A DNA stretch of 64,000 bases from Methanoculleus formosensis (GTDB lineage Archaea > Halobacteriota > Methanomicrobia > Methanomicrobiales > Methanoculleaceae), in contig NZ_VHLL01000002.1 of NCBI RefSeq assembly GCF_025384765.1, positions 1 through 64,000 on the forward strand. The letters run 5' to 3'. Within the stretch, counting starts at the first letter, position 1. Each line of letters opens with the position of its first letter. The position numbers were made by a program, and so were the translations under genes. Below, piece after piece: positions 1 through 64,000 of this stretch. A model generated the notes under the pieces. That model was given only the letters and a program-made list of their open reading frames with translations, was not told where the DNA came from and searched no databases.

Positions 1-127
1 TACTTGTTCGGTTACTTGTTCGGTTACTTGTTCGGTTACTTGTTCGGTTACTTGTTCGGTTACTTGTTCGGTTACTTGTTCGGTTACTTGTTCGGTTACT
101 TGTTCGGTTACTTGTTCGGTTACTTGT
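1..127. repeat. 12-bp tandem repeat, about ten units
   Basis: The unit TACTTGTTCGGT is repeated ten times without error and followed by a partial unit. Read on the minus strand in the frame of the adjacent broken gene it codes for repeating TEQV. The array starts at the window edge, so its full length is unknown. It lies where AlbA/HATPase-type regulators carry a low-complexity linker before a C-terminal winged helix. A perfect coding repeat of this kind is prone to slippage, so copy number probably varies between strains. Confidence 0.97.
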
Positions 128-498
128 CCCTCCGTCTCCTCTACGGCTTCGCGCTTAATTCCGGGTGAGATCTTCTCCGCAAGAAAAACAGTAAACCGAA
201 CTTTCATCCCGATCTCCTCGAGCACAGGCTCAGGCAGGTTCTGCTTCTCTGCCTCATCCAGAATACGGCAAAACCCGCTACCCCATTGCTCGATCAGACC
301 CAGTTCCCGAAACACACGCGCGATGACGCGGTTGCGAATTTTAGATACGCCCTGTTTCACATCCTCAATGGTCATGCCCGGAAGCAGGATGCCCGGATTT
401 TCTATCTCCACCCGGTCGTCATAGATGGCAACCCGCAGAGGCGCACCGATCTGCGAATAATCGGCATGTACTATAGCACCTGCTCTGGTTTCGAGTAT
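1..498 (-). pseudogene. AlbA/HATPase_c_4 ATP-binding regulator, C-terminal fragment (COG2865-like)
   Basis: The minus strand encodes the second half of a COG2865-type regulator. A recognisable VHADYS motif is followed by DDRVEIENPG, then an IEQWGSGF motif, all typical of the HATPase_c_4 region, and then the TEQV repeat linker that runs off the window. Upstream of residue 1 of this frame there is a stop at 499-501 and no continuation of the family, so the N-terminal half is missing. The 3' end lies outside the window. The family usually has an N-terminal AlbA_2 domain and a C-terminal winged helix and is taken to be a DNA-binding regulator or defence-associated factor. I call it a pseudogene because of the upstream break; a frameshift from a longer gene is the likely cause. 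Confidence 0.7.
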
Positions 499-576
499 TC
501 ATTGCAACCATGGATGAGCCTATTATGGGCCAATTATGATTCGTTTCAGTTCCTTAACGCAATCTTACGATCCCTC

Positions 577-795
577 TCACTTTACGTACCTCAATGAGTA
601 GCGCACGCCCGCTCCTGCCGTCCCCTCTTTACGGAAAATGCCTCGTTAAACAAGATCTGTAAGATCCCGCGTTGCGGTTGACTTCTTAACACTTTAGAGG
701 TGATGATATTCCTGATTTGAGATGGAGCCCCCGCTCTTCAGGTAGTGCAGGGAAGCGATCTGCCGCTCATTCAGCCCGAGCGAGTCGAGTCGCTC
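577..795 (-). pseudogene. Winged-helix tail remnant of an AlbA/ATPase-type regulator
   Basis: Read on the minus strand, this stretch gives LNERQIASLHYLKSGGSIS, then a TATRDLTDLV motif, then a short tail ending RYVK and a stop. That is the usual C-terminal winged helix of COG2865-type regulators. Two in-frame stop codons interrupt it, so it is not translated as a unit. It directly abuts the other COG2865-type fragment at 1-498 and is probably the tail of a second copy. Nothing else coding is visible from 600 to 900 apart from the upstream signals of the next gene. Confidence 0.6.
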
Positions 796-906
796 TCCAT
801 ATGCGGAGGACGGTTCTCACACCCGTGGTTATGGAAATAGTTATCTTTCTCCCCGGCGACCGTAGAATCATTGAAATGAAATAGTACTCCGGTGGAGGCT
901 ACCTGA

Positions 907-1392
907 ATGAATTTGCGGCTCACTGATGATGAGATCGATGCGTTACTCAGAGAGGCCAAGCCGCTGCCGGGAGATTTCTCCAGGAGATTTCGCCCTAAAG
1001 AGAAGGGCGGCCATAAGGAGTACGAGATCGGTATAGAAGGTGCGAATCAATCCCGGTTCAGGTTAATATTTCGGCAAAGTCTATTCAACTCGCTGGACTT
1101 CTCCGTGATCCTCGGCTATATCATTCCAAACACAAACCAGGTGTTCCGGCTACGCCGATATAACGGGAAAAGTCACGAACACACGAACAGGCTTGAGCAG
1201 GAGAAGTTTTATGATTTCCACATCCATACTGCAACAGAGCGCTACCAGACCGCGGGCTGGAACGAGGATGGGTATGCGGTTCCGACAGACCGGTACCCGG
1301 ATCACCACGGCGCGCTGAAGAGCATGTTCAACGACTGCGGGTTTGAGGGTTCAGCGGTAACCACGAAGGATCTTACCGACTGGGGGATATAA
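907..1392 (+). CDS. DUF6978-like hypothetical protein
   Basis: This gene encodes 161 residues. A GGAGG ribosome site sits about nine bases before the ATG. The sequence resembles DUF6978-type proteins: an N-terminal helix with LTDDEIDALL, a middle beta-rich part, and a C-terminal half rich in His and aromatic residues (FHIHTATERYQ). No catalytic motif is obvious. The stop codon is three bases before the start of the next gene, so the two are almost certainly one operon. Pairs of this kind occur in accessory regions and have been suspected of being toxin-antitoxin-like, but I know of no proven function. Confidence 0.65.
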   Translation: MNLRLTDDEIDALLREAKPLPGDFSRRFRPKEKGGHKEYEIGIEGANQSRFRLIFRQSLFNSLDFSVILGYIIPNTNQVFRLRRYNGKSHEHTNRLEQEKFYDFHIHTATERYQTAGWNEDGYAVPTDRYPDHHGALKSMFNDCGFEGSAVTTKDLTDWGI

Positions 1393-1395
1393 CCA

Positions 1396-2181
1396 ATGGC
1401 AATCGAGGCAATCGAAGAGGAGTTTCGGAGGAAGGTCTGCAGCCAGATCCATCTCCGCCCGGAGGGTATCAACCGGTACCGGGTCTTCACACCGTTTGTC
1501 TTTGACGATGGGGATAACCTCGCGATCGTCCTGAAGGATGAGGACGGCGCCTGGACGCTGACGGATGAGGGGCATACCCTCATGCACCTGACCTACTCGA
1601 TCGACGCAAGGGAGTTAGAGCGGGGAACCCGCCAGAAGGTGATCGCGAGTGTGCTGTCCCGGTTCGGGCTGGAGAACAACCGGGGCGAGCTCGCTATTCG
1701 CATCACGGGCGACCGGTTTGGGGATGCCCTCTGGAGTTTCATCCAGGCGCTGATCCGGATATCGGATCTTACGTATCTGTCGAGATCGCGCGTCTACTCC
1801 ACGTTCCAGGAGGATCTCCGTGCGCTCATCGAGGAGGCTGTCCCTGAGGGGCGCAGGGAGTTTGACTGGCACGATCCCGAGCATGATCCGGAAGGGAAAT
1901 ACACCGTTGACTGCAGGATCAACGGCATGCAGAGGCCGATCTACATCTTTGCACTCGCGAACGACGACCGGGTCCGTGACGCGACGATAAACATCCTGCA
2001 GTTCGAGAAGTGGGGGCGGCCCTTCGTCTCGGTCGGCATATTCGAGGATCAGGAGGAGGTCAACCGCAAGGCCCTCGCGAAGTTCAGCGATGTCTGCGAT
2101 AAGCAGTTCTCAAACCTGCCGGGGAACAAAGACCGGATTATGCAGCACCTCCGGGATATGGCCGGGACGGCTTCCGGCTGA
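1396..2181 (+). CDS. DUF1828/DUF1829-like protein
   Basis: A 261-residue protein. The N-terminal part (about residues 25-110) fits DUF1828, with the pattern [22 protein letters not shown]. The C-terminal part (about 140-255) fits DUF1829, including [13 protein letters not shown] and [15 protein letters not shown]. Both families are known from phage and accessory regions, without an established activity. It follows the DUF6978-like gene after three bases, so the two products probably work together. Flanking sequence on both sides is debris of regulators and methylases, which suggests this pair arrived as a small accessory module. Confidence 0.6.
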
Positions 2182-2258
2182 GGTTGCAGCGGCGTCCCGC
2201 TCTGCCCGGGGGAGGAATCCCCCTTTCATCACGTGATAAAACCCCCTGGCCCGGAACG

Positions 2259-2340
2259 TCAGGCCGCTCCCTCCACGATTGCGATCTCCTCCTCGGTGAG
2301 CCCGTAGAGTGGGTACACCGGCCGGTCGTGAGCGGCGGGG
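2259..2340 (-). pseudogene. C-terminal tail remnant of an N6-adenine DNA methylase
   Basis: On the minus strand the frame reads DRPVYPLYGLTEEEIAIVEG and then a stop at 2259-2261. This LYGLTEEEIAIVEG ending is characteristic of Eco57I/TaqI-type N6-adenine methylases. Nothing recognisable of the rest of the enzyme precedes it, so only about 80 bases remain. The remaining bases from 2182 to 2558 show no other gene. Confidence 0.6.
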
Positions 2341-2562
2341 TGGTGGCGGTGATTGTGCGGGGGCTCGGGGGGGTGAGGCTGCTGGACATAATGTCCCTGG
2401 TCCCTGCCGCCCTCATTGCACCTTGTTCTAAAAGGTTTTTCCGAGGGGATTGGATGGCACCTTACTTATTCGGACCGTTGTTATCGATCAGATGTTTCTG
2501 ACGTTCTAGATCCAAAATTCAGGAGAAGAGACACCTCAAAAGTCAGATCGAAACCGCAACAT

Positions 2563-2570
2563 TAATTATA
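2563..2570 (+). promoter_or_regulatory. TATA-type promoter for nurA-herA
   Basis: The AT-rich box ATTAATTATA stands in otherwise GC-rich sequence about 45 bases before the proposed ATG of the NurA-like gene. An archaeal TATA box here would give a transcript start near 2590 and a leader of about 20 bases. This is inferred from position and composition only. Confidence 0.45.
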
Positions 2571-2610
2571 GCCCTTGCAAAGGTCTTCAATAATCAGGTT
2601 CCGTGATTAT

Positions 2611-3750
2611 ATGCAGGTAAACTCTCCCGATGTTCAGCCGTTCAACGAATTACCTGAAGCTCTGGTTGAAGAATTGCTCGACCAGTGCGGATCGATGGGA
2701 GAGACACTTTCACATTCATTCCGAAATTTACTCGATAATAAGGGCTCCATCCGGAACGATCTGGTTGAGAATGGTTTACTGAGGCATGACTCGGATCTGC
2801 TCACAAATCAATCATATCCAACAACCTGTGGCGTCGATGGTGCGTATACGCTGGAGAGGCTGCTTTCAACCGATATGGTTGCAGTAGCAGGAGTCGCCGT
2901 TGAAGGGCTGACCCCCCCAAGCGAGACCAGGCACTGGGAATACCCCCATCATCTCTGCGAGGTGCTGCCCGCCAGACACCACGATAAAACGGGCCTTGTC
3001 TCAAAGGCGATCATGCTCATGATGGAGCTGGAACTGGCCAGTTCAGCTCCCCACGACGTCATTTTTCTCGACGGGTCATTCACCACGCCTCTCATCAATA
3101 TCCAGCAAGCATTGTACACCATCGATGGAGTCGATAACCATCTCTCAGAGATCCTGCTCGAACGAATGAAGACCACGATGGAGGCATACGAAACAGTCGT
3201 TCATGCCCGGCGGTCTGACCAGCAATTTGTCAGCGTGCCCAAGTACACGTCTCATAACCAGATAACTAAAATTCTCCTGAAAGAGGGCGTATATGAGGAC
3301 CGGGCGCTCCTCTCCTTTGTACTGCATGCCGGCGAGTATATCCGGCCGTTTCCATTCAAGGTCCCGGATGGCCTGTGGTCTTTTGCAGAACCCCTCCTCA
3401 AGGAAACAGGAAGTCTGAAGGCCATCATTGACGGCATGAGTAATCTCTACGTAGTGTATTACCGCCCGTTTCTCCATTCACCAACCTTCAGGTTGGAGCT
3501 CCCCCGATCGGTCGCGACCGACAAAAACCGCCTAAGTATGGTCTTCGAAGCGATCAGGTTGCAATGTGGCACTCCCGGGATATTTGAGCCCTATCCCCTC
3601 TATCTGGCGGATAGAATGGTGAAACAGATGGGAAAGGTCATTCCTGCCATCAGGAAAGCAACGACGCAGGAGATGCTGCAATTCTGGGACCAGGCAGAGG
3701 CTGAGGTGTATCTGCTGATGCACGGCTATCGAACGGAAATTGGACGCTGA
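2611..3750 (+). CDS. nurA: NurA-family 5'-3' nuclease
   Basis: NurA is a 5'-3' exo/endonuclease that works with the HerA translocase on DNA ends. The 379-residue product shows the family's metal-binding acidic residues: GVDGAY near residue 75, an MMELEL helix, FLDGSF near 160, a conserved Lys in VSVPKYTSHNQI near 210, and ADRMVKQM near the end. I chose ATG 2611 because the TATA box at 2563 fits it; a TTG at 2575 would add 12 residues. The stop is nine bases before HerA, as in classical archaeal operons. This pair sits in a defence island next to a giant helicase, unlike the usual Mre11-Rad50 context, so a defence role is likely. The Mre11/Rad50-like YhaO-YhaN pair lies about 20 kb away. Confidence 0.85.
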   Translation: MQVNSPDVQPFNELPEALVEELLDQCGSMGETLSHSFRNLLDNKGSIRNDLVENGLLRHDSDLLTNQSYPTTCGVDGAYTLERLLSTDMVAVAGVAVEGLTPPSETRHWEYPHHLCEVLPARHHDKTGLVSKAIMLMMELELASSAPHDVIFLDGSFTTPLINIQQALYTIDGVDNHLSEILLERMKTTMEAYETVVHARRSDQQFVSVPKYTSHNQITKILLKEGVYEDRALLSFVLHAGEYIRPFPFKVPDGLWSFAEPLLKETGSLKAIIDGMSNLYVVYYRPFLHSPTFRLELPRSVATDKNRLSMVFEAIRLQCGTPGIFEPYPLYLADRMVKQMGKVIPAIRKATTQEMLQFWDQAEAEVYLLMHGYRTEIGR

Positions 3751-3759
3751 GCTGATACC

Positions 3760-5544
3760 ATGTCAGAGATCAAGGAAAATTTTGACCGCACAGAGAAGAT
3801 CGGAGTCGTCGGATCGCCGTCCTCAACAGCGGGACTGAATATCGATATTCTCGGTACTGCGGTGAAGAAGCGCCTTGTCGGTAGTCTGAGTGTGTTTCAC
3901 TACACGCAGGACGGTGAAGATCACTACGCTATGGGTCAGATCACCGAAGTGCAGATGCAGAATGTCTGGACCCAGGATCCGACCATGCGGGGTATTATCC
4001 GGCAGAAAGGCAGGGTGGATCCGATAACGGAGCGGCAGGACGTCCACACCGCCAATATGATGGTAAGTTCGGTCTTTTCGGATGGGAGCAAGGGGATCGA
4101 GCCGAGCTCACTCGGCACGGTCCCTGCGACGGGGACATCGATCCGGCTGCTGGATCAATCCACCATGGAGTCTCTGTTCACAAACTATCGCGATGAGATG
4201 TTCTACTTAGGAAATGCCTACGGCACATCGATTCCGATGCCCATGTGGCTCAAGCATTTCGGGAAGTCCCAGGCGGGCAGCGGCGGTGTCGGTGAGGCAT
4301 ACCACATCGGGGTGTTTGGAAAGACGGGCTCCGGAAAATCAGTTCTTGCAAAGATGATGGTGATGGGGTATGCGCAGCACCCGTCAATGAGCATATTCAT
4401 CCTCGACCCCCAGGGGGAATTCGCCGGCGATCTGGCAGAGGCTTCTCCTCTACGAAAAATATTGGTTGAGAGGTTAGGCAGGAACGTCGAGATCTACGAT
4501 CTTCACAACCTTGTCCTGGACGATAAAGAGTTGTTCAAGAGGATACTGGCCAACTCCGGATTTTTTGAAGAGCTCGGCATAATCATGGACACAAACCGGT
4601 ATCGTGCAGCGAATGAGGTGCTGAAAGCGCTCCAGCCAAAGAAACGATCGGCAAAGAAGGGCGGTCTGAGCTCATTTGGTATCGATACAGAATCGTCGTC
4701 ACCTTCCGGGAGCATCCCACTCCATCAGGCGCACACCCGCGAAGCGTTCGACCGGGTGTGGGATGCGCTCGGCCTGGAGCAGGTTCAGAATAACATTTAC
4801 ACATCAAAAGATACCCGGGAGAGGCTCAGCCTGAATTACGAGACTGCCGATCCCGACGAGTTCTACGAGCGCTGGAGGAAGGTTGCCAACCTCTTCTCGT
4901 ATGAGCATAAGGTTCGCGGGGTGAAGATCCAGGATCTGGTCAAGAAGATAGGCGAGCGGCAGGGAAATACTATCATCATCGACTTCTCCGAGAACAACAT
5001 CCCGCCGGACACCTACTGGAACGATTCAATCCGGTTCATCCTGATCGGGGAGTTCCTCAGGACGATCAAAAGCGAGGCGGAGGCGTCATATCGAGCGAAG
5101 CAACTGCTCAACTGCCTTGTGGTCATCGATGAGGCCCACCGCCTTGCACCACGGGAAGATCCTGAGACCGAGGATATGAATGTCGTAAGAAATTCACTCA
5201 TCGACGCCATCCGCACGACACGGAAGTACGGCCTGGGCTGGATGTTCATCAGCCAGACACTCTCCAGCCTGCACCGTGAGATCATAAGCCAGATACGGGT
5301 CTACGTCTTCGGGTTTGGCCTGGGGTGGGGGACGGAGCGGTATGCCCTGACAGACATCATCGGGGGTGCTGAGGATGCGATCCAGCTCTACCAGATGTTC
5401 CGCGACCCCCAGAGTTCCCTTGGCGAACGCACGTACCCGTTCATGACCATCGGCCCCATTTCGCCGCTTTCGTTCTCAGGGACGCCGCTGTTCTTCAATG
5501 CATTGAAGTATCCGGATGAGTTCTTGAGGATGAATTTTGAGTGA
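3760..5544 (+). CDS. herA: HerA-type hexameric DNA translocase (DUF87)
   Basis: This 594-residue ATPase has an N-terminal HAS-barrel region (about residues 10-110), a Walker A motif FGKTGSGKS near 188, LDPQGEF just after it, and a Walker B motif VVIDEAHRLAPRE near 455. The C-terminal part SQTLSSLHREIISQ is typical of HerA/FtsK-like pumps. HerA drives DNA through or along the NurA nuclease. The insertion between the Walker motifs is long and contains a Lys/Ser-rich segment near residues 290-320. The gene converges on the giant helicase, with 228 bases between stop codons that contain no gene. Confidence 0.9.
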   Translation: MSEIKENFDRTEKIGVVGSPSSTAGLNIDILGTAVKKRLVGSLSVFHYTQDGEDHYAMGQITEVQMQNVWTQDPTMRGIIRQKGRVDPITERQDVHTANMMVSSVFSDGSKGIEPSSLGTVPATGTSIRLLDQSTMESLFTNYRDEMFYLGNAYGTSIPMPMWLKHFGKSQAGSGGVGEAYHIGVFGKTGSGKSVLAKMMVMGYAQHPSMSIFILDPQGEFAGDLAEASPLRKILVERLGRNVEIYDLHNLVLDDKELFKRILANSGFFEELGIIMDTNRYRAANEVLKALQPKKRSAKKGGLSSFGIDTESSSPSGSIPLHQAHTREAFDRVWDALGLEQVQNNIYTSKDTRERLSLNYETADPDEFYERWRKVANLFSYEHKVRGVKIQDLVKKIGERQGNTIIIDFSENNIPPDTYWNDSIRFILIGEFLRTIKSEAEASYRAKQLLNCLVVIDEAHRLAPREDPETEDMNVVRNSLIDAIRTTRKYGLGWMFISQTLSSLHREIISQIRVYVFGFGLGWGTERYALTDIIGGAEDAIQLYQMFRDPQSSLGERTYPFMTIGPISPLSFSGTPLFFNALKYPDEFLRMNFE

Positions 5545-5772
5545 ATTTTAATCGAGACTACCCCAATGTTCACCGAGACATGGATTCCAGGCCAATCTCC
5601 CCCTCTACACCCTAGAGGAACGTGGCAGCGAGATGTATTCGTTGTATAGTATCAGATCTGTTAATTTCCGGTGTTTCTACGGTTTTCACGCCCATTGCCG
5701 CGGTACTCAGCGGGTCCAATCAATTCAGGCAAAAGAAACAAAAAAACAAGAAATTTAGATCTGCATTAAGGA

Positions 5773-8700
5773 CTATTGTAGCAACGCAGAAAGGCTCTTA
5801 ATGCGCTCTTCCAGAGAATCCCGGTAATCTATCGGGAAGACAGTATAGCCCATCAGGTCAAGTCTATCCCTCTTTTGTATATCATCCCGCTTCTGAGCTT
5901 CCTGCTCATGATCCGGCCCATCAACAAAGATTACAATCGAGTGACCGTTTTTCTGGTAGGTAAAATCCGGACGGGCAATCATCTCATCTCCTTCTGCAAT
6001 GACCTCCTGTCCGCTATCCGGAAGAGGAAGACCTGCCTGATAGATCGCCTCAAGAACCTGCTTTTCAAGAGAAGATTCACACCTTGACATAAGTTCATCG
6101 AGTCGGTTCTTCGCCGAGGGAGAATGGTCGGGGATGATGCTGACTTCTGCCATCTGAAGAGAACGGAGGAGAGGAAGCACAAGTTTTCGGTCAAGGATGT
6201 CGTGGTCGAACTGGTTGTAGTAGTTGCACAGACATTCGTAGCACGCACGGTCACACTTCTTCTCATCATATTCGTGGATGATAGTCAGCGCCTGTCTGAT
6301 AACCTCGTGGAACGTGGAACGATCAGCGATGGACTCGAGTATTCCGGCGCCCCCTTCCGAAGTCTCGTAGAGAATGATGCTTGACTTCTTCCTGTTCTCG
6401 GGATCCGACATCAGGAAGTACCGGATCTCATCTACATCGACGTTCATGCTGATCTGGACGCCCTCGATGATCGCCTGAGCAAGGGTGGTAAAGAACGATC
6501 GATACAACTCCTCATCCAGCGGATTTCCCTCACCATCAAGCGGAACGGGCACATCAATCTTGACAACGTCGTGTCGGGTGTTCGTGTAGAGAATGATATT
6601 CCTGATGATATTTTCCTCAGTTCCGTTCCTCCAACACCTCTTCATCTCATTCGTTGAGTCAAGGTGGTCTTTCACCCCGTCCTTCCCGAAGATCCAGCGG
6701 TTGCATGCCGTGCAGAGTGTGAAGCCCGACTGTGGTTCATCCTTATCGGATGGTATCGGACCGTGGTTGATGCTGACGATCTTTCCCGAATGGTCGTAGG
6801 AGAGGGTGAGCAGCGGTTCGCCGGGGTCTCCCGCCACGTAAAATTGTCGTGCGCCTGAGGGGGCATAGTGGCGGGTGACCTCATAGCCGAGACGTTGCCG
6901 TTCTTCCTCGTCGCTCGTGATCGTCGATCTGGACTCCGCCAGCTGGTCGGGCATCTCAATTGAATGTTGAATCACTGCTGCATTTTCCAAGGACGCACCA
7001 CAGTTCCTGCAGGCGCCACCGGTCATTGAGATCTCCTTCTCGTCCAGGAAGACCGCTTCACAGTATGGGCAGATGAGGACGGTGCTCATCGCGGGCTGGT
7101 TGTTCTCGGTCCTGAGCCGGGGAGTCCTGACCGAGTACCGGTTCCCGCTGAAGTACACGCTGTTGCCGGGTGCGTACTCGACCAGCGCGATGTTGCGATC
7201 CCGCTTCAATTCCGCCTCTTCCGACCCGAAGACCCCCTTGTAGTTGATTGCAAGGGATGTAACCTGTGTGGGGAAGCCGTAGTTGGGGAGGAAACCCTGT
7301 GAGCCAAGATACCGATAGGTCGTGAAGTCCCCGCCGCCGTTCCGCATATCGTTCAGTTTCTTCTCGATTGAGTCCCGTCTTCGCTTATAGACGCCTCTCT
7401 GCCGATCGGAGATCCGACCTCTCTGCAGGAAGATGTTAATTTCGTCCAGTTCTTTGAGGAGGGCTGAAAACTCACTCCTGAAGAGGTTGAATGCACCGTC
7501 AAACGAGGAGACGAACGAATCGACGGTCTGTATGATGAAAGTGTCGTCAAGCCAGTCGAGTGATTGCTTCTCCTCCGCAAGCACCTCGTTGATTGCGTTC
7601 AGGATCTGCACCCGGTGTTCCTCGATCATCTCGCCGAGGCGGGTTCTGCTGAGGCCGTTCTCCACATCCGGGGCGCTTTCCGTGAACATGGGGAGGTTAT
7701 CCTTCTCGAAGTCGAGGATCCCATCGATCTTCTGCGGGATCTTAAGGGTGATGATCTCAAGGATGAGAGCATGGATGTGTGCACGGATCAGCATCCGGTT
7801 GTCCATCAGGAATCGGGGGGAGGCGATCTTTCCGGAGATCATCTTTGCTGGATACCGGTAGAAGTACTGGTCATGAGGACCGCGGCGTGATCCGACACCG
7901 CAGAACGTGAGGATCATCGAGGCCTGCGACTTCCGTCCAGCACGCCCGGCACGCTGTGCGTAGTTGGAGGGCGATGGGGGAACGTTTCTCAAGTAGACAG
8001 CCGAGAGGGTTCCGATATCGATACCCAGTTCCATAGTAGGGGTGCATACGATTACGTTCAGGCTATCCTGTGAATCCCGGAACCGGGTCTCAAGCAGTTT
8101 TCGAGTCTCCCCGTCGATCTGTCCGCTATGCTCCTCTGCATGGAGCTGGACCGCTTCCCGGAACGACCTTGTATACTCCTGCCGGAAGTAGTTGTTGGAG
8201 AGATCGAGCGAGATTAGGTCGGTGCAGTTCGGGTTGATGCAGAGGTTGAGTTCATGGAAGTGGGTCACCTGCCCGCATTTCCTGCAGACCTGCACCTCTC
8301 CGGGAGGAGCGAGCGAGAGTTCGATGATCTCGGGGTTGATCATGGAGAGAGTTCCAACCCGGTCGATACGCTCCTGCTTCAGCCCGCCTTCGCCTGCAAG
8401 CACTGCTTCTACATGTTCGACGATCTGTTGCGCTTCTTCAGTGGTCTCTGTTCCCAGCGACTTCTTTGTCCAGCGAACCAGCGACCCGTTCGGGTGGGTG
8501 AGACGGAAGACCGTGGCCCGATAGGTCTCTCTCCGCGCGTTGTCGCTGTACCCGGTTGGCCGCGTGGAGAGCAGCTCGTTGTGGAATATGAGATCCGGGT
8601 TCAGGAACCGCTCAATCCTTTCGGCAAACTCAAAGGGCCGCATGAAGAAATCGGAGGAGATGGCAAGATTATGCCGCATGATGTCCAGGAACCCCTTCAG

Positions 8701-11133
8701 GTAATCCTCCCGCCTGCGAGGACCTACCCGCGAGAGTTGAGATACGCCTTCCCAGAGGCTGTCATCCTCGGCGAGGCTGTCCAGCCCGGCATAGGTGACT
8801 CGCAGCAGGCCAACATCCTCAAGGTTCGGCTGGTTCTTCTGACGGGTTGAGCCCATTTCGAGGATGGTATTCAGCAGGAGGTATTTCCTGTACACTGGTT
8901 CAGCCTGTGAGCCCCTCCGCATTCTGCCCTGACCGGGATCCTTCTCGTATTGAGGGAGAGCACCGTCTGCACGATATTGCATAAAGGTGTCAAAGATGGC
9001 GTCACCTGCCTCGGTGAGAGGGAGGGAGTCCTCGGCATGAGCCAGGGCATGATACAGGCCCCGCCTGAAGTGGATCCGCTTCTGGATATTGTTCATGTGG
9101 GCGGCCTGTAGGGCTGTATCCTGCCGGTTATCGGAGAATGCGATGACTTTCTGCTCCATTTCAGGGAGGGTGGTGAGCATATTCGAGACTAAAATGTCGG
9201 TAGCGGTAGATCTCCCCACAGTGCCGAAGGAGAAGAGTTTGTTGAACTCCCTCCGCGTTCTCAGGTCATATGATACGCCGCAGCCTTCACTCGGACAGAA
9301 CCGGAACGGCATCTCGATGAGAGTGACGCGGAGTTTCTCCGGGCACAGGCAGATCTCTCCATCTTCTCCATCAACAGTCAGTTTGTTACAGTCCGGGCAG
9401 TAAGTGCCGGTCCGCGGAGTGGCTATGGTGCGATACCTCTCTTTGACCGCTCCGGAATCGGTGCACCACCACTCCGGCGGGGATGCCCTTTCCTCGCTAA
9501 ACTCTCCCAGATAGAGGTACAGGGCTTCTCCCTCCTGCGCGGGAGCATCCAGATCACGTGGTCTGACCGTTCCGTCGGTCAGGAGTTCGACACTGTAGTA
9601 CTCCTGGCCGCAAGCCCGGCAGAAGACCATGGGGAAGGTGATCCGTGTTCGCCCTCTCTCCGCACAGACCGGGCAGGTGACCTCGCCGGCATCGTGAAGG
9701 TGGGGGCCGTCGCGGGAGAGGCAACACTTGATCTCTCTCCCCTGGGAGAAGTACATGTGCATCTTGGGGATGAACCGTTTCTGGAGGGTATCCCCAACAG
9801 GCACCTCGCTGAGCATCCCTGCAATGAACGCAGCCTCGATCTCCCGGGCAGCCTCTTCATATGTAGCGTCCTGCCTGACGGTCACGCGATATATGCGGAT
9901 CAGGTCGGGAATGCTCTTTGGTTCGTCGGCAAGTTGATCCTCGATGAACTGGATGGTCTTCTGCGACCCGAGAGTCTCCCCGAGGTAGGCGGCTGAGGGA
10001 TCCTGAATCCCGATCGGCTCGCCGATGAGTTGTTCGGTGAGTTCCTTCAGGTAGTCCCTGCCAGGCTCCTTTACCCGGAGCAGGTCGTCGCCGACGAGAA
10101 CCCTGTCGGGAAGTTTGCTCTCCGTGCCGCGGGGCGGAAGGAGGAATGTCTCTCCGATGACCGATGTGCTGTCAAAGAGTTCACCAAAGAGTTTTGCGGC
10201 GAACGCGGCGATGGCCTCTCCTGCCCTCTCACCCTCCCCCTCTCTCACGGTCGCACTGGTTCCGATGCACCGGAGCGTGCCGGTGGTTCCGGTGTGCTGC
10301 TTCAGTCTCCGGATGAGGTATGCGGTGTCGGCGCCTTTCTTCCCGGTGTAGGTATGGATCTCGTCGAGGACGAGGTACTTGAGGATGCCGAGGTTCTCCG
10401 GCGGGAAGAGGATCTTGTCCTCGAACCGGGTGAGGATGTACTCGAGCATGACATAGTTGGTGATCAGGATGTCCGGAGGGGTTCGCTGGATCTCCTCCCG
10501 TGAGATGAGCTCGCTGTCGTAGGGAGCGTCCCGCGCGGTCCGTTCCCGGTATGTGATGAGCGCTTCGTTGTAAGTGTGCGGTGTATCGCCGGTGTAGATG
10601 GCGACCTTCAAACCCGAGCCGTCCAGGCGGGCCGCGAGGTCATCGTACTGGGAGTTTGCGAGCGCGTTCATCGGGTAGACGAGGATTGCCTTGATGCCCC
10701 GGAGGCCCCGGTCCTGCATCTCAAGACATGTGGAGACGACCGGTATCGCAAAGCAGAAGGATTTCCCGGAGCCGGTTCCCGATGTGACGACGGTGTTCTT
10801 CCCGGAGAGTATCGATCGTATTGCGTCACTCTGGTGCCGGTAGAGGCGGACCGGAGAGGAGGATCGGTCTTCCGGGTCCCTGGTGAAGTACTGCGAGGTT
10901 TCTGGATGGAGGATATGCTCTCCGGTGAGGGTCACAAATGAGTCTCCATCGGCATACCGGCGAGCAAGCTCGATGTACGGGCCTTTGTAGAGGAGGGTTC
11001 CCTCCTCGATCTTTCTGTCGATCCATTCTTTGATGACGGGATTCTTGAATTTCTGGAAAGAACTGACAAAGGTTCGATATGCGCCGGCAACTGTATCGAG
11101 GGCTGTTACCGGGTCAAAACTGGTATTTGTCAT
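5773..11133 (-). CDS. Giant DEAD-box/DUF1998 helicase with C-terminal nuclease-like domain (DruE or fused DrmA-DrmB type)
   Basis: About 1786 residues from ATG 11133; an upstream ATG at 11220 would add 29 residues that look unlike the family. Helicase domain 1 carries Walker A SGTGSGKS near residue 120, DEIH near 258 and a GTSATV motif. A cysteine-rich middle follows (CPVC, CRACG, CPDC pairs). Helicase domain 2 has TPTMELGIDIGTLSAVYLRN and QRAGRAGRK. The DUF1998 part has SEGGAGILES and a C4 cluster CDRACYECLC. The last 120 residues look like a DUF559/Vsr-type nuclease: a Glu-rich helix, ARPDF, VIFVDGPDHE. Druantia DruE has this size and order; DISARM splits comparable parts into DrmA and DrmB. 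It faces NurA-HerA tail to tail and shares a ~127-bp divergent promoter region with two unknown genes. Confidence 0.85.
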   Translation of the reverse strand: MTNTSFDPVTALDTVAGAYRTFVSSFQKFKNPVIKEWIDRKIEEGTLLYKGPYIELARRYADGDSFVTLTGEHILHPETSQYFTRDPEDRSSSPVRLYRHQSDAIRSILSGKNTVVTSGTGSGKSFCFAIPVVSTCLEMQDRGLRGIKAILVYPMNALANSQYDDLAARLDGSGLKVAIYTGDTPHTYNEALITYRERTARDAPYDSELISREEIQRTPPDILITNYVMLEYILTRFEDKILFPPENLGILKYLVLDEIHTYTGKKGADTAYLIRRLKQHTGTTGTLRCIGTSATVREGEGERAGEAIAAFAAKLFGELFDSTSVIGETFLLPPRGTESKLPDRVLVGDDLLRVKEPGRDYLKELTEQLIGEPIGIQDPSAAYLGETLGSQKTIQFIEDQLADEPKSIPDLIRIYRVTVRQDATYEEAAREIEAAFIAGMLSEVPVGDTLQKRFIPKMHMYFSQGREIKCCLSRDGPHLHDAGEVTCPVCAERGRTRITFPMVFCRACGQEYYSVELLTDGTVRPRDLDAPAQEGEALYLYLGEFSEERASPPEWWCTDSGAVKERYRTIATPRTGTYCPDCNKLTVDGEDGEICLCPEKLRVTLIEMPFRFCPSEGCGVSYDLRTRREFNKLFSFGTVGRSTATDILVSNMLTTLPEMEQKVIAFSDNRQDTALQAAHMNNIQKRIHFRRGLYHALAHAEDSLPLTEAGDAIFDTFMQYRADGALPQYEKDPGQGRMRRGSQAEPVYRKYLLLNTILEMGSTRQKNQPNLEDVGLLRVTYAGLDSLAEDDSLWEGVSQLSRVGPRRREDYLKGFLDIMRHNLAISSDFFMRPFEFAERIERFLNPDLIFHNELLSTRPTGYSDNARRETYRATVFRLTHPNGSLVRWTKKSLGTETTEEAQQIVEHVEAVLAGEGGLKQERIDRVGTLSMINPEIIELSLAPPGEVQVCRKCGQVTHFHELNLCINPNCTDLISLDLSNNYFRQEYTRSFREAVQLHAEEHSGQIDGETRKLLETRFRDSQDSLNVIVCTPTMELGIDIGTLSAVYLRNVPPSPSNYAQRAGRAGRKSQASMILTFCGVGSRRGPHDQYFYRYPAKMISGKIASPRFLMDNRMLIRAHIHALILEIITLKIPQKIDGILDFEKDNLPMFTESAPDVENGLSRTRLGEMIEEHRVQILNAINEVLAEEKQSLDWLDDTFIIQTVDSFVSSFDGAFNLFRSEFSALLKELDEINIFLQRGRISDRQRGVYKRRRDSIEKKLNDMRNGGGDFTTYRYLGSQGFLPNYGFPTQVTSLAINYKGVFGSEEAELKRDRNIALVEYAPGNSVYFSGNRYSVRTPRLRTENNQPAMSTVLICPYCEAVFLDEKEISMTGGACRNCGASLENAAVIQHSIEMPDQLAESRSTITSDEEERQRLGYEVTRHYAPSGARQFYVAGDPGEPLLTLSYDHSGKIVSINHGPIPSDKDEPQSGFTLCTACNRWIFGKDGVKDHLDSTNEMKRCWRNGTEENIIRNIILYTNTRHDVVKIDVPVPLDGEGNPLDEELYRSFFTTLAQAIIEGVQISMNVDVDEIRYFLMSDPENRKKSSIILYETSEGGAGILESIADRSTFHEVIRQALTIIHEYDEKKCDRACYECLCNYYNQFDHDILDRKLVLPLLRSLQMAEVSIIPDHSPSAKNRLDELMSRCESSLEKQVLEAIYQAGLPLPDSGQEVIAEGDEMIARPDFTYQKNGHSIVIFVDGPDHEQEAQKRDDIQKRDRLDLMGYTVFPIDYRDSLEERIKSLSALLQ

Positions 11134-11230
11134 GGGACGTAATGGATCATCTCTGTTGCAGACAATAAGGTTTATGATAAGGATTGTGTGGATGATGATC
11201 GCGGGGCATTTAAGAAGCAAACCCTTTTCT

Positions 11231-11238
11231 CTATAAAT
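11231..11238 (+). promoter_or_regulatory. TATA box of the two-gene unknown operon
   Basis: CTATAAAT lies 23 bases before the ATG at 11261. At archaeal spacing, transcription would begin at or next to the start codon, giving a leaderless message. The same short region must hold the promoter of the giant helicase on the other strand. Confidence 0.55.
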
Positions 11239-11260
11239 TCCTTACAGTAGGTTAGCAGAT

Positions 11261-12298
11261 ATGAAACGCATCCAGACTCTCCAGGGTTTAAAAGAGGTGT
11301 TGCAGGCCGGTTTTGATGACAATGAAGCGCTTTTAGAGCAGTACGGCCAGACACACATCACGCAACTTAAAGCGTACCTGCTGGAGACTAATCGTTCCAT
11401 CGACGAGGTTGGTTGCCCTCTCGGGAGCTGGAAGAGTCTCGATGCCAGCGGCTGGTATATCAATCATGGTAGCCTATCGCCGAATACTCTCTTCCTGGAC
11501 ACTACTCGTGAGCGGGTCTGGATACTTTACACGATACTCGATGCGACCGAAGCAGATGCGGTCACCGATAAATGGATCCGGAATTTGCAGGGCCTTGATA
11601 GGTGCTGGTTGTCCAGAAACCATCTTCTTCATTACGATGCTAAGGAATCGTGGCAACAGCGCGGCCTTGGGCTAAAATTTTCCGATGGGCTGGCATCTGA
11701 TGAAGAAGCAGGATACTTCAGCCTGAAGGCCTGGTATGGAGCAACAGAAAAAGTACATGGTCTGGCAGAGGTACTGGAAACAGCGAGAGAAAATTTTGCA
11801 ATATATAGCAGTCGTTGGCAGAAACTAAAGGAAGATTCGGTGACGCTGGCTGTAGAGTGGTATAGCAGCGGAAAGGTAACCGTCAACAAAGCAATTGATC
11901 TTGACGAGGTTATGTTATCGATCTCCGATATGGCGAATCGGTACGAGGATGCACTGGTTGAGGCGACAACTCTGAGGAATGAGAGCCTGGGAGCTTTTGA
12001 ACTGAACTTCACCCAGAATATCGACCTTGAAGCATTTTCTAAAGCGGTATCGATGGGTAAAGGAAGGATGAATCTCTGGCTCATTGAAACCGAGACAGAG
12101 CCAGATTTCAGGCGGTTCAAGGGTGTAGACCTGCATACATGGGATAGAGTCTTCTTGGATGTCGGGTCTGACTTTGCATACCTGACGGTTCCGGGTAAAG
12201 GGTGTGTCAATGCGGCACCTCGGATAGCAACAATCCAGGGTGAAGATAACGCCGGAAAAACCTCAATTTTCTTCGACGGAGTTGAAGTTTTTGATTGA
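11261..12298 (+). CDS. Unknown protein, divergent from the giant helicase
   Basis: I do not recognise this 345-residue protein. The first 80 residues are helical, with a conserved-looking GSWKSLDASGWYINHGSL region. The middle is rich in aromatic residues (WIRNLQGLDRCWLSRNHLLH). Residues about 175-260 look like long amphipathic helices and may be a coiled coil (LAEVLETARENFAIYSSRWQ). No transmembrane segment or nucleotide-binding motif is visible. Its last 59 bases overlap the next gene, which implies translational coupling. Because it shares a promoter region with the DruE-like helicase, I infer a partner or regulator role in that system. Its base composition is lower in GC than the methyltransferase downstream, consistent with separate acquisition. 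Confidence 0.7.
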   Translation: MKRIQTLQGLKEVLQAGFDDNEALLEQYGQTHITQLKAYLLETNRSIDEVGCPLGSWKSLDASGWYINHGSLSPNTLFLDTTRERVWILYTILDATEADAVTDKWIRNLQGLDRCWLSRNHLLHYDAKESWQQRGLGLKFSDGLASDEEAGYFSLKAWYGATEKVHGLAEVLETARENFAIYSSRWQKLKEDSVTLAVEWYSSGKVTVNKAIDLDEVMLSISDMANRYEDALVEATTLRNESLGAFELNFTQNIDLEAFSKAVSMGKGRMNLWLIETETEPDFRRFKGVDLHTWDRVFLDVGSDFAYLTVPGKGCVNAAPRIATIQGEDNAGKTSIFFDGVEVFD

Positions 12299-13178
12299 GG
12301 TGGACAGGAGGATCATCCTCTGGCGTAATACGATTGCTCTCTTTCACAAGTTGAATAAACCGAGGTTTGTCGGACCGTTTCGAGAGGCAGGGTATGCCTA
12401 TCGTATCGAACCGATATTATCGGTGCGGAGGACCGGAGAGGAGAAAAACCCCGATATCGTGGCAAGCAGCCCTTCAGGGTGGCTGCTCCTCGAGTTAACC
12501 TGCAACGATCACTCAAAGAGTGATAAGCTGGATTCCTACAGACAGATTGATCCGCGAAGTTTGAGCCAGTATGGATTACACGTTCATCAGAGTGCTCCTG
12601 ACACGATTTGCAGTAGGTTGTCTGAAGTTGATGATGGAGAGCACTGCCAGATAATCGTTAGAGATACTGTTCTTGTCAGGAGGTTGGACTGCCTGAGCGA
12701 TACGAATCTCAAATCGGCTCTTCAGGAGTTTTCCGGGACGGAGTTAACCAGACTGCCCAATATTGCGATTAACTTGCTACCCGAATCCAAAAACCATGAG
12801 GTTCGGAGAGGGTTGGTTGACATCGTAATGCAGCTTTTCCAGCCGGGCAGTGAAGGGAAGACTGCGTATCAGATGGTGGAAGAGGGACTAGATAGACTAT
12901 CGGATAAGGTCAGCGCAAGTAAGAAAACCGCGATGATGAACAGGGTAAAGCAGGAGATGGATGTTTTGGTGAATCGGGATCTTAAGGGATATCTCGAGCT
13001 GAGGGATGACGGTACATACGTTCCAACAGATAAGTTCAAGCCGCATCCAAAGGCGCTTGAGCGCATATCTTCAAGGCTGAGGGAATGGGCGGATCCCACA
13101 CAACGAAGTCTGAGCTCTTTTGAACCTTGCAGTGATAGTGTCCGGTGCGATGGACCGAACACTGGTGATGGCAGTTAG
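12240..13178 (+). CDS. Unknown protein with possible PD-(D/E)XK-like motif
   Basis: The 312-residue reading frame begins with GTG 12240 inside the previous gene; a GTG at 12300, directly after that gene's stop, is a reasonable alternative start. Residues about 70-105 read NPDIVASSPSGWLLLELTCN followed by a Lys and a YRQ helix. A PD, a hydrophobic beta strand ending E-L-T and a following Lys/Gln helix is how many restriction-like folds look, so this may be a nuclease or a degenerate one. The C-terminal part is helical, with a stretch resembling a winged-helix DNA-binding domain (LVNRDLKGYLELRDDGTYVP). Family unknown to me. It converges on the methyltransferase, with 98 bases between. Confidence 0.65.
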   Translation: MKITPEKPQFSSTELKFLIEVDRRIILWRNTIALFHKLNKPRFVGPFREAGYAYRIEPILSVRRTGEEKNPDIVASSPSGWLLLELTCNDHSKSDKLDSYRQIDPRSLSQYGLHVHQSAPDTICSRLSEVDDGEHCQIIVRDTVLVRRLDCLSDTNLKSALQEFSGTELTRLPNIAINLLPESKNHEVRRGLVDIVMQLFQPGSEGKTAYQMVEEGLDRLSDKVSASKKTAMMNRVKQEMDVLVNRDLKGYLELRDDGTYVPTDKFKPHPKALERISSRLREWADPTQRSLSSFEPCSDSVRCDGPNTGDGS

Positions 13179-13276
13179 TGCTGCCTGCCAGGCGGAGGCA
13201 TGTATTCAGCCAGAGAGGGGAGATCTCAGGTAACCGGCGAATCTTTGTAGCGCTACATGAGAGGGCCTCCCCCCGC

Positions 13277-16200
13277 TCATTCCTCCTCACCCGCATCGGG
13301 ATCCCCGGCCCCGCCGGACTTCCGCCTCTCTATATACTCGACCGCTTCACGCATCGAGAGCTTCCGCGACGACGACGACCCCCTGATCCAGAACTCGTCG
13401 TCGCCGTTGTTCTTCACGAACACCGGCTCGTTAGAAGCCCTGACCTCAACCGCCCAGAACGCCTTCCCGCTATCTTCGAGCGAGTGGATCATGATCCCGG
13501 GGAGGAACCGGTTGCCGAGGTACTGCTTCACCAGGTCATCGAATCGGAGCCGCAGGCCGTCTTCGTTCTTCCGCTGGGAGAGTTTCAGGTCGCCGTCGAG
13601 TCCGACGATCCTCCCGGCATCATCGACGCCGACGAAGAGCACCCCGCCGTGGGTGTTCATGAAGGACGCAAGGGTCCTCGCGATGGTGTGCTCGAGCGCC
13701 TTGTTCCTCTGCTTCCGCTCCCGGTCCCACGATATTGACTCCTTGAACTCGACCCGCTCGCTCTCGCCGCCGACGATGAGCGCTCTCCAGTCGGGCTTCC
13801 CGTCCTTCTCCGGAAGATCGGCCCGCATCACGCGCACAAACTCCCGGGCAAGGTCGTCGTATTTCCGGAGGATGACTTCCTTTGTGCGGTACCTCCCGTA
13901 CTTCGCCTCGTCCTTGCGCTTCACGATGGGGAAGGTCTCCATGATGTAGTCGACGTCGTCCCGCGAGATCTCGTAGAGGTGGAAGTAGAGGGCGTCGAGG
14001 TCGCACCGGAGGTCGAACCGCCGCTCCTCGTCCCAGACGAACGGCCGGGGCGTGCCGTCCTCACCGACGGGGTTCTGCGGGAACCAGGCGTTCCACCGCG
14101 CCACGCCCACCTCGGCGAGGACGTCGCGGGCGAAGGGCTCGAGGTCCCGGGCGGTGTAGGTGAGCTCAATGACGCGAGGGGCGATGAAGTCGATGAGGGC
14201 CGGGGTGTAGGTGGAGGGGGGGAGGACGGGAAGTTGCTTTATGATATGGTACGTGAAATTTGTCCCACCCATTTTTTGCCGGATAATATAATCAAGAGGA
14301 TAGGCGATGAAAGATGATATATAGAGCAATACATCCACAAATTCACTCGAGTTGTGAATGTAAATTAGCGGCATTGAATGCCCAACGGGAATATTCGGAA
14401 GAATGGAAGCCACGCAGGTTCTTTCATTTGTGGTGTTTGAAATATTCCGAAACCCAATGAGATGATTTTGTTCTGGGTATCTAGTGCGGGCAATGAAATC
14501 AGCATATGCTACCCAATATCTGGGCAAGGGAGACTCCTGCGTGTCATTATGGATCTCTTGGAACCTCTGGAATTCGTTACCACTTGGATTGGCATCGGAA
14601 AACCGATGGTCGAAGTGCCAAACCATCTTGCCCTCATACAACGGCAGCCAGACCTCCTCCCCCTTCACGAACCGGTTCCCGTCGAGCGCGAACCCCGCCG
14701 CCTCCATCTCCTCCTGCGTGCGGAAGAGGTGGGAGTCGTTGGACATATCGAACATTCGCTGGAACGAGACTCCCCAGGGGTTTCCCGCCTCGCCCTTCGT
14801 CTCATCGATCAGCACCGGCACATGCCGGTAGACCGCCTTCGTGATCTCCGCGTCGCGCTTCGACCGGAAGATCGGGCAATTCTTCGTGTTCGGGTTGATG
14901 AGCAATATCTCCTCGGGCGTGAGGGTGAAGTGCCGGTCGTCGTCGTGGAGGTCGTCGATCGTATGGAGGAAGAAGGCGAGGTCGAATGCGCCAGTGCCTG
15001 CCTCCATACCGGCCATCGTGAGCAGGCAGAACTTGAACCTGCTGTCGATCGGGAAGAATTTCTTTCTGTTTTCGATATCGTAAAGGCTCACCAGCGATGC
15101 CTCTTCAACGAGATCGCCGAAGAACGGAGCCGTCGTTGCATCGGTCGCGATCCCGGTCGGCACGATGATTCCGGCCCACCCCCGGGAGTTGATCGCCAGT
15201 CTAGCAAATTCAGCAAAGACTGTATAAGTGTTGACGTCTCCCGTCCCGGTCAGCGGGAATCGGCCCGATGTGCGGATGAAGAGGCTCTCGCACTCGCTTG
15301 AGCACTTTGCGGCGAGGAACTCCCCATAGAGTATAGGGTTCGTCTTCTTCAGCGCCGTAATCATCCGGTTCCGCTCCGTCGCATTCCGGGCGCCGGCGAC
15401 CGCCGGGTCGCGGGAAGCAAAGAACTCCTTCTCCTGGATCTTGATCCGTTCCCATGGCGGGTTCCCGAGCACGCAGTCGAACCCCCCGTCCGCAAAGACC
15501 TCCGGGAACTCGAGGTGCCAGTGGAAGAACCGGTGCTCGTTTGCAATACGCCGTACCTCGGCCAACGTATCCTCAACGAGCATCCCTCCCCCGCTCGCCT
15601 GAACCATCCGCACCGTCGCGGTCGTCGGGGCTGTCCTCGCGTGCTCCCCATCCAGAGGCCAGAAGAACGCGGCGCACCAGCTGTCTGCGGCCAGGCGCTC
15701 CTTTGCATACTCGGATGAGGCTATCAGCCGCTCATACTCGGTCTTCTTCGCCTCGACGCTGTCGGGGTCGTCCTCAGAGGCCTCCGCAAGCGCCGCAAAC
15801 CGTCCGGCACAGGCCTCCAGCACCGTAGACCGGGCGGAGAACTCCTCGAACGTCCGGGTCTGCCGTTGCTCCTTGTTTGCCGCTTTGATCCTCTTTGCGA
15901 CTTCTTTTGAATCTCCCTCCACCGCCGTGTAGGCCTCGTCCGGGATGCCTCCCGCGATCAACTCCGGCGTCGCCCCGACGAGCGAGTTCCCGCACTTGAT
16001 ATGGTGGTCGAGGAAGGAGAGCGGCTTATCGCCCACCAGCGCGTTGATCCAGAGTGAGACCCTCGCGAGTTCCACCGCCATTGGGTTCAGGTCGACCCCA
16101 TAGATGCAGTGCGCAAGCACGTCCCGCCGGGCTGCCTGCACCTCCTGCGCCGAAGGCAACTCCGTCCCGGCGCGGATCTTCGCCAGTTCCCGGCCGAGCC

Positions 16201-17803
16201 GGTTTGAGGCCGCGATCAAAAACGCCCCGCTCCCGCACGCCGGGTCACAGACGCGGATCGAGAGGAGCGCCTTCTCCCTCGCTGCAGGATCCGGTCCTGC
16301 CCGGGAGAGCCGGTCGGCGATCACCGGGTCAAGAGCGCTCTTGATCAGCTCCGCGATCAGGTCAGGGTTCGTGTAGTACGACCCCGTGGTCTTCCGCTCC
16401 GAGCCCCGTGGGTCCAGCATGAACTGGCCGGGCCGGTACTCCCGCCCGTTGACCTCCTCAAAACCCGTGGTGATCCGCGGCGTGTAATCGAGCAGGCTCT
16501 CGTATATCGCCCCGATCTCCTCCACCGAGAGGTCGGCGTAACTGATCCGCTGGCGACCGTGACCCCTCTGCCGCCTCCCTCCGGTCTCTGAGACTGTCCA
16601 GGTCAGCGAGCGGATCGCGTTCATCAGCGCCGTGTTCCGACACTTCGCATCCTTCAAGAACCGGGCCCCGTCGTTTGAAAAGAGCATCCCGTCGAACGCG
16701 TTCACCCCGAGTTCGGGCACCCCCTCCTCAAGCATCCGAAACGTCACAGAGAGCCCTTCCCAGAGGTCGGTGTTCCGGTCGTCCCGCCCCTCAAACGCAT
16801 CCACCCGCTCCCGAAGCGACGTGATCGAGTACTCCTCAAGGAAGAGGTCCCCGTGGTCCCCGCCGCCGCCGAGCATCCCCCGCTGCTCCGCAAAGAGCAT
16901 GAAGATGATCCGGTACACCACCATCAGGACCTCCTGATAGTACGCCCGGCAAGCCCCGTCATCGCCCCGCAGCCGCTCGATCAGCGCCCCGTCCAGGAAC
17001 CCGTTCCCGAACTCCTCGATCGCCTGAACCACGTTCACCCGCAGGCTCTCACCGATCTTCTCCCCCGCCTGACGGCTCACCTCGTAGTACTCCTCCAGCG
17101 GCTCTCTGCCGGTCGCAGGATCGCGGGCGAACCGGCTTGCGTGGCAGAACCGGTAGAGCGCAAGGAACTCAGGGTAACTCCGGTTCAGGAAGATCCCTTC
17201 GAGATCGAACTCCACATACCCCGGAACCGTCGTATGATGGTAGTCCCGCAGGATCCTGATCACCGTCTCGTTCATCAGCACCGCCCAGGTCGCATCGTGC
17301 CGGTTCAGGCAGTCCTGCAGGGCATCGTGGGGTGAAGGCTCCCCGCGGGAGGGACGGACGTCCGGGTCTGTCCCCGGCGCCAGGATATGGATCACCGGAG
17401 GTTTCGGGATCCCCTCGCGGGCGAACCAGCCCCGGTGGGAGAACCGGTACTTCAGCCGGTCGCTGATCACGATCTGCTTCGTCGTGGACGTCGGCTCAAA
17501 CCCGAGCGCATCCAGCACCGGCCGCTGCCAGAGACGCCTGACCTCCTCCGCACTCATCCTTCCAGCCAAGATATCCCGGAACTTCTCATCAAACCGGCGG
17601 AGGAGCCGCTCCCATACATCCCTGACCTGCGCGAGGAACTGCGCCTCATCCTGCGGCGGCAGGTCCTCTTCCCGCCAGGGCCGCACGAACGTCATCGGCC
17701 GGGCATACTCAAACCCGTGCTTCTCGTCCTGCAGCAGGGAGGCAAAGTGTTCTGTGACAATCCCGCCCGAGACGCGGACAAAAGACTGCTCCCTCCCCCT
17801 CAT
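13277..17803 (-). CDS. Eco57I-type N6-adenine DNA methyltransferase with C-terminal AlbA_2 domain (DrmMI-like)
   Basis: A 1508-residue enzyme. A long N-terminal region precedes the methyltransferase core. Motif I is DPACGSG near residue 522 (S-adenosylmethionine binding), VDLNPMAVELARVSLW follows, and catalytic motif IV is NPPW near residue 780. A target-recognition-like region follows, with RYWVAYADFIARTRYPEQN near 1100. The last 160 residues form an AlbA_2-type domain (GESERVEFKESISWDRE, GGVLFVGVDDAGRIVGLD). It should methylate adenine in host DNA for self-recognition. Its ATG overlaps the stop of the SNF2 helicase by four bases. This pairing and order match DISARM class 1 DrmD-DrmMI. A separate restriction nuclease is not encoded in the same operon. 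Confidence 0.85.
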   Translation of the reverse strand: MRGREQSFVRVSGGIVTEHFASLLQDEKHGFEYARPMTFVRPWREEDLPPQDEAQFLAQVRDVWERLLRRFDEKFRDILAGRMSAEEVRRLWQRPVLDALGFEPTSTTKQIVISDRLKYRFSHRGWFAREGIPKPPVIHILAPGTDPDVRPSRGEPSPHDALQDCLNRHDATWAVLMNETVIRILRDYHHTTVPGYVEFDLEGIFLNRSYPEFLALYRFCHASRFARDPATGREPLEEYYEVSRQAGEKIGESLRVNVVQAIEEFGNGFLDGALIERLRGDDGACRAYYQEVLMVVYRIIFMLFAEQRGMLGGGGDHGDLFLEEYSITSLRERVDAFEGRDDRNTDLWEGLSVTFRMLEEGVPELGVNAFDGMLFSNDGARFLKDAKCRNTALMNAIRSLTWTVSETGGRRQRGHGRQRISYADLSVEEIGAIYESLLDYTPRITTGFEEVNGREYRPGQFMLDPRGSERKTTGSYYTNPDLIAELIKSALDPVIADRLSRAGPDPAAREKALLSIRVCDPACGSGAFLIAASNRLGRELAKIRAGTELPSAQEVQAARRDVLAHCIYGVDLNPMAVELARVSLWINALVGDKPLSFLDHHIKCGNSLVGATPELIAGGIPDEAYTAVEGDSKEVAKRIKAANKEQRQTRTFEEFSARSTVLEACAGRFAALAEASEDDPDSVEAKKTEYERLIASSEYAKERLAADSWCAAFFWPLDGEHARTAPTTATVRMVQASGGGMLVEDTLAEVRRIANEHRFFHWHLEFPEVFADGGFDCVLGNPPWERIKIQEKEFFASRDPAVAGARNATERNRMITALKKTNPILYGEFLAAKCSSECESLFIRTSGRFPLTGTGDVNTYTVFAEFARLAINSRGWAGIIVPTGIATDATTAPFFGDLVEEASLVSLYDIENRKKFFPIDSRFKFCLLTMAGMEAGTGAFDLAFFLHTIDDLHDDDRHFTLTPEEILLINPNTKNCPIFRSKRDAEITKAVYRHVPVLIDETKGEAGNPWGVSFQRMFDMSNDSHLFRTQEEMEAAGFALDGNRFVKGEEVWLPLYEGKMVWHFDHRFSDANPSGNEFQRFQEIHNDTQESPLPRYWVAYADFIARTRYPEQNHLIGFRNISNTTNERTCVASILPNIPVGHSMPLIYIHNSSEFVDVLLYISSFIAYPLDYIIRQKMGGTNFTYHIIKQLPVLPPSTYTPALIDFIAPRVIELTYTARDLEPFARDVLAEVGVARWNAWFPQNPVGEDGTPRPFVWDEERRFDLRCDLDALYFHLYEISRDDVDYIMETFPIVKRKDEAKYGRYRTKEVILRKYDDLAREFVRVMRADLPEKDGKPDWRALIVGGESERVEFKESISWDRERKQRNKALEHTIARTLASFMNTHGGVLFVGVDDAGRIVGLDGDLKLSQRKNEDGLRLRFDDLVKQYLGNRFLPGIMIHSLEDSGKAFWAVEVRASNEPVFVKNNGDDEFWIRGSSSSRKLSMREAVEYIERRKSGGAGDPDAGEEE

Positions 17804-20703
17804 CGCCGCACCTCCGCCGTCGGCACCGGCTCAAGCAACCGCAGCGATATCAGGTCGTGGGAAGCGACCGAAATCTCCGCGGCGCCGGAAAGCCACCCGG
17901 GATCGGGGTAGACCGTCGCGAGCTGCTCCCGGAGTGCCTCCCGTTCAGCCACCAATTCCTGGCGCCGGGCCTCGATCCGCTCGGCAAAGATCGACGACCA
18001 CGTATCCTCGGCAAGCGCCCGGACAAGGTGTTTCTTCACGCTCGCCTCGCGCCCGGGGGGCAACGGCACCATCTCCACACGGTCGAGACCGGCGGCCTCC
18101 TCCTCGCCCGGGAAAGACCCCGTGACCAGATCGCAGGCGACCGGCACGATCTCCTCCACCAGCGAAGGGCGTGCCCCGCCGATGCTATAGCGAACGAGGA
18201 AGTGGTAGAGCGCCGTCACGTGGGCCACATTCGGGGTCGCCACCACGCAGACCCTGCCGTACATCTTCGTCTCCGGTGAGAAGACATCGCGCTTGACGAG
18301 CTCGATCAGGCGGCGCACCACCGGATGGCCTGTGTTCAGTTGCTCGATACCGGCCTCCTGAAGAGCGATCCGCTTCTCGAACGTAGCCTTCTCGATCACA
18401 TCGGGTAAGCCCGGCACCACCAGATCATTAGAGAGCAGGATTCGCAGTGTCTGGTTGCGGTCATGGTTCTCCGTGATCTCGCAGCCAAAGCGGACAAGCC
18501 CATTTCTTACAAAACGCTCGAAATCCTTCTCTGTCCCGATAACCTGCTCCGAAAGCGCCATCCGGGCCCGAACATCCTCGAGATCGACACCGGTCTGCCC
18601 GTAGAAACTCTCCCTCTTGATCTTCTCGATAGTCTCTTCGCTGAACGGATCGACCCGCTGCCCCGAACCGGGCCTATCCTGGTACGAATCAAACAGCGTC
18701 CGCTGCGCCGGCGGCAGACCGACATCCAGCCCCATCTCCCCGATAAGAGAGATCACGTCCGCATCGTCGCCGAAGAACGGCGGAGAGAATCCATAATCCT
18801 CCCGGATCTGTTGGGCCTTCTCGTACAGCACCCGGAGAATCTTTGCATCGAGCGTATCCCGCATCACCAGCGTCCGTATATGCACCTCGGGCTCGGGCTG
18901 CCCGTACCGGTCCAGCCGGCCGTTCCGCTGCTCAAGCCGGTTCGGGTTCCACGGCAGCTCGTAGTGAATGACCTGGTTGGCCATATGCTGGAGGTTCACC
19001 CCCTCGCTGATGCAGTCGGTCGCGACCAGAACCCCATATTCCGCCTTGATGAATGCCTCCATCACCTCGTGCCGGTTCTTCTCGTTCAGGTCGCCGTACA
19101 CGGCAAACACATGTGCAGGATCGATGCTCTTCAGCTTCTTCGGTATCTCTCTCGCGAGATAGTCCAGCGTATCCTTGTACCGGGTGAAGATCAGGACCTT
19201 CCGCGGGCCGTACTGTCCTCGCATCGCCAGGTCCAGGTAGCCGTTTCTCCGGGTGAGCTCCCGGAGCTTGCTGTCCTTTGCCGGGGTCACGTCCCGTGCC
19301 ATCTTCATCAGGTCCCGGAGACGCTCCGCTTCCGCTTCCAGTGCCGTCAGGCTCCCGTAAACCACCTGGTCGAGACGCTCGGACGCCTCCTCATCCGAGA
19401 GATCGTTGTCCCCTTCTTCATCAAGGGCGACCGCCTTCGCATGCCCCTCCGAGATTGCCTGCTCCTGCCTCTCGTCCTCCTCCCGGATCTTCTCCTCGAT
19501 CCGCTTGAGCCGGTTCTCAAGCGATATCTGTAACGCACGTGGAGAGGAGAGCCCCCGGCGGTGGAGGTGTAGCACCACCCACCGGGCCATCGTCCTGACT
19601 TCAATACGGTCATCCCGTTCTGCGAGATCGAGTAGACCGGTTCCGTAGTTGCTGAGTTCGTTTATGATCGTGTGTTCCTCGGGGAACGCCAGATCGACGG
19701 CAACCTCCTTCTGGTCGCGGGCCGGGAACGGATTATCTTCAGCGGCGTGGGAACGGAACCAGTCAACCACATCTTTTCGCCGCCGCTGGCAGACATGGTC
19801 TTTCGCCAGGGCCCGGTTGATCACCGGCTCATGCGGCGGGCCGGTTACAATCCCGCAGTCGAGCATGGTAAGGAGGCTCGCAAAGGTATCGGTATAGCCG
19901 TTATGGGGTGTTGCTGTGAGCAGCAGGAGATGTTTTGTCTTCTTCGCGACCTCTTTCGCCAGGGTGTGCCGGAGCATGCCAGTGCTCTCCTTCTCGGAAC
20001 TCTGGTGGGGTTTTGCGGCGAGATGTGCCTCATCGATGATCACAAGATCCCAGCCCGCGCTGATCGCAAAGGGGCGGACCCGCTCGGATTTGATGTAATC
20101 GATGGAAGTAATGATGCACGGATAACAATCCCAGGGGTTCGCCCCCGGTGGAATGCCCCTCTCAAGGCCGCGGAGATGCACCGACGAAAAGATCTTTGCA
20201 TCAATCTGGAAGAAGAACCGGAGCGCATCCTTCCACTGCTCCCGAAGGTTCTGCGGGCAGATGATGAGGATCCGGGATGCCAGGTTCCGGGACTTCAATT
20301 CAGAAACGATAAGCCCGGCCTCGATTGTCTTACCAAGCCCGACGTCGTCGGCGATCAGCATCCGGACTCGCTCCCCCTGGTTCAGGGCCATGATCACGGG
20401 AGCCAGCTGATACTCTGTCGGGATGACCGCACTCTTCCGCAGGCTCATCAACGGTGCAGTCCCGTGCACCATGGAATACCGGAACGCCTGAACCAGCAGG
20501 CGGTTGGTGGCGACATCTCCGATTATCTCCGGGTTCGGCGGATGAATTCTCCCCCTCTCAATCCGTTCAAACGGTGTGAAGAAACGATGCTGCTCTGCGG
20601 AATCGCTGTCGATACAGGTCGCACAGAGGATGTCCCCATCGACCAAATCAACTCGCCACAGGCGCCTCCTTAACGATACAATATCTCCTGAACGATATCC
20701 CAT
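17800..20703 (-). CDS. SNF2-family helicase (DISARM DrmD-like)
   Basis: This 967-residue protein is a SNF2-type DNA translocase. Walker A is ADDVGLGKTIEAG near residue 119, DEAH (IIDEAHLAAKPHQ) is near 224, LLLTATPHNGY is motif III, and the C-terminal lobe has SEGVNLQ and RNGRLDRYGQ. An N-terminal segment with ICATCIDSDSAEQHRFFTPFE precedes the ATPase. The C-terminal 250 residues have no motif I know. Length and layout fit DrmD of DISARM class 1. It is the first gene of a two-gene operon with the methyltransferase. In DISARM, drmA, drmB and drmC usually follow; here the only comparable helicase is the inverted one at 5773-11133. Confidence 0.85.
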   Translation of the reverse strand: MGYRSGDIVSLRRRLWRVDLVDGDILCATCIDSDSAEQHRFFTPFERIERGRIHPPNPEIIGDVATNRLLVQAFRYSMVHGTAPLMSLRKSAVIPTEYQLAPVIMALNQGERVRMLIADDVGLGKTIEAGLIVSELKSRNLASRILIICPQNLREQWKDALRFFFQIDAKIFSSVHLRGLERGIPPGANPWDCYPCIITSIDYIKSERVRPFAISAGWDLVIIDEAHLAAKPHQSSEKESTGMLRHTLAKEVAKKTKHLLLLTATPHNGYTDTFASLLTMLDCGIVTGPPHEPVINRALAKDHVCQRRRKDVVDWFRSHAAEDNPFPARDQKEVAVDLAFPEEHTIINELSNYGTGLLDLAERDDRIEVRTMARWVVLHLHRRGLSSPRALQISLENRLKRIEEKIREEDERQEQAISEGHAKAVALDEEGDNDLSDEEASERLDQVVYGSLTALEAEAERLRDLMKMARDVTPAKDSKLRELTRRNGYLDLAMRGQYGPRKVLIFTRYKDTLDYLAREIPKKLKSIDPAHVFAVYGDLNEKNRHEVMEAFIKAEYGVLVATDCISEGVNLQHMANQVIHYELPWNPNRLEQRNGRLDRYGQPEPEVHIRTLVMRDTLDAKILRVLYEKAQQIREDYGFSPPFFGDDADVISLIGEMGLDVGLPPAQRTLFDSYQDRPGSGQRVDPFSEETIEKIKRESFYGQTGVDLEDVRARMALSEQVIGTEKDFERFVRNGLVRFGCEITENHDRNQTLRILLSNDLVVPGLPDVIEKATFEKRIALQEAGIEQLNTGHPVVRRLIELVKRDVFSPETKMYGRVCVVATPNVAHVTALYHFLVRYSIGGARPSLVEEIVPVACDLVTGSFPGEEEAAGLDRVEMVPLPPGREASVKKHLVRALAEDTWSSIFAERIEARRQELVAEREALREQLATVYPDPGWLSGAAEISVASHDLISLRLLEPVPTAEVRR

Positions 20704-20813
20704 ATGCTCACCAGTTTGGGATGCCTCAAAGGGGCAATCAGAGTTAGAGGAACAATCTTTTTCGAAACACCATAAGCAATTCTCTTTTATCCCATGAAGG
20801 CAAAGGGACTCTT

Positions 20814-21257
20814 ATGGAGCACTGGCTTGCAATATCCAACCGGGACAATTCAAAGGTTGTAATAAAGAACCATATCTGGGGAGTTCCCAAACGGCACATC
20901 AATACAATCAGTAAGACGAAACCCGGTGACACTCTTCTCGTCTATGTCGGGCAGCAGGTGATCGATAGGGATACCACGCTTCCGCCGGCGATCACTGGGT
21001 GTTTCGAGATCACCTCAGAAGTCTATGAAGACACAAAGCCAATCTTCACCGCACCCCCGAAACTCGGAGCCGAAGTATTCCCGCTCCGGATCAAGCTCAG
21101 ACCCATCAAGATCTTCGATCCTCCGATCGAATTCAAACCACTTATATCGGAATTGAAATTCATCACCAACAAGACACAGTGGTCCGGGCACATTCGGGGC
21201 CAGGCAATGCGGATCATCCCCGAAGAAGACTACCAGCTGATAATGAACCAGCGATAA
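20814..21257 (+). CDS. EVE-domain protein, copy 1
   Basis: A 147-residue single EVE domain of the PUA-like fold. Diagnostic residues are HWLAISNRDN at the start, HIWGVPKRH near 22, KPGDTLLVYV near 38, and KFITNKTQWSGHIRGQAMRIIP near the end. EVE domains read modified bases in DNA or RNA and are frequent in defence loci as specificity modules. It diverges from the SNF2/methyltransferase operon and is followed 13 bases later by a DUF365 gene. A paralogue with the same neighbour lies at 35796. Confidence 0.85.
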   Translation: MEHWLAISNRDNSKVVIKNHIWGVPKRHINTISKTKPGDTLLVYVGQQVIDRDTTLPPAITGCFEITSEVYEDTKPIFTAPPKLGAEVFPLRIKLRPIKIFDPPIEFKPLISELKFITNKTQWSGHIRGQAMRIIPEEDYQLIMNQR

Positions 21258-21270
21258 CAGAGGAAGAACC

Positions 21271-21699
21271 ATGAGCACTATCACCGGTGTCACCTTCCCG
21301 GTCCCGAAACACCTCATGCCCCGGTTCTTTGCCGAAGGCAAAACCGTCTTCATCAAACCCGCCACCGTCTTCAAGGAACTCCGGAGCGGGATGAAACTCG
21401 TCTTCTACCAGTCCCACGAGGATACCGGCTACGCCGGGCAGGCGACGATCAGGCGGATCGTCATCGAAGACGACCCCCTCGCGTTCTTCGAGACCTTCGG
21501 CGACGCGATCTTCCTGACAAAAGAGGAGGCAAAAGCCTATGTCGAGAACCAGGAACGGTGGCAGGGGGTCCGGGTCAGGAAGGAGGCGCCCCGGAAGCGG
21601 CCCTGGATGGCCCTCGAACTCGAGGATGTCCAAAAATACGATACGGTGAAGAAGCCGGAGCGGTTTGTGCCGGTCGGGGGGAAGTACCTGCGAGAGTGA
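21271..21699 (+). CDS. DUF365 family protein, copy 1
   Basis: A 142-residue protein of archaeal family DUF365. It begins ITGVTFPVPKHLMPRFF, has FKELRSGMKLVFYQSHEDTG in the middle and ends PERFVPVGGKYLRE. The compact beta-rich pattern recalls PUA/ASCH-type folds, but this is inference. It is co-transcribed with the EVE gene and stands four bases before the NucS-like gene. The copy at 36249 is very similar and also follows an EVE gene; a truncated third copy is at 25202. The constant pairing suggests that EVE and DUF365 proteins act together. Confidence 0.8.
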   Translation: MSTITGVTFPVPKHLMPRFFAEGKTVFIKPATVFKELRSGMKLVFYQSHEDTGYAGQATIRRIVIEDDPLAFFETFGDAIFLTKEEAKAYVENQERWQGVRVRKEAPRKRPWMALELEDVQKYDTVKKPERFVPVGGKYLRE

Positions 21700-21703
21700 A
21701 CCC

Positions 21704-22639
21704 ATGGGCGACATCCGCATCTTTCGCATAGACGGGCCGGAAGCCTGCGAACTTAAGGGGTCTTCGGTCGCACTCGAAAAATCCCTCCAGGTCTACATCG
21801 AGAAGAACCTGGAGCAACTGCTCGGGATCACGTTCCTTGAGAGCGAATACTCGACGGGGAAGACGCACGGCGGCCGCATCGATAGCCTGGGGATCGATGA
21901 GAACGGTTTTCCGGTCATCATCGAATACAAACGAGCCATCAATGAAAACGTCATCAACCAGGGTCTCTACTACCTGGACTGGCTCCTCGATCATAAAGGC
22001 GAGTTCGAGTTGATGGTTCTCAAAAAGCTGGGCAAAGCCTACGACGAGAAGTTAGACTGGAGCAACCCGCGGCTCCTCTGCATCGCCGGTGACTTTACGA
22101 AGTACGATGTCCATGCAGTCCAGCAGATCAACCGCAACGTCGAACTCATCCGTTACCGGCAATTCGAAGACAACCTCCTGCTGTTAGAACTCGTGAACGC
22201 GACCGCTGCACAGAACGCCGCTACTGCCCTGAGTACCACCACAAAATCCAGTGAGGGCACCGGGCTGAGACCGGCCCGCACTGCACCGTCATTCTCTGAA
22301 AACCTTGAACGGTCTGATGTAGTCCTTCGGGACCGCGTCGAGGCGTTGAAGGCTTACATCGAGGCGCTCGGGGACGACGTCCAGACAAAGGTGCTCAAGT
22401 TCTATGTGGCCTTCAAGCGGATCAAGAACTTTGCCTGTATGACCATAGGCGTCCAGAAAAGAGAGATTGTCGTCTGGGTGAAGGTCGATCCTGATACAGT
22501 TGAAATCGAGCCGGGATTCACCCGGGACGTAAGAGAGATCGGTCATTACGGCACCGGGGACCTGGAGATACTGATCCGCTCCGATGCAGACCTGGAGAAA
22601 GCGAAACCCCTGATCCTGCAGAGTTACGAGGCGAACTAA
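21704..22639 (+). CDS. NucS-like PD-(D/E)XK protein with C-terminal DUF5655
   Basis: 311 residues from the ATG at 21704, directly after the DUF365 stop. The N-terminal 150 residues carry a restriction-like core: GGRIDSLGIDENGFPVIIEYK, then an INQGLYYLDWL helix, giving the Asp, Glu-x-Lys and Gln pattern of NucS/DUF91-type nucleases. A linker rich in Thr and Ala follows (residues about 180-205). The C-terminal 100 residues fit DUF5655, often attached to such nucleases. The third gene of the EVE operon, it could supply the cutting activity directed by the EVE reader. Confidence 0.8.
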   Translation: MGDIRIFRIDGPEACELKGSSVALEKSLQVYIEKNLEQLLGITFLESEYSTGKTHGGRIDSLGIDENGFPVIIEYKRAINENVINQGLYYLDWLLDHKGEFELMVLKKLGKAYDEKLDWSNPRLLCIAGDFTKYDVHAVQQINRNVELIRYRQFEDNLLLLELVNATAAQNAATALSTTTKSSEGTGLRPARTAPSFSENLERSDVVLRDRVEALKAYIEALGDDVQTKVLKFYVAFKRIKNFACMTIGVQKREIVVWVKVDPDTVEIEPGFTRDVREIGHYGTGDLEILIRSDADLEKAKPLILQSYEAN

Positions 22640-22744
22640 CCAAAGAAAAACGGAGGTGCTCAGCCGGGAATCTCCGGGGCACAGACTTCCGGCCGGCACC
22701 CGTGCTGAACCCGCCCCGCAACGTTTTTCCCGGGCGCCATCAGG

Positions 22745-24538
22745 TTATTCAGCGTAGATCTCACCAGCGGCAAGCTGCCTACCCTCAGCAAGGTATTTTG
22801 CGGCGCGGAGAATCAACTCTCCACGGGTGCGGAGGAACGCTTCAAAATCAGCCTTCAACTTCTCGTTCTTCTCGGACTCCTCAAGATCCTCGTAGCCCCC
22901 GTTGGCGAGCTCCCGAATGGGGATAAGATGCGATTGCAGCCGTTCACAGACGATAGTCTCTGATGTCCAGGCATACCGGTCCTTGAGATATTGAAGAGGG
23001 TCTTTCCGGCCGATGCTCATATTTGTCGTATCCGCGATGAGTGCGCAGTTCAGAGCGAGGAAACTGGGAATCTCAGCCTCTTTCAGCAACGCATCGGGAT
23101 AGATATGGTGATAGTGCCGCTTTTCTACGGTGCCTGCATCAAGGTGTTCTCCGGTTGCGAAGTCGAGGGCTCCCAGCCGGCAGGCGACGGCCAGTACGCC
23201 GCGGCCACGGATGGTCGCCCTTTTCGGCCATTCGGCGGTCATGAGTTCTTCTGCTTCCACAAAGGCGTGATCAGCGAAGATGGGGACGTCCTCAATGCTA
23301 TAAAGAGAGCCGTCAGGTTTGCGCTCGCCGGTGATGATCTGTTTCAGTCTGTTGAAATCAACAAATGCACGGGTGGCGGCTGCGTTTTCATAGCGGTCGG
23401 TGAAGAAAGCGTACCAGAGATATCTCTTCAGCAGGAGCTCATCCTGCCCCCGCTTGTCGCCGGATTCAGGGATATATGCATACAGGGCGGCAATGACGGC
23501 GAGCACGGCATTCGTCGGCAGGCGCTCTCTGTCGTAGATGCCTTCACCTTTCAGGAATGCAGCCATGCGATGCAGACTGTACGCCATCGTCTCCCAGTTC
23601 TCGACCATCAGCGCCTTGTCCATCTCCCATGCCCCCCGCTGGTTCGGGAGGTGCCCCTGAAGAAGAGCAGAGGTGGTAAGGATCTGGTCTGAGAGCGGCG
23701 AATACCGGGCGATTTCCGGATATTTTGCATCGAGTTCCGTCTCGAGATCGTGAAGGGACTGCTCCATAACACTCTCCACTTCCGCGACGATGATGTCATA
23801 TTGTGAAAGCGGCTTGCTGTTGGTATTCATGTTGATGAAGACGTTCAGGGCAACGGTCTTGTCGGTATGGGAGGGGAGAGAGAGGTAGGGGAGGTTATAG
23901 TTGGCTATGATCGAACGAAGGTCCTTGATCCGGTCGCTGACCCGTTTCTTATACTCAAAGAACCTGAGCAGTTCCTCTTTTTCTCCAGCAGGCTCCAGTG
24001 GCTTTGTTGCCGTCTCAATCCACTCATCGATCTCGTTCTGGATGTCTTCCGGTCGCATGAGGTTGGTAGGGATCATGCCACGCTCAAGACACTGCGCCGG
24101 GTCATCGCACCAGAGTGGATAGCGTTCACCATTCTCCCGGTAGTAACGACTTCGACAGAACACGGTGAGATTCTCGCGTTCCGCATCCCCTTCATACTGG
24201 TCGAGCTCCTTGAGATAGATGAAATAGGTCTCATTCTCGTAGTTGTTGTGAAAAACCCGCCAGAGTGCCGTAAGGCGCTGCTGGCCGTCAAGCAGGTGCT
24301 CGTAGACGCGACTATCCGTTCTGGGAGCGGTCATGAGGTACCGGGAGATGAACTTCTCGTTGTCACCGACCTGCAGAACGAGCGTAATACCCAGGGGAAG
24401 GTTATGAATGACCGTCTCCACCAGGCTGCAGATGCGCTGCCGGTCCCATGCCTCGAAGCGTTGAAACCGCGGTAACTTAATCTGGCTGTGCTTTATCTTG
24501 CCGTACCATTCGTCCAGGTTTCTGTTCCGTGCTTGCAT
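22745..24538 (-). CDS. GmrSD-type DUF262/DUF1524 protein (modification-dependent restriction)
   Basis: 597 residues. A GGAGGGAAGGAG ribosome site lies right before ATG 24538, so I prefer this start over an ATG 42 codons upstream. The N-terminal DUF262 domain (ParB/sulfiredoxin-like fold) shows LPRFQRFEAWDRQRI near residue 22 and LLDGQQRLTALW near 82. The C-terminal DUF1524 HNH-type part has KRHYHHIYPDALL near 475 and DTTNMSIGRKDP. GmrSD enzymes cut DNA with sugar-modified cytosines using a nucleotide cofactor. The protein is longer than a single domain, so both halves are fused. A convergent arrangement ends the EVE operon. Confidence 0.85.
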   Translation of the reverse strand: MQARNRNLDEWYGKIKHSQIKLPRFQRFEAWDRQRICSLVETVIHNLPLGITLVLQVGDNEKFISRYLMTAPRTDSRVYEHLLDGQQRLTALWRVFHNNYENETYFIYLKELDQYEGDAERENLTVFCRSRYYRENGERYPLWCDDPAQCLERGMIPTNLMRPEDIQNEIDEWIETATKPLEPAGEKEELLRFFEYKKRVSDRIKDLRSIIANYNLPYLSLPSHTDKTVALNVFINMNTNSKPLSQYDIIVAEVESVMEQSLHDLETELDAKYPEIARYSPLSDQILTTSALLQGHLPNQRGAWEMDKALMVENWETMAYSLHRMAAFLKGEGIYDRERLPTNAVLAVIAALYAYIPESGDKRGQDELLLKRYLWYAFFTDRYENAAATRAFVDFNRLKQIITGERKPDGSLYSIEDVPIFADHAFVEAEELMTAEWPKRATIRGRGVLAVACRLGALDFATGEHLDAGTVEKRHYHHIYPDALLKEAEIPSFLALNCALIADTTNMSIGRKDPLQYLKDRYAWTSETIVCERLQSHLIPIRELANGGYEDLEESEKNEKLKADFEAFLRTRGELILRAAKYLAEGRQLAAGEIYAE

Positions 24539-24987
24539 GCTCCTTCCCTCCCGATTGTTCTTCAGTCTTGGATCGATCCCGATTGCCTTCAGTTCCAGAA
24601 TGTCCACCTCGCCCACGCGGATCTGAGCAAGTCGCAAGTTATGGAAGAGCGAGGATATATTCACGAAAACGGACGGCCTGTTCGGAACACAATGATAACC
24701 TGTTGCCCGGACATTCTATAACACCTCCGGTTTTTGTTTGCTTTTTCGTTGTTCTATGTGTAGCAGATATCGGTTTAGGCTTCACATCTGAGTGCTCGAT
24801 CTTGCTTCTCCTGCCATCCATCCATATAACCGGCGTTTGCTGAGATATTAAGAGGGCTCGCCTCAGCCTCCATTCACTACCAGATTCTCTCTCTTCCCCC
24901 CACCCAATTCATCAGACATAACCAATCACCGATACTACCCAATCTTTCCCCAGGTGAATCACCAAGCGACTTCCACTCAACATCCTC
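24539..24987. other. Intergenic region without a gene
   Basis: About 450 bases upstream of the GmrSD-like gene. I see no coding sequence. On the minus strand the sequence GTGTTATAG near 24715 could be its TATA box, leaving a long leader; the unused upstream ATG at 24664 falls in this leader. The right part merges into the ~206-bp repeat. Confidence 0.5.
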
Positions 24988-25193
24988 AACCAAAACCAAC
25001 ACCCATATCTCCCCGGCCCCCGATCTCTCCTGCAACAACAATGGACCTCGCCCAGTACCGCCGGATCAACACCATCATCGAGCGCGACAGCGCCGACGCG
25101 ACCTACAAGTATGTCCTCCTCCGGGGTGTCATCGAGATCTGCCAGCAGTCCTCGCACCTGCGGGAGGAAGACGGCGATCAGGTCTCGTTTCCC
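24988..25193. repeat. ~206-bp direct repeat, left copy
   Basis: The sequence from AACCAAAACCAACACCC to the GTCTCGTTTCCC is nearly identical to 31399-31603. It covers the upstream region and first ~51 codons of the HNH gene at 31452. The two copies bracket the YhaN-YhaO, PLD and GIY-YIG genes in the same orientation, so recombination between them would delete about 6.4 kb. Confidence 0.9.
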
Positions 25194-25205
25194 GCTCGAA
25201 TATGA
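25041..25205 (+). pseudogene. Truncated HNH gene (N-terminal 51 codons)
   Basis: The first ~51 codons match the start of the HNH gene at 31452 (MDLAQYRRINTIIERDSAD and so on), then the frame ends after three unrelated codons. The stop TGA overlaps the ATG of a truncated DUF365 gene. The nuclease domain is absent, so no enzymatic activity is expected. The join looks like a recombination scar between two gene starts. Confidence 0.85.
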
Positions 25206-25384
25206 ACACTATCACCGGCGTCACCTTCCCTGTGCCCAAACGTCTCATGTCCCGGTTCTTCAATGACGGCAAAACCGTCTTCAAAGACCTCCGGAGCGGC
25301 ATGAGACTCGTCTTCGGCTGGCCCCGGGAGAGACTGATCGATAATATTGGCTGCTTTCCGGTATCCCCGGGCGTCCTGGTGTGA
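25202..25384 (+). pseudogene. Truncated DUF365 gene, copy 3
   Basis: The first ~38 codons match DUF365 copies 1 and 2 (ITGVTFPVPKRLMSRFF) except for loss of seven codons between two similar ACCGTCTTC stretches, a typical slippage deletion. After GMRLVF the reading frame continues into unrelated sequence and stops. It is thus a broken copy, directly fused to the truncated HNH gene. Confidence 0.8.
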
Positions 25385-25445
25385 ACTACAAAAGAATGGA
25401 TGGATTGACCAGGATGTCTTCTGACGACATCCCAATCAGGCCTGC

Positions 25446-28400
25446 TCACACCCCGGAAATATCCATCACCACTGCATCAGGCGTCGCTTCAACCAGATCA
25501 TCAACCGTCTGCGGGTGGCAGGTGAAATAGAGGACCTGGCATGTCTCTGCGAGGTTCGCAATCGCCTGACAGGCATTTTTCCGGCGATCCGGATCGAAAT
25601 TGACAAGTATATCATCAAAGATGACTGGCACCGGAAGAGACGAGGTTGCATAGTCGCAGATATACCCAAACCGCAGTGCAAGGTAAAGTTGTTCGGCAGT
25701 CCCCCGGGAGAGTTCGTCAATCTTCTTATGGGCGCCTGTCACCTCCTCGACATAGGGCTCAGACCCGTCAAACGGCTTGACCACCCGGGTATACCTCCCA
25801 CCGGTGATCTCCGTGAAGAACGATTGGGCCTCCCGAAGGATCTCGGGCTGACGTTCCCGTTCGAAGGTCTCCACCGCCATCCCAAGAAGACTGGATGCCG
25901 CGGTATAGACTGCCCACTGCCGGGAGACCTGACTGATCTCTTCCTTCAGTGCAGCCTCACGAGAGAGGAGGTAGGTGAGTTCATTGTCACCCTCGATCCC
26001 CGATAGCCGCTCTTTAAGCGTCCCAATTCTCTGGTGGACATCCTTGATTGTACCACGGATCTCCCGAAGTTCGTTCTCCCTCTCCTGAAGACGGACCTGC
26101 ATCAGGACGGGATCGTACTCCTGTAGCGCCGTGATGAAGTCATGGTAGCGCTCTTCCCCGCTGATCCTCCTGATCGCAGATTCAGCATCCTGGATGCTCC
26201 CCCTAAGCCTCTGCCTCTCACGTGACAGACGCTCGAACTCACGGTACTCCTCCGGCGTCTCTACACCACGCTCCCTCAGCATGGCATCGATACGCGCTTT
26301 TACTGCGTCATACTGAGCAGAAGTCCTTTGAAGTGCCTCCCTCTCCTCATTCAGCCGATTGGTGAGCGTATTGTAGTTTCTCTTTGCCTCTTCCTCATCA
26401 CGAAGCAGCCGGATGAGCCCCTCCAGTACAACATCAGGAGAACCGCTCAGAGATTCGTTGCAGGCATTGGCGACGGCGGCGATCTCCTCTTCAAAAGATC
26501 GAACCTCCTCAGATAGTTCTTCTTGCCTCTTTCTCGTCGCTCCAACCTGTACATACAGGCCGGCAGCCTGCCTGATATCGGCGATGAGATCTGAGATGAG
26601 GTCAGGATTCATCGTTTCAGGAAGATCCCGTTCCCGACACCATCGTCTCCATGCAGCCTGAGCATCTTCACGTTCAGAGAGGGCAGCATCCATCATCTCC
26701 TGTGCCTTATTCAGCGATGCATCTGCGCTGCCAGAGAGGTCCTGTGCACGATCAATCTCCTTATCGAGGTCGGATGCCCTATCTGCCTCCCTGACAGCAT
26801 CTTCGTGTGCGTGGACGAGAGCCTCGACGGCCGTCCGCGTGGGGAGGGAATCACACCCAAGCGATGCCGCGCAGGACCGTATCTTCTCTTCCCTCCTGGA
26901 ACGCTCGTGCTCAATCTCTCTTCGCTGGAGAGCGAGCGTCTCTCCCTCTCCTTCATGATGAGCGGCATCCACTATATTACTCTCTTCACCCGCCTTTCTC
27001 CCGGCAAGGAAGATACCGGCTGCAGCAACGAGCAGGATAAAGGCGATGATCCCGGCAATCTCGAGTGTCCCGGTAAGAGAACCCCACACAAAGATGAGGA
27101 GGGCCGAGAGCGCGACCAGGATACCCGGCCATGAGGGAACCGCCCGGACAGAGTAGATTGATGCTTTGATCTCCGCGGTTCTCGCCTCTTCCTGCCGGAC
27201 TGAGAAAAGCCGCGTCTCAAGTTCCTGCACATGCTGAATCTCACTAAACATTTCACGGGAGAGACCGAGTCGTTCTCGGGCAGTGCCCGGGTCTGCGACA
27301 TCCCCGATATCATCCCGACGTCTCTGCAAGTCCCTGAGACTCCCCTTCCTCTCTCCTGCCTCCGTCTCCGCCACCTCGAGCCGGGACTGTTGCACGGCAC
27401 AATCGTTTGCAGTCTTTGCGAGGCGATCGCGGAGCTGTTTAGCATCATCCTTGGCGGGAACCGAGATGTCGAACCTGGTGATACGCTCCTCATCCCAGTC
27501 TCCCCCAAGAGCCTTCAGCATCGAGGCAAGATTCGCCCGCTGCTGTTCACCCTCCAGTTGAGCGGTCTTGAGATCGTTCACCCGGGTCCGATACTGCTCA
27601 ATCTTCCGTTCGAGTGCGTGTATGGCGTCAGCCTGACCAAGGACCTCTTCCCTGACCACGCAGCGTTCAAACTCCTCTTCTGTATGGCTGTGCTTTTCAG
27701 TCAGATCTCCATACTCCTCTTCAAGCCTCTGGACCTCAGCCTCTATCCGGCTGAGTTTCTCAAGTGCATCGGCTGGAAATGGCTTGATATTGGGAATTTT
27801 CTGAAGAGCGTCACGTGCTTCTTCCCGCTTGACATACACCTCCCATGCCTGCCCAAGCGCTTTGAGGTAGGCGATCTCTTCGTCGACAGCCTTCTGCCTC
27901 TCCTCCACCAATCCAACAGACTCGCTCTCCCGGGCGATTGCCCCGTTGATCTCATCGTATTCCCCCTGCCTCTTCTTCACATCGCGGATCTTCCCCTCGA
28001 CGTCTTTCAGGTCTGAGATCAGGTCATTGATCTTTTTCTTCTTCCCCCTCACCACATAAATCTCATCTGCAGATTTCTGAAGCGAGGTTGCAACCTCCCG
28101 GATAGGGAGATTCCCGGCACCTGCAGCAGCCAGCCGATCTCTGATTTCATCTCTCCTGAGTGTCGAGATCTCCTGCAACTCATTGAGCCCGATCGCACAG
28201 ACGTTCTCATAGAATACCTGGTCGCATGGACCCAGCAGGGACAGGGGTTTTAGCCCCCTCGCAGTGGTGCCGTCGGCATAGGTGAGAGAGGGGTTGCCCC
28301 GAACCCCGTTACGGGAGAGGATGTACTCCCGGCCGTCCTCTCCCAGGACCTCCAGCCTGCCACCGATCTTTCCGCCGTTGAGAGGAGGGTAATGGTTCAG

Positions 28401-28574
28401 ACTCCTCCTCCCGTCCGGAAATCCATAGAGCATCCGGCGGATGAAGGCAAGTAAAGTTGTCTTCCCTGCCTCATTCGGACCGACGATCGCTGTCAGGCCT
28501 TCGCCGAACGCGGTGGACGGCTTCCAGTCGTGGAATTTCCCAAAACCATCGATATAGAGCGATCTGATCTTCAT
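25446..28574 (-). CDS. YhaN-type SMC-like ATPase (SbcC/Rad50-like)
   Basis: 1042 residues: Walker A GPNEAGKTT near residue 35 after the start KIRSLYIDGFGKFHDW, long coiled coils on both sides of a central hydrophobic segment, and at the end the ABC signature ELSRGTAEQLYLALRFGY and Walker B PVIFDDILVNFD. The centre (about residues 470-525) holds two probable membrane helices, with PSWPGILVALSALLIFVWG and a second segment ending FLAGRKA. Such central hydrophobic pairs occur in YhaN-like proteins rather than in Rad50 with its zinc hook. It forms a DNA-end-processing complex with the phosphoesterase encoded just upstream, whose stop overlaps its start by four bases. Confidence 0.85.
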   Translation of the reverse strand: MKIRSLYIDGFGKFHDWKPSTAFGEGLTAIVGPNEAGKTTLLAFIRRMLYGFPDGRRSLNHYPPLNGGKIGGRLEVLGEDGREYILSRNGVRGNPSLTYADGTTARGLKPLSLLGPCDQVFYENVCAIGLNELQEISTLRRDEIRDRLAAAGAGNLPIREVATSLQKSADEIYVVRGKKKKINDLISDLKDVEGKIRDVKKRQGEYDEINGAIARESESVGLVEERQKAVDEEIAYLKALGQAWEVYVKREEARDALQKIPNIKPFPADALEKLSRIEAEVQRLEEEYGDLTEKHSHTEEEFERCVVREEVLGQADAIHALERKIEQYRTRVNDLKTAQLEGEQQRANLASMLKALGGDWDEERITRFDISVPAKDDAKQLRDRLAKTANDCAVQQSRLEVAETEAGERKGSLRDLQRRRDDIGDVADPGTARERLGLSREMFSEIQHVQELETRLFSVRQEEARTAEIKASIYSVRAVPSWPGILVALSALLIFVWGSLTGTLEIAGIIAFILLVAAAGIFLAGRKAGEESNIVDAAHHEGEGETLALQRREIEHERSRREEKIRSCAASLGCDSLPTRTAVEALVHAHEDAVREADRASDLDKEIDRAQDLSGSADASLNKAQEMMDAALSEREDAQAAWRRWCRERDLPETMNPDLISDLIADIRQAAGLYVQVGATRKRQEELSEEVRSFEEEIAAVANACNESLSGSPDVVLEGLIRLLRDEEEAKRNYNTLTNRLNEEREALQRTSAQYDAVKARIDAMLRERGVETPEEYREFERLSRERQRLRGSIQDAESAIRRISGEERYHDFITALQEYDPVLMQVRLQERENELREIRGTIKDVHQRIGTLKERLSGIEGDNELTYLLSREAALKEEISQVSRQWAVYTAASSLLGMAVETFERERQPEILREAQSFFTEITGGRYTRVVKPFDGSEPYVEEVTGAHKKIDELSRGTAEQLYLALRFGYICDYATSSLPVPVIFDDILVNFDPDRRKNACQAIANLAETCQVLYFTCHPQTVDDLVEATPDAVVMDISGV

Positions 28575-29863
28575 TCTTCCCCTCCTTCAGAGAGTTGGGA
28601 GAGAAGCAGGGCCTCGGCTTCACGGATGATAGCATCGAACTCCTCGTCATCCGGATCGTTCGTGTATGCCTGGGCATATGACTGATAGAGAGAGGATATC
28701 TCTTCTCTCAGGCGGCTTCGCCCGTTCTCGCTGGATATCGCCAGATCGCTCTGTCTGCAGATCTCTCCGAGGATGTCGTCGCGGGCAAGGGCCGCATCAC
28801 GGTCGATGACAGGGACCGTCCGGCATACGATCCGTTCAGGATAGAATGGGTATCGGCCGGCCGGTGGATCTTCAATGAGTCTATCTTCGAGTGCAGCGAT
28901 CCCCCCTTTCGCTACGAGTTCACGATGAAGTGTCGTCGCACCGGCGAGGATAAGCCGGCCGACGACAGAAACTCCCTCTTCTTCGGAAACCATAGCAAGA
29001 TTCCTTCGGATCTCTTCCTCAAGGATTCCGAGGTCTTCAGAACCGCTGACATCAATCTCGATCTCTTTCCAGAGATGCCCGCAGGTCCTGACATCTTCAA
29101 CCTCGACGGCACCATCAGCACCGACCGTCACGAGACGACACCCACGCTCGCCGGTCTCTCCCATATCACGTCCCTGCGGGTTGCCGGCATAGACAATGTG
29201 TGGATCTCCAGAATCAAGGACTGTGGGCTGATGGATATGGCCCAACGCCCAGTAGTCATAACCACATTGCCTGAGGTCCTGGATACTGCACGGAGCATAC
29301 GGTTCATGGCCCCGGGCTCCTCCAACGCTACAGTGGAGAAGGCCTATCGTGTAGGGCCATTCCTCCTCACGTTGAGGGAACTGCTCCGCAAGATTATCGC
29401 GGATATAGGCTGTCGCAAAACTCATCCCTGCGATTGCCGCAAGAGGTCGCCCTTCCTGGTCGCGATGGATGGTGACCTCCGGTTCTTTAGATGAGAAGAT
29501 GAAGGCATTCTCCGGCATCGCGATCGATCGTGACCATGCATCATCCGGGTCGTGATTGCCACGGACGATGTATGCGGCGATGCCATTCTCGCCGAGTCGT
29601 TTAAGTCCTTCTTTGAACTGGAGTTGTGCCCGGATGTTCTTGTCTGCGCTGTCGTAGACGTCACCTGCGACCAGCAGGAAGTCGACTGCTTCTCTTATAC
29701 AGAGGTCTATTATCTCCCTCCAGGCACCGTAGGTTGCATCGGCCAGATCAGCAGAAGTTTTCTGATCTGCCCGAGGGAGGCTCATGACCCGGCTTCCAAG
29801 GTGGAGATCAGCGGTATGCACAAAGCGAAAGGGGCGGAAAGCGCTTTGGGACGGGGGAGGCAT
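28571..29863 (-). CDS. YhaO/SbcD-type metallophosphoesterase nuclease
   Basis: 430 residues. All five calcineurin-like metal motifs are visible: HTADLHLGS near residue 15, VAGDVYDSADK near 65, VRGNHDPDD near 102, GLLHCSVGG near 173 and ALGHIHQPTVL near 209. This is the Mre11/SbcD nuclease layout. The C-terminal part is acidic and helical and probably binds the coiled coil of the ATPase partner. First gene of the operon, with a TATA box 23 bases before the ATG. A pair like this processes DNA ends; its place in a defence island suggests an anti-phage or anti-plasmid use. Confidence 0.88.
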   Translation of the reverse strand: MPPPSQSAFRPFRFVHTADLHLGSRVMSLPRADQKTSADLADATYGAWREIIDLCIREAVDFLLVAGDVYDSADKNIRAQLQFKEGLKRLGENGIAAYIVRGNHDPDDAWSRSIAMPENAFIFSSKEPEVTIHRDQEGRPLAAIAGMSFATAYIRDNLAEQFPQREEEWPYTIGLLHCSVGGARGHEPYAPCSIQDLRQCGYDYWALGHIHQPTVLDSGDPHIVYAGNPQGRDMGETGERGCRLVTVGADGAVEVEDVRTCGHLWKEIEIDVSGSEDLGILEEEIRRNLAMVSEEEGVSVVGRLILAGATTLHRELVAKGGIAALEDRLIEDPPAGRYPFYPERIVCRTVPVIDRDAALARDDILGEICRQSDLAISSENGRSRLREEISSLYQSYAQAYTNDPDDEEFDAIIREAEALLLSQLSEGGEE

Positions 29864-29885
29864 AAGGGACTATTTATCAGGGGTT

Positions 29886-29897
29886 GATATAAATGAA
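29886..29897 (-). promoter_or_regulatory. TATA box for the YhaO-YhaN operon
   Basis: On the minus strand CATTTATATCAA lies about 23-33 bases before ATG 29863, the spacing expected for a leaderless archaeal message. Confidence 0.55.
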
Positions 29898-30018
29898 TTC
29901 ATTCCGCCTCCCTGATCGGAGATCACCAGGATTTCCGCGACCGATTTGCTGTTTCGCCCGATTCAGTCTCCTGATACCTCACATTAGTTCAGTACCAATG
30001 ATCCGGAGCAACCGAGAC

Positions 30019-30026
30019 ATATAAGA
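30019..30026 (+). promoter_or_regulatory. TATA box for the PLD/GIY-YIG operon
   Basis: ATATAAGA lies about 48 bases before ATG 30074. A short AGGAG ribosome site at 30061-30065 precedes the start. Together they predict a leader of roughly 30 bases. Confidence 0.5.
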
Positions 30027-30073
30027 ATCTTTTTCGACTCCTCACCGAATAGTATTCTATTAGGAGCAATCTA

Positions 30074-30844
30074 ATGGCAGATTTCCTCGACGCACCGGGG
30101 GTTGGTGCAGCATTCGTCGAGATCATCAAGAGCGCTGAGGAGCAGATCTCGATCATCACTCCTTACATCAGCCTGACCCCGCACAACCTGAAGTATCTTC
30201 AGAGCATTGACAGCAAAAAGGTCCCAATCGACATTGTCTACCGGAGCGATACAACCCCGAACCCGGAGGATCTGGCGTTTCTCAAACAGCTGCAGAGTGC
30301 CCGAATCTACAAGTGCGACGACCTTCACGCCAAATGTTACATGAACGAACAGTTCGGCGTCATCACCTCGATGAACCTCTACAAACATTCACAAAGCAAC
30401 AACTGGGAGATGGGCGTCCGGTTCTCCCGGGAGACCGATCCCGACCTCTACGCTCAGACCTCCGAAGAGGTCGACAGGATCCTGCAGGCAAGCAGCCCGG
30501 AGAACAGTGGCCGGACGGCTACAACGGCCACCGCGAATCAACGGACCTATGAGCCGAGAAAGCCCACCAGAACCATATCCCCGAAATTGAAAGTCCCTCC
30601 GAAGAAAGGATTGCTTGAGAAAGCGCTGGATTCGGTGCGGGGAGAGGTAGCATACTGCATCCGGTGCGGTGAGACGATCGATTACAACCCGGAGAAGCCG
30701 TACTGCCCGAAGTGCTTCGCTTCCTGGGCCCGCTTCAACAACCCGGACTACAAGGAGAAGGTATGCCACAAGTGCGGGAACAAGCATACGACGACAAAGA
30801 CCCGGCCGGTCTGCAATGACTGCTATAAGACCTACTACCGGTGA
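30074..30844 (+). CDS. PLD-family nuclease-like protein with zinc ribbons
   Basis: 256 residues. The N-terminal 150 residues are a phospholipase D-like domain with one motif, HAKCYMNE near residue 79, where the usual last Asp of HxK(x)4D is Glu, followed by TSMNLYKHSQSNNWEMGV. One motif per chain implies a dimeric active site. A linker of Thr and Pro follows, then two Cys4 zinc ribbons (YCIRCGETIDYNPEKPYCPKC and VCHKCGNKH...VCNDC). DISARM DrmC is also a PLD protein but usually lacks such ribbons, so I do not assign it to DISARM. It is followed after six bases by a GIY-YIG gene and diverges from YhaO-YhaN. Confidence 0.8.
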   Translation: MADFLDAPGVGAAFVEIIKSAEEQISIITPYISLTPHNLKYLQSIDSKKVPIDIVYRSDTTPNPEDLAFLKQLQSARIYKCDDLHAKCYMNEQFGVITSMNLYKHSQSNNWEMGVRFSRETDPDLYAQTSEEVDRILQASSPENSGRTATTATANQRTYEPRKPTRTISPKLKVPPKKGLLEKALDSVRGEVAYCIRCGETIDYNPEKPYCPKCFASWARFNNPDYKEKVCHKCGNKHTTTKTRPVCNDCYKTYYR

Positions 30845-30850
30845 CGGCCT

Positions 30851-31345
30851 ATGGGGAAAGGATCTCCACCGGCAGGCAACTGCTGCAACGACCTCTTCGA
30901 TGCGTTTGAGTTCACACGATTTCAGGACGCAGAACCGCCGAGGCGAAAAGGGGTCTACGTCATCCGGATTCACCAACGCGGAACTCCGGCAGACGAGGTC
31001 CGCGAGAAGGCTGTCGGTCTTGCCGAGTCAATTGGCTGGGACGTGGCAGGCCGGTTTCTTCGCAGCCGGCTAAACCGGCTCTCAAAGGTCGGCGACTGCC
31101 CGACGATCTATATCGGGTCGGCAGGAACATACGCCGGGAGCAAGAACACCCTCCACGGCCGATACTTGGAACTTGCTACCCGCCATACCGCCAAATATCC
31201 GGTATGGGCGCTTCTCTCTTCCGGGTGGGAGTTGCAGTATGGATGGATGATCGTCGACGAGAACCCTGGAGCTGCCGAGGAGGCTTTGAAAGGGCAGTAC
31301 CGAAAGGCGCACGGCGGGGAGCTGCCCGCGCTGGTAAGCCGGTGA
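30851..31345 (+). CDS. GIY-YIG-like nuclease
   Basis: 164 residues. The order of motifs fits GIY-YIG nucleases: KGVYVIRIH near residue 36 for GIY, TIYIGSAG near 84 for YIG, LHGRYLEL near 97 with the catalytic Arg, then PGAAEEALKGQYRKAH with the Glu and a C-terminal tail. The spacing between GIY and YIG is long because of an insertion (residues about 45-80). No extra DNA-binding domain is attached. It is co-transcribed with the PLD protein, so a two-nuclease module is plausible. No homologue is known to me by name. Confidence 0.65.
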   Translation: MGKGSPPAGNCCNDLFDAFEFTRFQDAEPPRRKGVYVIRIHQRGTPADEVREKAVGLAESIGWDVAGRFLRSRLNRLSKVGDCPTIYIGSAGTYAGSKNTLHGRYLELATRHTAKYPVWALLSSGWELQYGWMIVDENPGAAEEALKGQYRKAHGGELPALVSR

Positions 31346-31398
31346 GCAGGGCTCATCTCATCCAGGGTAACGGGACGCTGCCGGCAGAACCACCCCCC

Positions 31399-31603
31399 AA
31401 CCAAAACCAACACCCATATCTCCCCGCCCCCCGATCTCTCCTGCAATAACAATGGACCTCGCCCAGTACCGCCGGATCAACACCATCATCGAACGCGACA
31501 GCGCCGACGCGACCTACAAGTACGCCCTCCTCCGGGGAGTCATCGAGATCTGCCAGCAGGCCTCGCACCTGCGGGAGGAGGACGGTGATGCGGTCTCGTT
31601 CCC
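31399..31603. repeat. ~206-bp direct repeat, right copy
   Basis: Matches 24988-25193 with a few mismatches. This copy is continuous with the complete HNH gene and is therefore the ancestral side; the left copy is the truncated duplicate. Confidence 0.9.
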
Positions 31604-32603
31604 CCTCGGCCTGCTCGTCGAGAAGTGGCTGCTCTACTACTACCCGATCTTTGCAGCCCCGGCGTTCATCCCGCAGAAGAACGGGGAGACACCGGACCAG
31701 GACACCGGCAAGGTCGTCTCGTTCCGGAAGCACTTCGTGCCGGTCATCGACTACTACCGGGACCGGGGCGGGATCTCGGTCTTCTACAGCGACTACGCCC
31801 ACGGCACCATGCCGGCGGAGATCCGGCCCGCGTTCCGGGCGCTCGTGAAAGCGGTCCGGAAGACCATCACGGAGATGCCGATGAAGCACCTCGGCTACTC
31901 GCAGTCAAAGGAGCACTATTCGGTCTTTGACTACAACCGGCCGCTCTACCGGCTCTCCGGCGACAGCCCGGTCGACCGGGCCTCCCTGATCGAGAACTCC
32001 GGCCGGTTCTCCCTCTCCCGCGACCTCTGCACGGTATTCGAGCACTTCGGGGGCTTCATCTCCGGGGAGGAGTGCCTCTTGAAGAAGTGGGCCGAGTTCT
32101 CCGCGGCCGCGGACAAGACCGGGACCGTCACCGAGGAGGGCATGCTCTCGCTGCTCACGAAGACCCCGACGACCGAGCGGGCGATCGCGGATGCAAGGAC
32201 AATCTACCGCTCAATCTTCGAGGAAGAGGGGACGCTCACCTGTGTCTGGTCAGGGAGGGCCATCTCCTCGCCGGAAGCGATGCATATCGACCATGTCCTC
32301 CCGTTCTCGGTCTGGAAGAACAACGACCTCTGGAACCTGCTCCCCGCTCTTGACTTCATCAACACTAGAAAACGCGACCGCATCCCCGACCCTTCGCTCC
32401 TCGAATCCCGGCGAGACTGCATCATCGGCTACTGGGACCTCCTCCACGACCACGCCCCCCGCCCCTTCGAGCGGGAGATCACGGTCTCGCTCCTTGGCCT
32501 GGAGGCACCGAAGAGCGACTGGCAGGACCGGGCCTTCGACCACCTCGCCGAAAAGTGCGCCTACCTCATCCACGTCCGGGGGTACGCGGCATGGACCCCC
32601 TGA
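31452..32603 (+). CDS. HNH endonuclease
   Basis: 383 residues. The first 280 residues are helical, begin MDLAQYRRINTIIERDSADA and carry no motif I know. The C-terminal part is an HNH nuclease: CVWSGRAISSPEAMHIDHVLPF near residue 265, then NNDLWNLLP and NTRKRDRIPDPSL. The two-strand beta-beta-alpha metal motif with HIDH and the N in NLLP is complete. Architecture of a helical domain plus HNH recalls restriction or homing enzymes. It overlaps the HIT gene by 13 bases. A truncated duplicate of its start lies at 25041. Confidence 0.82.
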   Translation: MDLAQYRRINTIIERDSADATYKYALLRGVIEICQQASHLREEDGDAVSFPLGLLVEKWLLYYYPIFAAPAFIPQKNGETPDQDTGKVVSFRKHFVPVIDYYRDRGGISVFYSDYAHGTMPAEIRPAFRALVKAVRKTITEMPMKHLGYSQSKEHYSVFDYNRPLYRLSGDSPVDRASLIENSGRFSLSRDLCTVFEHFGGFISGEECLLKKWAEFSAAADKTGTVTEEGMLSLLTKTPTTERAIADARTIYRSIFEEEGTLTCVWSGRAISSPEAMHIDHVLPFSVWKNNDLWNLLPALDFINTRKRDRIPDPSLLESRRDCIIGYWDLLHDHAPRPFEREITVSLLGLEAPKSDWQDRAFDHLAEKCAYLIHVRGYAAWTP

Positions 32604-32968
32604 CCTGCCCGTTCTGCAACCCCCCGGAAGAGGAGATCGTCCTCGCAAACGACCTCTGCTACGCTCGTTACGATAAGTACCCCGCGAGCCCCGGCCACCT
32701 CCTCCTCATCCCCTTCCGCCACGTCGCGAGCCTCTTCGACGCGACCGACGAGGAGCAGGCCGCCCTCCTCGCCCTCGTCCGGGGGGCGAAAGCCCTCCTC
32801 GACGAACACTTCCACCCCGGCGGCTACAACGTCGGGGTGAACGTCGGCACCGCCGCCGGCCAGACGGTGATGCACCTCCACGTCCACGTCATCCCCCGTT
32901 ACACCGGGGACGTGGACGACCCCCGGGGCGGGGTCAGGGGGGCGGTCCCGGAGAAGAGGGTGTATTGA
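32591..32968 (+). CDS. HIT-family nucleotide hydrolase/transferase
   Basis: 125 residues beginning MDPLTCPFCNPPEEE. The histidine triad MHLHVHVIPRY near residue 95 is complete, with the usual helix SPGHLLLIPFRHVASLFDATDEEQ before it. HIT proteins cleave or transfer nucleoside phosphates. It overlaps the HNH gene and is probably translated with it. Three degenerate partial copies of this gene lie at 39440, 42144 and 46000, so this is the source or the only intact member. Confidence 0.9.
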   Translation: MDPLTCPFCNPPEEEIVLANDLCYARYDKYPASPGHLLLIPFRHVASLFDATDEEQAALLALVRGAKALLDEHFHPGGYNVGVNVGTAAGQTVMHLHVHVIPRYTGDVDDPRGGVRGAVPEKRVY

Positions 32969-32985
32969 GGATGCCCCGACCGATG

Positions 32986-33133
32986 TACGCCGGACGGCCA
33001 AGTCTACCGGGGCGACGCAGGGACTGCTCTCATCTTCACGTCGGGGAAGGTGATCCTCGCCGGGTTCAAAGACCTGGACTCGATGGAGGCGTTCGCGTCC
33101 GGGCTGAAGGCAACGATCAAGACCGCTGCATAG
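32986..33133 (+). pseudogene. TATA-binding protein C-terminal remnant
   Basis: The frame ending at TAG 33131-33133 reads DGQVYRGDAGTALIFTSGKV and then ILAGFKDLDSME. This matches the last repeat of an archaeal TBP (the VYR...ALIFTSGK...GFK pattern). Nothing before it continues the gene. Extra TBP genes are known in archaea, so this may be the remains of one. Confidence 0.5.
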
Positions 33134-33755
33134 TCCTCGCGTAGACCCGGGGTAGAGGCACCATGCCGTCGATCGCCGTGGCGATTGGACGTCAGGAAGC
33201 ACCCTGCAATCGCCGATGACCGCACTGAACTGGTTCCTGATCTCGGCAGCGGGGTTCCGTTCATGCCTGGAGTGCCGGTGCCTTCTCGTTCCCGAGAATG
33301 GAACGCCGCCGCTTTCCGGCGCAGACGACTCCCCGTCGTTTGTGCCACAGGCGGTGGCACTATTTCAACTCCGCCTGGTACCAGTACTCGCGGAAAAGAT
33401 GGACATCGGCCCGGTGTTCCACCCTGGGACCCTCTTCACCACCGGTAGCGGAGGAAGAACGGTCTCCACCGACCAGCCGGGGTGCAGCAGCGCCTCCGTA
33501 TGGGCGCAGTCGGCGATCCGGTAGAGGTCGAGCTCACCCTTTCATCCAGCCGGCCCGAAACGACCACGGGCCGGGCGCGACTCGATCCAGCATCGCCCGG
33601 TATACCCCGCCGGGGTTGCCGCGAACCTCGTAGGATCCTGCCGGGAGCGTGGGGGATCGTCGCCCTCGCCCCGGACGACGATCGCGGCTCCCTCTCGTGC
33701 GAGAGTTATCGTCCAGTGTGCCATAGACGATCGTGGTGCCGGCGGCAGACCACCG
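33134..33755. other. Region without a convincing gene
   Basis: About 620 bases of GC-rich sequence. Frames exist but look like noise; a minus-strand frame at 33542-33724 begins with ATG and has no continuing homology I recognise. The region probably holds decayed accessory genes. Confidence 0.4.
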
Positions 33756-35636
33756 TCACTCCACGTTCTCCGTCAGGGCCACCGTCCGGTATCCCTGGCG
33801 GGGATGATTGCGGATATTCTTGTATTTTGCCTCTATTCTGCCGTCTTCCAGCATAGGATTGATGTAGTGGTTCCGGAGCGAGTCCTTCCTGCGGTTCAGC
33901 AGATCCGCCAGCTCATCGAGGGTCAGGAAATCCTCCTTGCAGAGCTGGAGAATCGTTGCTTCAACGACTCCTCTGGGTGCTTTCCGCAGAGATCTGACCG
34001 GTTCCGCAATCTCATGCAATGTATCCAAATGTTCGGAGTTCCTCGGCAAATGTTCGGAGCTTGTGACCAAATGTTCGGAGCTCTCGATCAAATGTTCGGA
34101 GTTCGACTTCGAACAAATCCCCCCGGCTCCGAACATTTCATCTCCCATCGGGTGGCGGCCTGGCCGGTAGTAGAAGGTGTTTCTGCCTGAACCTTCGCTT
34201 ATCAGCAGTCCTTTTTCGACCAGACCGTGGAGAGCAACGGTGATGTCGTGAGGGTGTGCTTTCGTCACCTCCTTCAACCGCCCGTGGTTCACGCACCCCT
34301 CACAGTGGGCGGTCAGGAGAGCCAACCGCTCGATCTCACCAAGTTTACTGAACGATTCGCCGAGTTCGGCCTTCAGGTCATCGACAGCCTTCTCCGGCAC
34401 AAGACTGATCATCTTGAGGATGAAGACCGTCTGGTTACTCTCGTGCCGTTCCTCAAGCACCGGCTCGCGCCAGTGCTGGAGCTGCCAGTTCCGGTAGATC
34501 TTCAGGAATCCCGACCCCGCCTGCTCACCAAGGCCGATCAACTGAAACATCTTCTGGAGGTTCCGGTTCCGGCAATCGCTCACGCCCCCCCTGATCGCTT
34601 CGGCCTTCGGTACCCTCATCAGGCCGGGGTTCCGGAACCCGAACAGATCAGGGCGTTTCACAACAAGAATTGAGCAACTACCCGAATAATCAGCATGAAT
34701 CAGAGTATTTACAAGCGCCTCACGCAGGGCCTCATGAACCGGGGTCTCTTCGACTCTCTCGTCGCCTTTCAGCTGAAAAGGCACCTTCAGGTCGCTTGAG
34801 AGTCGCTTCATGACAATGCGGTAAAAATCATACAGATTCCCCGACCACGACCCATCAAGTGTGACCCGATCGACCCAGCGGGTTTCGGGCGTCTCCCGCT
34901 CCTGATAGTCCACGATGTAGGTGGGAACAGCATCGAGGATCGATCGGAACTTCCCGAACATCAGCAGCCCTGCGAGCGTGAGCGCCTCCTTTCCGGTCTG
35001 TCGATCCCGTGCCCATCCACCAATCTGCCGGAGGAACTCCGGGTCGTTGCACTCGTTGAACGGGTGATCCGGCTTGCGATTGGAGAACTGCTGCCGGTAG
35101 ATCCGAAACGACTCTCTATCAAGATCGTCAAGACCATAGTATTCCAGGATAACAGCATCGCGGGTGTCGTTCGCCTGCTCACCAAGCATCTGCTTCACAA
35201 GGTCAGGCGGACACCGGTAGTCCCCCTCGTTATTGCGCCGGTATGTTCCCATCAAGGGGTTCTGCCCGATGTATACCGGCCGCTGTTTCCGAGAAGCTTG
35301 AGGTATCCGAACAAGTACCACTGTCTTCTCCTCAACATGGACTGGTGTAATGTCCCGGTTCTGGAGGAGGTTGACACTCACCTTATTTGGGTTATTCAGG
35401 GAATTCCAGATGTCCTGTATGATCTTCTGGCGATCGGGCAGGTCATGGAAGAGAACGCCGTTCCGTGTTTCTTCCGCGCCGAGGATAATATAACCACCTT
35501 CCGTATTCGCCATCGCAGAATACGTCTCCCAGAATGAGCCGGGGAGTTCTCCCTTGCCGCTCTTCCCCCGTGCAGTCTTCAACTCGACGTCAAAGCCCTC
35601 CTGCAACGACGCCAGATCAAAGAAGTCCCTGCTCAT
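33756..35636 (-). CDS. AlbA_2/HATPase_c_4 regulator with SEHL-repeat linker (COG2865-like)
   Basis: 626 residues. The N-terminal AlbA_2 domain shows FDVELKTARGKSGKGELPGSF and TEGGYIILGAEE. The ATPase-like part has HEALREALVNTLIHADYSG near residue 310 and QAGSGFLKIYRNW near 375. Between residues about 500 and 535 a seven-residue unit SEHLxxS is repeated four times, followed by a C-terminal winged helix (LDELADLLNRRKDSLRNHYI). The family occurs with defence and mobile genes and is thought to bind DNA. It diverges from the second EVE cassette around a palindrome at 35711. A four-base overlap with an upstream short frame is probably chance (see rejected items). Confidence 0.85.
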   Translation of the reverse strand: MSRDFFDLASLQEGFDVELKTARGKSGKGELPGSFWETYSAMANTEGGYIILGAEETRNGVLFHDLPDRQKIIQDIWNSLNNPNKVSVNLLQNRDITPVHVEEKTVVLVRIPQASRKQRPVYIGQNPLMGTYRRNNEGDYRCPPDLVKQMLGEQANDTRDAVILEYYGLDDLDRESFRIYRQQFSNRKPDHPFNECNDPEFLRQIGGWARDRQTGKEALTLAGLLMFGKFRSILDAVPTYIVDYQERETPETRWVDRVTLDGSWSGNLYDFYRIVMKRLSSDLKVPFQLKGDERVEETPVHEALREALVNTLIHADYSGSCSILVVKRPDLFGFRNPGLMRVPKAEAIRGGVSDCRNRNLQKMFQLIGLGEQAGSGFLKIYRNWQLQHWREPVLEERHESNQTVFILKMISLVPEKAVDDLKAELGESFSKLGEIERLALLTAHCEGCVNHGRLKEVTKAHPHDITVALHGLVEKGLLISEGSGRNTFYYRPGRHPMGDEMFGAGGICSKSNSEHLIESSEHLVTSSEHLPRNSEHLDTLHEIAEPVRSLRKAPRGVVEATILQLCKEDFLTLDELADLLNRRKDSLRNHYINPMLEDGRIEAKYKNIRNHPRQGYRTVALTENVE

Positions 35637-35710
35637 GCGCAGCCGTTTCCCACCAGAGCGAGTTTTACCGTGGCCATACCCTCCAAAAAGTCCTCAATCA
35701 TTAAAATAGG

Positions 35711-35725
35711 ATCTCTGTTAGAGAT
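35711..35725. promoter_or_regulatory. Palindromic operator between regulator and EVE copy 2
   Basis: ATCTCT-GTT-AGAGAT is a perfect six-base inverted repeat in the short AT-rich region between divergent genes. On the minus strand CTATTTTAATG follows as a TATA candidate for the regulator; on the plus strand a TATA candidate (TACAAATACAATTAT) lies to the right for EVE. The palindrome could control both genes and could be the binding site of the winged-helix protein encoded next to it. Confidence 0.5.
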
Positions 35726-35795
35726 TTCCTCTTTACAAATACAATTATCCACCGGCTTCAAAAGGCTTTTCATATGGGTGCCTGAATCTCCTACT

Positions 35796-36245
35796 ATGGC
35801 CCACTGGATCGCCTCCTCCAACCGGGACAACGCCAAGATCCTCGATGCGAAGCACATCTGGGGAGTACCCAAACGAAACAAAACCCTCATGCAGCGGGTG
35901 AAGCCCGGCGACACCATACTCGTATACGTCCGGCAGGAGAAAGAGGACGACACGATCCTCCCCTCAGCGATAACCAGCGCCTACGAGATCGTCTCCGAGC
36001 CCTACATAGACCACTCCCGCCTCTTCGTCACCCCGCCGCATATGGGCGACGAGGTCTTCCCCTACCGCATGAAGGTCCGGCCGGTCGCAGTCTTTGCCGA
36101 ACCCCTTGAGTTCAAGCCGCTGATTCCAGACCTCACATTCATCACGAACAAAACGATGTGGAGCGGCCACCTCAGGATAGCCATGCGCGAGATCCCGGAG
36201 GAGGACTACCGGCTCATCCTCAGGCGGGCAGGAGTGGAGGCGTAA
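35796..36245 (+). CDS. EVE-domain protein, copy 2
   Basis: 149 residues from ATG 35796, beginning AHWIASSNRDNAKILDAKHI. It has WGVPKRNKTLMQRVKPGDTILVYV and TFITNKTMWSGHLR, the same signature as copy 1. It is three bases from the second DUF365 gene. The pair EVE-DUF365 is thus conserved as a unit in two places of this window, 15 kb apart. Confidence 0.85.
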   Translation: MAHWIASSNRDNAKILDAKHIWGVPKRNKTLMQRVKPGDTILVYVRQEKEDDTILPSAITSAYEIVSEPYIDHSRLFVTPPHMGDEVFPYRMKVRPVAVFAEPLEFKPLIPDLTFITNKTMWSGHLRIAMREIPEEDYRLILRRAGVEA

Positions 36246-36248
36246 CCG

Positions 36249-36677
36249 ATGTCCGAGATCACCGGCGTCACCTTCCCCGTCCCAAAACATCTCATGCCCC
36301 GGTTCTTCAAGGACAAAAAGACCGTCTTCATCAAGCCCGCCACCGTCTTCAAAGAACTCCGGAGCGGCATGAAACTCGTCTTCTACCAGTCCCACGAGGA
36401 TACCGGCTACGTCGGGGAGGCGACGATCAAGCGGATCGTCATCGACGACGACCCCCTCGCGTTCTTCGAGACCTTCGGGGATGCGGTCTTCCTGACGATA
36501 GAGGAGGCCAAAGCCTACGTCGATAACCAGGAGCGCTGGCAGGGGGTCCGGGTCAGGAAGGAGGTGCCCCGAAAGCGGCCCTGGATGGCACTGGAACTTG
36601 AGGGTATCCGGAAGTACGATACGGTGAAGAAGCCGGAGCGGTTTGTGCCGGTCGGGGGAAGGTATCTGCGGGAGTAA
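36249..36677 (+). CDS. DUF365 family protein, copy 2
   Basis: 142 residues, very close to copy 1 at the DNA level: ITGVTFPVPKHLMPRFFKDK at the start and VGGRYLRE at the end. It follows EVE copy 2 after three bases. Compared with copy 1 there is no NucS-like gene downstream; the operon ends and transposon debris begins. High identity suggests a recent duplication or continuing gene conversion. Confidence 0.8.
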   Translation: MSEITGVTFPVPKHLMPRFFKDKKTVFIKPATVFKELRSGMKLVFYQSHEDTGYVGEATIKRIVIDDDPLAFFETFGDAVFLTIEEAKAYVDNQERWQGVRVRKEVPRKRPWMALELEGIRKYDTVKKPERFVPVGGRYLRE

Positions 36678-36754
36678 AATTTATGGGCAATATCCCGAAA
36701 TCGATATGCTGGACCGAGACCAGCTGCACTCTTCTGATCCCACACCTCTAGGGC

Positions 36755-36995
36755 CTATTCCTTGGCGAGTTTTTTATGAGGCTGCACGGAGTTGTATGCT
36801 GCCTCAAATGCAGCAAAGTAGTCCGCAATCTCGCCTTGCAAGCGCTTGCAAGTTGAGCATCCACAAAACCTGATAGCGAGATCGCCGGTTCCCACACGGT
36901 GCATGGCCGTATAGCGATAACCAAAGGGTTGTCGTTCGAACTCGCAGGCAAAGATGCTCTCGATGTTTTCGGTTTTATGAACAGTTTGTGGAGCC
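36755..36995 (-). pseudogene. DDE transposase C-terminal remnant
   Basis: The minus-strand frame that ends with TAG at 36755-36757 reads GYRYTAMHRVGTGDLAIRF and ends with AYNSVQPHKKLAKE. The YNxVxPHKKL ending is a hallmark of IS-type DDE transposases/integrase cores. Two Cys pairs near CGCSTC are present in between. The coding frame is cut on its 5' side by the TnpB element, whose right end lies at 36996. Confidence 0.55.
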
Positions 36996-37000
36996 GTGAA

Positions 37001-38188
37001 CTACCCCGCCCTGAAGGGCGTGGCTTCCTGCTTCATAGACAACACTTGCATCACAGCGATGTGATGTAGCGGTATCATCTCCACAGGCTCAAAGGGCTGT
37101 TCCATCCCCGAGCGGTGAATATTCACCGCAGCATTGTAATCTCGATCCGCAACAAACCCACAATATGGGCATTCATGAACTCTCTCAGAGAGCATTTTTT
37201 TCACAATGCTTCCGCAGTTCGAGCACATCTGTGACGTATTCCGGGGATCGACTTTGACAAGGTTCGTACCAGCACTTTCAGCCTTGTACGCGAGATAAGC
37301 ATAGAATCGTCCCCATGAAGCATCGTGAATACTCCTGTGTAGTCCCGGAGAGTTGCCGTTCTCCTTCAGACCTTTGATATCCAGGTCTTCGACGCAGATC
37401 GTTGCATAGGTGTCAACGTACCGACGCGAAAGTTTGTGCAGGAAATCGTTCTTCTGGCTCGTGATATGTTCATACGCCTTCTCCAGTTTCCCTTTTGCCT
37501 TCTTCCAGTTTTTCGAGAACCGTTGTTTCCGGGCAATACTCTGGTGTAACGTCTTGATCCGGTCACGTGAGTGCTCATAGAACCGGGGATTCTCGATCAC
37601 CGCACCATCGCTATCGACTGCAAACGAATTCAGACCGAGATCGATCCCGACCGATCGTCCTTCACGCTTCGGTTCGGAGACCTCTTGCTCTACCTGAACG
37701 ATCACATACCATCGATCCCCGCGACGGGTGATCAGGACGCCCTTCACCGTGCCAGCGTACGGGCGGTGCATTGTGAACGGAATCGCTCCGATCTTCGAGA
37801 ACGTAATCGAACTATGTTCCCGGTCGATCTTGAACCCGGACTGGTTATAGTTGAGCGTCCGGTATCGGAATGCGCTCTTGAACCGGAGTTTGCCAATCTT
37901 CCGTCCTCTCTTCTGTGTCTGGGAGGGAGCAGCGATGTTACTCCAGAGTGTATAGTTGACCATCTGGAGCACTTTGGAGTACACGCCCTTCAGAAATGGA
38001 TTCTCCTCTTTCAGCGTGACGATCCGCGCCTGTGTTCCTCGCATCGTCGGAGTGATCCCGTGCTCCCGCGCGGTAGTACATTCTTCGAGAAGTGTGTTGT
38101 AGAGCCACCTACAGGTATCGAGCGCACTGTTCAGCCGTGTCTCGGTGGTTGCGCCGGGATACGCCCGGTACTTGTAGGAGAGGAACAT
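37001..38188 (-). CDS. tnpB: TnpB RNA-guided nuclease
   Basis: 395 residues. The three RuvC acidic residues are intact: GIDLGLNSFAVD near residue 196, CVEDLDIKGL near 270 and DRDYNAAVNI near 350. A zinc finger CSNCG...CPYCG stands before the last one. A terminal KQEATPFRAG tail reaches into the right end of the element. TnpB cuts DNA using an RNA made from the element's right end, and is the ancestor of Cas12. It is a normal length, with no frameshift, so it is likely active. Confidence 0.93.
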   Translation of the reverse strand: MFLSYKYRAYPGATTETRLNSALDTCRWLYNTLLEECTTAREHGITPTMRGTQARIVTLKEENPFLKGVYSKVLQMVNYTLWSNIAAPSQTQKRGRKIGKLRFKSAFRYRTLNYNQSGFKIDREHSSITFSKIGAIPFTMHRPYAGTVKGVLITRRGDRWYVIVQVEQEVSEPKREGRSVGIDLGLNSFAVDSDGAVIENPRFYEHSRDRIKTLHQSIARKQRFSKNWKKAKGKLEKAYEHITSQKNDFLHKLSRRYVDTYATICVEDLDIKGLKENGNSPGLHRSIHDASWGRFYAYLAYKAESAGTNLVKVDPRNTSQMCSNCGSIVKKMLSERVHECPYCGFVADRDYNAAVNIHRSGMEQPFEPVEMIPLHHIAVMQVLSMKQEATPFRAG

Positions 38189-38270
38189 CGACGCTGCAAA
38201 TACGTTGGAGGACGAGATAGGCGTTATCCATGCGGGGTGAAAGTGAATTGGGAAGGGGACGCCGCTTTCA

Positions 38271-38293
38271 TCCCCGGTCCTCTCGACCGGGGA
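38271..38293. other. Strong hairpin, terminator or left end of the TnpB element
   Basis: TCCCCGGT and ACCGGGGA form an eight-base perfect stem with a seven-base loop. It lies between the TnpB gene and the small zinc-ribbon gene, whose stop is 18 bases away. It could be the left-end hairpin recognised by a TnpA transposase or a terminator. No run of T follows on the minus strand. Confidence 0.5.
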
Positions 38294-38311
38294 CTTCCCG
38301 CTCCGCCCCCT

Positions 38312-38473
38312 TCACCCCCGAAAGTTAAATTCGATGAATTTTTCAAGGTACATCAAAATTCGTGGTATGTGGATAAGGTCTCCGCATCCACCACAGAAAA
38401 GTCCCCCACCGATATTGCATTCACCGCAATGAGGACATTTTATCGGGTAATGAAAATACCTCTCGCGATCCAT
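38312..38473 (-). CDS. Small zinc-ribbon protein (53 residues)
   Basis: A short gene on the minus strand from ATG 38473. It encodes MDRERYFHYPIKCPHCGECN, then GGGLFCGGCGDLI and a basic, aromatic tail. The two pairs CPHC and CGGC form one zinc ribbon. Such tiny proteins are common in archaea; some bind nucleic acids. It lies upstream of tnpB on the same strand, outside or at the left end of the element. Its GC content is lower than that of the neighbouring genes. No partner can be named from the sequence. Confidence 0.6.
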   Translation of the reverse strand: MDRERYFHYPIKCPHCGECNIGGGLFCGGCGDLIHIPRILMYLEKFIEFNFRG

Positions 38474-38642
38474 AAGGATCAATCATAATAGGGTCAATAT
38501 CGATGTTGTGGTTCTCTTCACTATCACAAGATTGGATACATCCGACAATACGCCATCGACCGGGAAGGATCTCTCCGCCCCTCGCTCACCACCAAATTTA
38601 TCGGTTCTCCCTCCCATCCCTTATTCATCAGGTGCAGCGGCT

Positions 38643-38900
38643 ATGACCGATATTACCATCACCGTCCCACGGGATATCGTACAGGCGCTCCGGCTCCCTC
38701 CCGACGCCGTTGCCGCCGAGTTGCAGCGGGAGCTTGCCGTGGCGCTCTACCAGCGGGGCATCCTCTCCTCCGGGAAGGCGGCGGCGCTGGCGGAGATGAC
38801 CCGGTGGGAGTGGGAGGAACTGCTCGGGGCACGGAAGATCCCCCGGCATTACGCCGACGAGGACCTCGACCGGGACATCGCCTATGCTACTCGCAGTTAG
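38643..38900 (+). CDS. UPF0175 family antitoxin, copy 1
   Basis: 85 residues starting MTDITITVPRDIVQALRLPP. The ribbon-like start and the helix-turn-helix in LSSGKAAALAEMTRWEWEEL fit UPF0175, usually the antitoxin partner of a DUF3368 PIN-domain toxin. The stop overlaps the start of the toxin gene, which is broken. A second copy with the same upstream sequence (TTTATCGG and a CATCAGGTG region) is at 46292. Confidence 0.85.
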   Translation: MTDITITVPRDIVQALRLPPDAVAAELQRELAVALYQRGILSSGKAAALAEMTRWEWEELLGARKIPRHYADEDLDRDIAYATRS

Positions 38901-39380
38901 CAACTCCTCACCCCTGATCCATCTTTCACTGATCGGCCGCATCAACCTGCTCAGGCGCTTTTCATGTATCCATATTCCTCCTGCGGTCTGGTAGGAGGTC
39001 GTGGAACAGGGCGGCGATCGTCCGGGTACAACCGAGATCCGGGAAGCCCGTGAGTCAGGATGGCTGCGCGTGGTTGAGCCCTCCAACAGGGCTCTGGTGC
39101 GCCTGCTAAAACAGGAACTCCACCCCGGCGAAGCAGAGAGCATCGTCCTTGCCATCGAGGTCAGGCCCGACGTGCTCCTCCTTGACGAGGCCGAGGCCCG
39201 CCGCGTAGCAGGGCTCTACGACCTTCCGGTCACCGGTATCATCGGCCTCTTAATCCAGGCAAAGCGTGAAGGGCTGGTCGCATCGGTTGCGGAGGAGATG
39301 GACCGGTTGCGGAGCAGGGGAACTTCCGGATCCATGATGCTCTCTACAGGCGTGTTCTTGAGATCGAGAAGGAAGGATAA
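38884..39380 (+). pseudogene. DUF3368 PIN-like toxin, broken copy 1
   Basis: Overlaps the antitoxin by 17 bases, begins MLLAVSNSSPLIHLSLIGRI and continues HLSLIGRINLLRRF. A TAG replaces the CAG that stands at this place in copy 2 (in the IPPAVW-Q region). Later, about 100 codons in, a one-base deletion shifts the frame near RLRSRG, ending at TAA 39378-39380. The acidic residues of the PIN domain (LLLDEAEARR) survive. The antitoxin still lacks a functional toxin. Confidence 0.75.
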
Positions 39381-39439
39381 ACCGGAGATCAGATACCTTA
39401 TTGGCACGGACGAAGTTCGGATCGGAACGCCCCTACCGC

Positions 39440-39688
39440 CACATCTCCACCCTCTTCGACGCGACCGACGCGGAGCAGGCCGCCCTCCTCGTCCTCGTCC
39501 GGGAGGCAAAAACCCTCCTCGACGAACAATTTCATCCCGACGGCTACAACATCGGCGTGAACGTGCGAGCAGCCGCCGGCCAGACGGCGATGCACCTCCA
39601 CGTCCACTTCATCCCCCGGTATGCCGGCGACGTGGACGACCCCCGGGGCGGGGTGCGGGGGGCGATCCCGGAGAAGAGGGTGTACTGA
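39440..39688 (+). pseudogene. HIT gene remnant, copy A
   Basis: Matches the 3' two thirds of the intact HIT gene at 32591 from STLFDATDAEQAALL to the end PEKRVY. The triad MHLHVHFIPRY is still whole, but the N-terminal helix and start are missing and fused to unrelated codons. It follows the broken toxin directly. Confidence 0.75.
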
Positions 39689-40127
39689 GAGGGCTGAATG
39701 GGATGCCAGGGGAGAACGCAACGCATCAAAAAGGCAGAGAGGACTCAGCGGGCGGGAGGCCGCACTACTTTGATTCAGGTGGGGACAGGCCCTCACTTCC
39801 GTTCGGGCGTGAACCAGGGGCAGCGGCATCCACCGGGCTTCGCAGCACAAACCGCCGTGGCATCGCAAGTTGCAGGTTCATCTCCGCAGTCTCTGCATGC
39901 TACCCGGTGACGGGGAAGACGGCAGAACGGTCGAGGAGAAGCGCCTCAGTCGTCGAGGGTGGTCCGGCCCTCTGGTATCGTGGCATCCCTATCTCCAACC
40001 ATTCCCCAATCTTCGCCAATCTTTCCCCAATCCAGGTTTGAAAATCTCAATGAATTAAGGCCTATTTTTTGATTCAAAGTACAGCATTTGAGATCATTCC
40101 GCCAATCTCCGCTAATACTTCCATCAA
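39689..40127. other. Region with no clear gene
   Basis: On the minus strand a cysteine-rich string CRDCGDEPATCDATAVCAAK is visible near 39890-39830, interrupted by stops, so a decayed small zinc protein is possible. No other signal. The AlbA/ATPase gene ends at 40128. Confidence 0.3.
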
Positions 40128-41822
40128 TCAGGCATCATTCGACGTACGAGAGGCCAGTACCCACTTCGCACCCCTTGTCCTCCCGACAGTCGTGATCGTC
40201 CCCTCTATCCGCATCTCCTGGAGCAGATCCTTGATGAAATGGCGTCTTTGATCCTCGTTCAGAGCGTCGGAAACCTTGTCCAGCAACAGACCTTCGATCT
40301 CCGGCCACCGTGCTTCATGATACGTTTGCAGGTACGCCATTACCATATCCTTGAAGTATGCCTTGTCAAATGACCGCTTCCGGATATAGTCTGCCCGCGT
40401 ATCCGTCTCGGCGGCGACACTCGCCGACACATACAGATTCGGAGATCGCCCCTCGATGAGTTTCTTCTCGCGCAGAGCGTCTCGCTCCTCTCTGGTTACC
40501 GGCCGGCCCTTCTGTACCTTATCGAGAGCGATTACATCCATCAAAGTAAGATCCTTGCGCTCGATCAGCATCCGGGTATACCGCTCGTCGATCAGCCGGC
40601 CGGGGATCGTGACCCGCACCACACTTTCCTCGTCGAGATCATAGTCCGGCATCGGGAAGTTGCGGTCCCGCTGTATTCTAAACATCCGCTTGATCCCGCT
40701 GCCGATGGTATCGATCATGTTCAACTCGACCATGGCGCCGGCAAGGAAAGGATTTCGATACTGATCGGACGGCATATCCCGTTCAATCACGCTCATGACT
40801 GTTCCGGGAATGAACTCGCCGCGATTGGTAAACATCAGGGAGCCCGGCCTCTCGGTCACCGTAATGCGGGCAGCCTGCCGATAGTCCTGGTGGGCAATAC
40901 AGTTGTGCAACGCTTCACGGATCACCCAGGGGTCATACTGCGTCACCTCAAGGGGGAACAGCGTCTCTCCTGAAATATAACGGACGGTGAGGTTTCGGAC
41001 CTTGCTAAAAACCCTGTCGACGGCGAGGATCAGCGGTAGGCCGAAGTGGGCATAGTCGACCTCGATCTCATCCTTGTCCCTGAGAACCCAGGTGATATGT
41101 GCAATTGCAGGTGAGAGAAGGGACGCTGCCTCATTCTTTCCAAGGAGGATGACCGCAGTATTCGTAATCCGACCCTGACTACATACTTTCGCCTTCGTAA
41201 GGAAAGTAAGGTCATCCCACTCGTCGACTTCTTCTGCACGATCCCGGTGTTTCTCCTGGTATTTCTCTTTGTATTTTTCCCGCGCAAAGGCGATCGCCTC
41301 AGGATCGAGATCCGCAAGAGTGGCTTCCTCACAAACCTTCGCCGACCAGTCGTCCAGAGGGGCCTGCCGGCGTATCTCTTCGATCTCGTGGAGGGCAAGA
41401 GGCCCGAGAGACTCATGGATCCGGCCATATGCAACACCCTTCCACGTGGCGGGAATGCCGCGGGAAGCTGGGGGGATCTCAAACATCACCACCCGCTTCC
41501 CATCGACCGTGAGTTCATGGACATCGGCAAACGTCATCTGGTGATTCGTATGCTGGGCGATCTGCTCTTTGAGCCGGTCGAGGCCGGGAGAAGTGAGGCG
41601 ATAATTTGAGCCGACAATCTTCCGGGGCGATCTATCAGTGATGCCGAAGAGCAGCCACCCTGCCGGTTTCCCATACAGGTTGGCCTCATTGCTCAGTGCC
41701 GAGAAGTATCTCCCCAGGTCATCGAAATCAAAGTTGGTCTTTGCCTCCTTGAACTCGATCCACTCGGTTTCGGCCGGAAGATCCATCATCTCCCGCAGTT
41801 GAGCACTGAGATCCACAGACAT
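40128..41822 (-). CDS. AlbA_2/HATPase_c_4 regulator (COG2865-like), second complete copy
   Basis: 564 residues from ATG 41822. AlbA_2: ETEWIEFKEAKTNFDFDDLG and PAGWLLFGITDRSPRK. ATPase-like part: VIREALHNCIAHQDYRQAAR near residue 298 and GSGIKRMFRIQRDRNFPMPD near 380. A winged helix is near the end (VSDALNEDQRRHFIKDLLQE). It lacks the SEHL/TEQV linker of its relatives. The stop of a 47-codon upstream gene overlaps its start by one base, so both are probably translated together, from a promoter surrounded by three repeats at 41995-42023. Confidence 0.85.
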   Translation of the reverse strand: MSVDLSAQLREMMDLPAETEWIEFKEAKTNFDFDDLGRYFSALSNEANLYGKPAGWLLFGITDRSPRKIVGSNYRLTSPGLDRLKEQIAQHTNHQMTFADVHELTVDGKRVVMFEIPPASRGIPATWKGVAYGRIHESLGPLALHEIEEIRRQAPLDDWSAKVCEEATLADLDPEAIAFAREKYKEKYQEKHRDRAEEVDEWDDLTFLTKAKVCSQGRITNTAVILLGKNEAASLLSPAIAHITWVLRDKDEIEVDYAHFGLPLILAVDRVFSKVRNLTVRYISGETLFPLEVTQYDPWVIREALHNCIAHQDYRQAARITVTERPGSLMFTNRGEFIPGTVMSVIERDMPSDQYRNPFLAGAMVELNMIDTIGSGIKRMFRIQRDRNFPMPDYDLDEESVVRVTIPGRLIDERYTRMLIERKDLTLMDVIALDKVQKGRPVTREERDALREKKLIEGRSPNLYVSASVAAETDTRADYIRKRSFDKAYFKDMVMAYLQTYHEARWPEIEGLLLDKVSDALNEDQRRHFIKDLLQEMRIEGTITTVGRTRGAKWVLASRTSNDA

Positions 41823-41965
41823 CACCTCTCCTCCCGGTCACCCTGTTTACATAAAAGATGAGTCAGTTCCTCTTTAAGCCTCTTCCCCGTCTTCTGCACG
41901 GCCGCCGGCACGGTCTGACATTTGATCCAGATACAAGGGATAGCCTCCTCACTTGAGCAGGACAT
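41822..41965 (-). CDS. Small ORF (47 residues) coupled to the AlbA/ATPase gene
   Basis: Begins MSCSSEEAIPCIWIKCQTVP and ends in a charged stretch KRLKEELTHLLCKQGDREER. Its TGA overlaps the ATG of the downstream gene. A TATA-like ATATAT box lies 36 bases before its ATG, so it would have a short leader, which supports it being real. It has four Cys, two of them in CIWIKC. I do not recognise a family. It may be a leader peptide that couples translation, or a small partner of the AlbA protein. Confidence 0.45.
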   Translation of the reverse strand: MSCSSEEAIPCIWIKCQTVPAAVQKTGKRLKEELTHLLCKQGDREER

Positions 41966-41994
41966 GAATAGACCTGGGGAACCGGGACTTATGA

Positions 41995-42023
41995 TGCGTG
42001 ATATATGCGTGATGCTGCGTGAT
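41995..42023. repeat. Three TGCGTGAT direct repeats at the promoter of the small ORF/AlbA operon
   Basis: TGCGTGAT occurs at 41995, 42006 and 42016, spaced 11 and 10 bases, that is one helical turn each, so one face of the DNA. The second repeat is next to the TATA-like ATATAT at 42001-42006. This is a typical multi-site operator for a cooperative repressor, perhaps the AlbA protein itself or the small ORF product. Confidence 0.6.
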
Positions 42024-42143
42024 TCCGATCATCTTTTTTAACCTCGCGAGGAGGATGCGATGTTCCGGCAGGAGCGGCTTGTCCGCAGGGTCCGGCGTTC
42101 CAGTGGAATGCGACGGGTCAAGGGGCTGAAATGATAATGCACC

Positions 42144-42345
42144 GCGAGCCCCGGCCACCTCCTCCTCATCCCCTTCCGCCACATCCCCGACTTCTTCGAT
42201 GCGACCGACGCGGAAGAGATCGCCCTCCTCGCCCTCGTCCGCGACGCGAAAACCCTCCTCATCGGCCAGACGGTGATGCACCTCCACGTCATCCCCCGGT
42301 ATGCCGGCGACGTCGAAGACCCCCGGGGCAATCTTCATCATCTCC
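42144..42345 (+). pseudogene. HIT gene remnant, copy B
   Basis: Reads ASPGHLLLIPFRHIPDFFDA, then DAEEIALLALVRDAKTLL and MHLHVIPRYAGDVEDPRG. It lacks the first part and an internal segment, and two codons of the histidine triad are gone (MHLHVIPRY against MHLHVHVIPRY). It leads directly into the MntA gene. It cannot be active. Confidence 0.75.
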
Positions 42346-42383
42346 TCGCCCCCAGGTACGATCGGGAGGAGAACAGAACCCGC

Positions 42384-42704
42384 ATGACAGACCCGATGCA
42401 CCAGGGGGAGAAGAGCGTCTTCGTCGCCCGGCTCGAAGGAGTGCTCCCGCTGCTCCGTGAACGGTTCGGCGTAGAGAAGATCGGCATCTTCGGATCGACC
42501 GCCCGGGGCGAAGACCGGCCGGAGAGCGATGTCGATGTGCTGGTCGAGTTCGCACCGGGGCAGGCGACGTTCCGGAACTTCATGGAACTCGCGTTCTACC
42601 TCGAGGACCTCTTTTGCCGCCGTGTGGACCTCGTCACCGAACAGGGGCTCAGCCGGCACCTTCGGCCGTATGTCGAACAGGAGGTCGTCTGGTGTGAAGC
42701 GTGA
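42384..42704 (+). CDS. mntA: MntA-type minimal nucleotidyltransferase antitoxin
   Basis: 106 residues. The polymerase-beta-like motif GIFGSTARGEDRPESDVDVL (GSx10DxD) near residue 35 is complete, followed by a third Asp region VDLVTEQGL. MntA adds AMP to the HEPN toxin HepT and so neutralises it. Its stop overlaps the start of HepT by 11 bases. This is the only intact toxin-antitoxin pair in the region. Confidence 0.88.
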   Translation: MTDPMHQGEKSVFVARLEGVLPLLRERFGVEKIGIFGSTARGEDRPESDVDVLVEFAPGQATFRNFMELAFYLEDLFCRRVDLVTEQGLSRHLRPYVEQEVVWCEA

Positions 42705-43053
42705 CACCCTCTACCTCCGGCATATCCACGACGAGATCGCATTTCTCCGCGAGATCGGTAAAGGACTGACATATAACGGACTGCTTGCGGATCCGATACG
42801 GCAGCGTGCTGTCGTCCGCTCAATCGAGATCATCGGAGAGGCGACCAAGAACATCTCTGGGCCCCTGAAAGAACAACACCCGGAGATCCCCTGGCGGTTG
42901 ATTGCCGGTTCCCGGGACAAGCTCATCCATGCTTACTTCGAGGTCGACTGGAGGATCGTCTGGAACATCATCCAGAGCGAGGTCCCTATTCTGGAACAGG
43001 GAGTGCAGGCCATTCTCACGGAACTCGATATCCCGGAAGAGGAAACGGAATAA
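42694..43053 (+). CDS. hepT: HepT-type HEPN toxin (DUF86)
   Basis: 119 residues from GTG 42694, which overlaps the stop of mntA. The catalytic RNase motif is R-x4-H in SRDKLIHAYFEVDW, followed by a tyrosine context that MntA modifies. The family's helical bundle is visible (YLRHIHDEIAFLREIGKGL, AVVRSIEIIGEATKNIS). It cleaves cellular RNA when free. A degenerate remnant of a similar gene lies at 45870. Confidence 0.9.
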   Translation: MKRDTLYLRHIHDEIAFLREIGKGLTYNGLLADPIRQRAVVRSIEIIGEATKNISGPLKEQHPEIPWRLIAGSRDKLIHAYFEVDWRIVWNIIQSEVPILEQGVQAILTELDIPEEETE

Positions 43054-43179
43054 CCGTTCTATCGTCCGGGAACTGACCGCCGTGGCTCCGGGCCTCCGCG
43101 GTCGTCGGGTAAAACCTGGAACACCCCCTCACAAGCGCGAGGCGGGTCGAGGGGAGAGGAAGTCATCCCCTCTTGCCGC

Positions 43180-44103
43180 TCATATCGTCTTCTCCAGCAC
43201 CCACCCGACCAGCCCCGCGTCCACGACCATCGCGGCGAGCCGCCGGGGAGGGACCAGCACCACCCCCGAGTCCGCGGGCATTTCGTATGCCGCCAGGGCG
43301 TCGTCGGGGGAGTGGACGACGTAGAAGAGTCTCCTGAACTCGCCCCGGTTGAACCGGTCCGCATACGCACGAAACTCGGCAAGGGTCGACCGTGACTTCA
43401 CCTGAACCTGGTAGGACTCGTTGTTGATCCGGTCCTCGAACTCAATGTCCGCAAACTTCATCGTCTTGCCGACGACGCTCCGCCGCCGCCAGCCCGCCCC
43501 GGAAAAGACCAGATCGACGAGCACCTCGAAGTCCTTCCAGTGCAGGTGCCGGACCAGGGCCTCGGTCCGGCAGACCAGATCTTCCCGTGCATCGACGACC
43601 GCGGCATACTCGGGCGTATGTTCGTCGTTGATCAGGCGCCTGAGGGTGTCTGACGGCCCGACCGTGCAGGACGTTGCCCGGAAGGCCTGCAACTGGGCGA
43701 CGGCGCCGGGCAGGGTGTTTGCGAGCAGCACTTTTCCCTGCAGGCTCCTATCGTGCCAGCCGCCGTCGGTCAGCCGGTATTTGGATATCCCATCCTCGAG
43801 GATCGGGCCGTCCTCGAGCCGGCACCACCAGAGCTTCGAGTCGGAGAAGGTGATCCAGACGTCGCGGTGGTTCGAGCCGTGGATCGTCCGAAGGGAGTTG
43901 AAGTCGTGGGTGGCAGATCCGGGATTCTTCACCTTATGCCGGATCGCCCTCTCGATAACGTCCCATCTCTCCTGGTGGAGATCAACGAGCGCGACGTTGG
44001 TCCAGCCGATCCGCATCTTTCCTTCCTCGATGCTCGACTGCTCCCACTTCCCCTTCTCGCCCAGCTTGATGTAGTACGCATGATCGAACTCGATGCTCCC
44101 CAT
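43180..44103 (-). CDS. Mrr-like restriction endonuclease
   Basis: 307 residues. The C-terminal 130 residues contain an Mrr-type core: LHWKDFEVLVDLVFSGAGW near residue 188, MKFADIEFEDRINNESYQVQ and VKSRSTLAEFRAYADRF, giving Asp and Gln-x-Lys in the right order. The N-terminal part is unlike Mrr and has aromatic residues (WITFSDSKLWWCRLEDG), perhaps a reader module. Mrr-like enzymes cut methylated DNA. A TATA box TTTTTAAG on the minus strand about 45 bases before the ATG supports the start. It stands alone, without a methylase. Confidence 0.7.
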   Translation of the reverse strand: MGSIEFDHAYYIKLGEKGKWEQSSIEEGKMRIGWTNVALVDLHQERWDVIERAIRHKVKNPGSATHDFNSLRTIHGSNHRDVWITFSDSKLWWCRLEDGPILEDGISKYRLTDGGWHDRSLQGKVLLANTLPGAVAQLQAFRATSCTVGPSDTLRRLINDEHTPEYAAVVDAREDLVCRTEALVRHLHWKDFEVLVDLVFSGAGWRRRSVVGKTMKFADIEFEDRINNESYQVQVKSRSTLAEFRAYADRFNRGEFRRLFYVVHSPDDALAAYEMPADSGVVLVPPRRLAAMVVDAGLVGWVLEKTI

Positions 44104-44321
44104 GGCTCGCTCACCGGAATACGAGACGCTACTGGACCCCGGTGCTTAAAAAGGTAATGCTACGTTTCCCTATTGCGCCATCGTTGATCAGGAGCGTCTT
44201 GTTCCATCCCGGGACAGGCAGCGGTTATTCGCGAGCGGCCCGGGAACAACCTTTTTTCCCGGTCACCTCTAACAGGTTATCATCTGACAATCCGGCACCG
44301 GAGAACGGACGGCGACTGCGT

Positions 44322-44460
44322 ATGGAAGAGTACACGGTCGAGGAGGTCATCGGCTACCGGATAGAGATCATCCGGGCAAGCGAGGTCGAGGAAGGCCGGG
44401 GCCTCGAGGGGCGGCTCCTCAATCCTGGAAACCTCGACTTTGTCACCACCCTGGTCATCG
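44322..44460 (+). pseudogene. Fragment of an unknown small protein, copy 1
   Basis: Begins MEEYTVEEVIGYRIEIIRAS and continues EVEEGRGLEGRLL before turning into sequence shared with the opposite-strand gene at 44455. A homologous fragment lies at 47300. The family is not known to me. The fragments appear truncated at different points, and this one loses its end to the gene on the other strand. Confidence 0.4.
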
Positions 44461-44742
44461 ATTCTCCCGCTCCTGCCGGTCGTAGTCCTCCACCTGATCC
44501 ATCATCCAGCGGGCGATGGCACGGAAGGTCGCGGGCGACATCCGTGCGTCAAAGACGATCCGGCGCTGTATGGACTCGACAACCATCTCGCCGTCCTCGC
44601 CGGCACCGATCTCGGGCAGATCGTAGTAGAACGCCACCTGGCCGAGCGTGGGGGTCAGGGTCCCGTAGACCCCGTCCACGGGGGCCACGCCGCACGCCGG
44701 CTCCCGTGATACCTCGATCGCCGGCCGCCTCTTGAGGGACAT
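44455..44742 (-). CDS. DUF3467-like small protein
   Basis: 95 residues. The pattern VAFYYDLPEIGAGEDGEMV followed by IVFDARMSPATFRAIARWM resembles DUF3467, where a beta-strand pair is followed by an MSP-helix. It starts four bases after the end of the wHTH gene and so is its operon partner. Function unknown. The assignment is weak because the first 30 residues do not fit. Confidence 0.5.
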   Translation of the reverse strand: MSLKRRPAIEVSREPACGVAPVDGVYGTLTPTLGQVAFYYDLPEIGAGEDGEMVVESIQRRIVFDARMSPATFRAIARWMMDQVEDYDRQERENR

Positions 44743-44746
44743 GCAC

Positions 44747-45166
44747 CTATTCCTCCCCCGGCGCCGAAGCCGTGATCCTGCCCGCGGAGAACGGACTCTC
44801 CTGGCAGTGCGTCCGTGCGGGCCCGGTGTCCTCCCGCGACGGCAGGAGCCCCCGGTACAGGGCCGTGATCAGGGCCTTCCCGAGTGTGGTCGGGACGTAG
44901 AACGATGCTTCAGCGTTACCGATATCGTCGAGGCTGCGGGCCTGCCTGGCGACGAGCCCCGCGTTTGTGAGCGCTTTCAAGGCCCTCGATATCTCCGGGG
45001 GCTCCGCCTCGAAGAGTTCGCGGACCTGGTTGAACCGGAGTCCCTCGTCCCTCTCGAGGAGCGCAATGAAGATCGCCCATGCCTTCCGGTTCCCCAGGGG
45101 GGCCGTGGCGTTGATGATCACCGAAGGGACATTGGATATCTGCCGCTCAAGGATCGTCTCGTTCAT
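44747..45166 (-). CDS. ArsR-like winged-helix regulator
   Basis: 139 residues. A winged helix is clear: FNQVRELFEAEPPEISRALK and LTNAGLVARQARSLDDI, followed by a beta wing and TLGKALITALYRGL. It starts MNETILERQISNVPSV. It faces a 120-base divergent intergenic region that holds a strong inverted repeat around a TATA box and the TIR/NDT-like gene on the other side. I infer that it represses that gene and itself. Confidence 0.75.
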   Translation of the reverse strand: MNETILERQISNVPSVIINATAPLGNRKAWAIFIALLERDEGLRFNQVRELFEAEPPEISRALKALTNAGLVARQARSLDDIGNAEASFYVPTTLGKALITALYRGLLPSREDTGPARTHCQESPFSAGRITASAPGEE

Positions 45167-45196
45167 GGTTCACACCCGGACCGCATATAGTTCCAC

Positions 45197-45240
45197 ATTT
45201 GTTACCGCAATATATAATCCTACGTATTCAAGTAACAAAT
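45197..45240. promoter_or_regulatory. Inverted-repeat operator around a shared TATA box
   Basis: ATTTGTTAC at 45197-45205 and GTAACAAAT at 45232-45240 are perfect inverted copies, 35 bases apart centre to centre. Between them lies a near-palindromic AATATATAA box at 45209-45216 that can serve as TATA for both divergent genes. A dimeric winged-helix repressor bound to both half-sites would block both starts. Confidence 0.65.
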
Positions 45241-45285
45241 TTGATACTATTATCCGTTATCCGTGAGAACCACGATACTCCTCTG

Positions 45286-45843
45286 ATGGATCTCCTCGCC
45301 GGACTCAACAGGGACCTCGATTATGCAGAGAGGCTCAAAGACGGGCTCACCGTCGGCCTGTTCGGTTCGTTCAAGAGATCACACCTCGAAGCGTTGAGAC
45401 ACCACCTCCGCGAGCGCGAAGGGTTCAACGCCCGGATCTCATACGACCTTACGGCATCTCACCCAAAAGAGCCCGGCGAGGACGAGCGCGCCTATGACTT
45501 CCGGCTGGCAGAAGCCCTTATCGAAGAGAGCCGGGTATACATCGTCCATTTCTTCCGGGAAGAGGAGGGCGAATACGGCATCAACGATTCAGCCACCCTG
45601 GAGATCGGGATCCTCTACGGCCTCTCCGCCGCCTCTCCGCAGGTGAGCCGCTACACCCTCATCCTCTGCGAAGAAGGCTACGATGCCAGGAACATCGGCG
45701 GCATGCGACGCGGCATACGGCCCTACACCGAGAGGGAGTGGCGATGGCACGATTTTGAGGACCATGACGAGGCAGTCCTCTCCGCGACCCAATTCTGCTA
45801 CGACTGCCTGCTGGACTCCTCACGCTCACCCAGAGTGATATGA
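45286..45843 (+). CDS. TIR/NDT-fold-like protein
   Basis: 185 residues from ATG 45286. The first strand is LTVGLFGSFKRSHLEALRHH, a Rossmann-like start with a Ser and Arg. A later region reads ESRVYIVHFFREEEGEYGIN followed by DSATLEIGILYGLSAA. The last part is the same pattern as nucleoside deoxyribosyltransferases and TIR-like proteins, where a Glu in the IG-Y helix is catalytic. Members of this fold cleave N-glycosidic bonds, including NAD+, in defence. The divergent repressor and operator support an inducible use. I cannot exclude a simple metabolic NDT. Confidence 0.4.
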   Translation: MDLLAGLNRDLDYAERLKDGLTVGLFGSFKRSHLEALRHHLREREGFNARISYDLTASHPKEPGEDERAYDFRLAEALIEESRVYIVHFFREEEGEYGINDSATLEIGILYGLSAASPQVSRYTLILCEEGYDARNIGGMRRGIRPYTEREWRWHDFEDHDEAVLSATQFCYDCLLDSSRSPRVI

Positions 45844-45869
45844 GGAGGCGTGATAGTCCCCGGCATATC

Positions 45870-45990
45870 CGCGGGCAGGATCGTCGTTCTTCGCGAGATC
45901 GGCAGGGAGGGCTGGCACGTGAGTTGCTGCTCGCAAGTCATTGTGGAAACGTCGCTCGCTCAATCGAGACCACCCGATACGCTCGCCGGG
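45870..45990 (+). pseudogene. Degenerate HEPN (hepT) remnant
   Basis: The DNA resembles the hepT gene: CTTCGCGAGATCGGCAG corresponds to its CTCCGCGAGATCGGTAA, and CGCTCAATCGAGA stands in the same relative place as in hepT. The frame is broken in between and no catalytic motif is left. The fragment runs directly into HIT copy C. Confidence 0.45.
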
Positions 45991-45999
45991 CAACGGCCG

Positions 46000-46214
46000 C
46001 CAGTCCCTTCGACACGGAAGAGATCGCCCTCCTCGCCCTCGTCCGGGAGGCGAAGACCCTCCTCGACGAACAATTCCATCCCAACGGCTACAACGTCGGC
46101 CCCGTCGCCGGCCAGACCGTGATGCACCTCCACGTCATCCCCCGGTATGCCGGGGACGTGGACGACCCCCGGGGCGGGGTGCGGGGGGCAGTCCCGGAGA
46201 GGAGGGTGTATTAG
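46000..46214 (+). pseudogene. HIT gene remnant, copy C
   Basis: Reads FDTEEIALLALVREAKTLLD and ends AVPERRVY and a stop at 46212-46214, like the intact gene. It has the same two-codon loss in the histidine triad as copy B (MHLHVIPRY) and lacks the VGVNVGTAA segment. It cannot be an active HIT enzyme. It lies next to UPF0175 copy 2. Confidence 0.75.
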
Positions 46215-46291
46215 AGAAGACCTCCCCGGCCCTCGCTCACCATCAGATTTATCGGTCCTCCCTTCCATCCCTTATTCATCAGGTGAAGCCT

Positions 46292-46549
46292 ATGGCCGAT
46301 GTCACCATCACCGTCCCCCAGGATATCGTACAGGCGCTCCGGCTCCCCCCCGATACCGTTGCCGCCGAACTGCAGCGGGAACTCGCCGTGGCACTCTACC
46401 AGCGGGGCATCCTCTCCTCCGGGAAGGCAGCGGCGCTGGCGAAGATGAGCCGGTGGGAGTGGGAGGAACTGCTCGGGTCACGGAAGATCCCCCGGCACTA
46501 TGCCGACGAGGACCTCGACCGGGACATCGCCTATGCCGCTCGCAGTTAG
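46292..46549 (+). CDS. UPF0175 family antitoxin, copy 2
   Basis: 85 residues, almost identical to copy 1 (ADVTITVPQDIVQALRLPPD, ending DIAYAARS). Its upstream region is shared with copy 1. It overlaps its toxin gene by 17 bases. The toxin is broken here too, but by a different event. Confidence 0.85.
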   Translation: MADVTITVPQDIVQALRLPPDTVAAELQRELAVALYQRGILSSGKAAALAKMSRWEWEELLGSRKIPRHYADEDLDRDIAYAARS

Positions 46550-47080
46550 CAACTCCTCACCCCTGATCCACCTTTCACTGATCGGCCGCATCGGCCTGCT
46601 CAGGCGCTTTTCAACCGTGTGGATCCCTCCTGCAGTCTGGCAGGAAGTCGTAGAACAGGGCGGCGATCGTCCGGGCACAACCGAGATCCGGGCTGCCCGT
46701 GAGTCAGGATGGCTGCGCGTGGTCGAGCCCTCGAACAGCGCCCTGGTCCGCCTGCTCAAACAGGAACTCCACACCACGGGAACTGTAAACAGTTCCCTGT
46801 CAGGCAAATTTCCAATTTGCCGTGAGGAGAAGCGGAGAGCATTGTCCTTGCCATCGAGACCCGGCCCGACGTACTCCTCCTTGACGAGGCCGAGGCCCGC
46901 CGCATAGCGGGGCTTTACGATCTCCCGGTCACCGGCACCATCGGCCTCTTGATCCAGGCAAAGCGTGAAGGGCTGGTCTTATCGCTTGCAGAGGAGATGG
47001 ACCGGCTGCGGGAGCAGGGGCATTTCTGGATCCACGACGATCTCTACAGACGTGTTCTTGAAGAGGAGAAGGAAAGATAA
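46533..47080 (+). pseudogene. DUF3368 PIN-like toxin, broken copy 2
   Basis: Starts MPLAVSNSSPLIHLSLIGRI and reads the Gln codon that is TAG in copy 1. About 77 codons in (at 46773), a 50-bp insertion with two hairpins shifts the frame; after it the family sequence continues to TAA 47078-47080 (AKREGLVLSLAEEMDRLREQ in the third frame). The tail after the insertion is well preserved. Confidence 0.78.
46778..46821. repeat. Tandem hairpin insertion in the toxin gene
   Basis: Two perfect inverted repeats lie side by side: GGGAACTGT-AA-ACAGTTCCC (46778-46797) and GGCAAATT-TCC-AATTTGCC (46803-46821). They are part of a net 50-base insertion relative to copy 1. The structure looks like a miniature repetitive palindromic element rather than like coding sequence. 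Nothing similar was found elsewhere in the window. Confidence 0.8.
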
Positions 47081-47154
47081 GCCAGAGACTGGATGTCCCA
47101 TCCAGGCGCGGACCGGGACTCAAACAGGCCAGGACTTAAAGTGGGGGATGAATA

Positions 47155-47285
47155 ATGCATCGATCTCCTGTCGTCGTCCAGCAGACCGAGAGCAACTACC
47201 CGGCATACTCCCCGGACCTCGCCGTCGATACGTGGTCACCGGAGCGATCCGTGATCTTGGGCCATCTACGTAGCGGTCAACCGGG
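47155..47285 (+). pseudogene. HicB-like antitoxin remnant
   Basis: ATG 47155 gives MHRSPVVVQQTESNYPAYSP and then DLAVDTWSPERS. The pattern VVxxxTESNYxAYxPDL is the start of HicB antitoxins. After about 35 codons the sequence is unrelated. There is no HicA or DNA-binding part. Confidence 0.55.
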
Positions 47286-47299
47286 GGTAATCTTCACCG

Positions 47300-47436
47300 G
47301 CACCGGGGAGCGGGCTACCAGATCGAGATCATCCGGGCAAACGGCGTCGAGGAAGACCGGGATCTCGAGGGCCGGCCACGTTTCGGGCGACCTCTACGGC
47401 CGCGAGATCGCCTGGTGCGGGCGGCATGGGCGGTGA
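47300..47436 (+). pseudogene. Fragment of an unknown small protein, copy 2
   Basis: On the plus strand the frame contains GYQIEIIRANGVEEDRDLEG, clearly homologous to 44322 (GYRIEIIRASEVEEGRGLEG), then ends with LYGREIAWCGRHGR after a frame change. The end is missing in copy 1, so the two fragments complement each other. I do not know the family. Confidence 0.45.
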
Positions 47437-47543
47437 GCGGATCCCTCCTCTTCCTCCAGTCACGGCCGCGTGCGGCATCCGCCGTATGGATCCGCTACTC
47501 TTATCAACCGGGCGGGATCACCCCCCTGCGAGGCCGGCGGACC

Positions 47544-48071
47544 ATGAGAGTGATCGTTCTCTATGCGAGCATGTACGGATCGACCAGGGGCATTGCGGAG
47601 TTCATAGCCGAAAGACTCAGGCAGCACGGCCTGGAGGCGGAGGCACGAAGCGTCGACGCGGCACCGGAGATACGAGACTACGACGCCGTCGTGATCGGGA
47701 GCGCCGTCTACATAGGGCACTGGATGCGGGAGGCGACGGAGTTCGTGCGGAAGAACAGCGGCGTTCTCGACGGCCGGCCGGTCTGGCTCTTCTCAAGCGG
47801 GCCGTTAAAGCCCGGGCCGGAGACTCTCCCGCCGGACGCCCCGGGGATCGAGCCCGACGAGATCGGCGAACTCCGCCGGCTCGTCCATCCCCGGAATACC
47901 CGGGTCTTCTCCGGCGCGCTTGACCCGGCAAAACTCGGGTTCTCGCACCGGCTCATCCGCAGGCTGCCGGCCGGGCGCGATCTCCTTCCCGAGGGCGACT
48001 TCCGGAACTGGGACGATATCGAGGCATGGGCGGCCGAGATCGCCCGGGAGATTGCCGTTCCCGCGGCCTAA
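47544..48071 (+). CDS. Flavodoxin-like protein (HemG-type)
   Basis: 175 residues from ATG 47544. FMN-binding loop VLYASMYGSTRGIAEFIAER at the start, second loop IGSAVYIGHWMREATEFV near residue 52, third loop WLFSSGPLK near 82. The middle region with RVFSGALDPAKLGF fits protoporphyrinogen-oxidase-like flavodoxins. It stands alone and faces a convergent membrane-protein gene. No regulatory site is clear. Confidence 0.8.
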   Translation: MRVIVLYASMYGSTRGIAEFIAERLRQHGLEAEARSVDAAPEIRDYDAVVIGSAVYIGHWMREATEFVRKNSGVLDGRPVWLFSSGPLKPGPETLPPDAPGIEPDEIGELRRLVHPRNTRVFSGALDPAKLGFSHRLIRRLPAGRDLLPEGDFRNWDDIEAWAAEIAREIAVPAA

Positions 48072-48332
48072 ATCGCAGCGAGGACGTTTGCCGGCGTCCC
48101 GCGTTCGTGATCAGAGAGTTTGACAGCATTCAATCAAAGGGCCGCGGGCCGGTAGGAGCAGATGCCACGGCTGCTTTCCGGCCAATGGGGCCCGGACGAG
48201 GAGAACAACGGCGTAGTGCGGGAGATTGCCGGAGGCAGAAGAACACGGGAGGCTTCCTCCGGCCGACCGACCGGCATGGTATCGTGGAAGACCCCCGGAG
48301 AAGAGGATCTACCGGAGCCGGCCCGCCACCCC

Positions 48333-48719
48333 TCAGTCCCGCTCTATCCGCGAGAAGAGCCCCTTCACGCTCCCCGCAACGATGAAGGCCACGCCCCGTG
48401 CCCAGACCATGAAGAAGTCCACGGCGACGAACGCGAGCGTCTCCTCCGGGAACATATGCTCGCGGACGTTCCGGAGCGAGAAGTAGGCGAGCAGCAGCCA
48501 CGCGGTCGCGACGAGCCCCTGGCCGAAGACCGATATCCAGAGGCCGAGGGTGGCAAAGACCAGGGCCAGGAGATAGCCAAGCAGGCTCGTCGCGAGCGCC
48601 GAGAAGAAATTCAGCACAGTGCCGCGGGTCATCACGTCGCGGAGCTGCGGCACGAGCATGACCGCGAAGAGTATCGTTATGCCGGTTATGGCGAAGTCCT
48701 GCCAGGTCGTCTCGATCAC
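48333..48719 (-). CDS. Small multi-pass membrane protein
   Basis: About 128 residues from GTG 48719; an earlier start is possible. Four probable membrane helices: FAITGITILFAVMLVPQL, then NFFSALATSLLGYLLALVFA, VATAWLLLAYFSL and FFMVWARGVAFIVAGSV. It is encoded just downstream of the binding lipoprotein on the same strand, with about 50 bases between them. The function is unknown; a membrane partner of the lipoprotein is possible but the protein does not look like an ABC permease. Confidence 0.6.
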   Translation of the reverse strand: MIETTWQDFAITGITILFAVMLVPQLRDVMTRGTVLNFFSALATSLLGYLLALVFATLGLWISVFGQGLVATAWLLLAYFSLRNVREHMFPEETLAFVAVDFFMVWARGVAFIVAGSVKGLFSRIERD

Positions 48720-48768
48720 CCGTACACACGCGGTGCAGCATACAGGTATGACCTGCGAACATATCAGA

Positions 48769-50910
48769 TCACCAGATTTCGGCCAGGTACTCCCCCTCCG
48801 CGGCGACGGCCCGGTCGTGCCACTCCGTGCCGACCCATCCATACTCGCTGAACCGCGGGGAGACGAAGAGCCCGGTCCCGCCGTTTTCAAGCGTCCAGAC
48901 CTCCTGCCCGGGGGTGAACCGGCCCGCGACCTCGTCTTCCACCGCGCAATAGACGATCGCGTCGATGTTCTTCACCACCGACGCAGCCACCAGGTTCGGG
49001 GCGAGGTAGGACTGGTCGGCATCCTCCCCGATGAGGAAGACGTCGCCGGTCTCCCGGACGGCGTCGACGATCCCGGTGTTGGAGGAGCCCGCGATCATCA
49101 GGATGACGTCGGCGTTCCCGGCCCGGAGGTCGCGGGCGAGGTCACCTGCACGCCCCGGCATCCCGAACCCCTCGAAGGACTCGCCGACGTAGAGGACCGT
49201 CACGTTCACGGCCGGATCGTATGCCGCCGCCCCGGCCCTGAACCCCTCGACGAAGGGCTCGATGACCCCCACCGGGGCGCCGGCGACCGCGCCGATCCTT
49301 CCTGTCTCCGTCATGTTCGCCGCCATCACGCCCGCAAGGTAGGAGGCACCGTAGGGAACCATCACGGCGTCGCAGGCGTTCGGGAGGCCGTGGTCTTCCT
49401 GTTCGAGGGTGACGAACCGGATATCAGGGTTCGCCGCCGCCCAGCGCCGGGAGGCGTCGGTGAACTGGAACCCCTCGACGATGACGAGGTCGGGCTTCTC
49501 GGTGAAGTTCTGGGCAGCGAAGACGGCGTCGAGGAGCGCGAGGTCGGCGTAGGTGAACTCCCGCTTGGTGAAGTCGAACGTCTCCTCTGCCCGGAAGAGC
49601 CCCCGGTAGGCCGAGTCGGCAAACGACCGGTCGCCCTTTTCGAGCGGGTAGACCATCCAGACCACGGGTCTGTCGCCGCCGGTGCCAAAGAGAGCGGGGA
49701 GGCGTTCCGGGACCTCCGCGGACGCGACCGGGGTGCTCTCGGAGAACGCCCCGCCCTCGACCGTCCAGCGAGTGTAGTAGCCGGCGAGCGGCCCCGCGGC
49801 GGAGTTCTCGCCGAACCGGAGGGGGCCGGAGGCGCCGGTGACCGCCGGGTGAGCGCCCGCACGGATCATCGCCGCGGCCTCGGACGCCTCCCGGGGGTCC
49901 CAGCCCAACGTGGCGCCGTCGCCGGAGACGACCCACCGCAGAGAGGCCGCGAGCGGTTCGCCGCGTGCCGCCTCCTGCCGGGCCGCGGTGTAGACGGCGA
50001 GGAGGAGGCCGTCGTAGGCCTGTGCGGCAAACGGCGGGGGTTCCTCGCCGAAGACCTCGTCGTGGGCGATCGCGTAGCCGGTCGAAGGGTCGGGAGCAAG
50101 CGACGTGCCCGATATCCCCTCCGAGCGTTCACCCAGGCGCTCGATCAGGTCGGGCGAACGGCCGGCGTCGGCGAGGAAGACCGGGGTGGGGAAGAGGGCG
50201 TCCGCGAGCCCGGCGGCCTCCTCGGGGTAGACGGCGGCGACGACCAGATCGGGCTCCTCCCCGGCGGCCCGGGCCGCAACCGCCGTGATATCGTCCGGTG
50301 AGTCGACGAACGCCGTCCCGGTGAGCCGGATCCCGTTCCGTGCCGCCGCTGCCGGGGCGAGCCGGACGAACGTCGCCCCGTAGGTGGTGTTTGCCGCAAC
50401 GAGCGAGACGTTCTCTACACCGGTATCGGAGAGAATCCCAAAGATCGCCTTCAGCTGCTCACCGTCACCGGAACAGGTCCGCCAGACGAGATCGTTCTCC
50501 CGGAATTCGGCCGTGACGAGGCCCGAGGTGGCGCTCGGCGACATGAGGAGTTTGCCCCGCCCGGTGACGAGGGGAGCGATCTCGAGGAGTTCCGCGCTCG
50601 TCGCTGGGCCGATGATGACGTCGATATCCCCGCGCCCGGCAAGCTCCTCCGCGTAGGCGGAGATGTTCCCCGTGCTCGTGTCGCGGTAGACGAGTTCGAC
50701 CGGCCGGCCGCCCTCCCGGTTCAGCGCCTCCGCCGCCCAGGCGAGGCCGTCGAGGGAATGGGTGGCAAGCGAGCCGTTAGCCGGCAGGAGGACGCCGATC
50801 CGGACGGGATCGGGAGCGGCGGTGCAGCCTGCGGAAAGGATCGCCGACGCGACGATGCAGGTGAGCAGAACGAGCGGCAGGAGGGCAGGGAACCGGGGTC
50901 GTGGGGTCAT
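48769..50910 (-). CDS. Two-part binding lipoprotein (LIVBP-like + BMP/PnrA-like)
   Basis: 713 residues from ATG 50910; an upstream ATG at 50958 is unlikely. An N-terminal signal peptide ends with the lipobox LSAGC at about residue 28. Residues about 35-370 are a Leu/Ile/Val-type periplasmic binding fold (VRIGVLLPANGSLATHSLDG, GPATSAELLEIAPLVTGRG). Residues about 385-700 are a basic-membrane-protein (BMP) fold (VVWMVYPLEKGDRSFADSAY, GRIGAVAGAPVGVIEPFVEG). Two complete ligand-binding modules in one lipoprotein are unusual. No permease or ATPase gene lies next to it. The ligand cannot be told; BMP proteins often bind nucleosides. Confidence 0.85.
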   Translation of the reverse strand: MTPRPRFPALLPLVLLTCIVASAILSAGCTAAPDPVRIGVLLPANGSLATHSLDGLAWAAEALNREGGRPVELVYRDTSTGNISAYAEELAGRGDIDVIIGPATSAELLEIAPLVTGRGKLLMSPSATSGLVTAEFRENDLVWRTCSGDGEQLKAIFGILSDTGVENVSLVAANTTYGATFVRLAPAAAARNGIRLTGTAFVDSPDDITAVAARAAGEEPDLVVAAVYPEEAAGLADALFPTPVFLADAGRSPDLIERLGERSEGISGTSLAPDPSTGYAIAHDEVFGEEPPPFAAQAYDGLLLAVYTAARQEAARGEPLAASLRWVVSGDGATLGWDPREASEAAAMIRAGAHPAVTGASGPLRFGENSAAGPLAGYYTRWTVEGGAFSESTPVASAEVPERLPALFGTGGDRPVVWMVYPLEKGDRSFADSAYRGLFRAEETFDFTKREFTYADLALLDAVFAAQNFTEKPDLVIVEGFQFTDASRRWAAANPDIRFVTLEQEDHGLPNACDAVMVPYGASYLAGVMAANMTETGRIGAVAGAPVGVIEPFVEGFRAGAAAYDPAVNVTVLYVGESFEGFGMPGRAGDLARDLRAGNADVILMIAGSSNTGIVDAVRETGDVFLIGEDADQSYLAPNLVAASVVKNIDAIVYCAVEDEVAGRFTPGQEVWTLENGGTGLFVSPRFSEYGWVGTEWHDRAVAAEGEYLAEIW

Positions 50911-51051
50911 GACAGATCTTCGTCCGGGCGCCGGGGTCGCGGCCGGCAGCCGATGCACTATACGTCGACAGTGGTCCGGATATGGTTTTTTATCGGAGTT
51001 CCGGCGGCCAAGCGGCCCTCATCCCGGAGTGCCCCGGTGGAAGGGTCCTGA

Positions 51052-51216
51052 TCAGGGCATCCCATCCAGGTGCTCCATCTTCAGCCTGAGGATCCGGCCG
51101 CAGGACTCGTCGATCCGCTCCTCCGGGATCTTCCCCGACTCGACGGGTTCCTTCACGATCCCGACCGCCCTCTCCGCGATCTCCTCGTCGCAGTCGAGGT
51201 AGTTCTGCCTGGTGAT
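51052..51216 (-). pseudogene. C-terminal remnant of a GH3 glycoside hydrolase
   Basis: On the minus strand the frame ends PEERIDESCGRILRLKMEHL, the typical last helix of family 3 beta-N-acetylhexosaminidases, then a stop at 51052. The remaining gene is absent. 51217-51428 shows nothing. Confidence 0.55.
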
Positions 51217-51428
51217 CCCGGGATATCCGCCTCCTGGAAGGCGTCGCGAGGCAGACCCCGGTCTTCTCCCTCGCGCGTGCGTAGCCGTCGGCCGCGGGCG
51301 GGAGCGCCGAACCTCCCCGACGTGCAAGGGGAAGAGCGTAGAGCATTCTCGACGCCTTCTGGAGCGGCGCACCCCCCACGTCAAAGGCCCTGCTCCACCC
51401 CTTCCAACCCCGCAGGCTGACGACCGGC

Positions 51429-53849
51429 TCAACACCGGGCAGAGGAAGACGGAATATCCTCCTCTCCGGATGAGAGCGGACGCAAGACCAGATACAGGGC
51501 AGGTTTCCGGTCATATCGAACCATTCTACCCCAGGCCTCTACATCACGTATGCCGTTGCCGGAAGACCGCAGACACAAACGGCAGGACAGATCACTGCTC
51601 TCATAGGAGACCAGGCACCGTAACAACCCGGGAGGAAGATCTGCTCCACTCTCCATATACTCGCGAAACGACCTCCCGGCAAGTTCGGCCGCGTCGCGGC
51701 ACCCGACAAGGGTTGCAGCGAGTTTGTTTGCATCAAGGATGCACCCGTCCCGGTCGAGGATAACGATGGGATACGGCATCTGCTCTACGAGCAGCCGGAA
51801 GAACTCTCTGCCTTCGCGGTTGCACTCCCTTGCAAATCGCCGTAACAGGGCAACTGAAGCCTGGTTAACAAATGCCTCGACGGTCTCCCTGTTCGTAACA
51901 TCGCCCGGTCGAAACAACTCAATCAGGATATTACCAAAAATCTCGCCCTTACAGGCAAACCCCATGCAAAAACCCCGGCCAGGTCTTAACCTCTCTTGAG
52001 CCTGTACGCAACGCTCCTGTGGGATCCTGTGGAAACAGAGATCGTACGGCGATAAAACTTCAATGAGTGCACCTTTATGGAAGTCCGTCTCGGACAGGGG
52101 CAACTCACTGATAGGAAACGATACCCCGAGCGGATTGACGATCCCGAGAGCCTCCCAGAGCGCATTGGTCTGCTCTTCTTCTCCCACAACAGCACGGAGC
52201 GTAAACTCCCTCTGCTCTGGATCGAACGAGTTGATGCCGATGACACTCTCCGGGACGAGATCGTAGAGGCGATCCGCAATGTAACGGTAGAGATCTACCG
52301 AGTCCTCCATCTCGATGAAGTTCATCGCGGTCCGGGAGAGGAACTGCAGGTTTTGGACCTGCACTTTTTCGCGCGCCAGGCTCTTCTTGAGGGTGTCGTT
52401 GGCAACCCTCCTATCAATCGCAATCGCAGCCTGCCGGATGAGCGCCTCGATGAGATCCTTATTCGGCAGCAAGGAGCCACGTTTCTGGCTTATCCCGACA
52501 TTGCCGATGAGTCTTCCCTTGGAGACAAGCCCCATCAGATAGATGTCAAGTTCTCCTGCTGTTTCCACAATCTGTTTATGCAGAAGCCGGGAGCGTGGAG
52601 GCACCTTTACAAGACTCCTGCACTGGATAAGTTCCGTCATGTCGGCCTTATTAATAAGAAAAAGCATCCCCGCGGGGCGCGTTCCCGGGGATTGCTCCGT
52701 TATCTCCAGTGCAGTAGAATCCCCGACAATACTTTTGAGAACGAGGTTTTGCGTAGGTCCATCGATGATGTCGATCCATACCAGAGGTAGCGGGGCGAGC
52801 GAGTAGACCTGCCGCACAACGTAATCGTAGATGTCATCATCTTCGCCCATGTCCATAAAGGCCATACCGGTCTGCGAGAGGAACTCCATCCCTCTGATAT
52901 AGTCGTTGATCTTCGCTGCAGCCTCGCGCTTCTCGGTGATATCCCTGCCCATGCCCTGACATTCGGAGAGGTGGTCGGAGGTATCAAAGAACGCGCGCAT
53001 TGTCCACGTATTCCAGCGGATCCGCCCTGAAGGATGATGTATCCGGCATTCGAACGTGGAGACCGGATGATCGCGGCTCAGCGACCGAAATGCCTGATCC
53101 CTCGCATGGGCATCTTCATTGCATATACGGGGAATAAAGGGCTTCCCGATGAGATGCTCCACGCGCTCCTCAGAATACCGGGCATACGCAGCATTCACAA
53201 ACGTGGCGGTGCCGTCCGGCATGCACCGGACGATAAACTCGGTCTGATCCTCGATGATACCCCGGTACCGGGCCTCACTCACCCGGAGCCTCTCCTGAGA
53301 GGCAACCTGATCGGTGATATCCTCAATGATCAGCGTGATACCCCGGGCTCCATCCTCAAATACCGTCGGCATCCGTTTCACGCGGAAATGACGCTCTGTT
53401 TCCTGCAGAACGCAGCGCATCTCAATGATCCGGTCTGGTGCGTCGCGTAACTCCGGCGGTGATAGATTGTTCTTCAGTGCAACGAGAATGGGGTTTTGTG
53501 AGATATGTATACTCGTGCCGACGACCGATTCCCGATCTTCGTTGAGCGCTACGAGCATCGGTTCGTTGACCTTCAGGATCCTGTTCTCATCATCGAGAAC
53601 AACGACCATGTCGGAAGAGAAGTCAAGCATGGCAGATATGGGGACGCGATGGGAGAGGAAGTATACCTTTGCAGCTCCAATCTCCTGCATGTCGACCTGC
53701 CCGGAGATGAGGAGCATATCGAGATATTTCGATACAAGATTCCTGTTCATATGCAGTTTAGAAGAGACATCCGAGATGGTCATCCCCCGCGGGTTCCATT
53801 TCAGGTATTGTTTGATTCGATCCATCCTCTCCTGATCGAGCACGCTCAT
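51429..53849 (-). CDS. HTH-PAS-GAF sensor protein
   Basis: 806 residues. Residues about 1-70 are a winged helix (RMDRIKQYLKWNPRGMTISD, KYLDMLLISGQVDM). PAS domains follow at about 70-180 (DDENRILKVNEPMLVALNED) and 190-310 (YRGIIEDQTEFIVRCMPDGT). Two GAF-like regions lie at about 315-480 and 490-670, each starting with an FLSxTxMxFxxM motif. A last PAS-like domain is at about 680-800 (MPYPIVILDRDGCILDANKL). No kinase domain is present. Such proteins are frequent in Methanomicrobiales and probably combine sensing with DNA binding. AT-rich DNA upstream holds a promoter. Confidence 0.85.
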   Translation of the reverse strand: MSVLDQERMDRIKQYLKWNPRGMTISDVSSKLHMNRNLVSKYLDMLLISGQVDMQEIGAAKVYFLSHRVPISAMLDFSSDMVVVLDDENRILKVNEPMLVALNEDRESVVGTSIHISQNPILVALKNNLSPPELRDAPDRIIEMRCVLQETERHFRVKRMPTVFEDGARGITLIIEDITDQVASQERLRVSEARYRGIIEDQTEFIVRCMPDGTATFVNAAYARYSEERVEHLIGKPFIPRICNEDAHARDQAFRSLSRDHPVSTFECRIHHPSGRIRWNTWTMRAFFDTSDHLSECQGMGRDITEKREAAAKINDYIRGMEFLSQTGMAFMDMGEDDDIYDYVVRQVYSLAPLPLVWIDIIDGPTQNLVLKSIVGDSTALEITEQSPGTRPAGMLFLINKADMTELIQCRSLVKVPPRSRLLHKQIVETAGELDIYLMGLVSKGRLIGNVGISQKRGSLLPNKDLIEALIRQAAIAIDRRVANDTLKKSLAREKVQVQNLQFLSRTAMNFIEMEDSVDLYRYIADRLYDLVPESVIGINSFDPEQREFTLRAVVGEEEQTNALWEALGIVNPLGVSFPISELPLSETDFHKGALIEVLSPYDLCFHRIPQERCVQAQERLRPGRGFCMGFACKGEIFGNILIELFRPGDVTNRETVEAFVNQASVALLRRFARECNREGREFFRLLVEQMPYPIVILDRDGCILDANKLAATLVGCRDAAELAGRSFREYMESGADLPPGLLRCLVSYESSDLSCRLCLRSSGNGIRDVEAWGRMVRYDRKPALYLVLRPLSSGEEDIPSSSARC

Positions 53850-54170
53850 ACAAGGGAATTAGGTGCTGGCATAGTAAATTTTTTTATTTGCAGGCCCCTA
53901 AACGAGTATCGGAGATTCTGCCGGGTGCCCTTCTTTCCGGCGCGTATTCAACACACAGCCATACCCGTAACTGCGACGGCATCTAAGGGTGTGCAGGATC
54001 ACGGCAAAATGCATATCAAAATGTGCATGGCACACTATGGTGCATATTTTCATTGCAGACTTATATGGCGAAATTAGTGTGCAAATTCATAATAAAGGGT
54101 GGATTCCATCTTATTTTGGCACAGGACAACTGATGATGTGCCGTGTGACCACAGGAAAGGTAAAGCGGAG
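53850..54170. other. Intergenic region with two promoters
   Basis: Contains an A/T-rich box near 53878 on the minus side for the sensor gene and a TTATATGG box near 54060 on the plus side for the TPR gene. No gene is visible. Confidence 0.45.
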
Positions 54171-54500
54171 ATGCAGACATTTAACTTCAACACGGAACAC
54201 CTGATCCGACAGGCACAGGAAAAGTCGATGCGAGGAGATCACGCCGCTGCAGTGGAATGCCTGAGGAAGGCAATTGACATGGAACCGCAGCACCCGGGGG
54301 CGTTTGCCCTGATGGGGGATTGCTGCGACTACCTCGGTCAGCATGAGCAGGCAATCGCAAGTTACGATCAGGCAATCAGGATCGATCCCTATCATGCAGA
54401 TGCATGGTTCAACAAGGGAATGAGTTTGAGATCGGTTGGGAGGGACGCAGAAGCAACGCAGTGTATTGCGAAATCAATCGAACTGTATTGCGGCCGTTGA
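54171..54500 (+). CDS. TPR-repeat protein
   Basis: 109 residues from ATG 54171 with GCGGAG just before it. Three tetratricopeptide repeats: AVECLRKAIDMEPQHPGAFA, then EQAIASYDQAIRIDPYHADA, then EATQCIAKSIELYC. It is a protein-binding module without catalytic domain. There is no obvious partner gene. Confidence 0.8.
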   Translation: MQTFNFNTEHLIRQAQEKSMRGDHAAAVECLRKAIDMEPQHPGAFALMGDCCDYLGQHEQAIASYDQAIRIDPYHADAWFNKGMSLRSVGRDAEATQCIAKSIELYCGR

Positions 54501-54796
54501 GGCAGCATTAAGTTACCACACACCACAACTTTCGACGCTGCCGCACAACAAAGGACCGGTAAGCAGTCATGAGAAAAATACATTTTTATGGTCCTAAGAC
54601 CGGACAAGGCAGTGGATGAACATTTCAGCGATCGCCGACCTCTAATACCGTGGTTCTTCTCCCGCCTATCTGCTCGAATCAATGCGCCCTCATACCATCC
54701 GGGATGCCGGGCGAAGCGAACATCTTCCTCAAGCAGATCCCCCTCCCGGGGGATGATTCCTGCATTCCTATGAAAATGGGGTTGACCTGACCCGCA

Positions 54797-57388
54797 TCAC
54801 GATGCATCAGGGACACGTTCCGTATAGGCATGGAGGAACCGCTGGCCGGAGTAAACCTCATCTGTCGCGGATTTCCCCGATTTTCCTGCCTGAACAACGA
54901 CTCCTGCATCATTCCAGGGTCCTCGCTCCGTGAGAACAACCGCCCCCTCTGTCTTCCCGTACACAGTAAGAGCTGCCTCCTTGATAGTCAGTGACTTCCC
55001 CGTGATGCCGGCCCGGAAACCGTAAGCCTCAATTTTACCGGCCATCATGGATATCTCCCCACACGGCACGGACACCCCGTAATTCTCACTTTCAATCGTT
55101 ACAACGCCCCCTAATTCGAGATCTCCCTTCTCAACAACAATACCACAGCCCCCCGAATCCCTCATCCGTGAATTGGTAATCCTGATAATCCCGCAAGGGA
55201 TCTTTGCTGATCCTGACGGGATGAGCACCCCGTAATCATCCGCTGTAATCTCCACTCTCCCGTTGGTAATAATCAGATTGCCTTTCTCGGATACAATTCC
55301 GCCAAACCTGCCGGTAACAATGACGGTCGCTCCATGGATGCCGATATCCTTTGTCGTATAAATCCCCACATTACCATTTGCATTCATATTTACCACGGTA
55401 CCAAGGATCAGGTTGCCCTCTTTCACCGAAAGACCGATCTCCACACCAGTAACTTTCAGACGACCACGTTCAATTTTCAGCGATTTACCCACAGAAAATC
55501 CGACATTACCGGAAGCCGAGAGATTAATACTTTCAATTACCGCAGATCCTGCCACAACCAGTCCGTTTTTACGGCCGGATACGGTGATGGATCCAAAGGT
55601 CGAGGTCATCTTTTTCCCGGAAATCCGCATGCCGTCTTCAGCCTCCCCGGAGACAGATATATCCCCGCCGGACATGGTATAGGAGCCGTTCACCACAATT
55701 CCGTTGATCCTGCCAATCCCCATAATCCGGCCACCGGAAATTTCTGCATTACCTGCAATCTGCATTGCCGTATCTCCTGTAAGCATCAGACCTCCCCCGA
55801 GATAGTTCAGGTCACCTCCAACAGATATTCCGGTCTCCCCGGATGCAGTGATATTTCCGTTTTGTATCTGCAGGTTTCCTCCAACCGCGATGGCAGTTTT
55901 TCCGGAGATTTCGTAGTCCCCGGAAAGATCCATATTCCGGGAAACAAAACACCCATAATCCTCTCCTGACAGAGTACCATTCGACCGGAGAATATTGCAC
56001 GAACCGTTTACCTGCACACAGGATGTTGCATTCAGATCAAATGTCGAAACGTCAACGGTGAGACTGCCCTCCTCCAGACGAATACCTGTATCGCCGCAGG
56101 AGGCGTCAAAAACAGCAGAAGATACAGATATAGAACCGTGGTGAATCAGAATTCCGCATCCCTCAGGGCTCTCGATCTGCAGGCCCCCTACGGAGAGATT
56201 CATATCTCCCGCAAGGTCAATTCCTGCACGATTTCCATAGATTGTCAGGGAACACATGCCGGTTGTGGTTAAGCCCCCGAATACCGATCTGATTGCTGTC
56301 GTTTCAGAACTGATGTCGAGTACGCTGCCGTCTGTGACGGAGATGTTCCCTGACGCATAGATCCCGTAATCGTTTGTCCGGATGATGAGGATGGTTTGTG
56401 CAATTTGCAGGGAGCCGGACTCGACAAAAATCCCTCCGTCGTCTCCCTTTATGGACAACGCTGCAATACCCGTAAGTTTCAGGTTTCCGTTGCGAATGCG
56501 AATTCCCGGCCCATGAGGGCTGAAGATCTGGTTGTCAATCTGTTCCACCCGGATGGTGAGGTCTCCGGATGCTTCAATTGACGAGCCATGATAGTTGGAA
56601 AGGACAAGGGTGCGTGTTTCTGCAACCCAGTTCCATCCTTTGCCATAACAGTCGCCTTCGCCGGAGTAGGATCTCCCGCCGATGACAAACTCCTCGTTGG
56701 CCTCCGGAGCTCCTGACCTGTATTGATTGCTGTTTGCGGCATCAAGATTGGTATGCGGCTCACCGTCATGTTGTTTTGCGCAAAAGAGTTCGTAATCCAG
56801 TCCCTGCTTTAGTGTTGGGCCTGCAATAGCCAGAAGACCGGTACAGTACGTGATTACGCTGTCGAAATCCCCACACCGCCGCATGGTATCGAGGACCGGG
56901 ACCCATTTGTTTGAAGGGATGTCGGCGAGTGTTTTGTTGCCTGCAAATATCAGGGACAGGGCTTTTCTACGGCAGGAGACGGCTATCTCACGGTGGCGCA
57001 TGGTATCAGCGGACCATGCGGCCCGGAGATAATAGTCTATGGCTTTTTCCGGATTGTTCTCCTCCAGCTGGATACGTGCAGCACGTATATACCGTGAAGC
57101 TAACGGGGGGATATCCGGATTCTGGAGATCGCAGTAATCAGGAGACTGCAGGAAGTCTTTGGTGATTGCTGTTTTCTCCCCGATGTCTTTTGCAATGTAT
57201 CCGCAATGTGGACATACTTCAAGTTGGTTTTTAAGAATGTCCGTTGTCAGTTCCTTTGGACGACCCTCAAGCTCCACTATTCCCGATGTCCCTGCCGTAA
57301 CGGGATGCGTAGAGGGTGCACTGTTTATCTGTTTCGATGATTTATGGCAGACAAAACAGATTTTGGGGACGGTCTCAATCTGCGGCAT
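54797..57388 (-). CDS. DUF2225-like zinc domain fused to a long beta-helix
   Basis: 863 residues. The first 200 residues fit DUF2225: KICFVCHKSS and VCPHCGYIAKD form a zinc site, followed by a TPR-like helical part (NNPEKAIDYYLRAAWSADTM). From about residue 245 to the end more than twenty repeats of 18-25 residues follow a G-xI-ASGD/xxx-V pattern, as in SIEASGDLTIRVE and GISVGGDLNYLGG, typical of a right-handed beta-helix. No signal peptide or anchor is visible, so the helix may be cytoplasmic. DUF2225 joined to a beta-helix is not a combination I know. An AT-rich leader lies upstream at about 57585-57600. Confidence 0.65.
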   Translation of the reverse strand: MPQIETVPKICFVCHKSSKQINSAPSTHPVTAGTSGIVELEGRPKELTTDILKNQLEVCPHCGYIAKDIGEKTAITKDFLQSPDYCDLQNPDIPPLASRYIRAARIQLEENNPEKAIDYYLRAAWSADTMRHREIAVSCRRKALSLIFAGNKTLADIPSNKWVPVLDTMRRCGDFDSVITYCTGLLAIAGPTLKQGLDYELFCAKQHDGEPHTNLDAANSNQYRSGAPEANEEFVIGGRSYSGEGDCYGKGWNWVAETRTLVLSNYHGSSIEASGDLTIRVEQIDNQIFSPHGPGIRIRNGNLKLTGIAALSIKGDDGGIFVESGSLQIAQTILIIRTNDYGIYASGNISVTDGSVLDISSETTAIRSVFGGLTTTGMCSLTIYGNRAGIDLAGDMNLSVGGLQIESPEGCGILIHHGSISVSSAVFDASCGDTGIRLEEGSLTVDVSTFDLNATSCVQVNGSCNILRSNGTLSGEDYGCFVSRNMDLSGDYEISGKTAIAVGGNLQIQNGNITASGETGISVGGDLNYLGGGLMLTGDTAMQIAGNAEISGGRIMGIGRINGIVVNGSYTMSGGDISVSGEAEDGMRISGKKMTSTFGSITVSGRKNGLVVAGSAVIESINLSASGNVGFSVGKSLKIERGRLKVTGVEIGLSVKEGNLILGTVVNMNANGNVGIYTTKDIGIHGATVIVTGRFGGIVSEKGNLIITNGRVEITADDYGVLIPSGSAKIPCGIIRITNSRMRDSGGCGIVVEKGDLELGGVVTIESENYGVSVPCGEISMMAGKIEAYGFRAGITGKSLTIKEAALTVYGKTEGAVVLTERGPWNDAGVVVQAGKSGKSATDEVYSGQRFLHAYTERVPDAS

Positions 57389-58002
57389 GGCAACTTAAAC
57401 GTTGGTGATAACTCAGTATACGCCACGCAACTATATCCAGTTAACACCTGGCTACGATCATCAAGATCCTGGTTACAATGCTCATACCGAAACTGCAACT
57501 CTTGGAGGAAGAGGGGAGTTTCCGGGCATTAACTCCAGGATATTGCAGTAATCGCTGCATTTCAAAGGACCAGAATATTTCTGGTACCATTAAATATAAA
57601 CATTCCCATATGGTATCGGTTAATGTAAAGAGTACCGCCGGCCAACCCGCTTCCCTCCTCTTCATCGTTCTCTCCCATGCAGGACCTGCCCGGCACCGTA
57701 CCGGCAGGTGATCCGGCATATCCCGGAAGAAGACCGTCGGCGTTCCAGCGCTCCTGCCGGCTATATCCCGTCCGAACGGATACCCCCGGAGCATCCGCGG
57801 CTTTGACGGCATATATGCCGCAGCCGGACAACCAGAAGGCGCGGGACGACTTCGGGCAATTCTTTGTGATGCTCGATCCATTTCTTCGACACAGGGGGAC
57901 GTGTCTGACAACCGCGATCTGCCCACGCCCGGTCATGATGACGGAGAATACTCATAGTTTAAAAAGGTAGCGTCACAACACAATACAACGGATAGGAAAA
58001 AT
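57389..58002. other. Intergenic region with promoters, no gene seen
   Basis: On the minus strand TTTATATTT near 57595-57603 is a TATA candidate for the beta-helix gene. On the plus strand AGTTTAAAAAGG at 57957-57968 is a TATA candidate for the membrane protein. Open frames in between have compositional bias of noise and no similarity I can name. Confidence 0.45.
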
Positions 58003-59205
58003 ATGAAAATTTTAGAAGAGACGGGCATCTCCCTGGAAGTGACTCATCTCCTGGCCATTGGCCTGATAATGCTCGCCCTCAGTACCGTGCTCTTTTCGGT
58101 GGCTGCAGGGGCACTGCCCTACTATGAGGATGGCGTGTACGGTCTCCTTCTGATTATGTTCGGCCTGCAGCTGCAAACGATAGGAAAAACCCCGATCGGA
58201 TCATTGAAGAGATCGTGGCCGGGACTCATTTCAGGGGTCATCATCACCGCAATTGGTTTTGCCACCTGTTTTATTCCGGGAGTTCTTGGCGACACCCCAA
58301 AGGTTCTGGTGATGATCATCCTCGGAGCCGGCAGTAGTTTGCTGCTGTTGCAACTGGTTTCTGCAGATGAGGTGCATCGGTTCCGGAACACACTCGATGA
58401 CGGAGTAGTTACCCACCTTACCGTCAGCGGTGCAGCAGTCTCCATCCTGGAGATTCTGATTGCAGTCTTGATTGCAGCACAGATTTACCGGCCGTTCCTC
58501 ATTTCGACCGATATTATGGCGGTGGTCGCTCTGCTCTTCGGCATTGCCCTGTACTACCTCGCCTCTATGCTACAGAAGGTGCATCGACTTCACGCCGGGT
58601 CCGAAATCTCCACAAACACTCCGGGCGCATCCCTTTATACCATCATGGGAATGCAGTTCGGTCTCTATATGCTGGTTCTCGGCTGCCTGCTGGTTCCGGT
58701 GAACCTCGGACTATTGCCGTATGCTACAAGCGCCATGCATGGCGCCCTGATAGTGCTGCTTGGTGTTCAGGCTCTGGTCAGCGGCACTATGATGACGTTC
58801 GCGTTCAAACGTAACTGGATCTTCTTCTTTGTGGGGATGGTGTTCGTTGCGGTCGGGGCATTTGCTATCATTGTTCCTGACACGATTGTTGAGTTTCTGA
58901 TTCTCTTTATAGGAGGTTTCGTCATCCTCGGAGGATTTCATCTTCTTTACATCCTCATTTGGCCAAAACCAAAGTCCGCGGAGCCCACCCCGAAACCGAA
59001 AGGAAAAGATCTCCTGCTGATGATTGTGCTGCTTGCTCTGGCACTGCTTACGGTCGCCTTGATGATCACCTTCGGCCTATCGATGCTTATCAAAAACCTG
59101 ATTCAAGGTCTCATACTTGCCGTTGTTCTCGTATGCTTCGGACTGTCACAGTTCGCTCTGTTTTATGTCCAGTCACTCGCGGAGAAGAAACACCTTATCG
59201 GGTGA
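58003..59205 (+). CDS. DUF308/HdeD-like multi-pass membrane protein
   Basis: 400 residues with about ten or more hydrophobic helices, in pairs, for example LLAIGLIMLALSTVLFSVAA and FFFVGMVFVAVGAFAIIVPD. Short repeats of IVPDTIVEFLILFIGG type are typical of DUF308/HdeD-like proteins. A hydrophilic Pro/Lys-rich break near residue 320 separates two bundles. Function unknown. TATA box and a GGATAGG ribosome site stand directly upstream. Confidence 0.7.
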   Translation: MKILEETGISLEVTHLLAIGLIMLALSTVLFSVAAGALPYYEDGVYGLLLIMFGLQLQTIGKTPIGSLKRSWPGLISGVIITAIGFATCFIPGVLGDTPKVLVMIILGAGSSLLLLQLVSADEVHRFRNTLDDGVVTHLTVSGAAVSILEILIAVLIAAQIYRPFLISTDIMAVVALLFGIALYYLASMLQKVHRLHAGSEISTNTPGASLYTIMGMQFGLYMLVLGCLLVPVNLGLLPYATSAMHGALIVLLGVQALVSGTMMTFAFKRNWIFFFVGMVFVAVGAFAIIVPDTIVEFLILFIGGFVILGGFHLLYILIWPKPKSAEPTPKPKGKDLLLMIVLLALALLTVALMITFGLSMLIKNLIQGLILAVVLVCFGLSQFALFYVQSLAEKKHLIG

Positions 59206-59649
59206 CAGTAAGGCAGACGGCGGTGAACTCGTCTACCCCTTGAAAATATCCACCAGCGCTTTTTTTCCCGACTCGATAGCCGGCACACGGCCGGTTCTCC
59301 GACAGCATCCATCTCGTCGACACTCACTGGCGGCTGCAGTGCAGCCCCCTTCGCCGCGGCCTTCCCGCCGGGTAGTCCACAAAGACAATGGTTTCAATTT
59401 AGCCGGCGATACGTACGAAACCCGCAACGGCATGCCGGTTCCCCACCCGACATTGCACAACAGATATAAGTTAGAATTTATTCATAAGAGAAATAATTAA
59501 ATATAATATTACAATCCCCGAGATCCGGGGAGGCAACCGTATGGAAACCTATTAATAATACTTATTTTTAGTATTAGGTAATATTAAATAGAATTACCGC
59601 ACAAGATCAGGATCATACGTTGAACGCTCAAATACGGAGTCTGAAAAAC
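59206..59649. other. Intergenic AT-rich region with hairpins
   Basis: Strong hairpin CCCCG-AGATC-CGGGG at 59516-59530 and an AT stem TAATAC...GTATTA at 59556-59576. Several TATA-like boxes lie around 59500-59590. The region probably contains a terminator and the promoter of the next gene; a small RNA cannot be excluded. Confidence 0.45.
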
Positions 59650-60342
59650 ATGCGTGCAATCAGCAAAGAAGGCGGTTTAACCCTTCAGAGGCCTTACACC
59701 AAAACCGCCGTAGATGGAGGTCGAACCGAGAGTAATACCCTCTCGATCGTCCTGGTGTTTTTCGATGTCCGTGATAAATCCATACCGGTCGCAATCAGAA
59801 GATCCATGGAGGAGTTGATTTCATCTCTTCAGAACGAACTTTCAAAGCCTCTTAATCTCTCGATAATGTATCGTGACAATCCCCCCATAGCCCAAATCGA
59901 GCATAGAAAGGACGAGTTCCGCCGGATTATGCACGGGATCGACGGCTCCATCAAAATAGGCATTACGGAAGTCGGCCTCTGGGATCCGGTTCCGCCTTCA
60001 CGATACCTGTACGCCATTGACTGCGATAACCACGCCTCTCTTCTGTCACTCCACCGTTTCAGGCAAGAAAGCGCAGGGACAGAACAGTTACTGCAACGTC
60101 TGGAAAAGGGAATTGTCAAAGCCTTCGGGATGGCTTGCGGCCTATACCACTGCAATGATCAGGGGTGTTTCCTGACGTATCATCTGGGGGAATTGGACCT
60201 TGATACGAATATGTATGTCTGCAAGAGATGTAGAGCAGACTTTGTCCATGCGTTGCAATCTCTAGGTGCGGCATCGTGCGAAACGGCGCATAGAGAGCCC
60301 CGTCGAGTAGGGGGGGTCATCCCGATACCCGCCCAATCATGA
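59650..60342 (+). CDS. Archaemetzincin-like protein with lost active site
   Basis: 230 residues from ATG 59650 (GGAG nine bases before it; a TTG at 59620 is possible). The C-terminal part follows the archaemetzincin pattern HExxHxxGx3Cx4CxM...CxxC: here KAFGMACGLYHCNDQGCFL near residues 157-175 and CKRC near 191. The third zinc His and the four Cys are kept, but the first two His and the catalytic Glu are Lys, Met and Ala. It cannot be a normal zinc peptidase. The last ~17 residues overlap the end of an antisense transposase remnant, so the C-terminus is probably not original. Confidence 0.6.
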   Translation: MRAISKEGGLTLQRPYTKTAVDGGRTESNTLSIVLVFFDVRDKSIPVAIRRSMEELISSLQNELSKPLNLSIMYRDNPPIAQIEHRKDEFRRIMHGIDGSIKIGITEVGLWDPVPPSRYLYAIDCDNHASLLSLHRFRQESAGTEQLLQRLEKGIVKAFGMACGLYHCNDQGCFLTYHLGELDLDTNMYVCKRCRADFVHALQSLGAASCETAHREPRRVGGVIPIPAQS

Positions 60343-60625
60343 TGCCGCATGCCGGGAGAACCGGTCCGGGGAATGAGCGCGCATACCGCTCGTATCATTG
60401 AACAATCTTCTTAACCACCTCTATCCGGTTGGAGAAGCGTTCAACCGCTGTGCGCTTCTTGTAGACCTCCGGATAAAACCGGATTGACCTTCCCCGCCCG
60501 GGGTGTTTCCGGGCTCTCCGGTTGACCGGGATGCTACTTCTAATTCCCTGATTTCAGTGTACGGACCAATCTCTCGGGCACCGTAGGTCGCATCCGCCGA
60601 GATGATGCAGGTCGTTTACCGTTCC
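60317..60625 (-). pseudogene. IS5/IS4-type transposase C-terminal remnant
   Basis: The minus strand reads ISADATYGAREIGPYTEIRE, then in another frame PVNRRARKHPGRGRSIRFYP and EVYKKRTAVERFSNRIEVVK, and ends GIMIGRVSG with a stop at 60317. These are known motifs of DDE transposases (the VERF-E helix). Frameshift and an internal stop make it inactive. Its end overlaps the end of the archaemetzincin-like gene. Confidence 0.65.
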
Positions 60626-60634
60626 TGGAGTCTC

Positions 60635-61497
60635 GAATGCTTCGCTGGTTGGGATGTAGAACCAGGGATCCGTCGAGATCCCCCGTGCCCGTCGAGGTCT
60701 CGCCCGGTAACTACTTCATCTCGATCAAGGAGGTCCAGGGAAAGGCGCCCTTTGACCAGCTCAAGGTACATCGGGACGAGGGAGGTCATCCCCGACAGCA
60801 CGAGCCGGTTGAGCATCGCGGCGGTGAAGAGCCCCGCGGCGAGGACAGCCAGCAATGCTCCCGTAAAATCGAACTCCCCCTGCGTCATACACCAACCGGC
60901 ATCCCGGGGATAACGAGATACGCGATGGCGACAGCACAGATCCCCACCGGCACGTTGAGGTAAAAGATCCACTCCCACGAGAGGAGGTGGAGGATGACAC
61001 CGCCGAGGCCGAACCCCGCGGCAAGGCCGCGGGCGTTTGCCGCGGAGAAGTAGCCGAGCGCCCTCCCCCTGACCTGCTCCGGGAGCGAGACCAAGAGAAG
61101 CGCAGGACCCGTTGCCGTGATCATCGCGCCCCCGATCCCCTGCAGGGCACGGAACAGGATGAGCCAGAGAAAACCCGGCGACGCACCGCAGAAGAACGAG
61201 CTCGCGGTGAAGAGGGCAAACCCCGCAACGAAGATGTTTTTCTCCCCATCACGTCCCCGAGGCGCCCGAACGGGATCAAGAGCCCGGTGACGGCAAGCAG
61301 GTAGATCATCAGGACCCAGGAAGCCTCGCTGGCCCCCACATCGAAATGCCGGGAGACCGTGGTGAGGGAGAGGATGACGATGCTCGAGTCCGGGCCCCCA
61401 TAAAGGAGCCGAGCACGATGGCAGCAATGATGAGGCCTCGTGCGGTCGTTTCGCGTAACCTGCCTACAACCGATCTGTACCGTTCCTTCGGGATCAC
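60635..61497 (-). pseudogene. MFS drug-type transporter, frameshifted
   Basis: Read across several minus-strand frames: ETTARGLIIAAIVLGSFMGA, then SEASWVLMIYLLAVTGLLIP with FGRLGDVMGRK, then FRALQGIGGAMITATGPALL, then MTQGEFDFTGALLAVLAAGL. This is the first half of a DHA2-type 14-TM drug transporter (motif C-like GLGGVILH and the D-R-GDVMGRK motif are visible). At least three frameshifts and the loss of the second half make it a pseudogene. IS debris at its 3' side suggests an insertion event. Confidence 0.75.
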
Positions 61498-61614
61498 TCT
61501 TCCGGATCCAGTTTCAATCGGTCAGGGAAGAGCGCGGGGGCAGCGGCGGCCCGTAACGGCCGGCGTTGTGGGATGTTTCCTGCGGCCGTCACGGTAGCGA
61601 ACGGCCCGGCCCCG

Positions 61615-62298
61615 TCACGCGCCTATCTTTTCCGCGGGTTCGATCCGTTCCCGGACCTGCAACCGATACCATTCGATGATCTTCAAAATGACATCGTAAC
61701 CCGTCCCCCTGAGGCGGTAGGACACCGCGGACTGGCTTGTGCCGACGCGGCCCCCGATCTCCTTCTGCGTGAGCCCCTCGAGCGCCAGCATCACGGCTTC
61801 GGCCTGCCTCTTCGTATACCCGTCAATCATCATGTCCAGGACGCTGCAGAAGATCGACAGCGTCGTGTTGACGCTCGCCCAGGGTGTCTTCACGATGATA
61901 CCGCGCCCGGCCTCCTTCATGCCATCCAGCTCGAGGCCGGAGAGCCGGAATGCCTCGCCGTCCCCTTCGCCGGCCGAACCATCTGCCGGCAGGTGGCGGG
62001 CGGTTCCAATCCCGACTGCAATCCGTGCATCCATCCGGAGAGCGCTGTTGTCGCGGTCGAACCCGGCAATGAGCTTGAGGCGCAGGAGAACTGCATCCTC
62101 GAGCGCTTCCTCCGGGTTTGAGGAAACGCCCTGAAAGCTGTCTCCGCGGAATATCGAGAACGGCGCTATGTAGTCTTTCCCGATATCTCCCAGTGTATCC
62201 TTCAGGCGGCGTATGCACTCTTCACCGTATGCACTTTTGATATCGCGGGAACGGACCAGATCCCCCGTGAGGACTGCGTAAATTTTTCTTTCAGTCAT
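61615..62298 (-). CDS. SatD-family protein with C-terminal HTH
   Basis: 227 residues. SatD pattern at the start: YAVLTGDLVRSRDIKSAYGE, FRGDSFQGVSSNPEEALEDA and DARIAVGIGTARHL. The C-terminal 60 residues have a helix-turn-helix, ALEGLTQKEIGGRVGTSQSA followed by VSYRLRGTG. A GAGGAGG ribosome site and a TATA-like TATTATAAGG support the start. SatD and DUF3307-type membrane genes are often neighbours, as here, so the two are probably functional partners. Confidence 0.75.
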   Translation of the reverse strand: MTERKIYAVLTGDLVRSRDIKSAYGEECIRRLKDTLGDIGKDYIAPFSIFRGDSFQGVSSNPEEALEDAVLLRLKLIAGFDRDNSALRMDARIAVGIGTARHLPADGSAGEGDGEAFRLSGLELDGMKEAGRGIIVKTPWASVNTTLSIFCSVLDMMIDGYTKRQAEAVMLALEGLTQKEIGGRVGTSQSAVSYRLRGTGYDVILKIIEWYRLQVRERIEPAEKIGA

Positions 62299-62374
62299 GG
62301 CGCTACCGTCGCCTCCTCTTCAAGGTTTGTTGTCGGCAATCCGATATGAATATTTTCCCTTATAATATCATAAT

Positions 62375-62421
62375 ATGAGTCTTTTAACTTATATATGAAA
62401 CTCATGTAGATATTTACTCAT
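62375..62421. promoter_or_regulatory. ATGAGT/ACTCAT repeats near the SatD promoter
   Basis: ATGAGT at 62375 pairs with ACTCAT at 62400 and 62416 in an AT-rich region. The first pair is an inverted repeat 25 bases centre to centre; the third element repeats the right half-site. It may be an operator of the SatD-HTH protein. The short six-base elements make chance possible. Confidence 0.3.
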
Positions 62422-62500
62422 AAAGGGACGCACAGGTATCTTCATGTATATTCCAGGCATCCGCGCCCGGCGACTCCACGATCAGGTTGAATCGGACAAT

Positions 62501-63385
62501 TCACATCCTGGACAGTTGAAGGAACTCCGACAAATACCCGATGAGCTGCTCAATCCCGCCCTGGCATACCAGGTAACCGGCAGCCGCCCCGATAAGGACC
62601 GCAACCGCGAAGCTCACCATCGTTCCTACGATGATGTACTCCGACCTCTTCGTGTCATTAATCCTGAAAAGCCCCTTTGCTGCTATGAGGAATCCGATGG
62701 CCGTGTACTCGTTCACCAGGATGAACGTCACGATCAGGACCCGCTCGACATATCCGATCAGACGGCCCGCGTGATCCAGTCCGTCCTCTCTTGAAGCGTC
62801 CATATCTTTTCGCCAGAACCGGATGACGCTGCCGACCAGGATCCCGCCGGGCTGAAGGACCAAAAGGAATGCGGTAACGACGATCCAGATCCGGATAATC
62901 TCGACCGGGCTGCCGCACGGGTAGGGGGCTGGAGTCTGTGGAGAGAGCAGCGCCAGAACGATGAAGAGAACCGCCAGGTGGGCGATAAAAAGCCACCCTG
63001 CAGGTTCAGGCATTCCATCCTTATCATCCGGATCTCGCCCGCGGGCCATCCTCTTTCGAATGCCCACCACCAGGTCGGGCAGCATGCCGTCGATGACGAA
63101 ATGCGCTACCGTAACAAGGACAAAGGCGTACAGCAGCGCGTCTCGGAATTGCAGGAGAAGCCCGGGAAGCGACGACGGGTCTCTCAGGACGAATGTGATG
63201 TTCCAGAGGCTGGTAAAGAGGAACGTCAGCAATCCTGCCGTGAAGGCATGGTATGCCAGGGGCCCGGAGCGCCAGCCGTTCCCGGATCGATCCTTCGTCG
63301 GAGGTGCGGGCCGGAGAAGAAACTCCACCACTAAATATGCAAGAAATAGGCGGAGGAACAGCTCGATGCCGTGGGAGATTTCCAT
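62501..63385 (-). CDS. DUF3307-like membrane protein
   Basis: 294 residues with about seven hydrophobic helices, for example YAFVLVTVAHFVIDGMLPDL, LFIAHLAVLFIVLALLS and VGTMVSFAVAVLIGAAAGYL. The region with AHFVIDG is characteristic of DUF3307. A charged loop (RKRMARGRDPDDKDGMPEP) separates the halves. It is separated from SatD by about 200 bases and is transcribed in the same direction. Function is unknown. Confidence 0.7.
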   Translation of the reverse strand: MEISHGIELFLRLFLAYLVVEFLLRPAPPTKDRSGNGWRSGPLAYHAFTAGLLTFLFTSLWNITFVLRDPSSLPGLLLQFRDALLYAFVLVTVAHFVIDGMLPDLVVGIRKRMARGRDPDDKDGMPEPAGWLFIAHLAVLFIVLALLSPQTPAPYPCGSPVEIIRIWIVVTAFLLVLQPGGILVGSVIRFWRKDMDASREDGLDHAGRLIGYVERVLIVTFILVNEYTAIGFLIAAKGLFRINDTKRSEYIIVGTMVSFAVAVLIGAAAGYLVCQGGIEQLIGYLSEFLQLSRM

Positions 63386-63607
63386 TGGAGTCAGGTAGTT
63401 ATTCCTCTGAACTCCTACATTACTTCTCCTATTTGTTCCTGAGGAGAACGAACGTATTTATGCAATTATATCACCAAAATAGAACTACTGCCCGGGTATC
63501 TTGCTTCGGTCGGAGCGCCCGCGTCCGCCGCAACCGCAACTCCACGCTCCGGCAACAGGGCAGGATCCTGAATAATGCAGGGGAATTTTTACACCAGGAC
63601 CCACGCA

Positions 63608-64000
63608 CTATATAGCGACCGATTCCGCCACCCGTACGAGTTCGTCTCTCCCGAGCATGCCGCTCGTGATCCGGTAGGAGTATTCGCCGTCACGCCAGCG
63701 GACCTGGTCCCGCCCGTCGGCGGAGACGTATTCGGCCTCCCGGCCGCCGGCGAGGAGCATCGTCTCAGGCGTGCCGGGGAGGACCGGTTCTTCCCGATAG
63801 GGGTCGTAGAGCCGCTGCATGACCTCCAGGTCGCCCGTGCCGTCCGTGAACCGGAGCACCGTGTAGGCACCGGGGAGGACCGCCCCTTCGTTAAAGACAT
63901 AACCCTCCGGGAGGGAGGACGGCACTTCCACACCGTAACGCCGGGCGTCGTCGATGCTCCATAGGAAGAGCGGCGTGAGCGCGGCCGTCGGCATCGGCCG
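63608..64000 (-). CDS. Hypothetical protein, partial (DUF4367-like)
   Basis: The frame is open to the window edge, so the N-terminal part lies outside. The visible 130 residues read SLPEGYVFNEGAVLPGAYTV, then LEVMQRLYDPYREEPVLPG, LAGGREAEYVSADGRDQVRW and GMLGRDELVRVAESVAI. The pattern of LPEGY, a beta-rich core and a final LxRVAESV helix recalls DUF4367-type lipoproteins. A signal peptide, if any, is beyond the edge. 63386-63607 shows no gene. Confidence 0.5.
   Translation of the reverse strand, partial: RPMPTAALTPLFLWSIDDARRYGVEVPSSLPEGYVFNEGAVLPGAYTVLRFTDGTGDLEVMQRLYDPYREEPVLPGTPETMLLAGGREAEYVSADGRDQVRWRDGEYSYRITSGMLGRDELVRVAESVAI

Follow-up and report, generated by a model that had tools for sequence, protein, structure and literature searches.

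Three large minus-strand genes of a Methanoculleus formosensis genome, armA, armB and armC, are a new archaeal member of ARMADA. This virus-defence system, named in 2025 (Bell et al., 2025; PMC12458937), combines a BrxHII-like helicase and a PglX-like methyltransferase with a YprA helicase that is related to DruE and ends in a Vsr nuclease. In the reading that we favor, at a probability of about 85%, this trio represents ARMADA Type I, two further genes, U1 and U2, sit between armB and armC as a nested cassette in their own right, and the neighboring NurA–HerA genes are an independent module.

The window, that is, the whole analyzed stretch of DNA, comprises the first 64,000 nt of contig NZ_VHLL01000002.1 from this 2.65 Mb archaeal genome. 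The initial annotation had claimed seven large genes at 2563–20703, and all of them are indeed present there according to open reading frames and profile searches (Pfam, PADLOC, NCBIfam), with domain scores well beyond what chance would give. The SNF2, methyltransferase and DruE-like genes are co-directional, with U1–U2 and NurA–HerA on the plus strand, and hence the three large minus-strand genes resemble one interrupted operon. Searches of the window for Rfam families and tRNA genes yielded no match.

Domain composition and linkage of the three genes

ArmA (17800–20703, minus strand, 967 aa) is an SNF2/RapA-type, BrxHII/DrmD-like helicase. It matches the PADLOC profiles DrmD (1.1e-116, 389 bits) and BrxHII (6.9e-93), as well as NCBIfam DrmD at 1.3e-126, yet below the curated cut-off of the latter; the Walker A motif ADDVGLGKT and the DEAH motif are kept in the aligned relatives. 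The gene shares a 4-bp ATGA overlap with armB, and the two are probably translationally coupled.

ArmB (13277–17803, minus strand, 1508 aa) is a PglX/DrmMI-type N6-adenine DNA methyltransferase, matching PADLOC DrmMI (1.2e-85, 286 bits) and Pfam Eco57I and N6_Mtase, with the DPACGSG and NPPW motifs kept in relatives. Its C-terminus carries a Schlafen/AlbA_2 domain (13358–13765, minus strand; aa 1347–1482; Pfam SLFN_AlbA_2, 3.3e-18), which is found only in near relatives of the window clade, ArmB of more distant relatives ending near aa 1320 without it. Compared with ArmB of genome G002, the window protein is mostly 93–100% identical per 60-residue block outside aa 840–1200, and within this part (14203–15283, minus strand) identity in most blocks falls to 30–68%, alongside 90–100% per block in ArmC of the same pair. 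Judging by this pattern, the hypervariable part is probably an exchanged target-recognition region, and the swap suggests where ARMADA specificity varies.

ArmC (5773–11133, minus strand, 1786 aa) is a DruE/YprA-like DEAD-box helicase fitting the PADLOC profiles DruE3 (9.1e-132, 439 bits) and DruE1 (5.7e-131, 437 bits) about equally well, with Pfam DEAD, Helicase_C and MZB matches, the last corresponding to an MZB/DUF1998-type zinc-binding region. The first ATG agrees with the relatives better than a TTG at 11220 and was taken as the start. The C-terminus (5782–6075, minus strand) resembles Vsr/PD-(D/E)xK nucleases: in an alignment of 12 relatives we observe a PDF...FVDGPDH motif with D1723, D1738, G1739 and H1742 invariant, and Pfam MTES_1575 matches the same region at 15.1 bits, below its cut-off.

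The three genes are linked in a conserved order far beyond close relatives. Of the 393 genomes of the phylum searched, 12 have the DruE-like helicase, 13 have the methyltransferase and 11 have both (hypergeometric P ~1e-18, treating genomes as independent, which they are not); SNF2, methyltransferase and helicase occur together in 11 of the 12 DruE-positive genomes. The order SNF2–methyltransferase–helicase on one strand is observed in nine genomes (G111, G368, G333, G313, G134, G185, G104, G525, G457), and helicase–SNF2–methyltransferase, in two (G397, G484). The apparent exceptions are due to contig ends, as in G382, in G181, where the genes lie on two contigs, and in G214, where the contig breaks inside the methyltransferase; in G412 the methyltransferase 3' end is at a contig edge. 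As the linkage persists at 28–29% identity (G104, G397, G214), it does not reflect recent shared ancestry. A profile scan of species genomes retained 80 DruE-like loci, which represent many phyla; of the 41 loci, bacterial and archaeal, that have at least 7 kb of sequence on each side, 38 carry both partners. Gene linkage thus provides independent confirmation of ARMADA as one system across Bacteria and Archaea.

The space between armB and armC

The U1–U2 pair is placed exactly between armB and armC. In loci with the A–B–C order the armA–armB junction is tight, 20 of 21 loci not exceeding 101 bp, and the armB–armC gap is at least 690 bp in 13 of 25. The window and G002 differ wholly in the content of this gap, although armC DNA is 97% identical (ArmC, 98%), and the edges of the swap are clean, at 13284 and 11179, so that the cargo slot of the window spans 11180–13283. 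In G525, with ArmC 77% identical, the slot is empty (39 bp).

The occupants vary considerably. U1–U2 is found in the window and in G032; viperin with a TPR protein and Csa3, in G002, G019, G111 and G457; SoFic, in G333; an OLD/AriA-like ATPase with companions, in G313; PDC-S70 and other genes, in G368; and a TBP gene, in G185. In the viperin–TPR–Csa3 module, as seen at L009:11426–16202 and L191:12141–20198, Csa3 lies immediately before armC.

On the armC side the slot is bounded by a conserved leader (11134–11179, minus strand) with a TATA-like CCTTATTG about 30 nt before the ATG. The leader is kept behind other cargo (G002, G019) and in the empty G525 site, and since it survives across these contexts, armC may have its own promoter. 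On the armB side, G368 (L080:9309–14445) has three copies of the 3' end of the gene, which alternate with cargo genes: the stretch 9309–9595 recurs at 12567–12853 (91%) and 14218–14445 (89%), adjoining stacked cargo. Such repeats, seen in one genome, are what one would expect were modules to enter through recombination at this end of armB. Self-comparison of the window and 11 other archaeal and bacterial loci revealed no armB 3' repeats, and the Planktothrix locus has one unrelated 39-bp repeat only. The conserved 3' end of armB is probably where homologous exchange swaps this cargo, and armC keeps a promoter-like leader of its own.

Small defence modules lodged inside larger defence operons have been described under the guilt-by-embedding approach (Payne et al., 2024, as cited in PMC12988326). 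The window module is similar to the embedded candidates, as summarized there, in its lodging, and differs from them in that its host operon is ARMADA and U1–U2 has no PADLOC profile match. We have found no description of the armB–armC slot, of U1–U2 or of the Schlafen-fused methyltransferase in the papers on ARMADA, BREX diversity and archaeal immunity that we consulted; those on BREX diversity contain no mention of DrmD, Druantia or DISARM, and those on archaeal immunity, of DISARM, Druantia or ARMADA. We tentatively put forward, as one possibility short of an even chance, that U1–U2 constitutes a two-gene defence system of archaea that has yet to be described, and that the armB–armC space of A–B–C operons is a dedicated slot for exchange of such modules by recombination at the armB 3' end. 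The gap is a defined and repeatable place to seek archaeal defence genes, having already yielded viperin, Fic, OLD-like and PDC-S70 proteins, which is useful because archaeal immunity is poorly mapped; the slot and the U1–U2 family, its unstudied occupant, merit follow-up.

U1 (11261–12298, plus strand, 345 aa) belongs to no named family and has homologues across the phylum; U2 (12240–13178, plus strand, about 312 aa, the start possibly slightly downstream of 12240) is predicted to combine a PD-(D/E)xK-fold domain with a winged helix. Neither has a match in Pfam, PADLOC (the candidate PDC and HEC profiles included) or NCBIfam. The AlphaFold model of U1 (pLDDT 86) has a best Z of 7.5, its C-terminal part being weakly TBP-like (Z 6–7). 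The U2 model (pLDDT 79) matches mostly PD-(D/E)xK nucleases, with Z up to 7.5, and its residues 182–288 match winged helices. These Z values are modest and, taken alone, within the range of common arrangements; the U2 fold assignment is strengthened by the fact that its matches largely agree on one superfamily and by a motif, PD...(D/E)CK, kept in the haloarchaeal homologues. U2 of the methanogen group has ELT where the catalytic ExK is expected, which makes nuclease activity doubtful.

Several other similarities were considered and set aside. When solved structures were searched by sequence with the profiles of U1 and U2, almost only designed proteins were retrieved, taken as chance matches; the KICSTOR-like top Foldseek matches of U1 were discarded at TM-scores below 0.15; and similarities to RnlA and to kinetochore Iml3/CENP-L are too weak for a family name.

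Homologues of U1 are present in 17 of 393 phylum genomes, mostly away from DruE, with U2 almost always next to them; where the contig permits, the gene after U1 is U2, in some cases interrupted or truncated, or, in haloarchaea, a distant relative of U2. The pair is found at BREX in G002 and G160. Loci L033 and L035 have U1–U2 adjoining BREX genes (BrxC, PglX; PglZ, PglX, BrxL), and a second U1 copy in the window's own genome (L032:9673–10949) is followed by a truncated U2 remnant. At sites other than BREX and ARMADA, most of the neighbors scanned are housekeeping or unrecognized genes, and therefore a defence role rests mainly on the embedding. One haloarchaeal U1 relative was found on plasmids and none on viral contigs in protein and profile searches. 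The pair is best read as an embedded candidate for defence or DNA processing, comprising a TBP-like DNA binder and a PD-(D/E)xK–wHTH protein.

The divergent arrangement of U1 and armC, which share a short intergenic region, the winged helix of U2 and the retention of the pair at ARMADA in two genomes, the window's and G032, would also suit an accessory or regulator of ARMADA, e.g., one controlling armC via the divergent promoter, instead of an independent cassette. We consider this unlikely, as the cassette is found mostly in genomes lacking a DruE-like gene, both the window genome and G002 hold copies elsewhere, the G002 copy being the one at BREX, and other ARMADA loci lack U1–U2.

Comparison with ARMADA, DISARM and Druantia

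The window trio agrees with ARMADA Type I in having a BrxHII-like SNF2 protein, a PglX-like methyltransferase with NPPW, and a DruE/YprA-like helicase with an MZB/DUF1998-type zinc-binding region. The Vsr-like C-terminus of ArmC, seen as a conserved motif with a sub-threshold Pfam match, may be a further point of agreement. The SNF2–methyltransferase–helicase order is also that of many archaea; in many archaea, as well as in cyanobacteria, the BrxHII-like helicase and methyltransferase genes lead the operon (Bell et al., 2025; PMC12458937). The mark of Type II is ArmD, a GajB-like helicase with a RelE domain (Bell et al., 2025; PMC12458937), and no ArmD was recognized among the neighboring genes scanned, which included part of the small ORFs only. 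The differences from Type I are the separation of armB and armC by U1–U2 and the added Schlafen/AlbA_2 domain of the methyltransferase; the main text of PMC12458937 mentions neither Schlafen nor viperin nor a hotspot.

The initial annotation had noted that the SNF2 and methyltransferase genes match DrmD–DrmMI of DISARM in an operon devoid of DrmA, DrmB and DrmC, as the PADLOC profiles and the relatives confirm, and its proposal that a single DruE-like protein stands in their place was right in substance, this arrangement being ARMADA. Like DISARM Class 1, the window has a DrmD-like SNF2 and a DrmMI-like methyltransferase, but separate DrmA, DrmB (DUF1998) and DrmC (PLD) are absent from the operon both here and in the relatives, and their place is taken by a single DruE-like protein, which itself carries a nuclease-like region. 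A PLD gene at 30074–30844, 9 kb from the operon, matches DrmC weakly (6e-05). The similarity to Druantia consists in the profile match of the helicase to DruE1 and DruE3; no DruH, DruA–D or DruM–DruF–DruG was recognized among the neighbors scanned, and SNF2 and methyltransferase genes are found instead. A degenerate DISARM Class 1 or Druantia variant would explain why the DrmD and DrmMI profiles match and why the helicase scores best against DruE, but we hold it improbable, given that neither a DrmA/DrmB pair nor the Druantia partners were found among these neighbors and that intact trios without them recur widely.

ARMADA II from E. coli requires all its genes, the Walker A motifs and NPPW for function, and infected cells remained viable (Bell et al., 2025; PMC12458937). 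The window proteins show conservation of the equivalent motifs. By analogy with that system, we infer that ArmA, ArmB and ArmC cooperate in defence and that the cell survives. Most likely, ArmB would mark the host DNA through N6-adenine methylation, the hypervariable recognition region determining the target site; the SNF2 translocase ArmA and ArmC, with its DEAD-box helicase and Vsr-like nuclease, would act on unmarked invading DNA, which would be unwound and cut without killing the cell.

NurA–HerA and the rest of the island

The NurA-type nuclease (2575–3750, plus strand; Pfam NurA 1.4e-06, 28.5 bits against a cut-off of 21) and the HerA-type ATPase (3760–5544, plus strand; Pfam DUF87 7.8e-13, domain score 49.5 bits; PADLOC HerA 2.3e-14) are read as an independent accessory module of the island. 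The window type of NurA is present in five of 393 phylum genomes; HerA follows it in G219 and G336, and in G219 NurA adjoins a type I restriction gene. A housekeeping role was judged unlikely, since the window genome holds another NurA locus. The pair is similar to the DUF4297–HerA anti-phage pair (PMC11291478) in combining a HerA ATPase with a nuclease and differs from it in that the nuclease is NurA, not DUF4297.

The choice offered initially, between two or three adjacent systems and one hybrid, falls to three units: SNF2, methyltransferase and DruE-like genes, U1–U2 nested inside them, and NurA–HerA downstream. An undescribed seven-gene hybrid, where the methyltransferase would mark self and the DruE-like and NurA–HerA parts would degrade foreign DNA, fits the contiguity of the seven genes with no ordinary genes between them, but is highly improbable. 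The proposed check of co-occurrence beyond close relatives bears out the association of SNF2–methyltransferase with the DruE-like gene, and fails for NurA, HerA, U1 and U2, absent from the flanks of all 80 DruE-like loci from species genomes. Moreover, of the five genomes with this NurA type only the window genome has a DruE-like gene, and G002, the nearest of the DruE relatives examined (98%), has other cargo and no NurA of this type.

As a dense defence island occupies about 1–42 kb of the window, adjacency alone means little here, but a chance island in which even the SNF2–methyltransferase pair and the DruE-like gene are unrelated neighbors is refuted by the linkage of the trio at 28–45% identity in many phyla. 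The trio is conserved in two domains of life and corresponds to a system that has been published and tested experimentally (PMC12458937).

Other genes of the island include a DUF6978-like gene (below the cut-off) and a DUF1828 (PDC-M24B) gene at 907–2181, just upstream of NurA–HerA. A PDC-S18 candidate gene and a GmrSD-like gene are found in the segment 21665–29863, together with an SMC/metallophosphatase pair that has Lamassu-like (LmuB) matches. Two separate Schlafen/AlbA_2 genes with HATPase are located at 33756–35636 and 40128–41825, and an IS605-family TnpB/Cas12f-like protein is encoded at 37001–38188.
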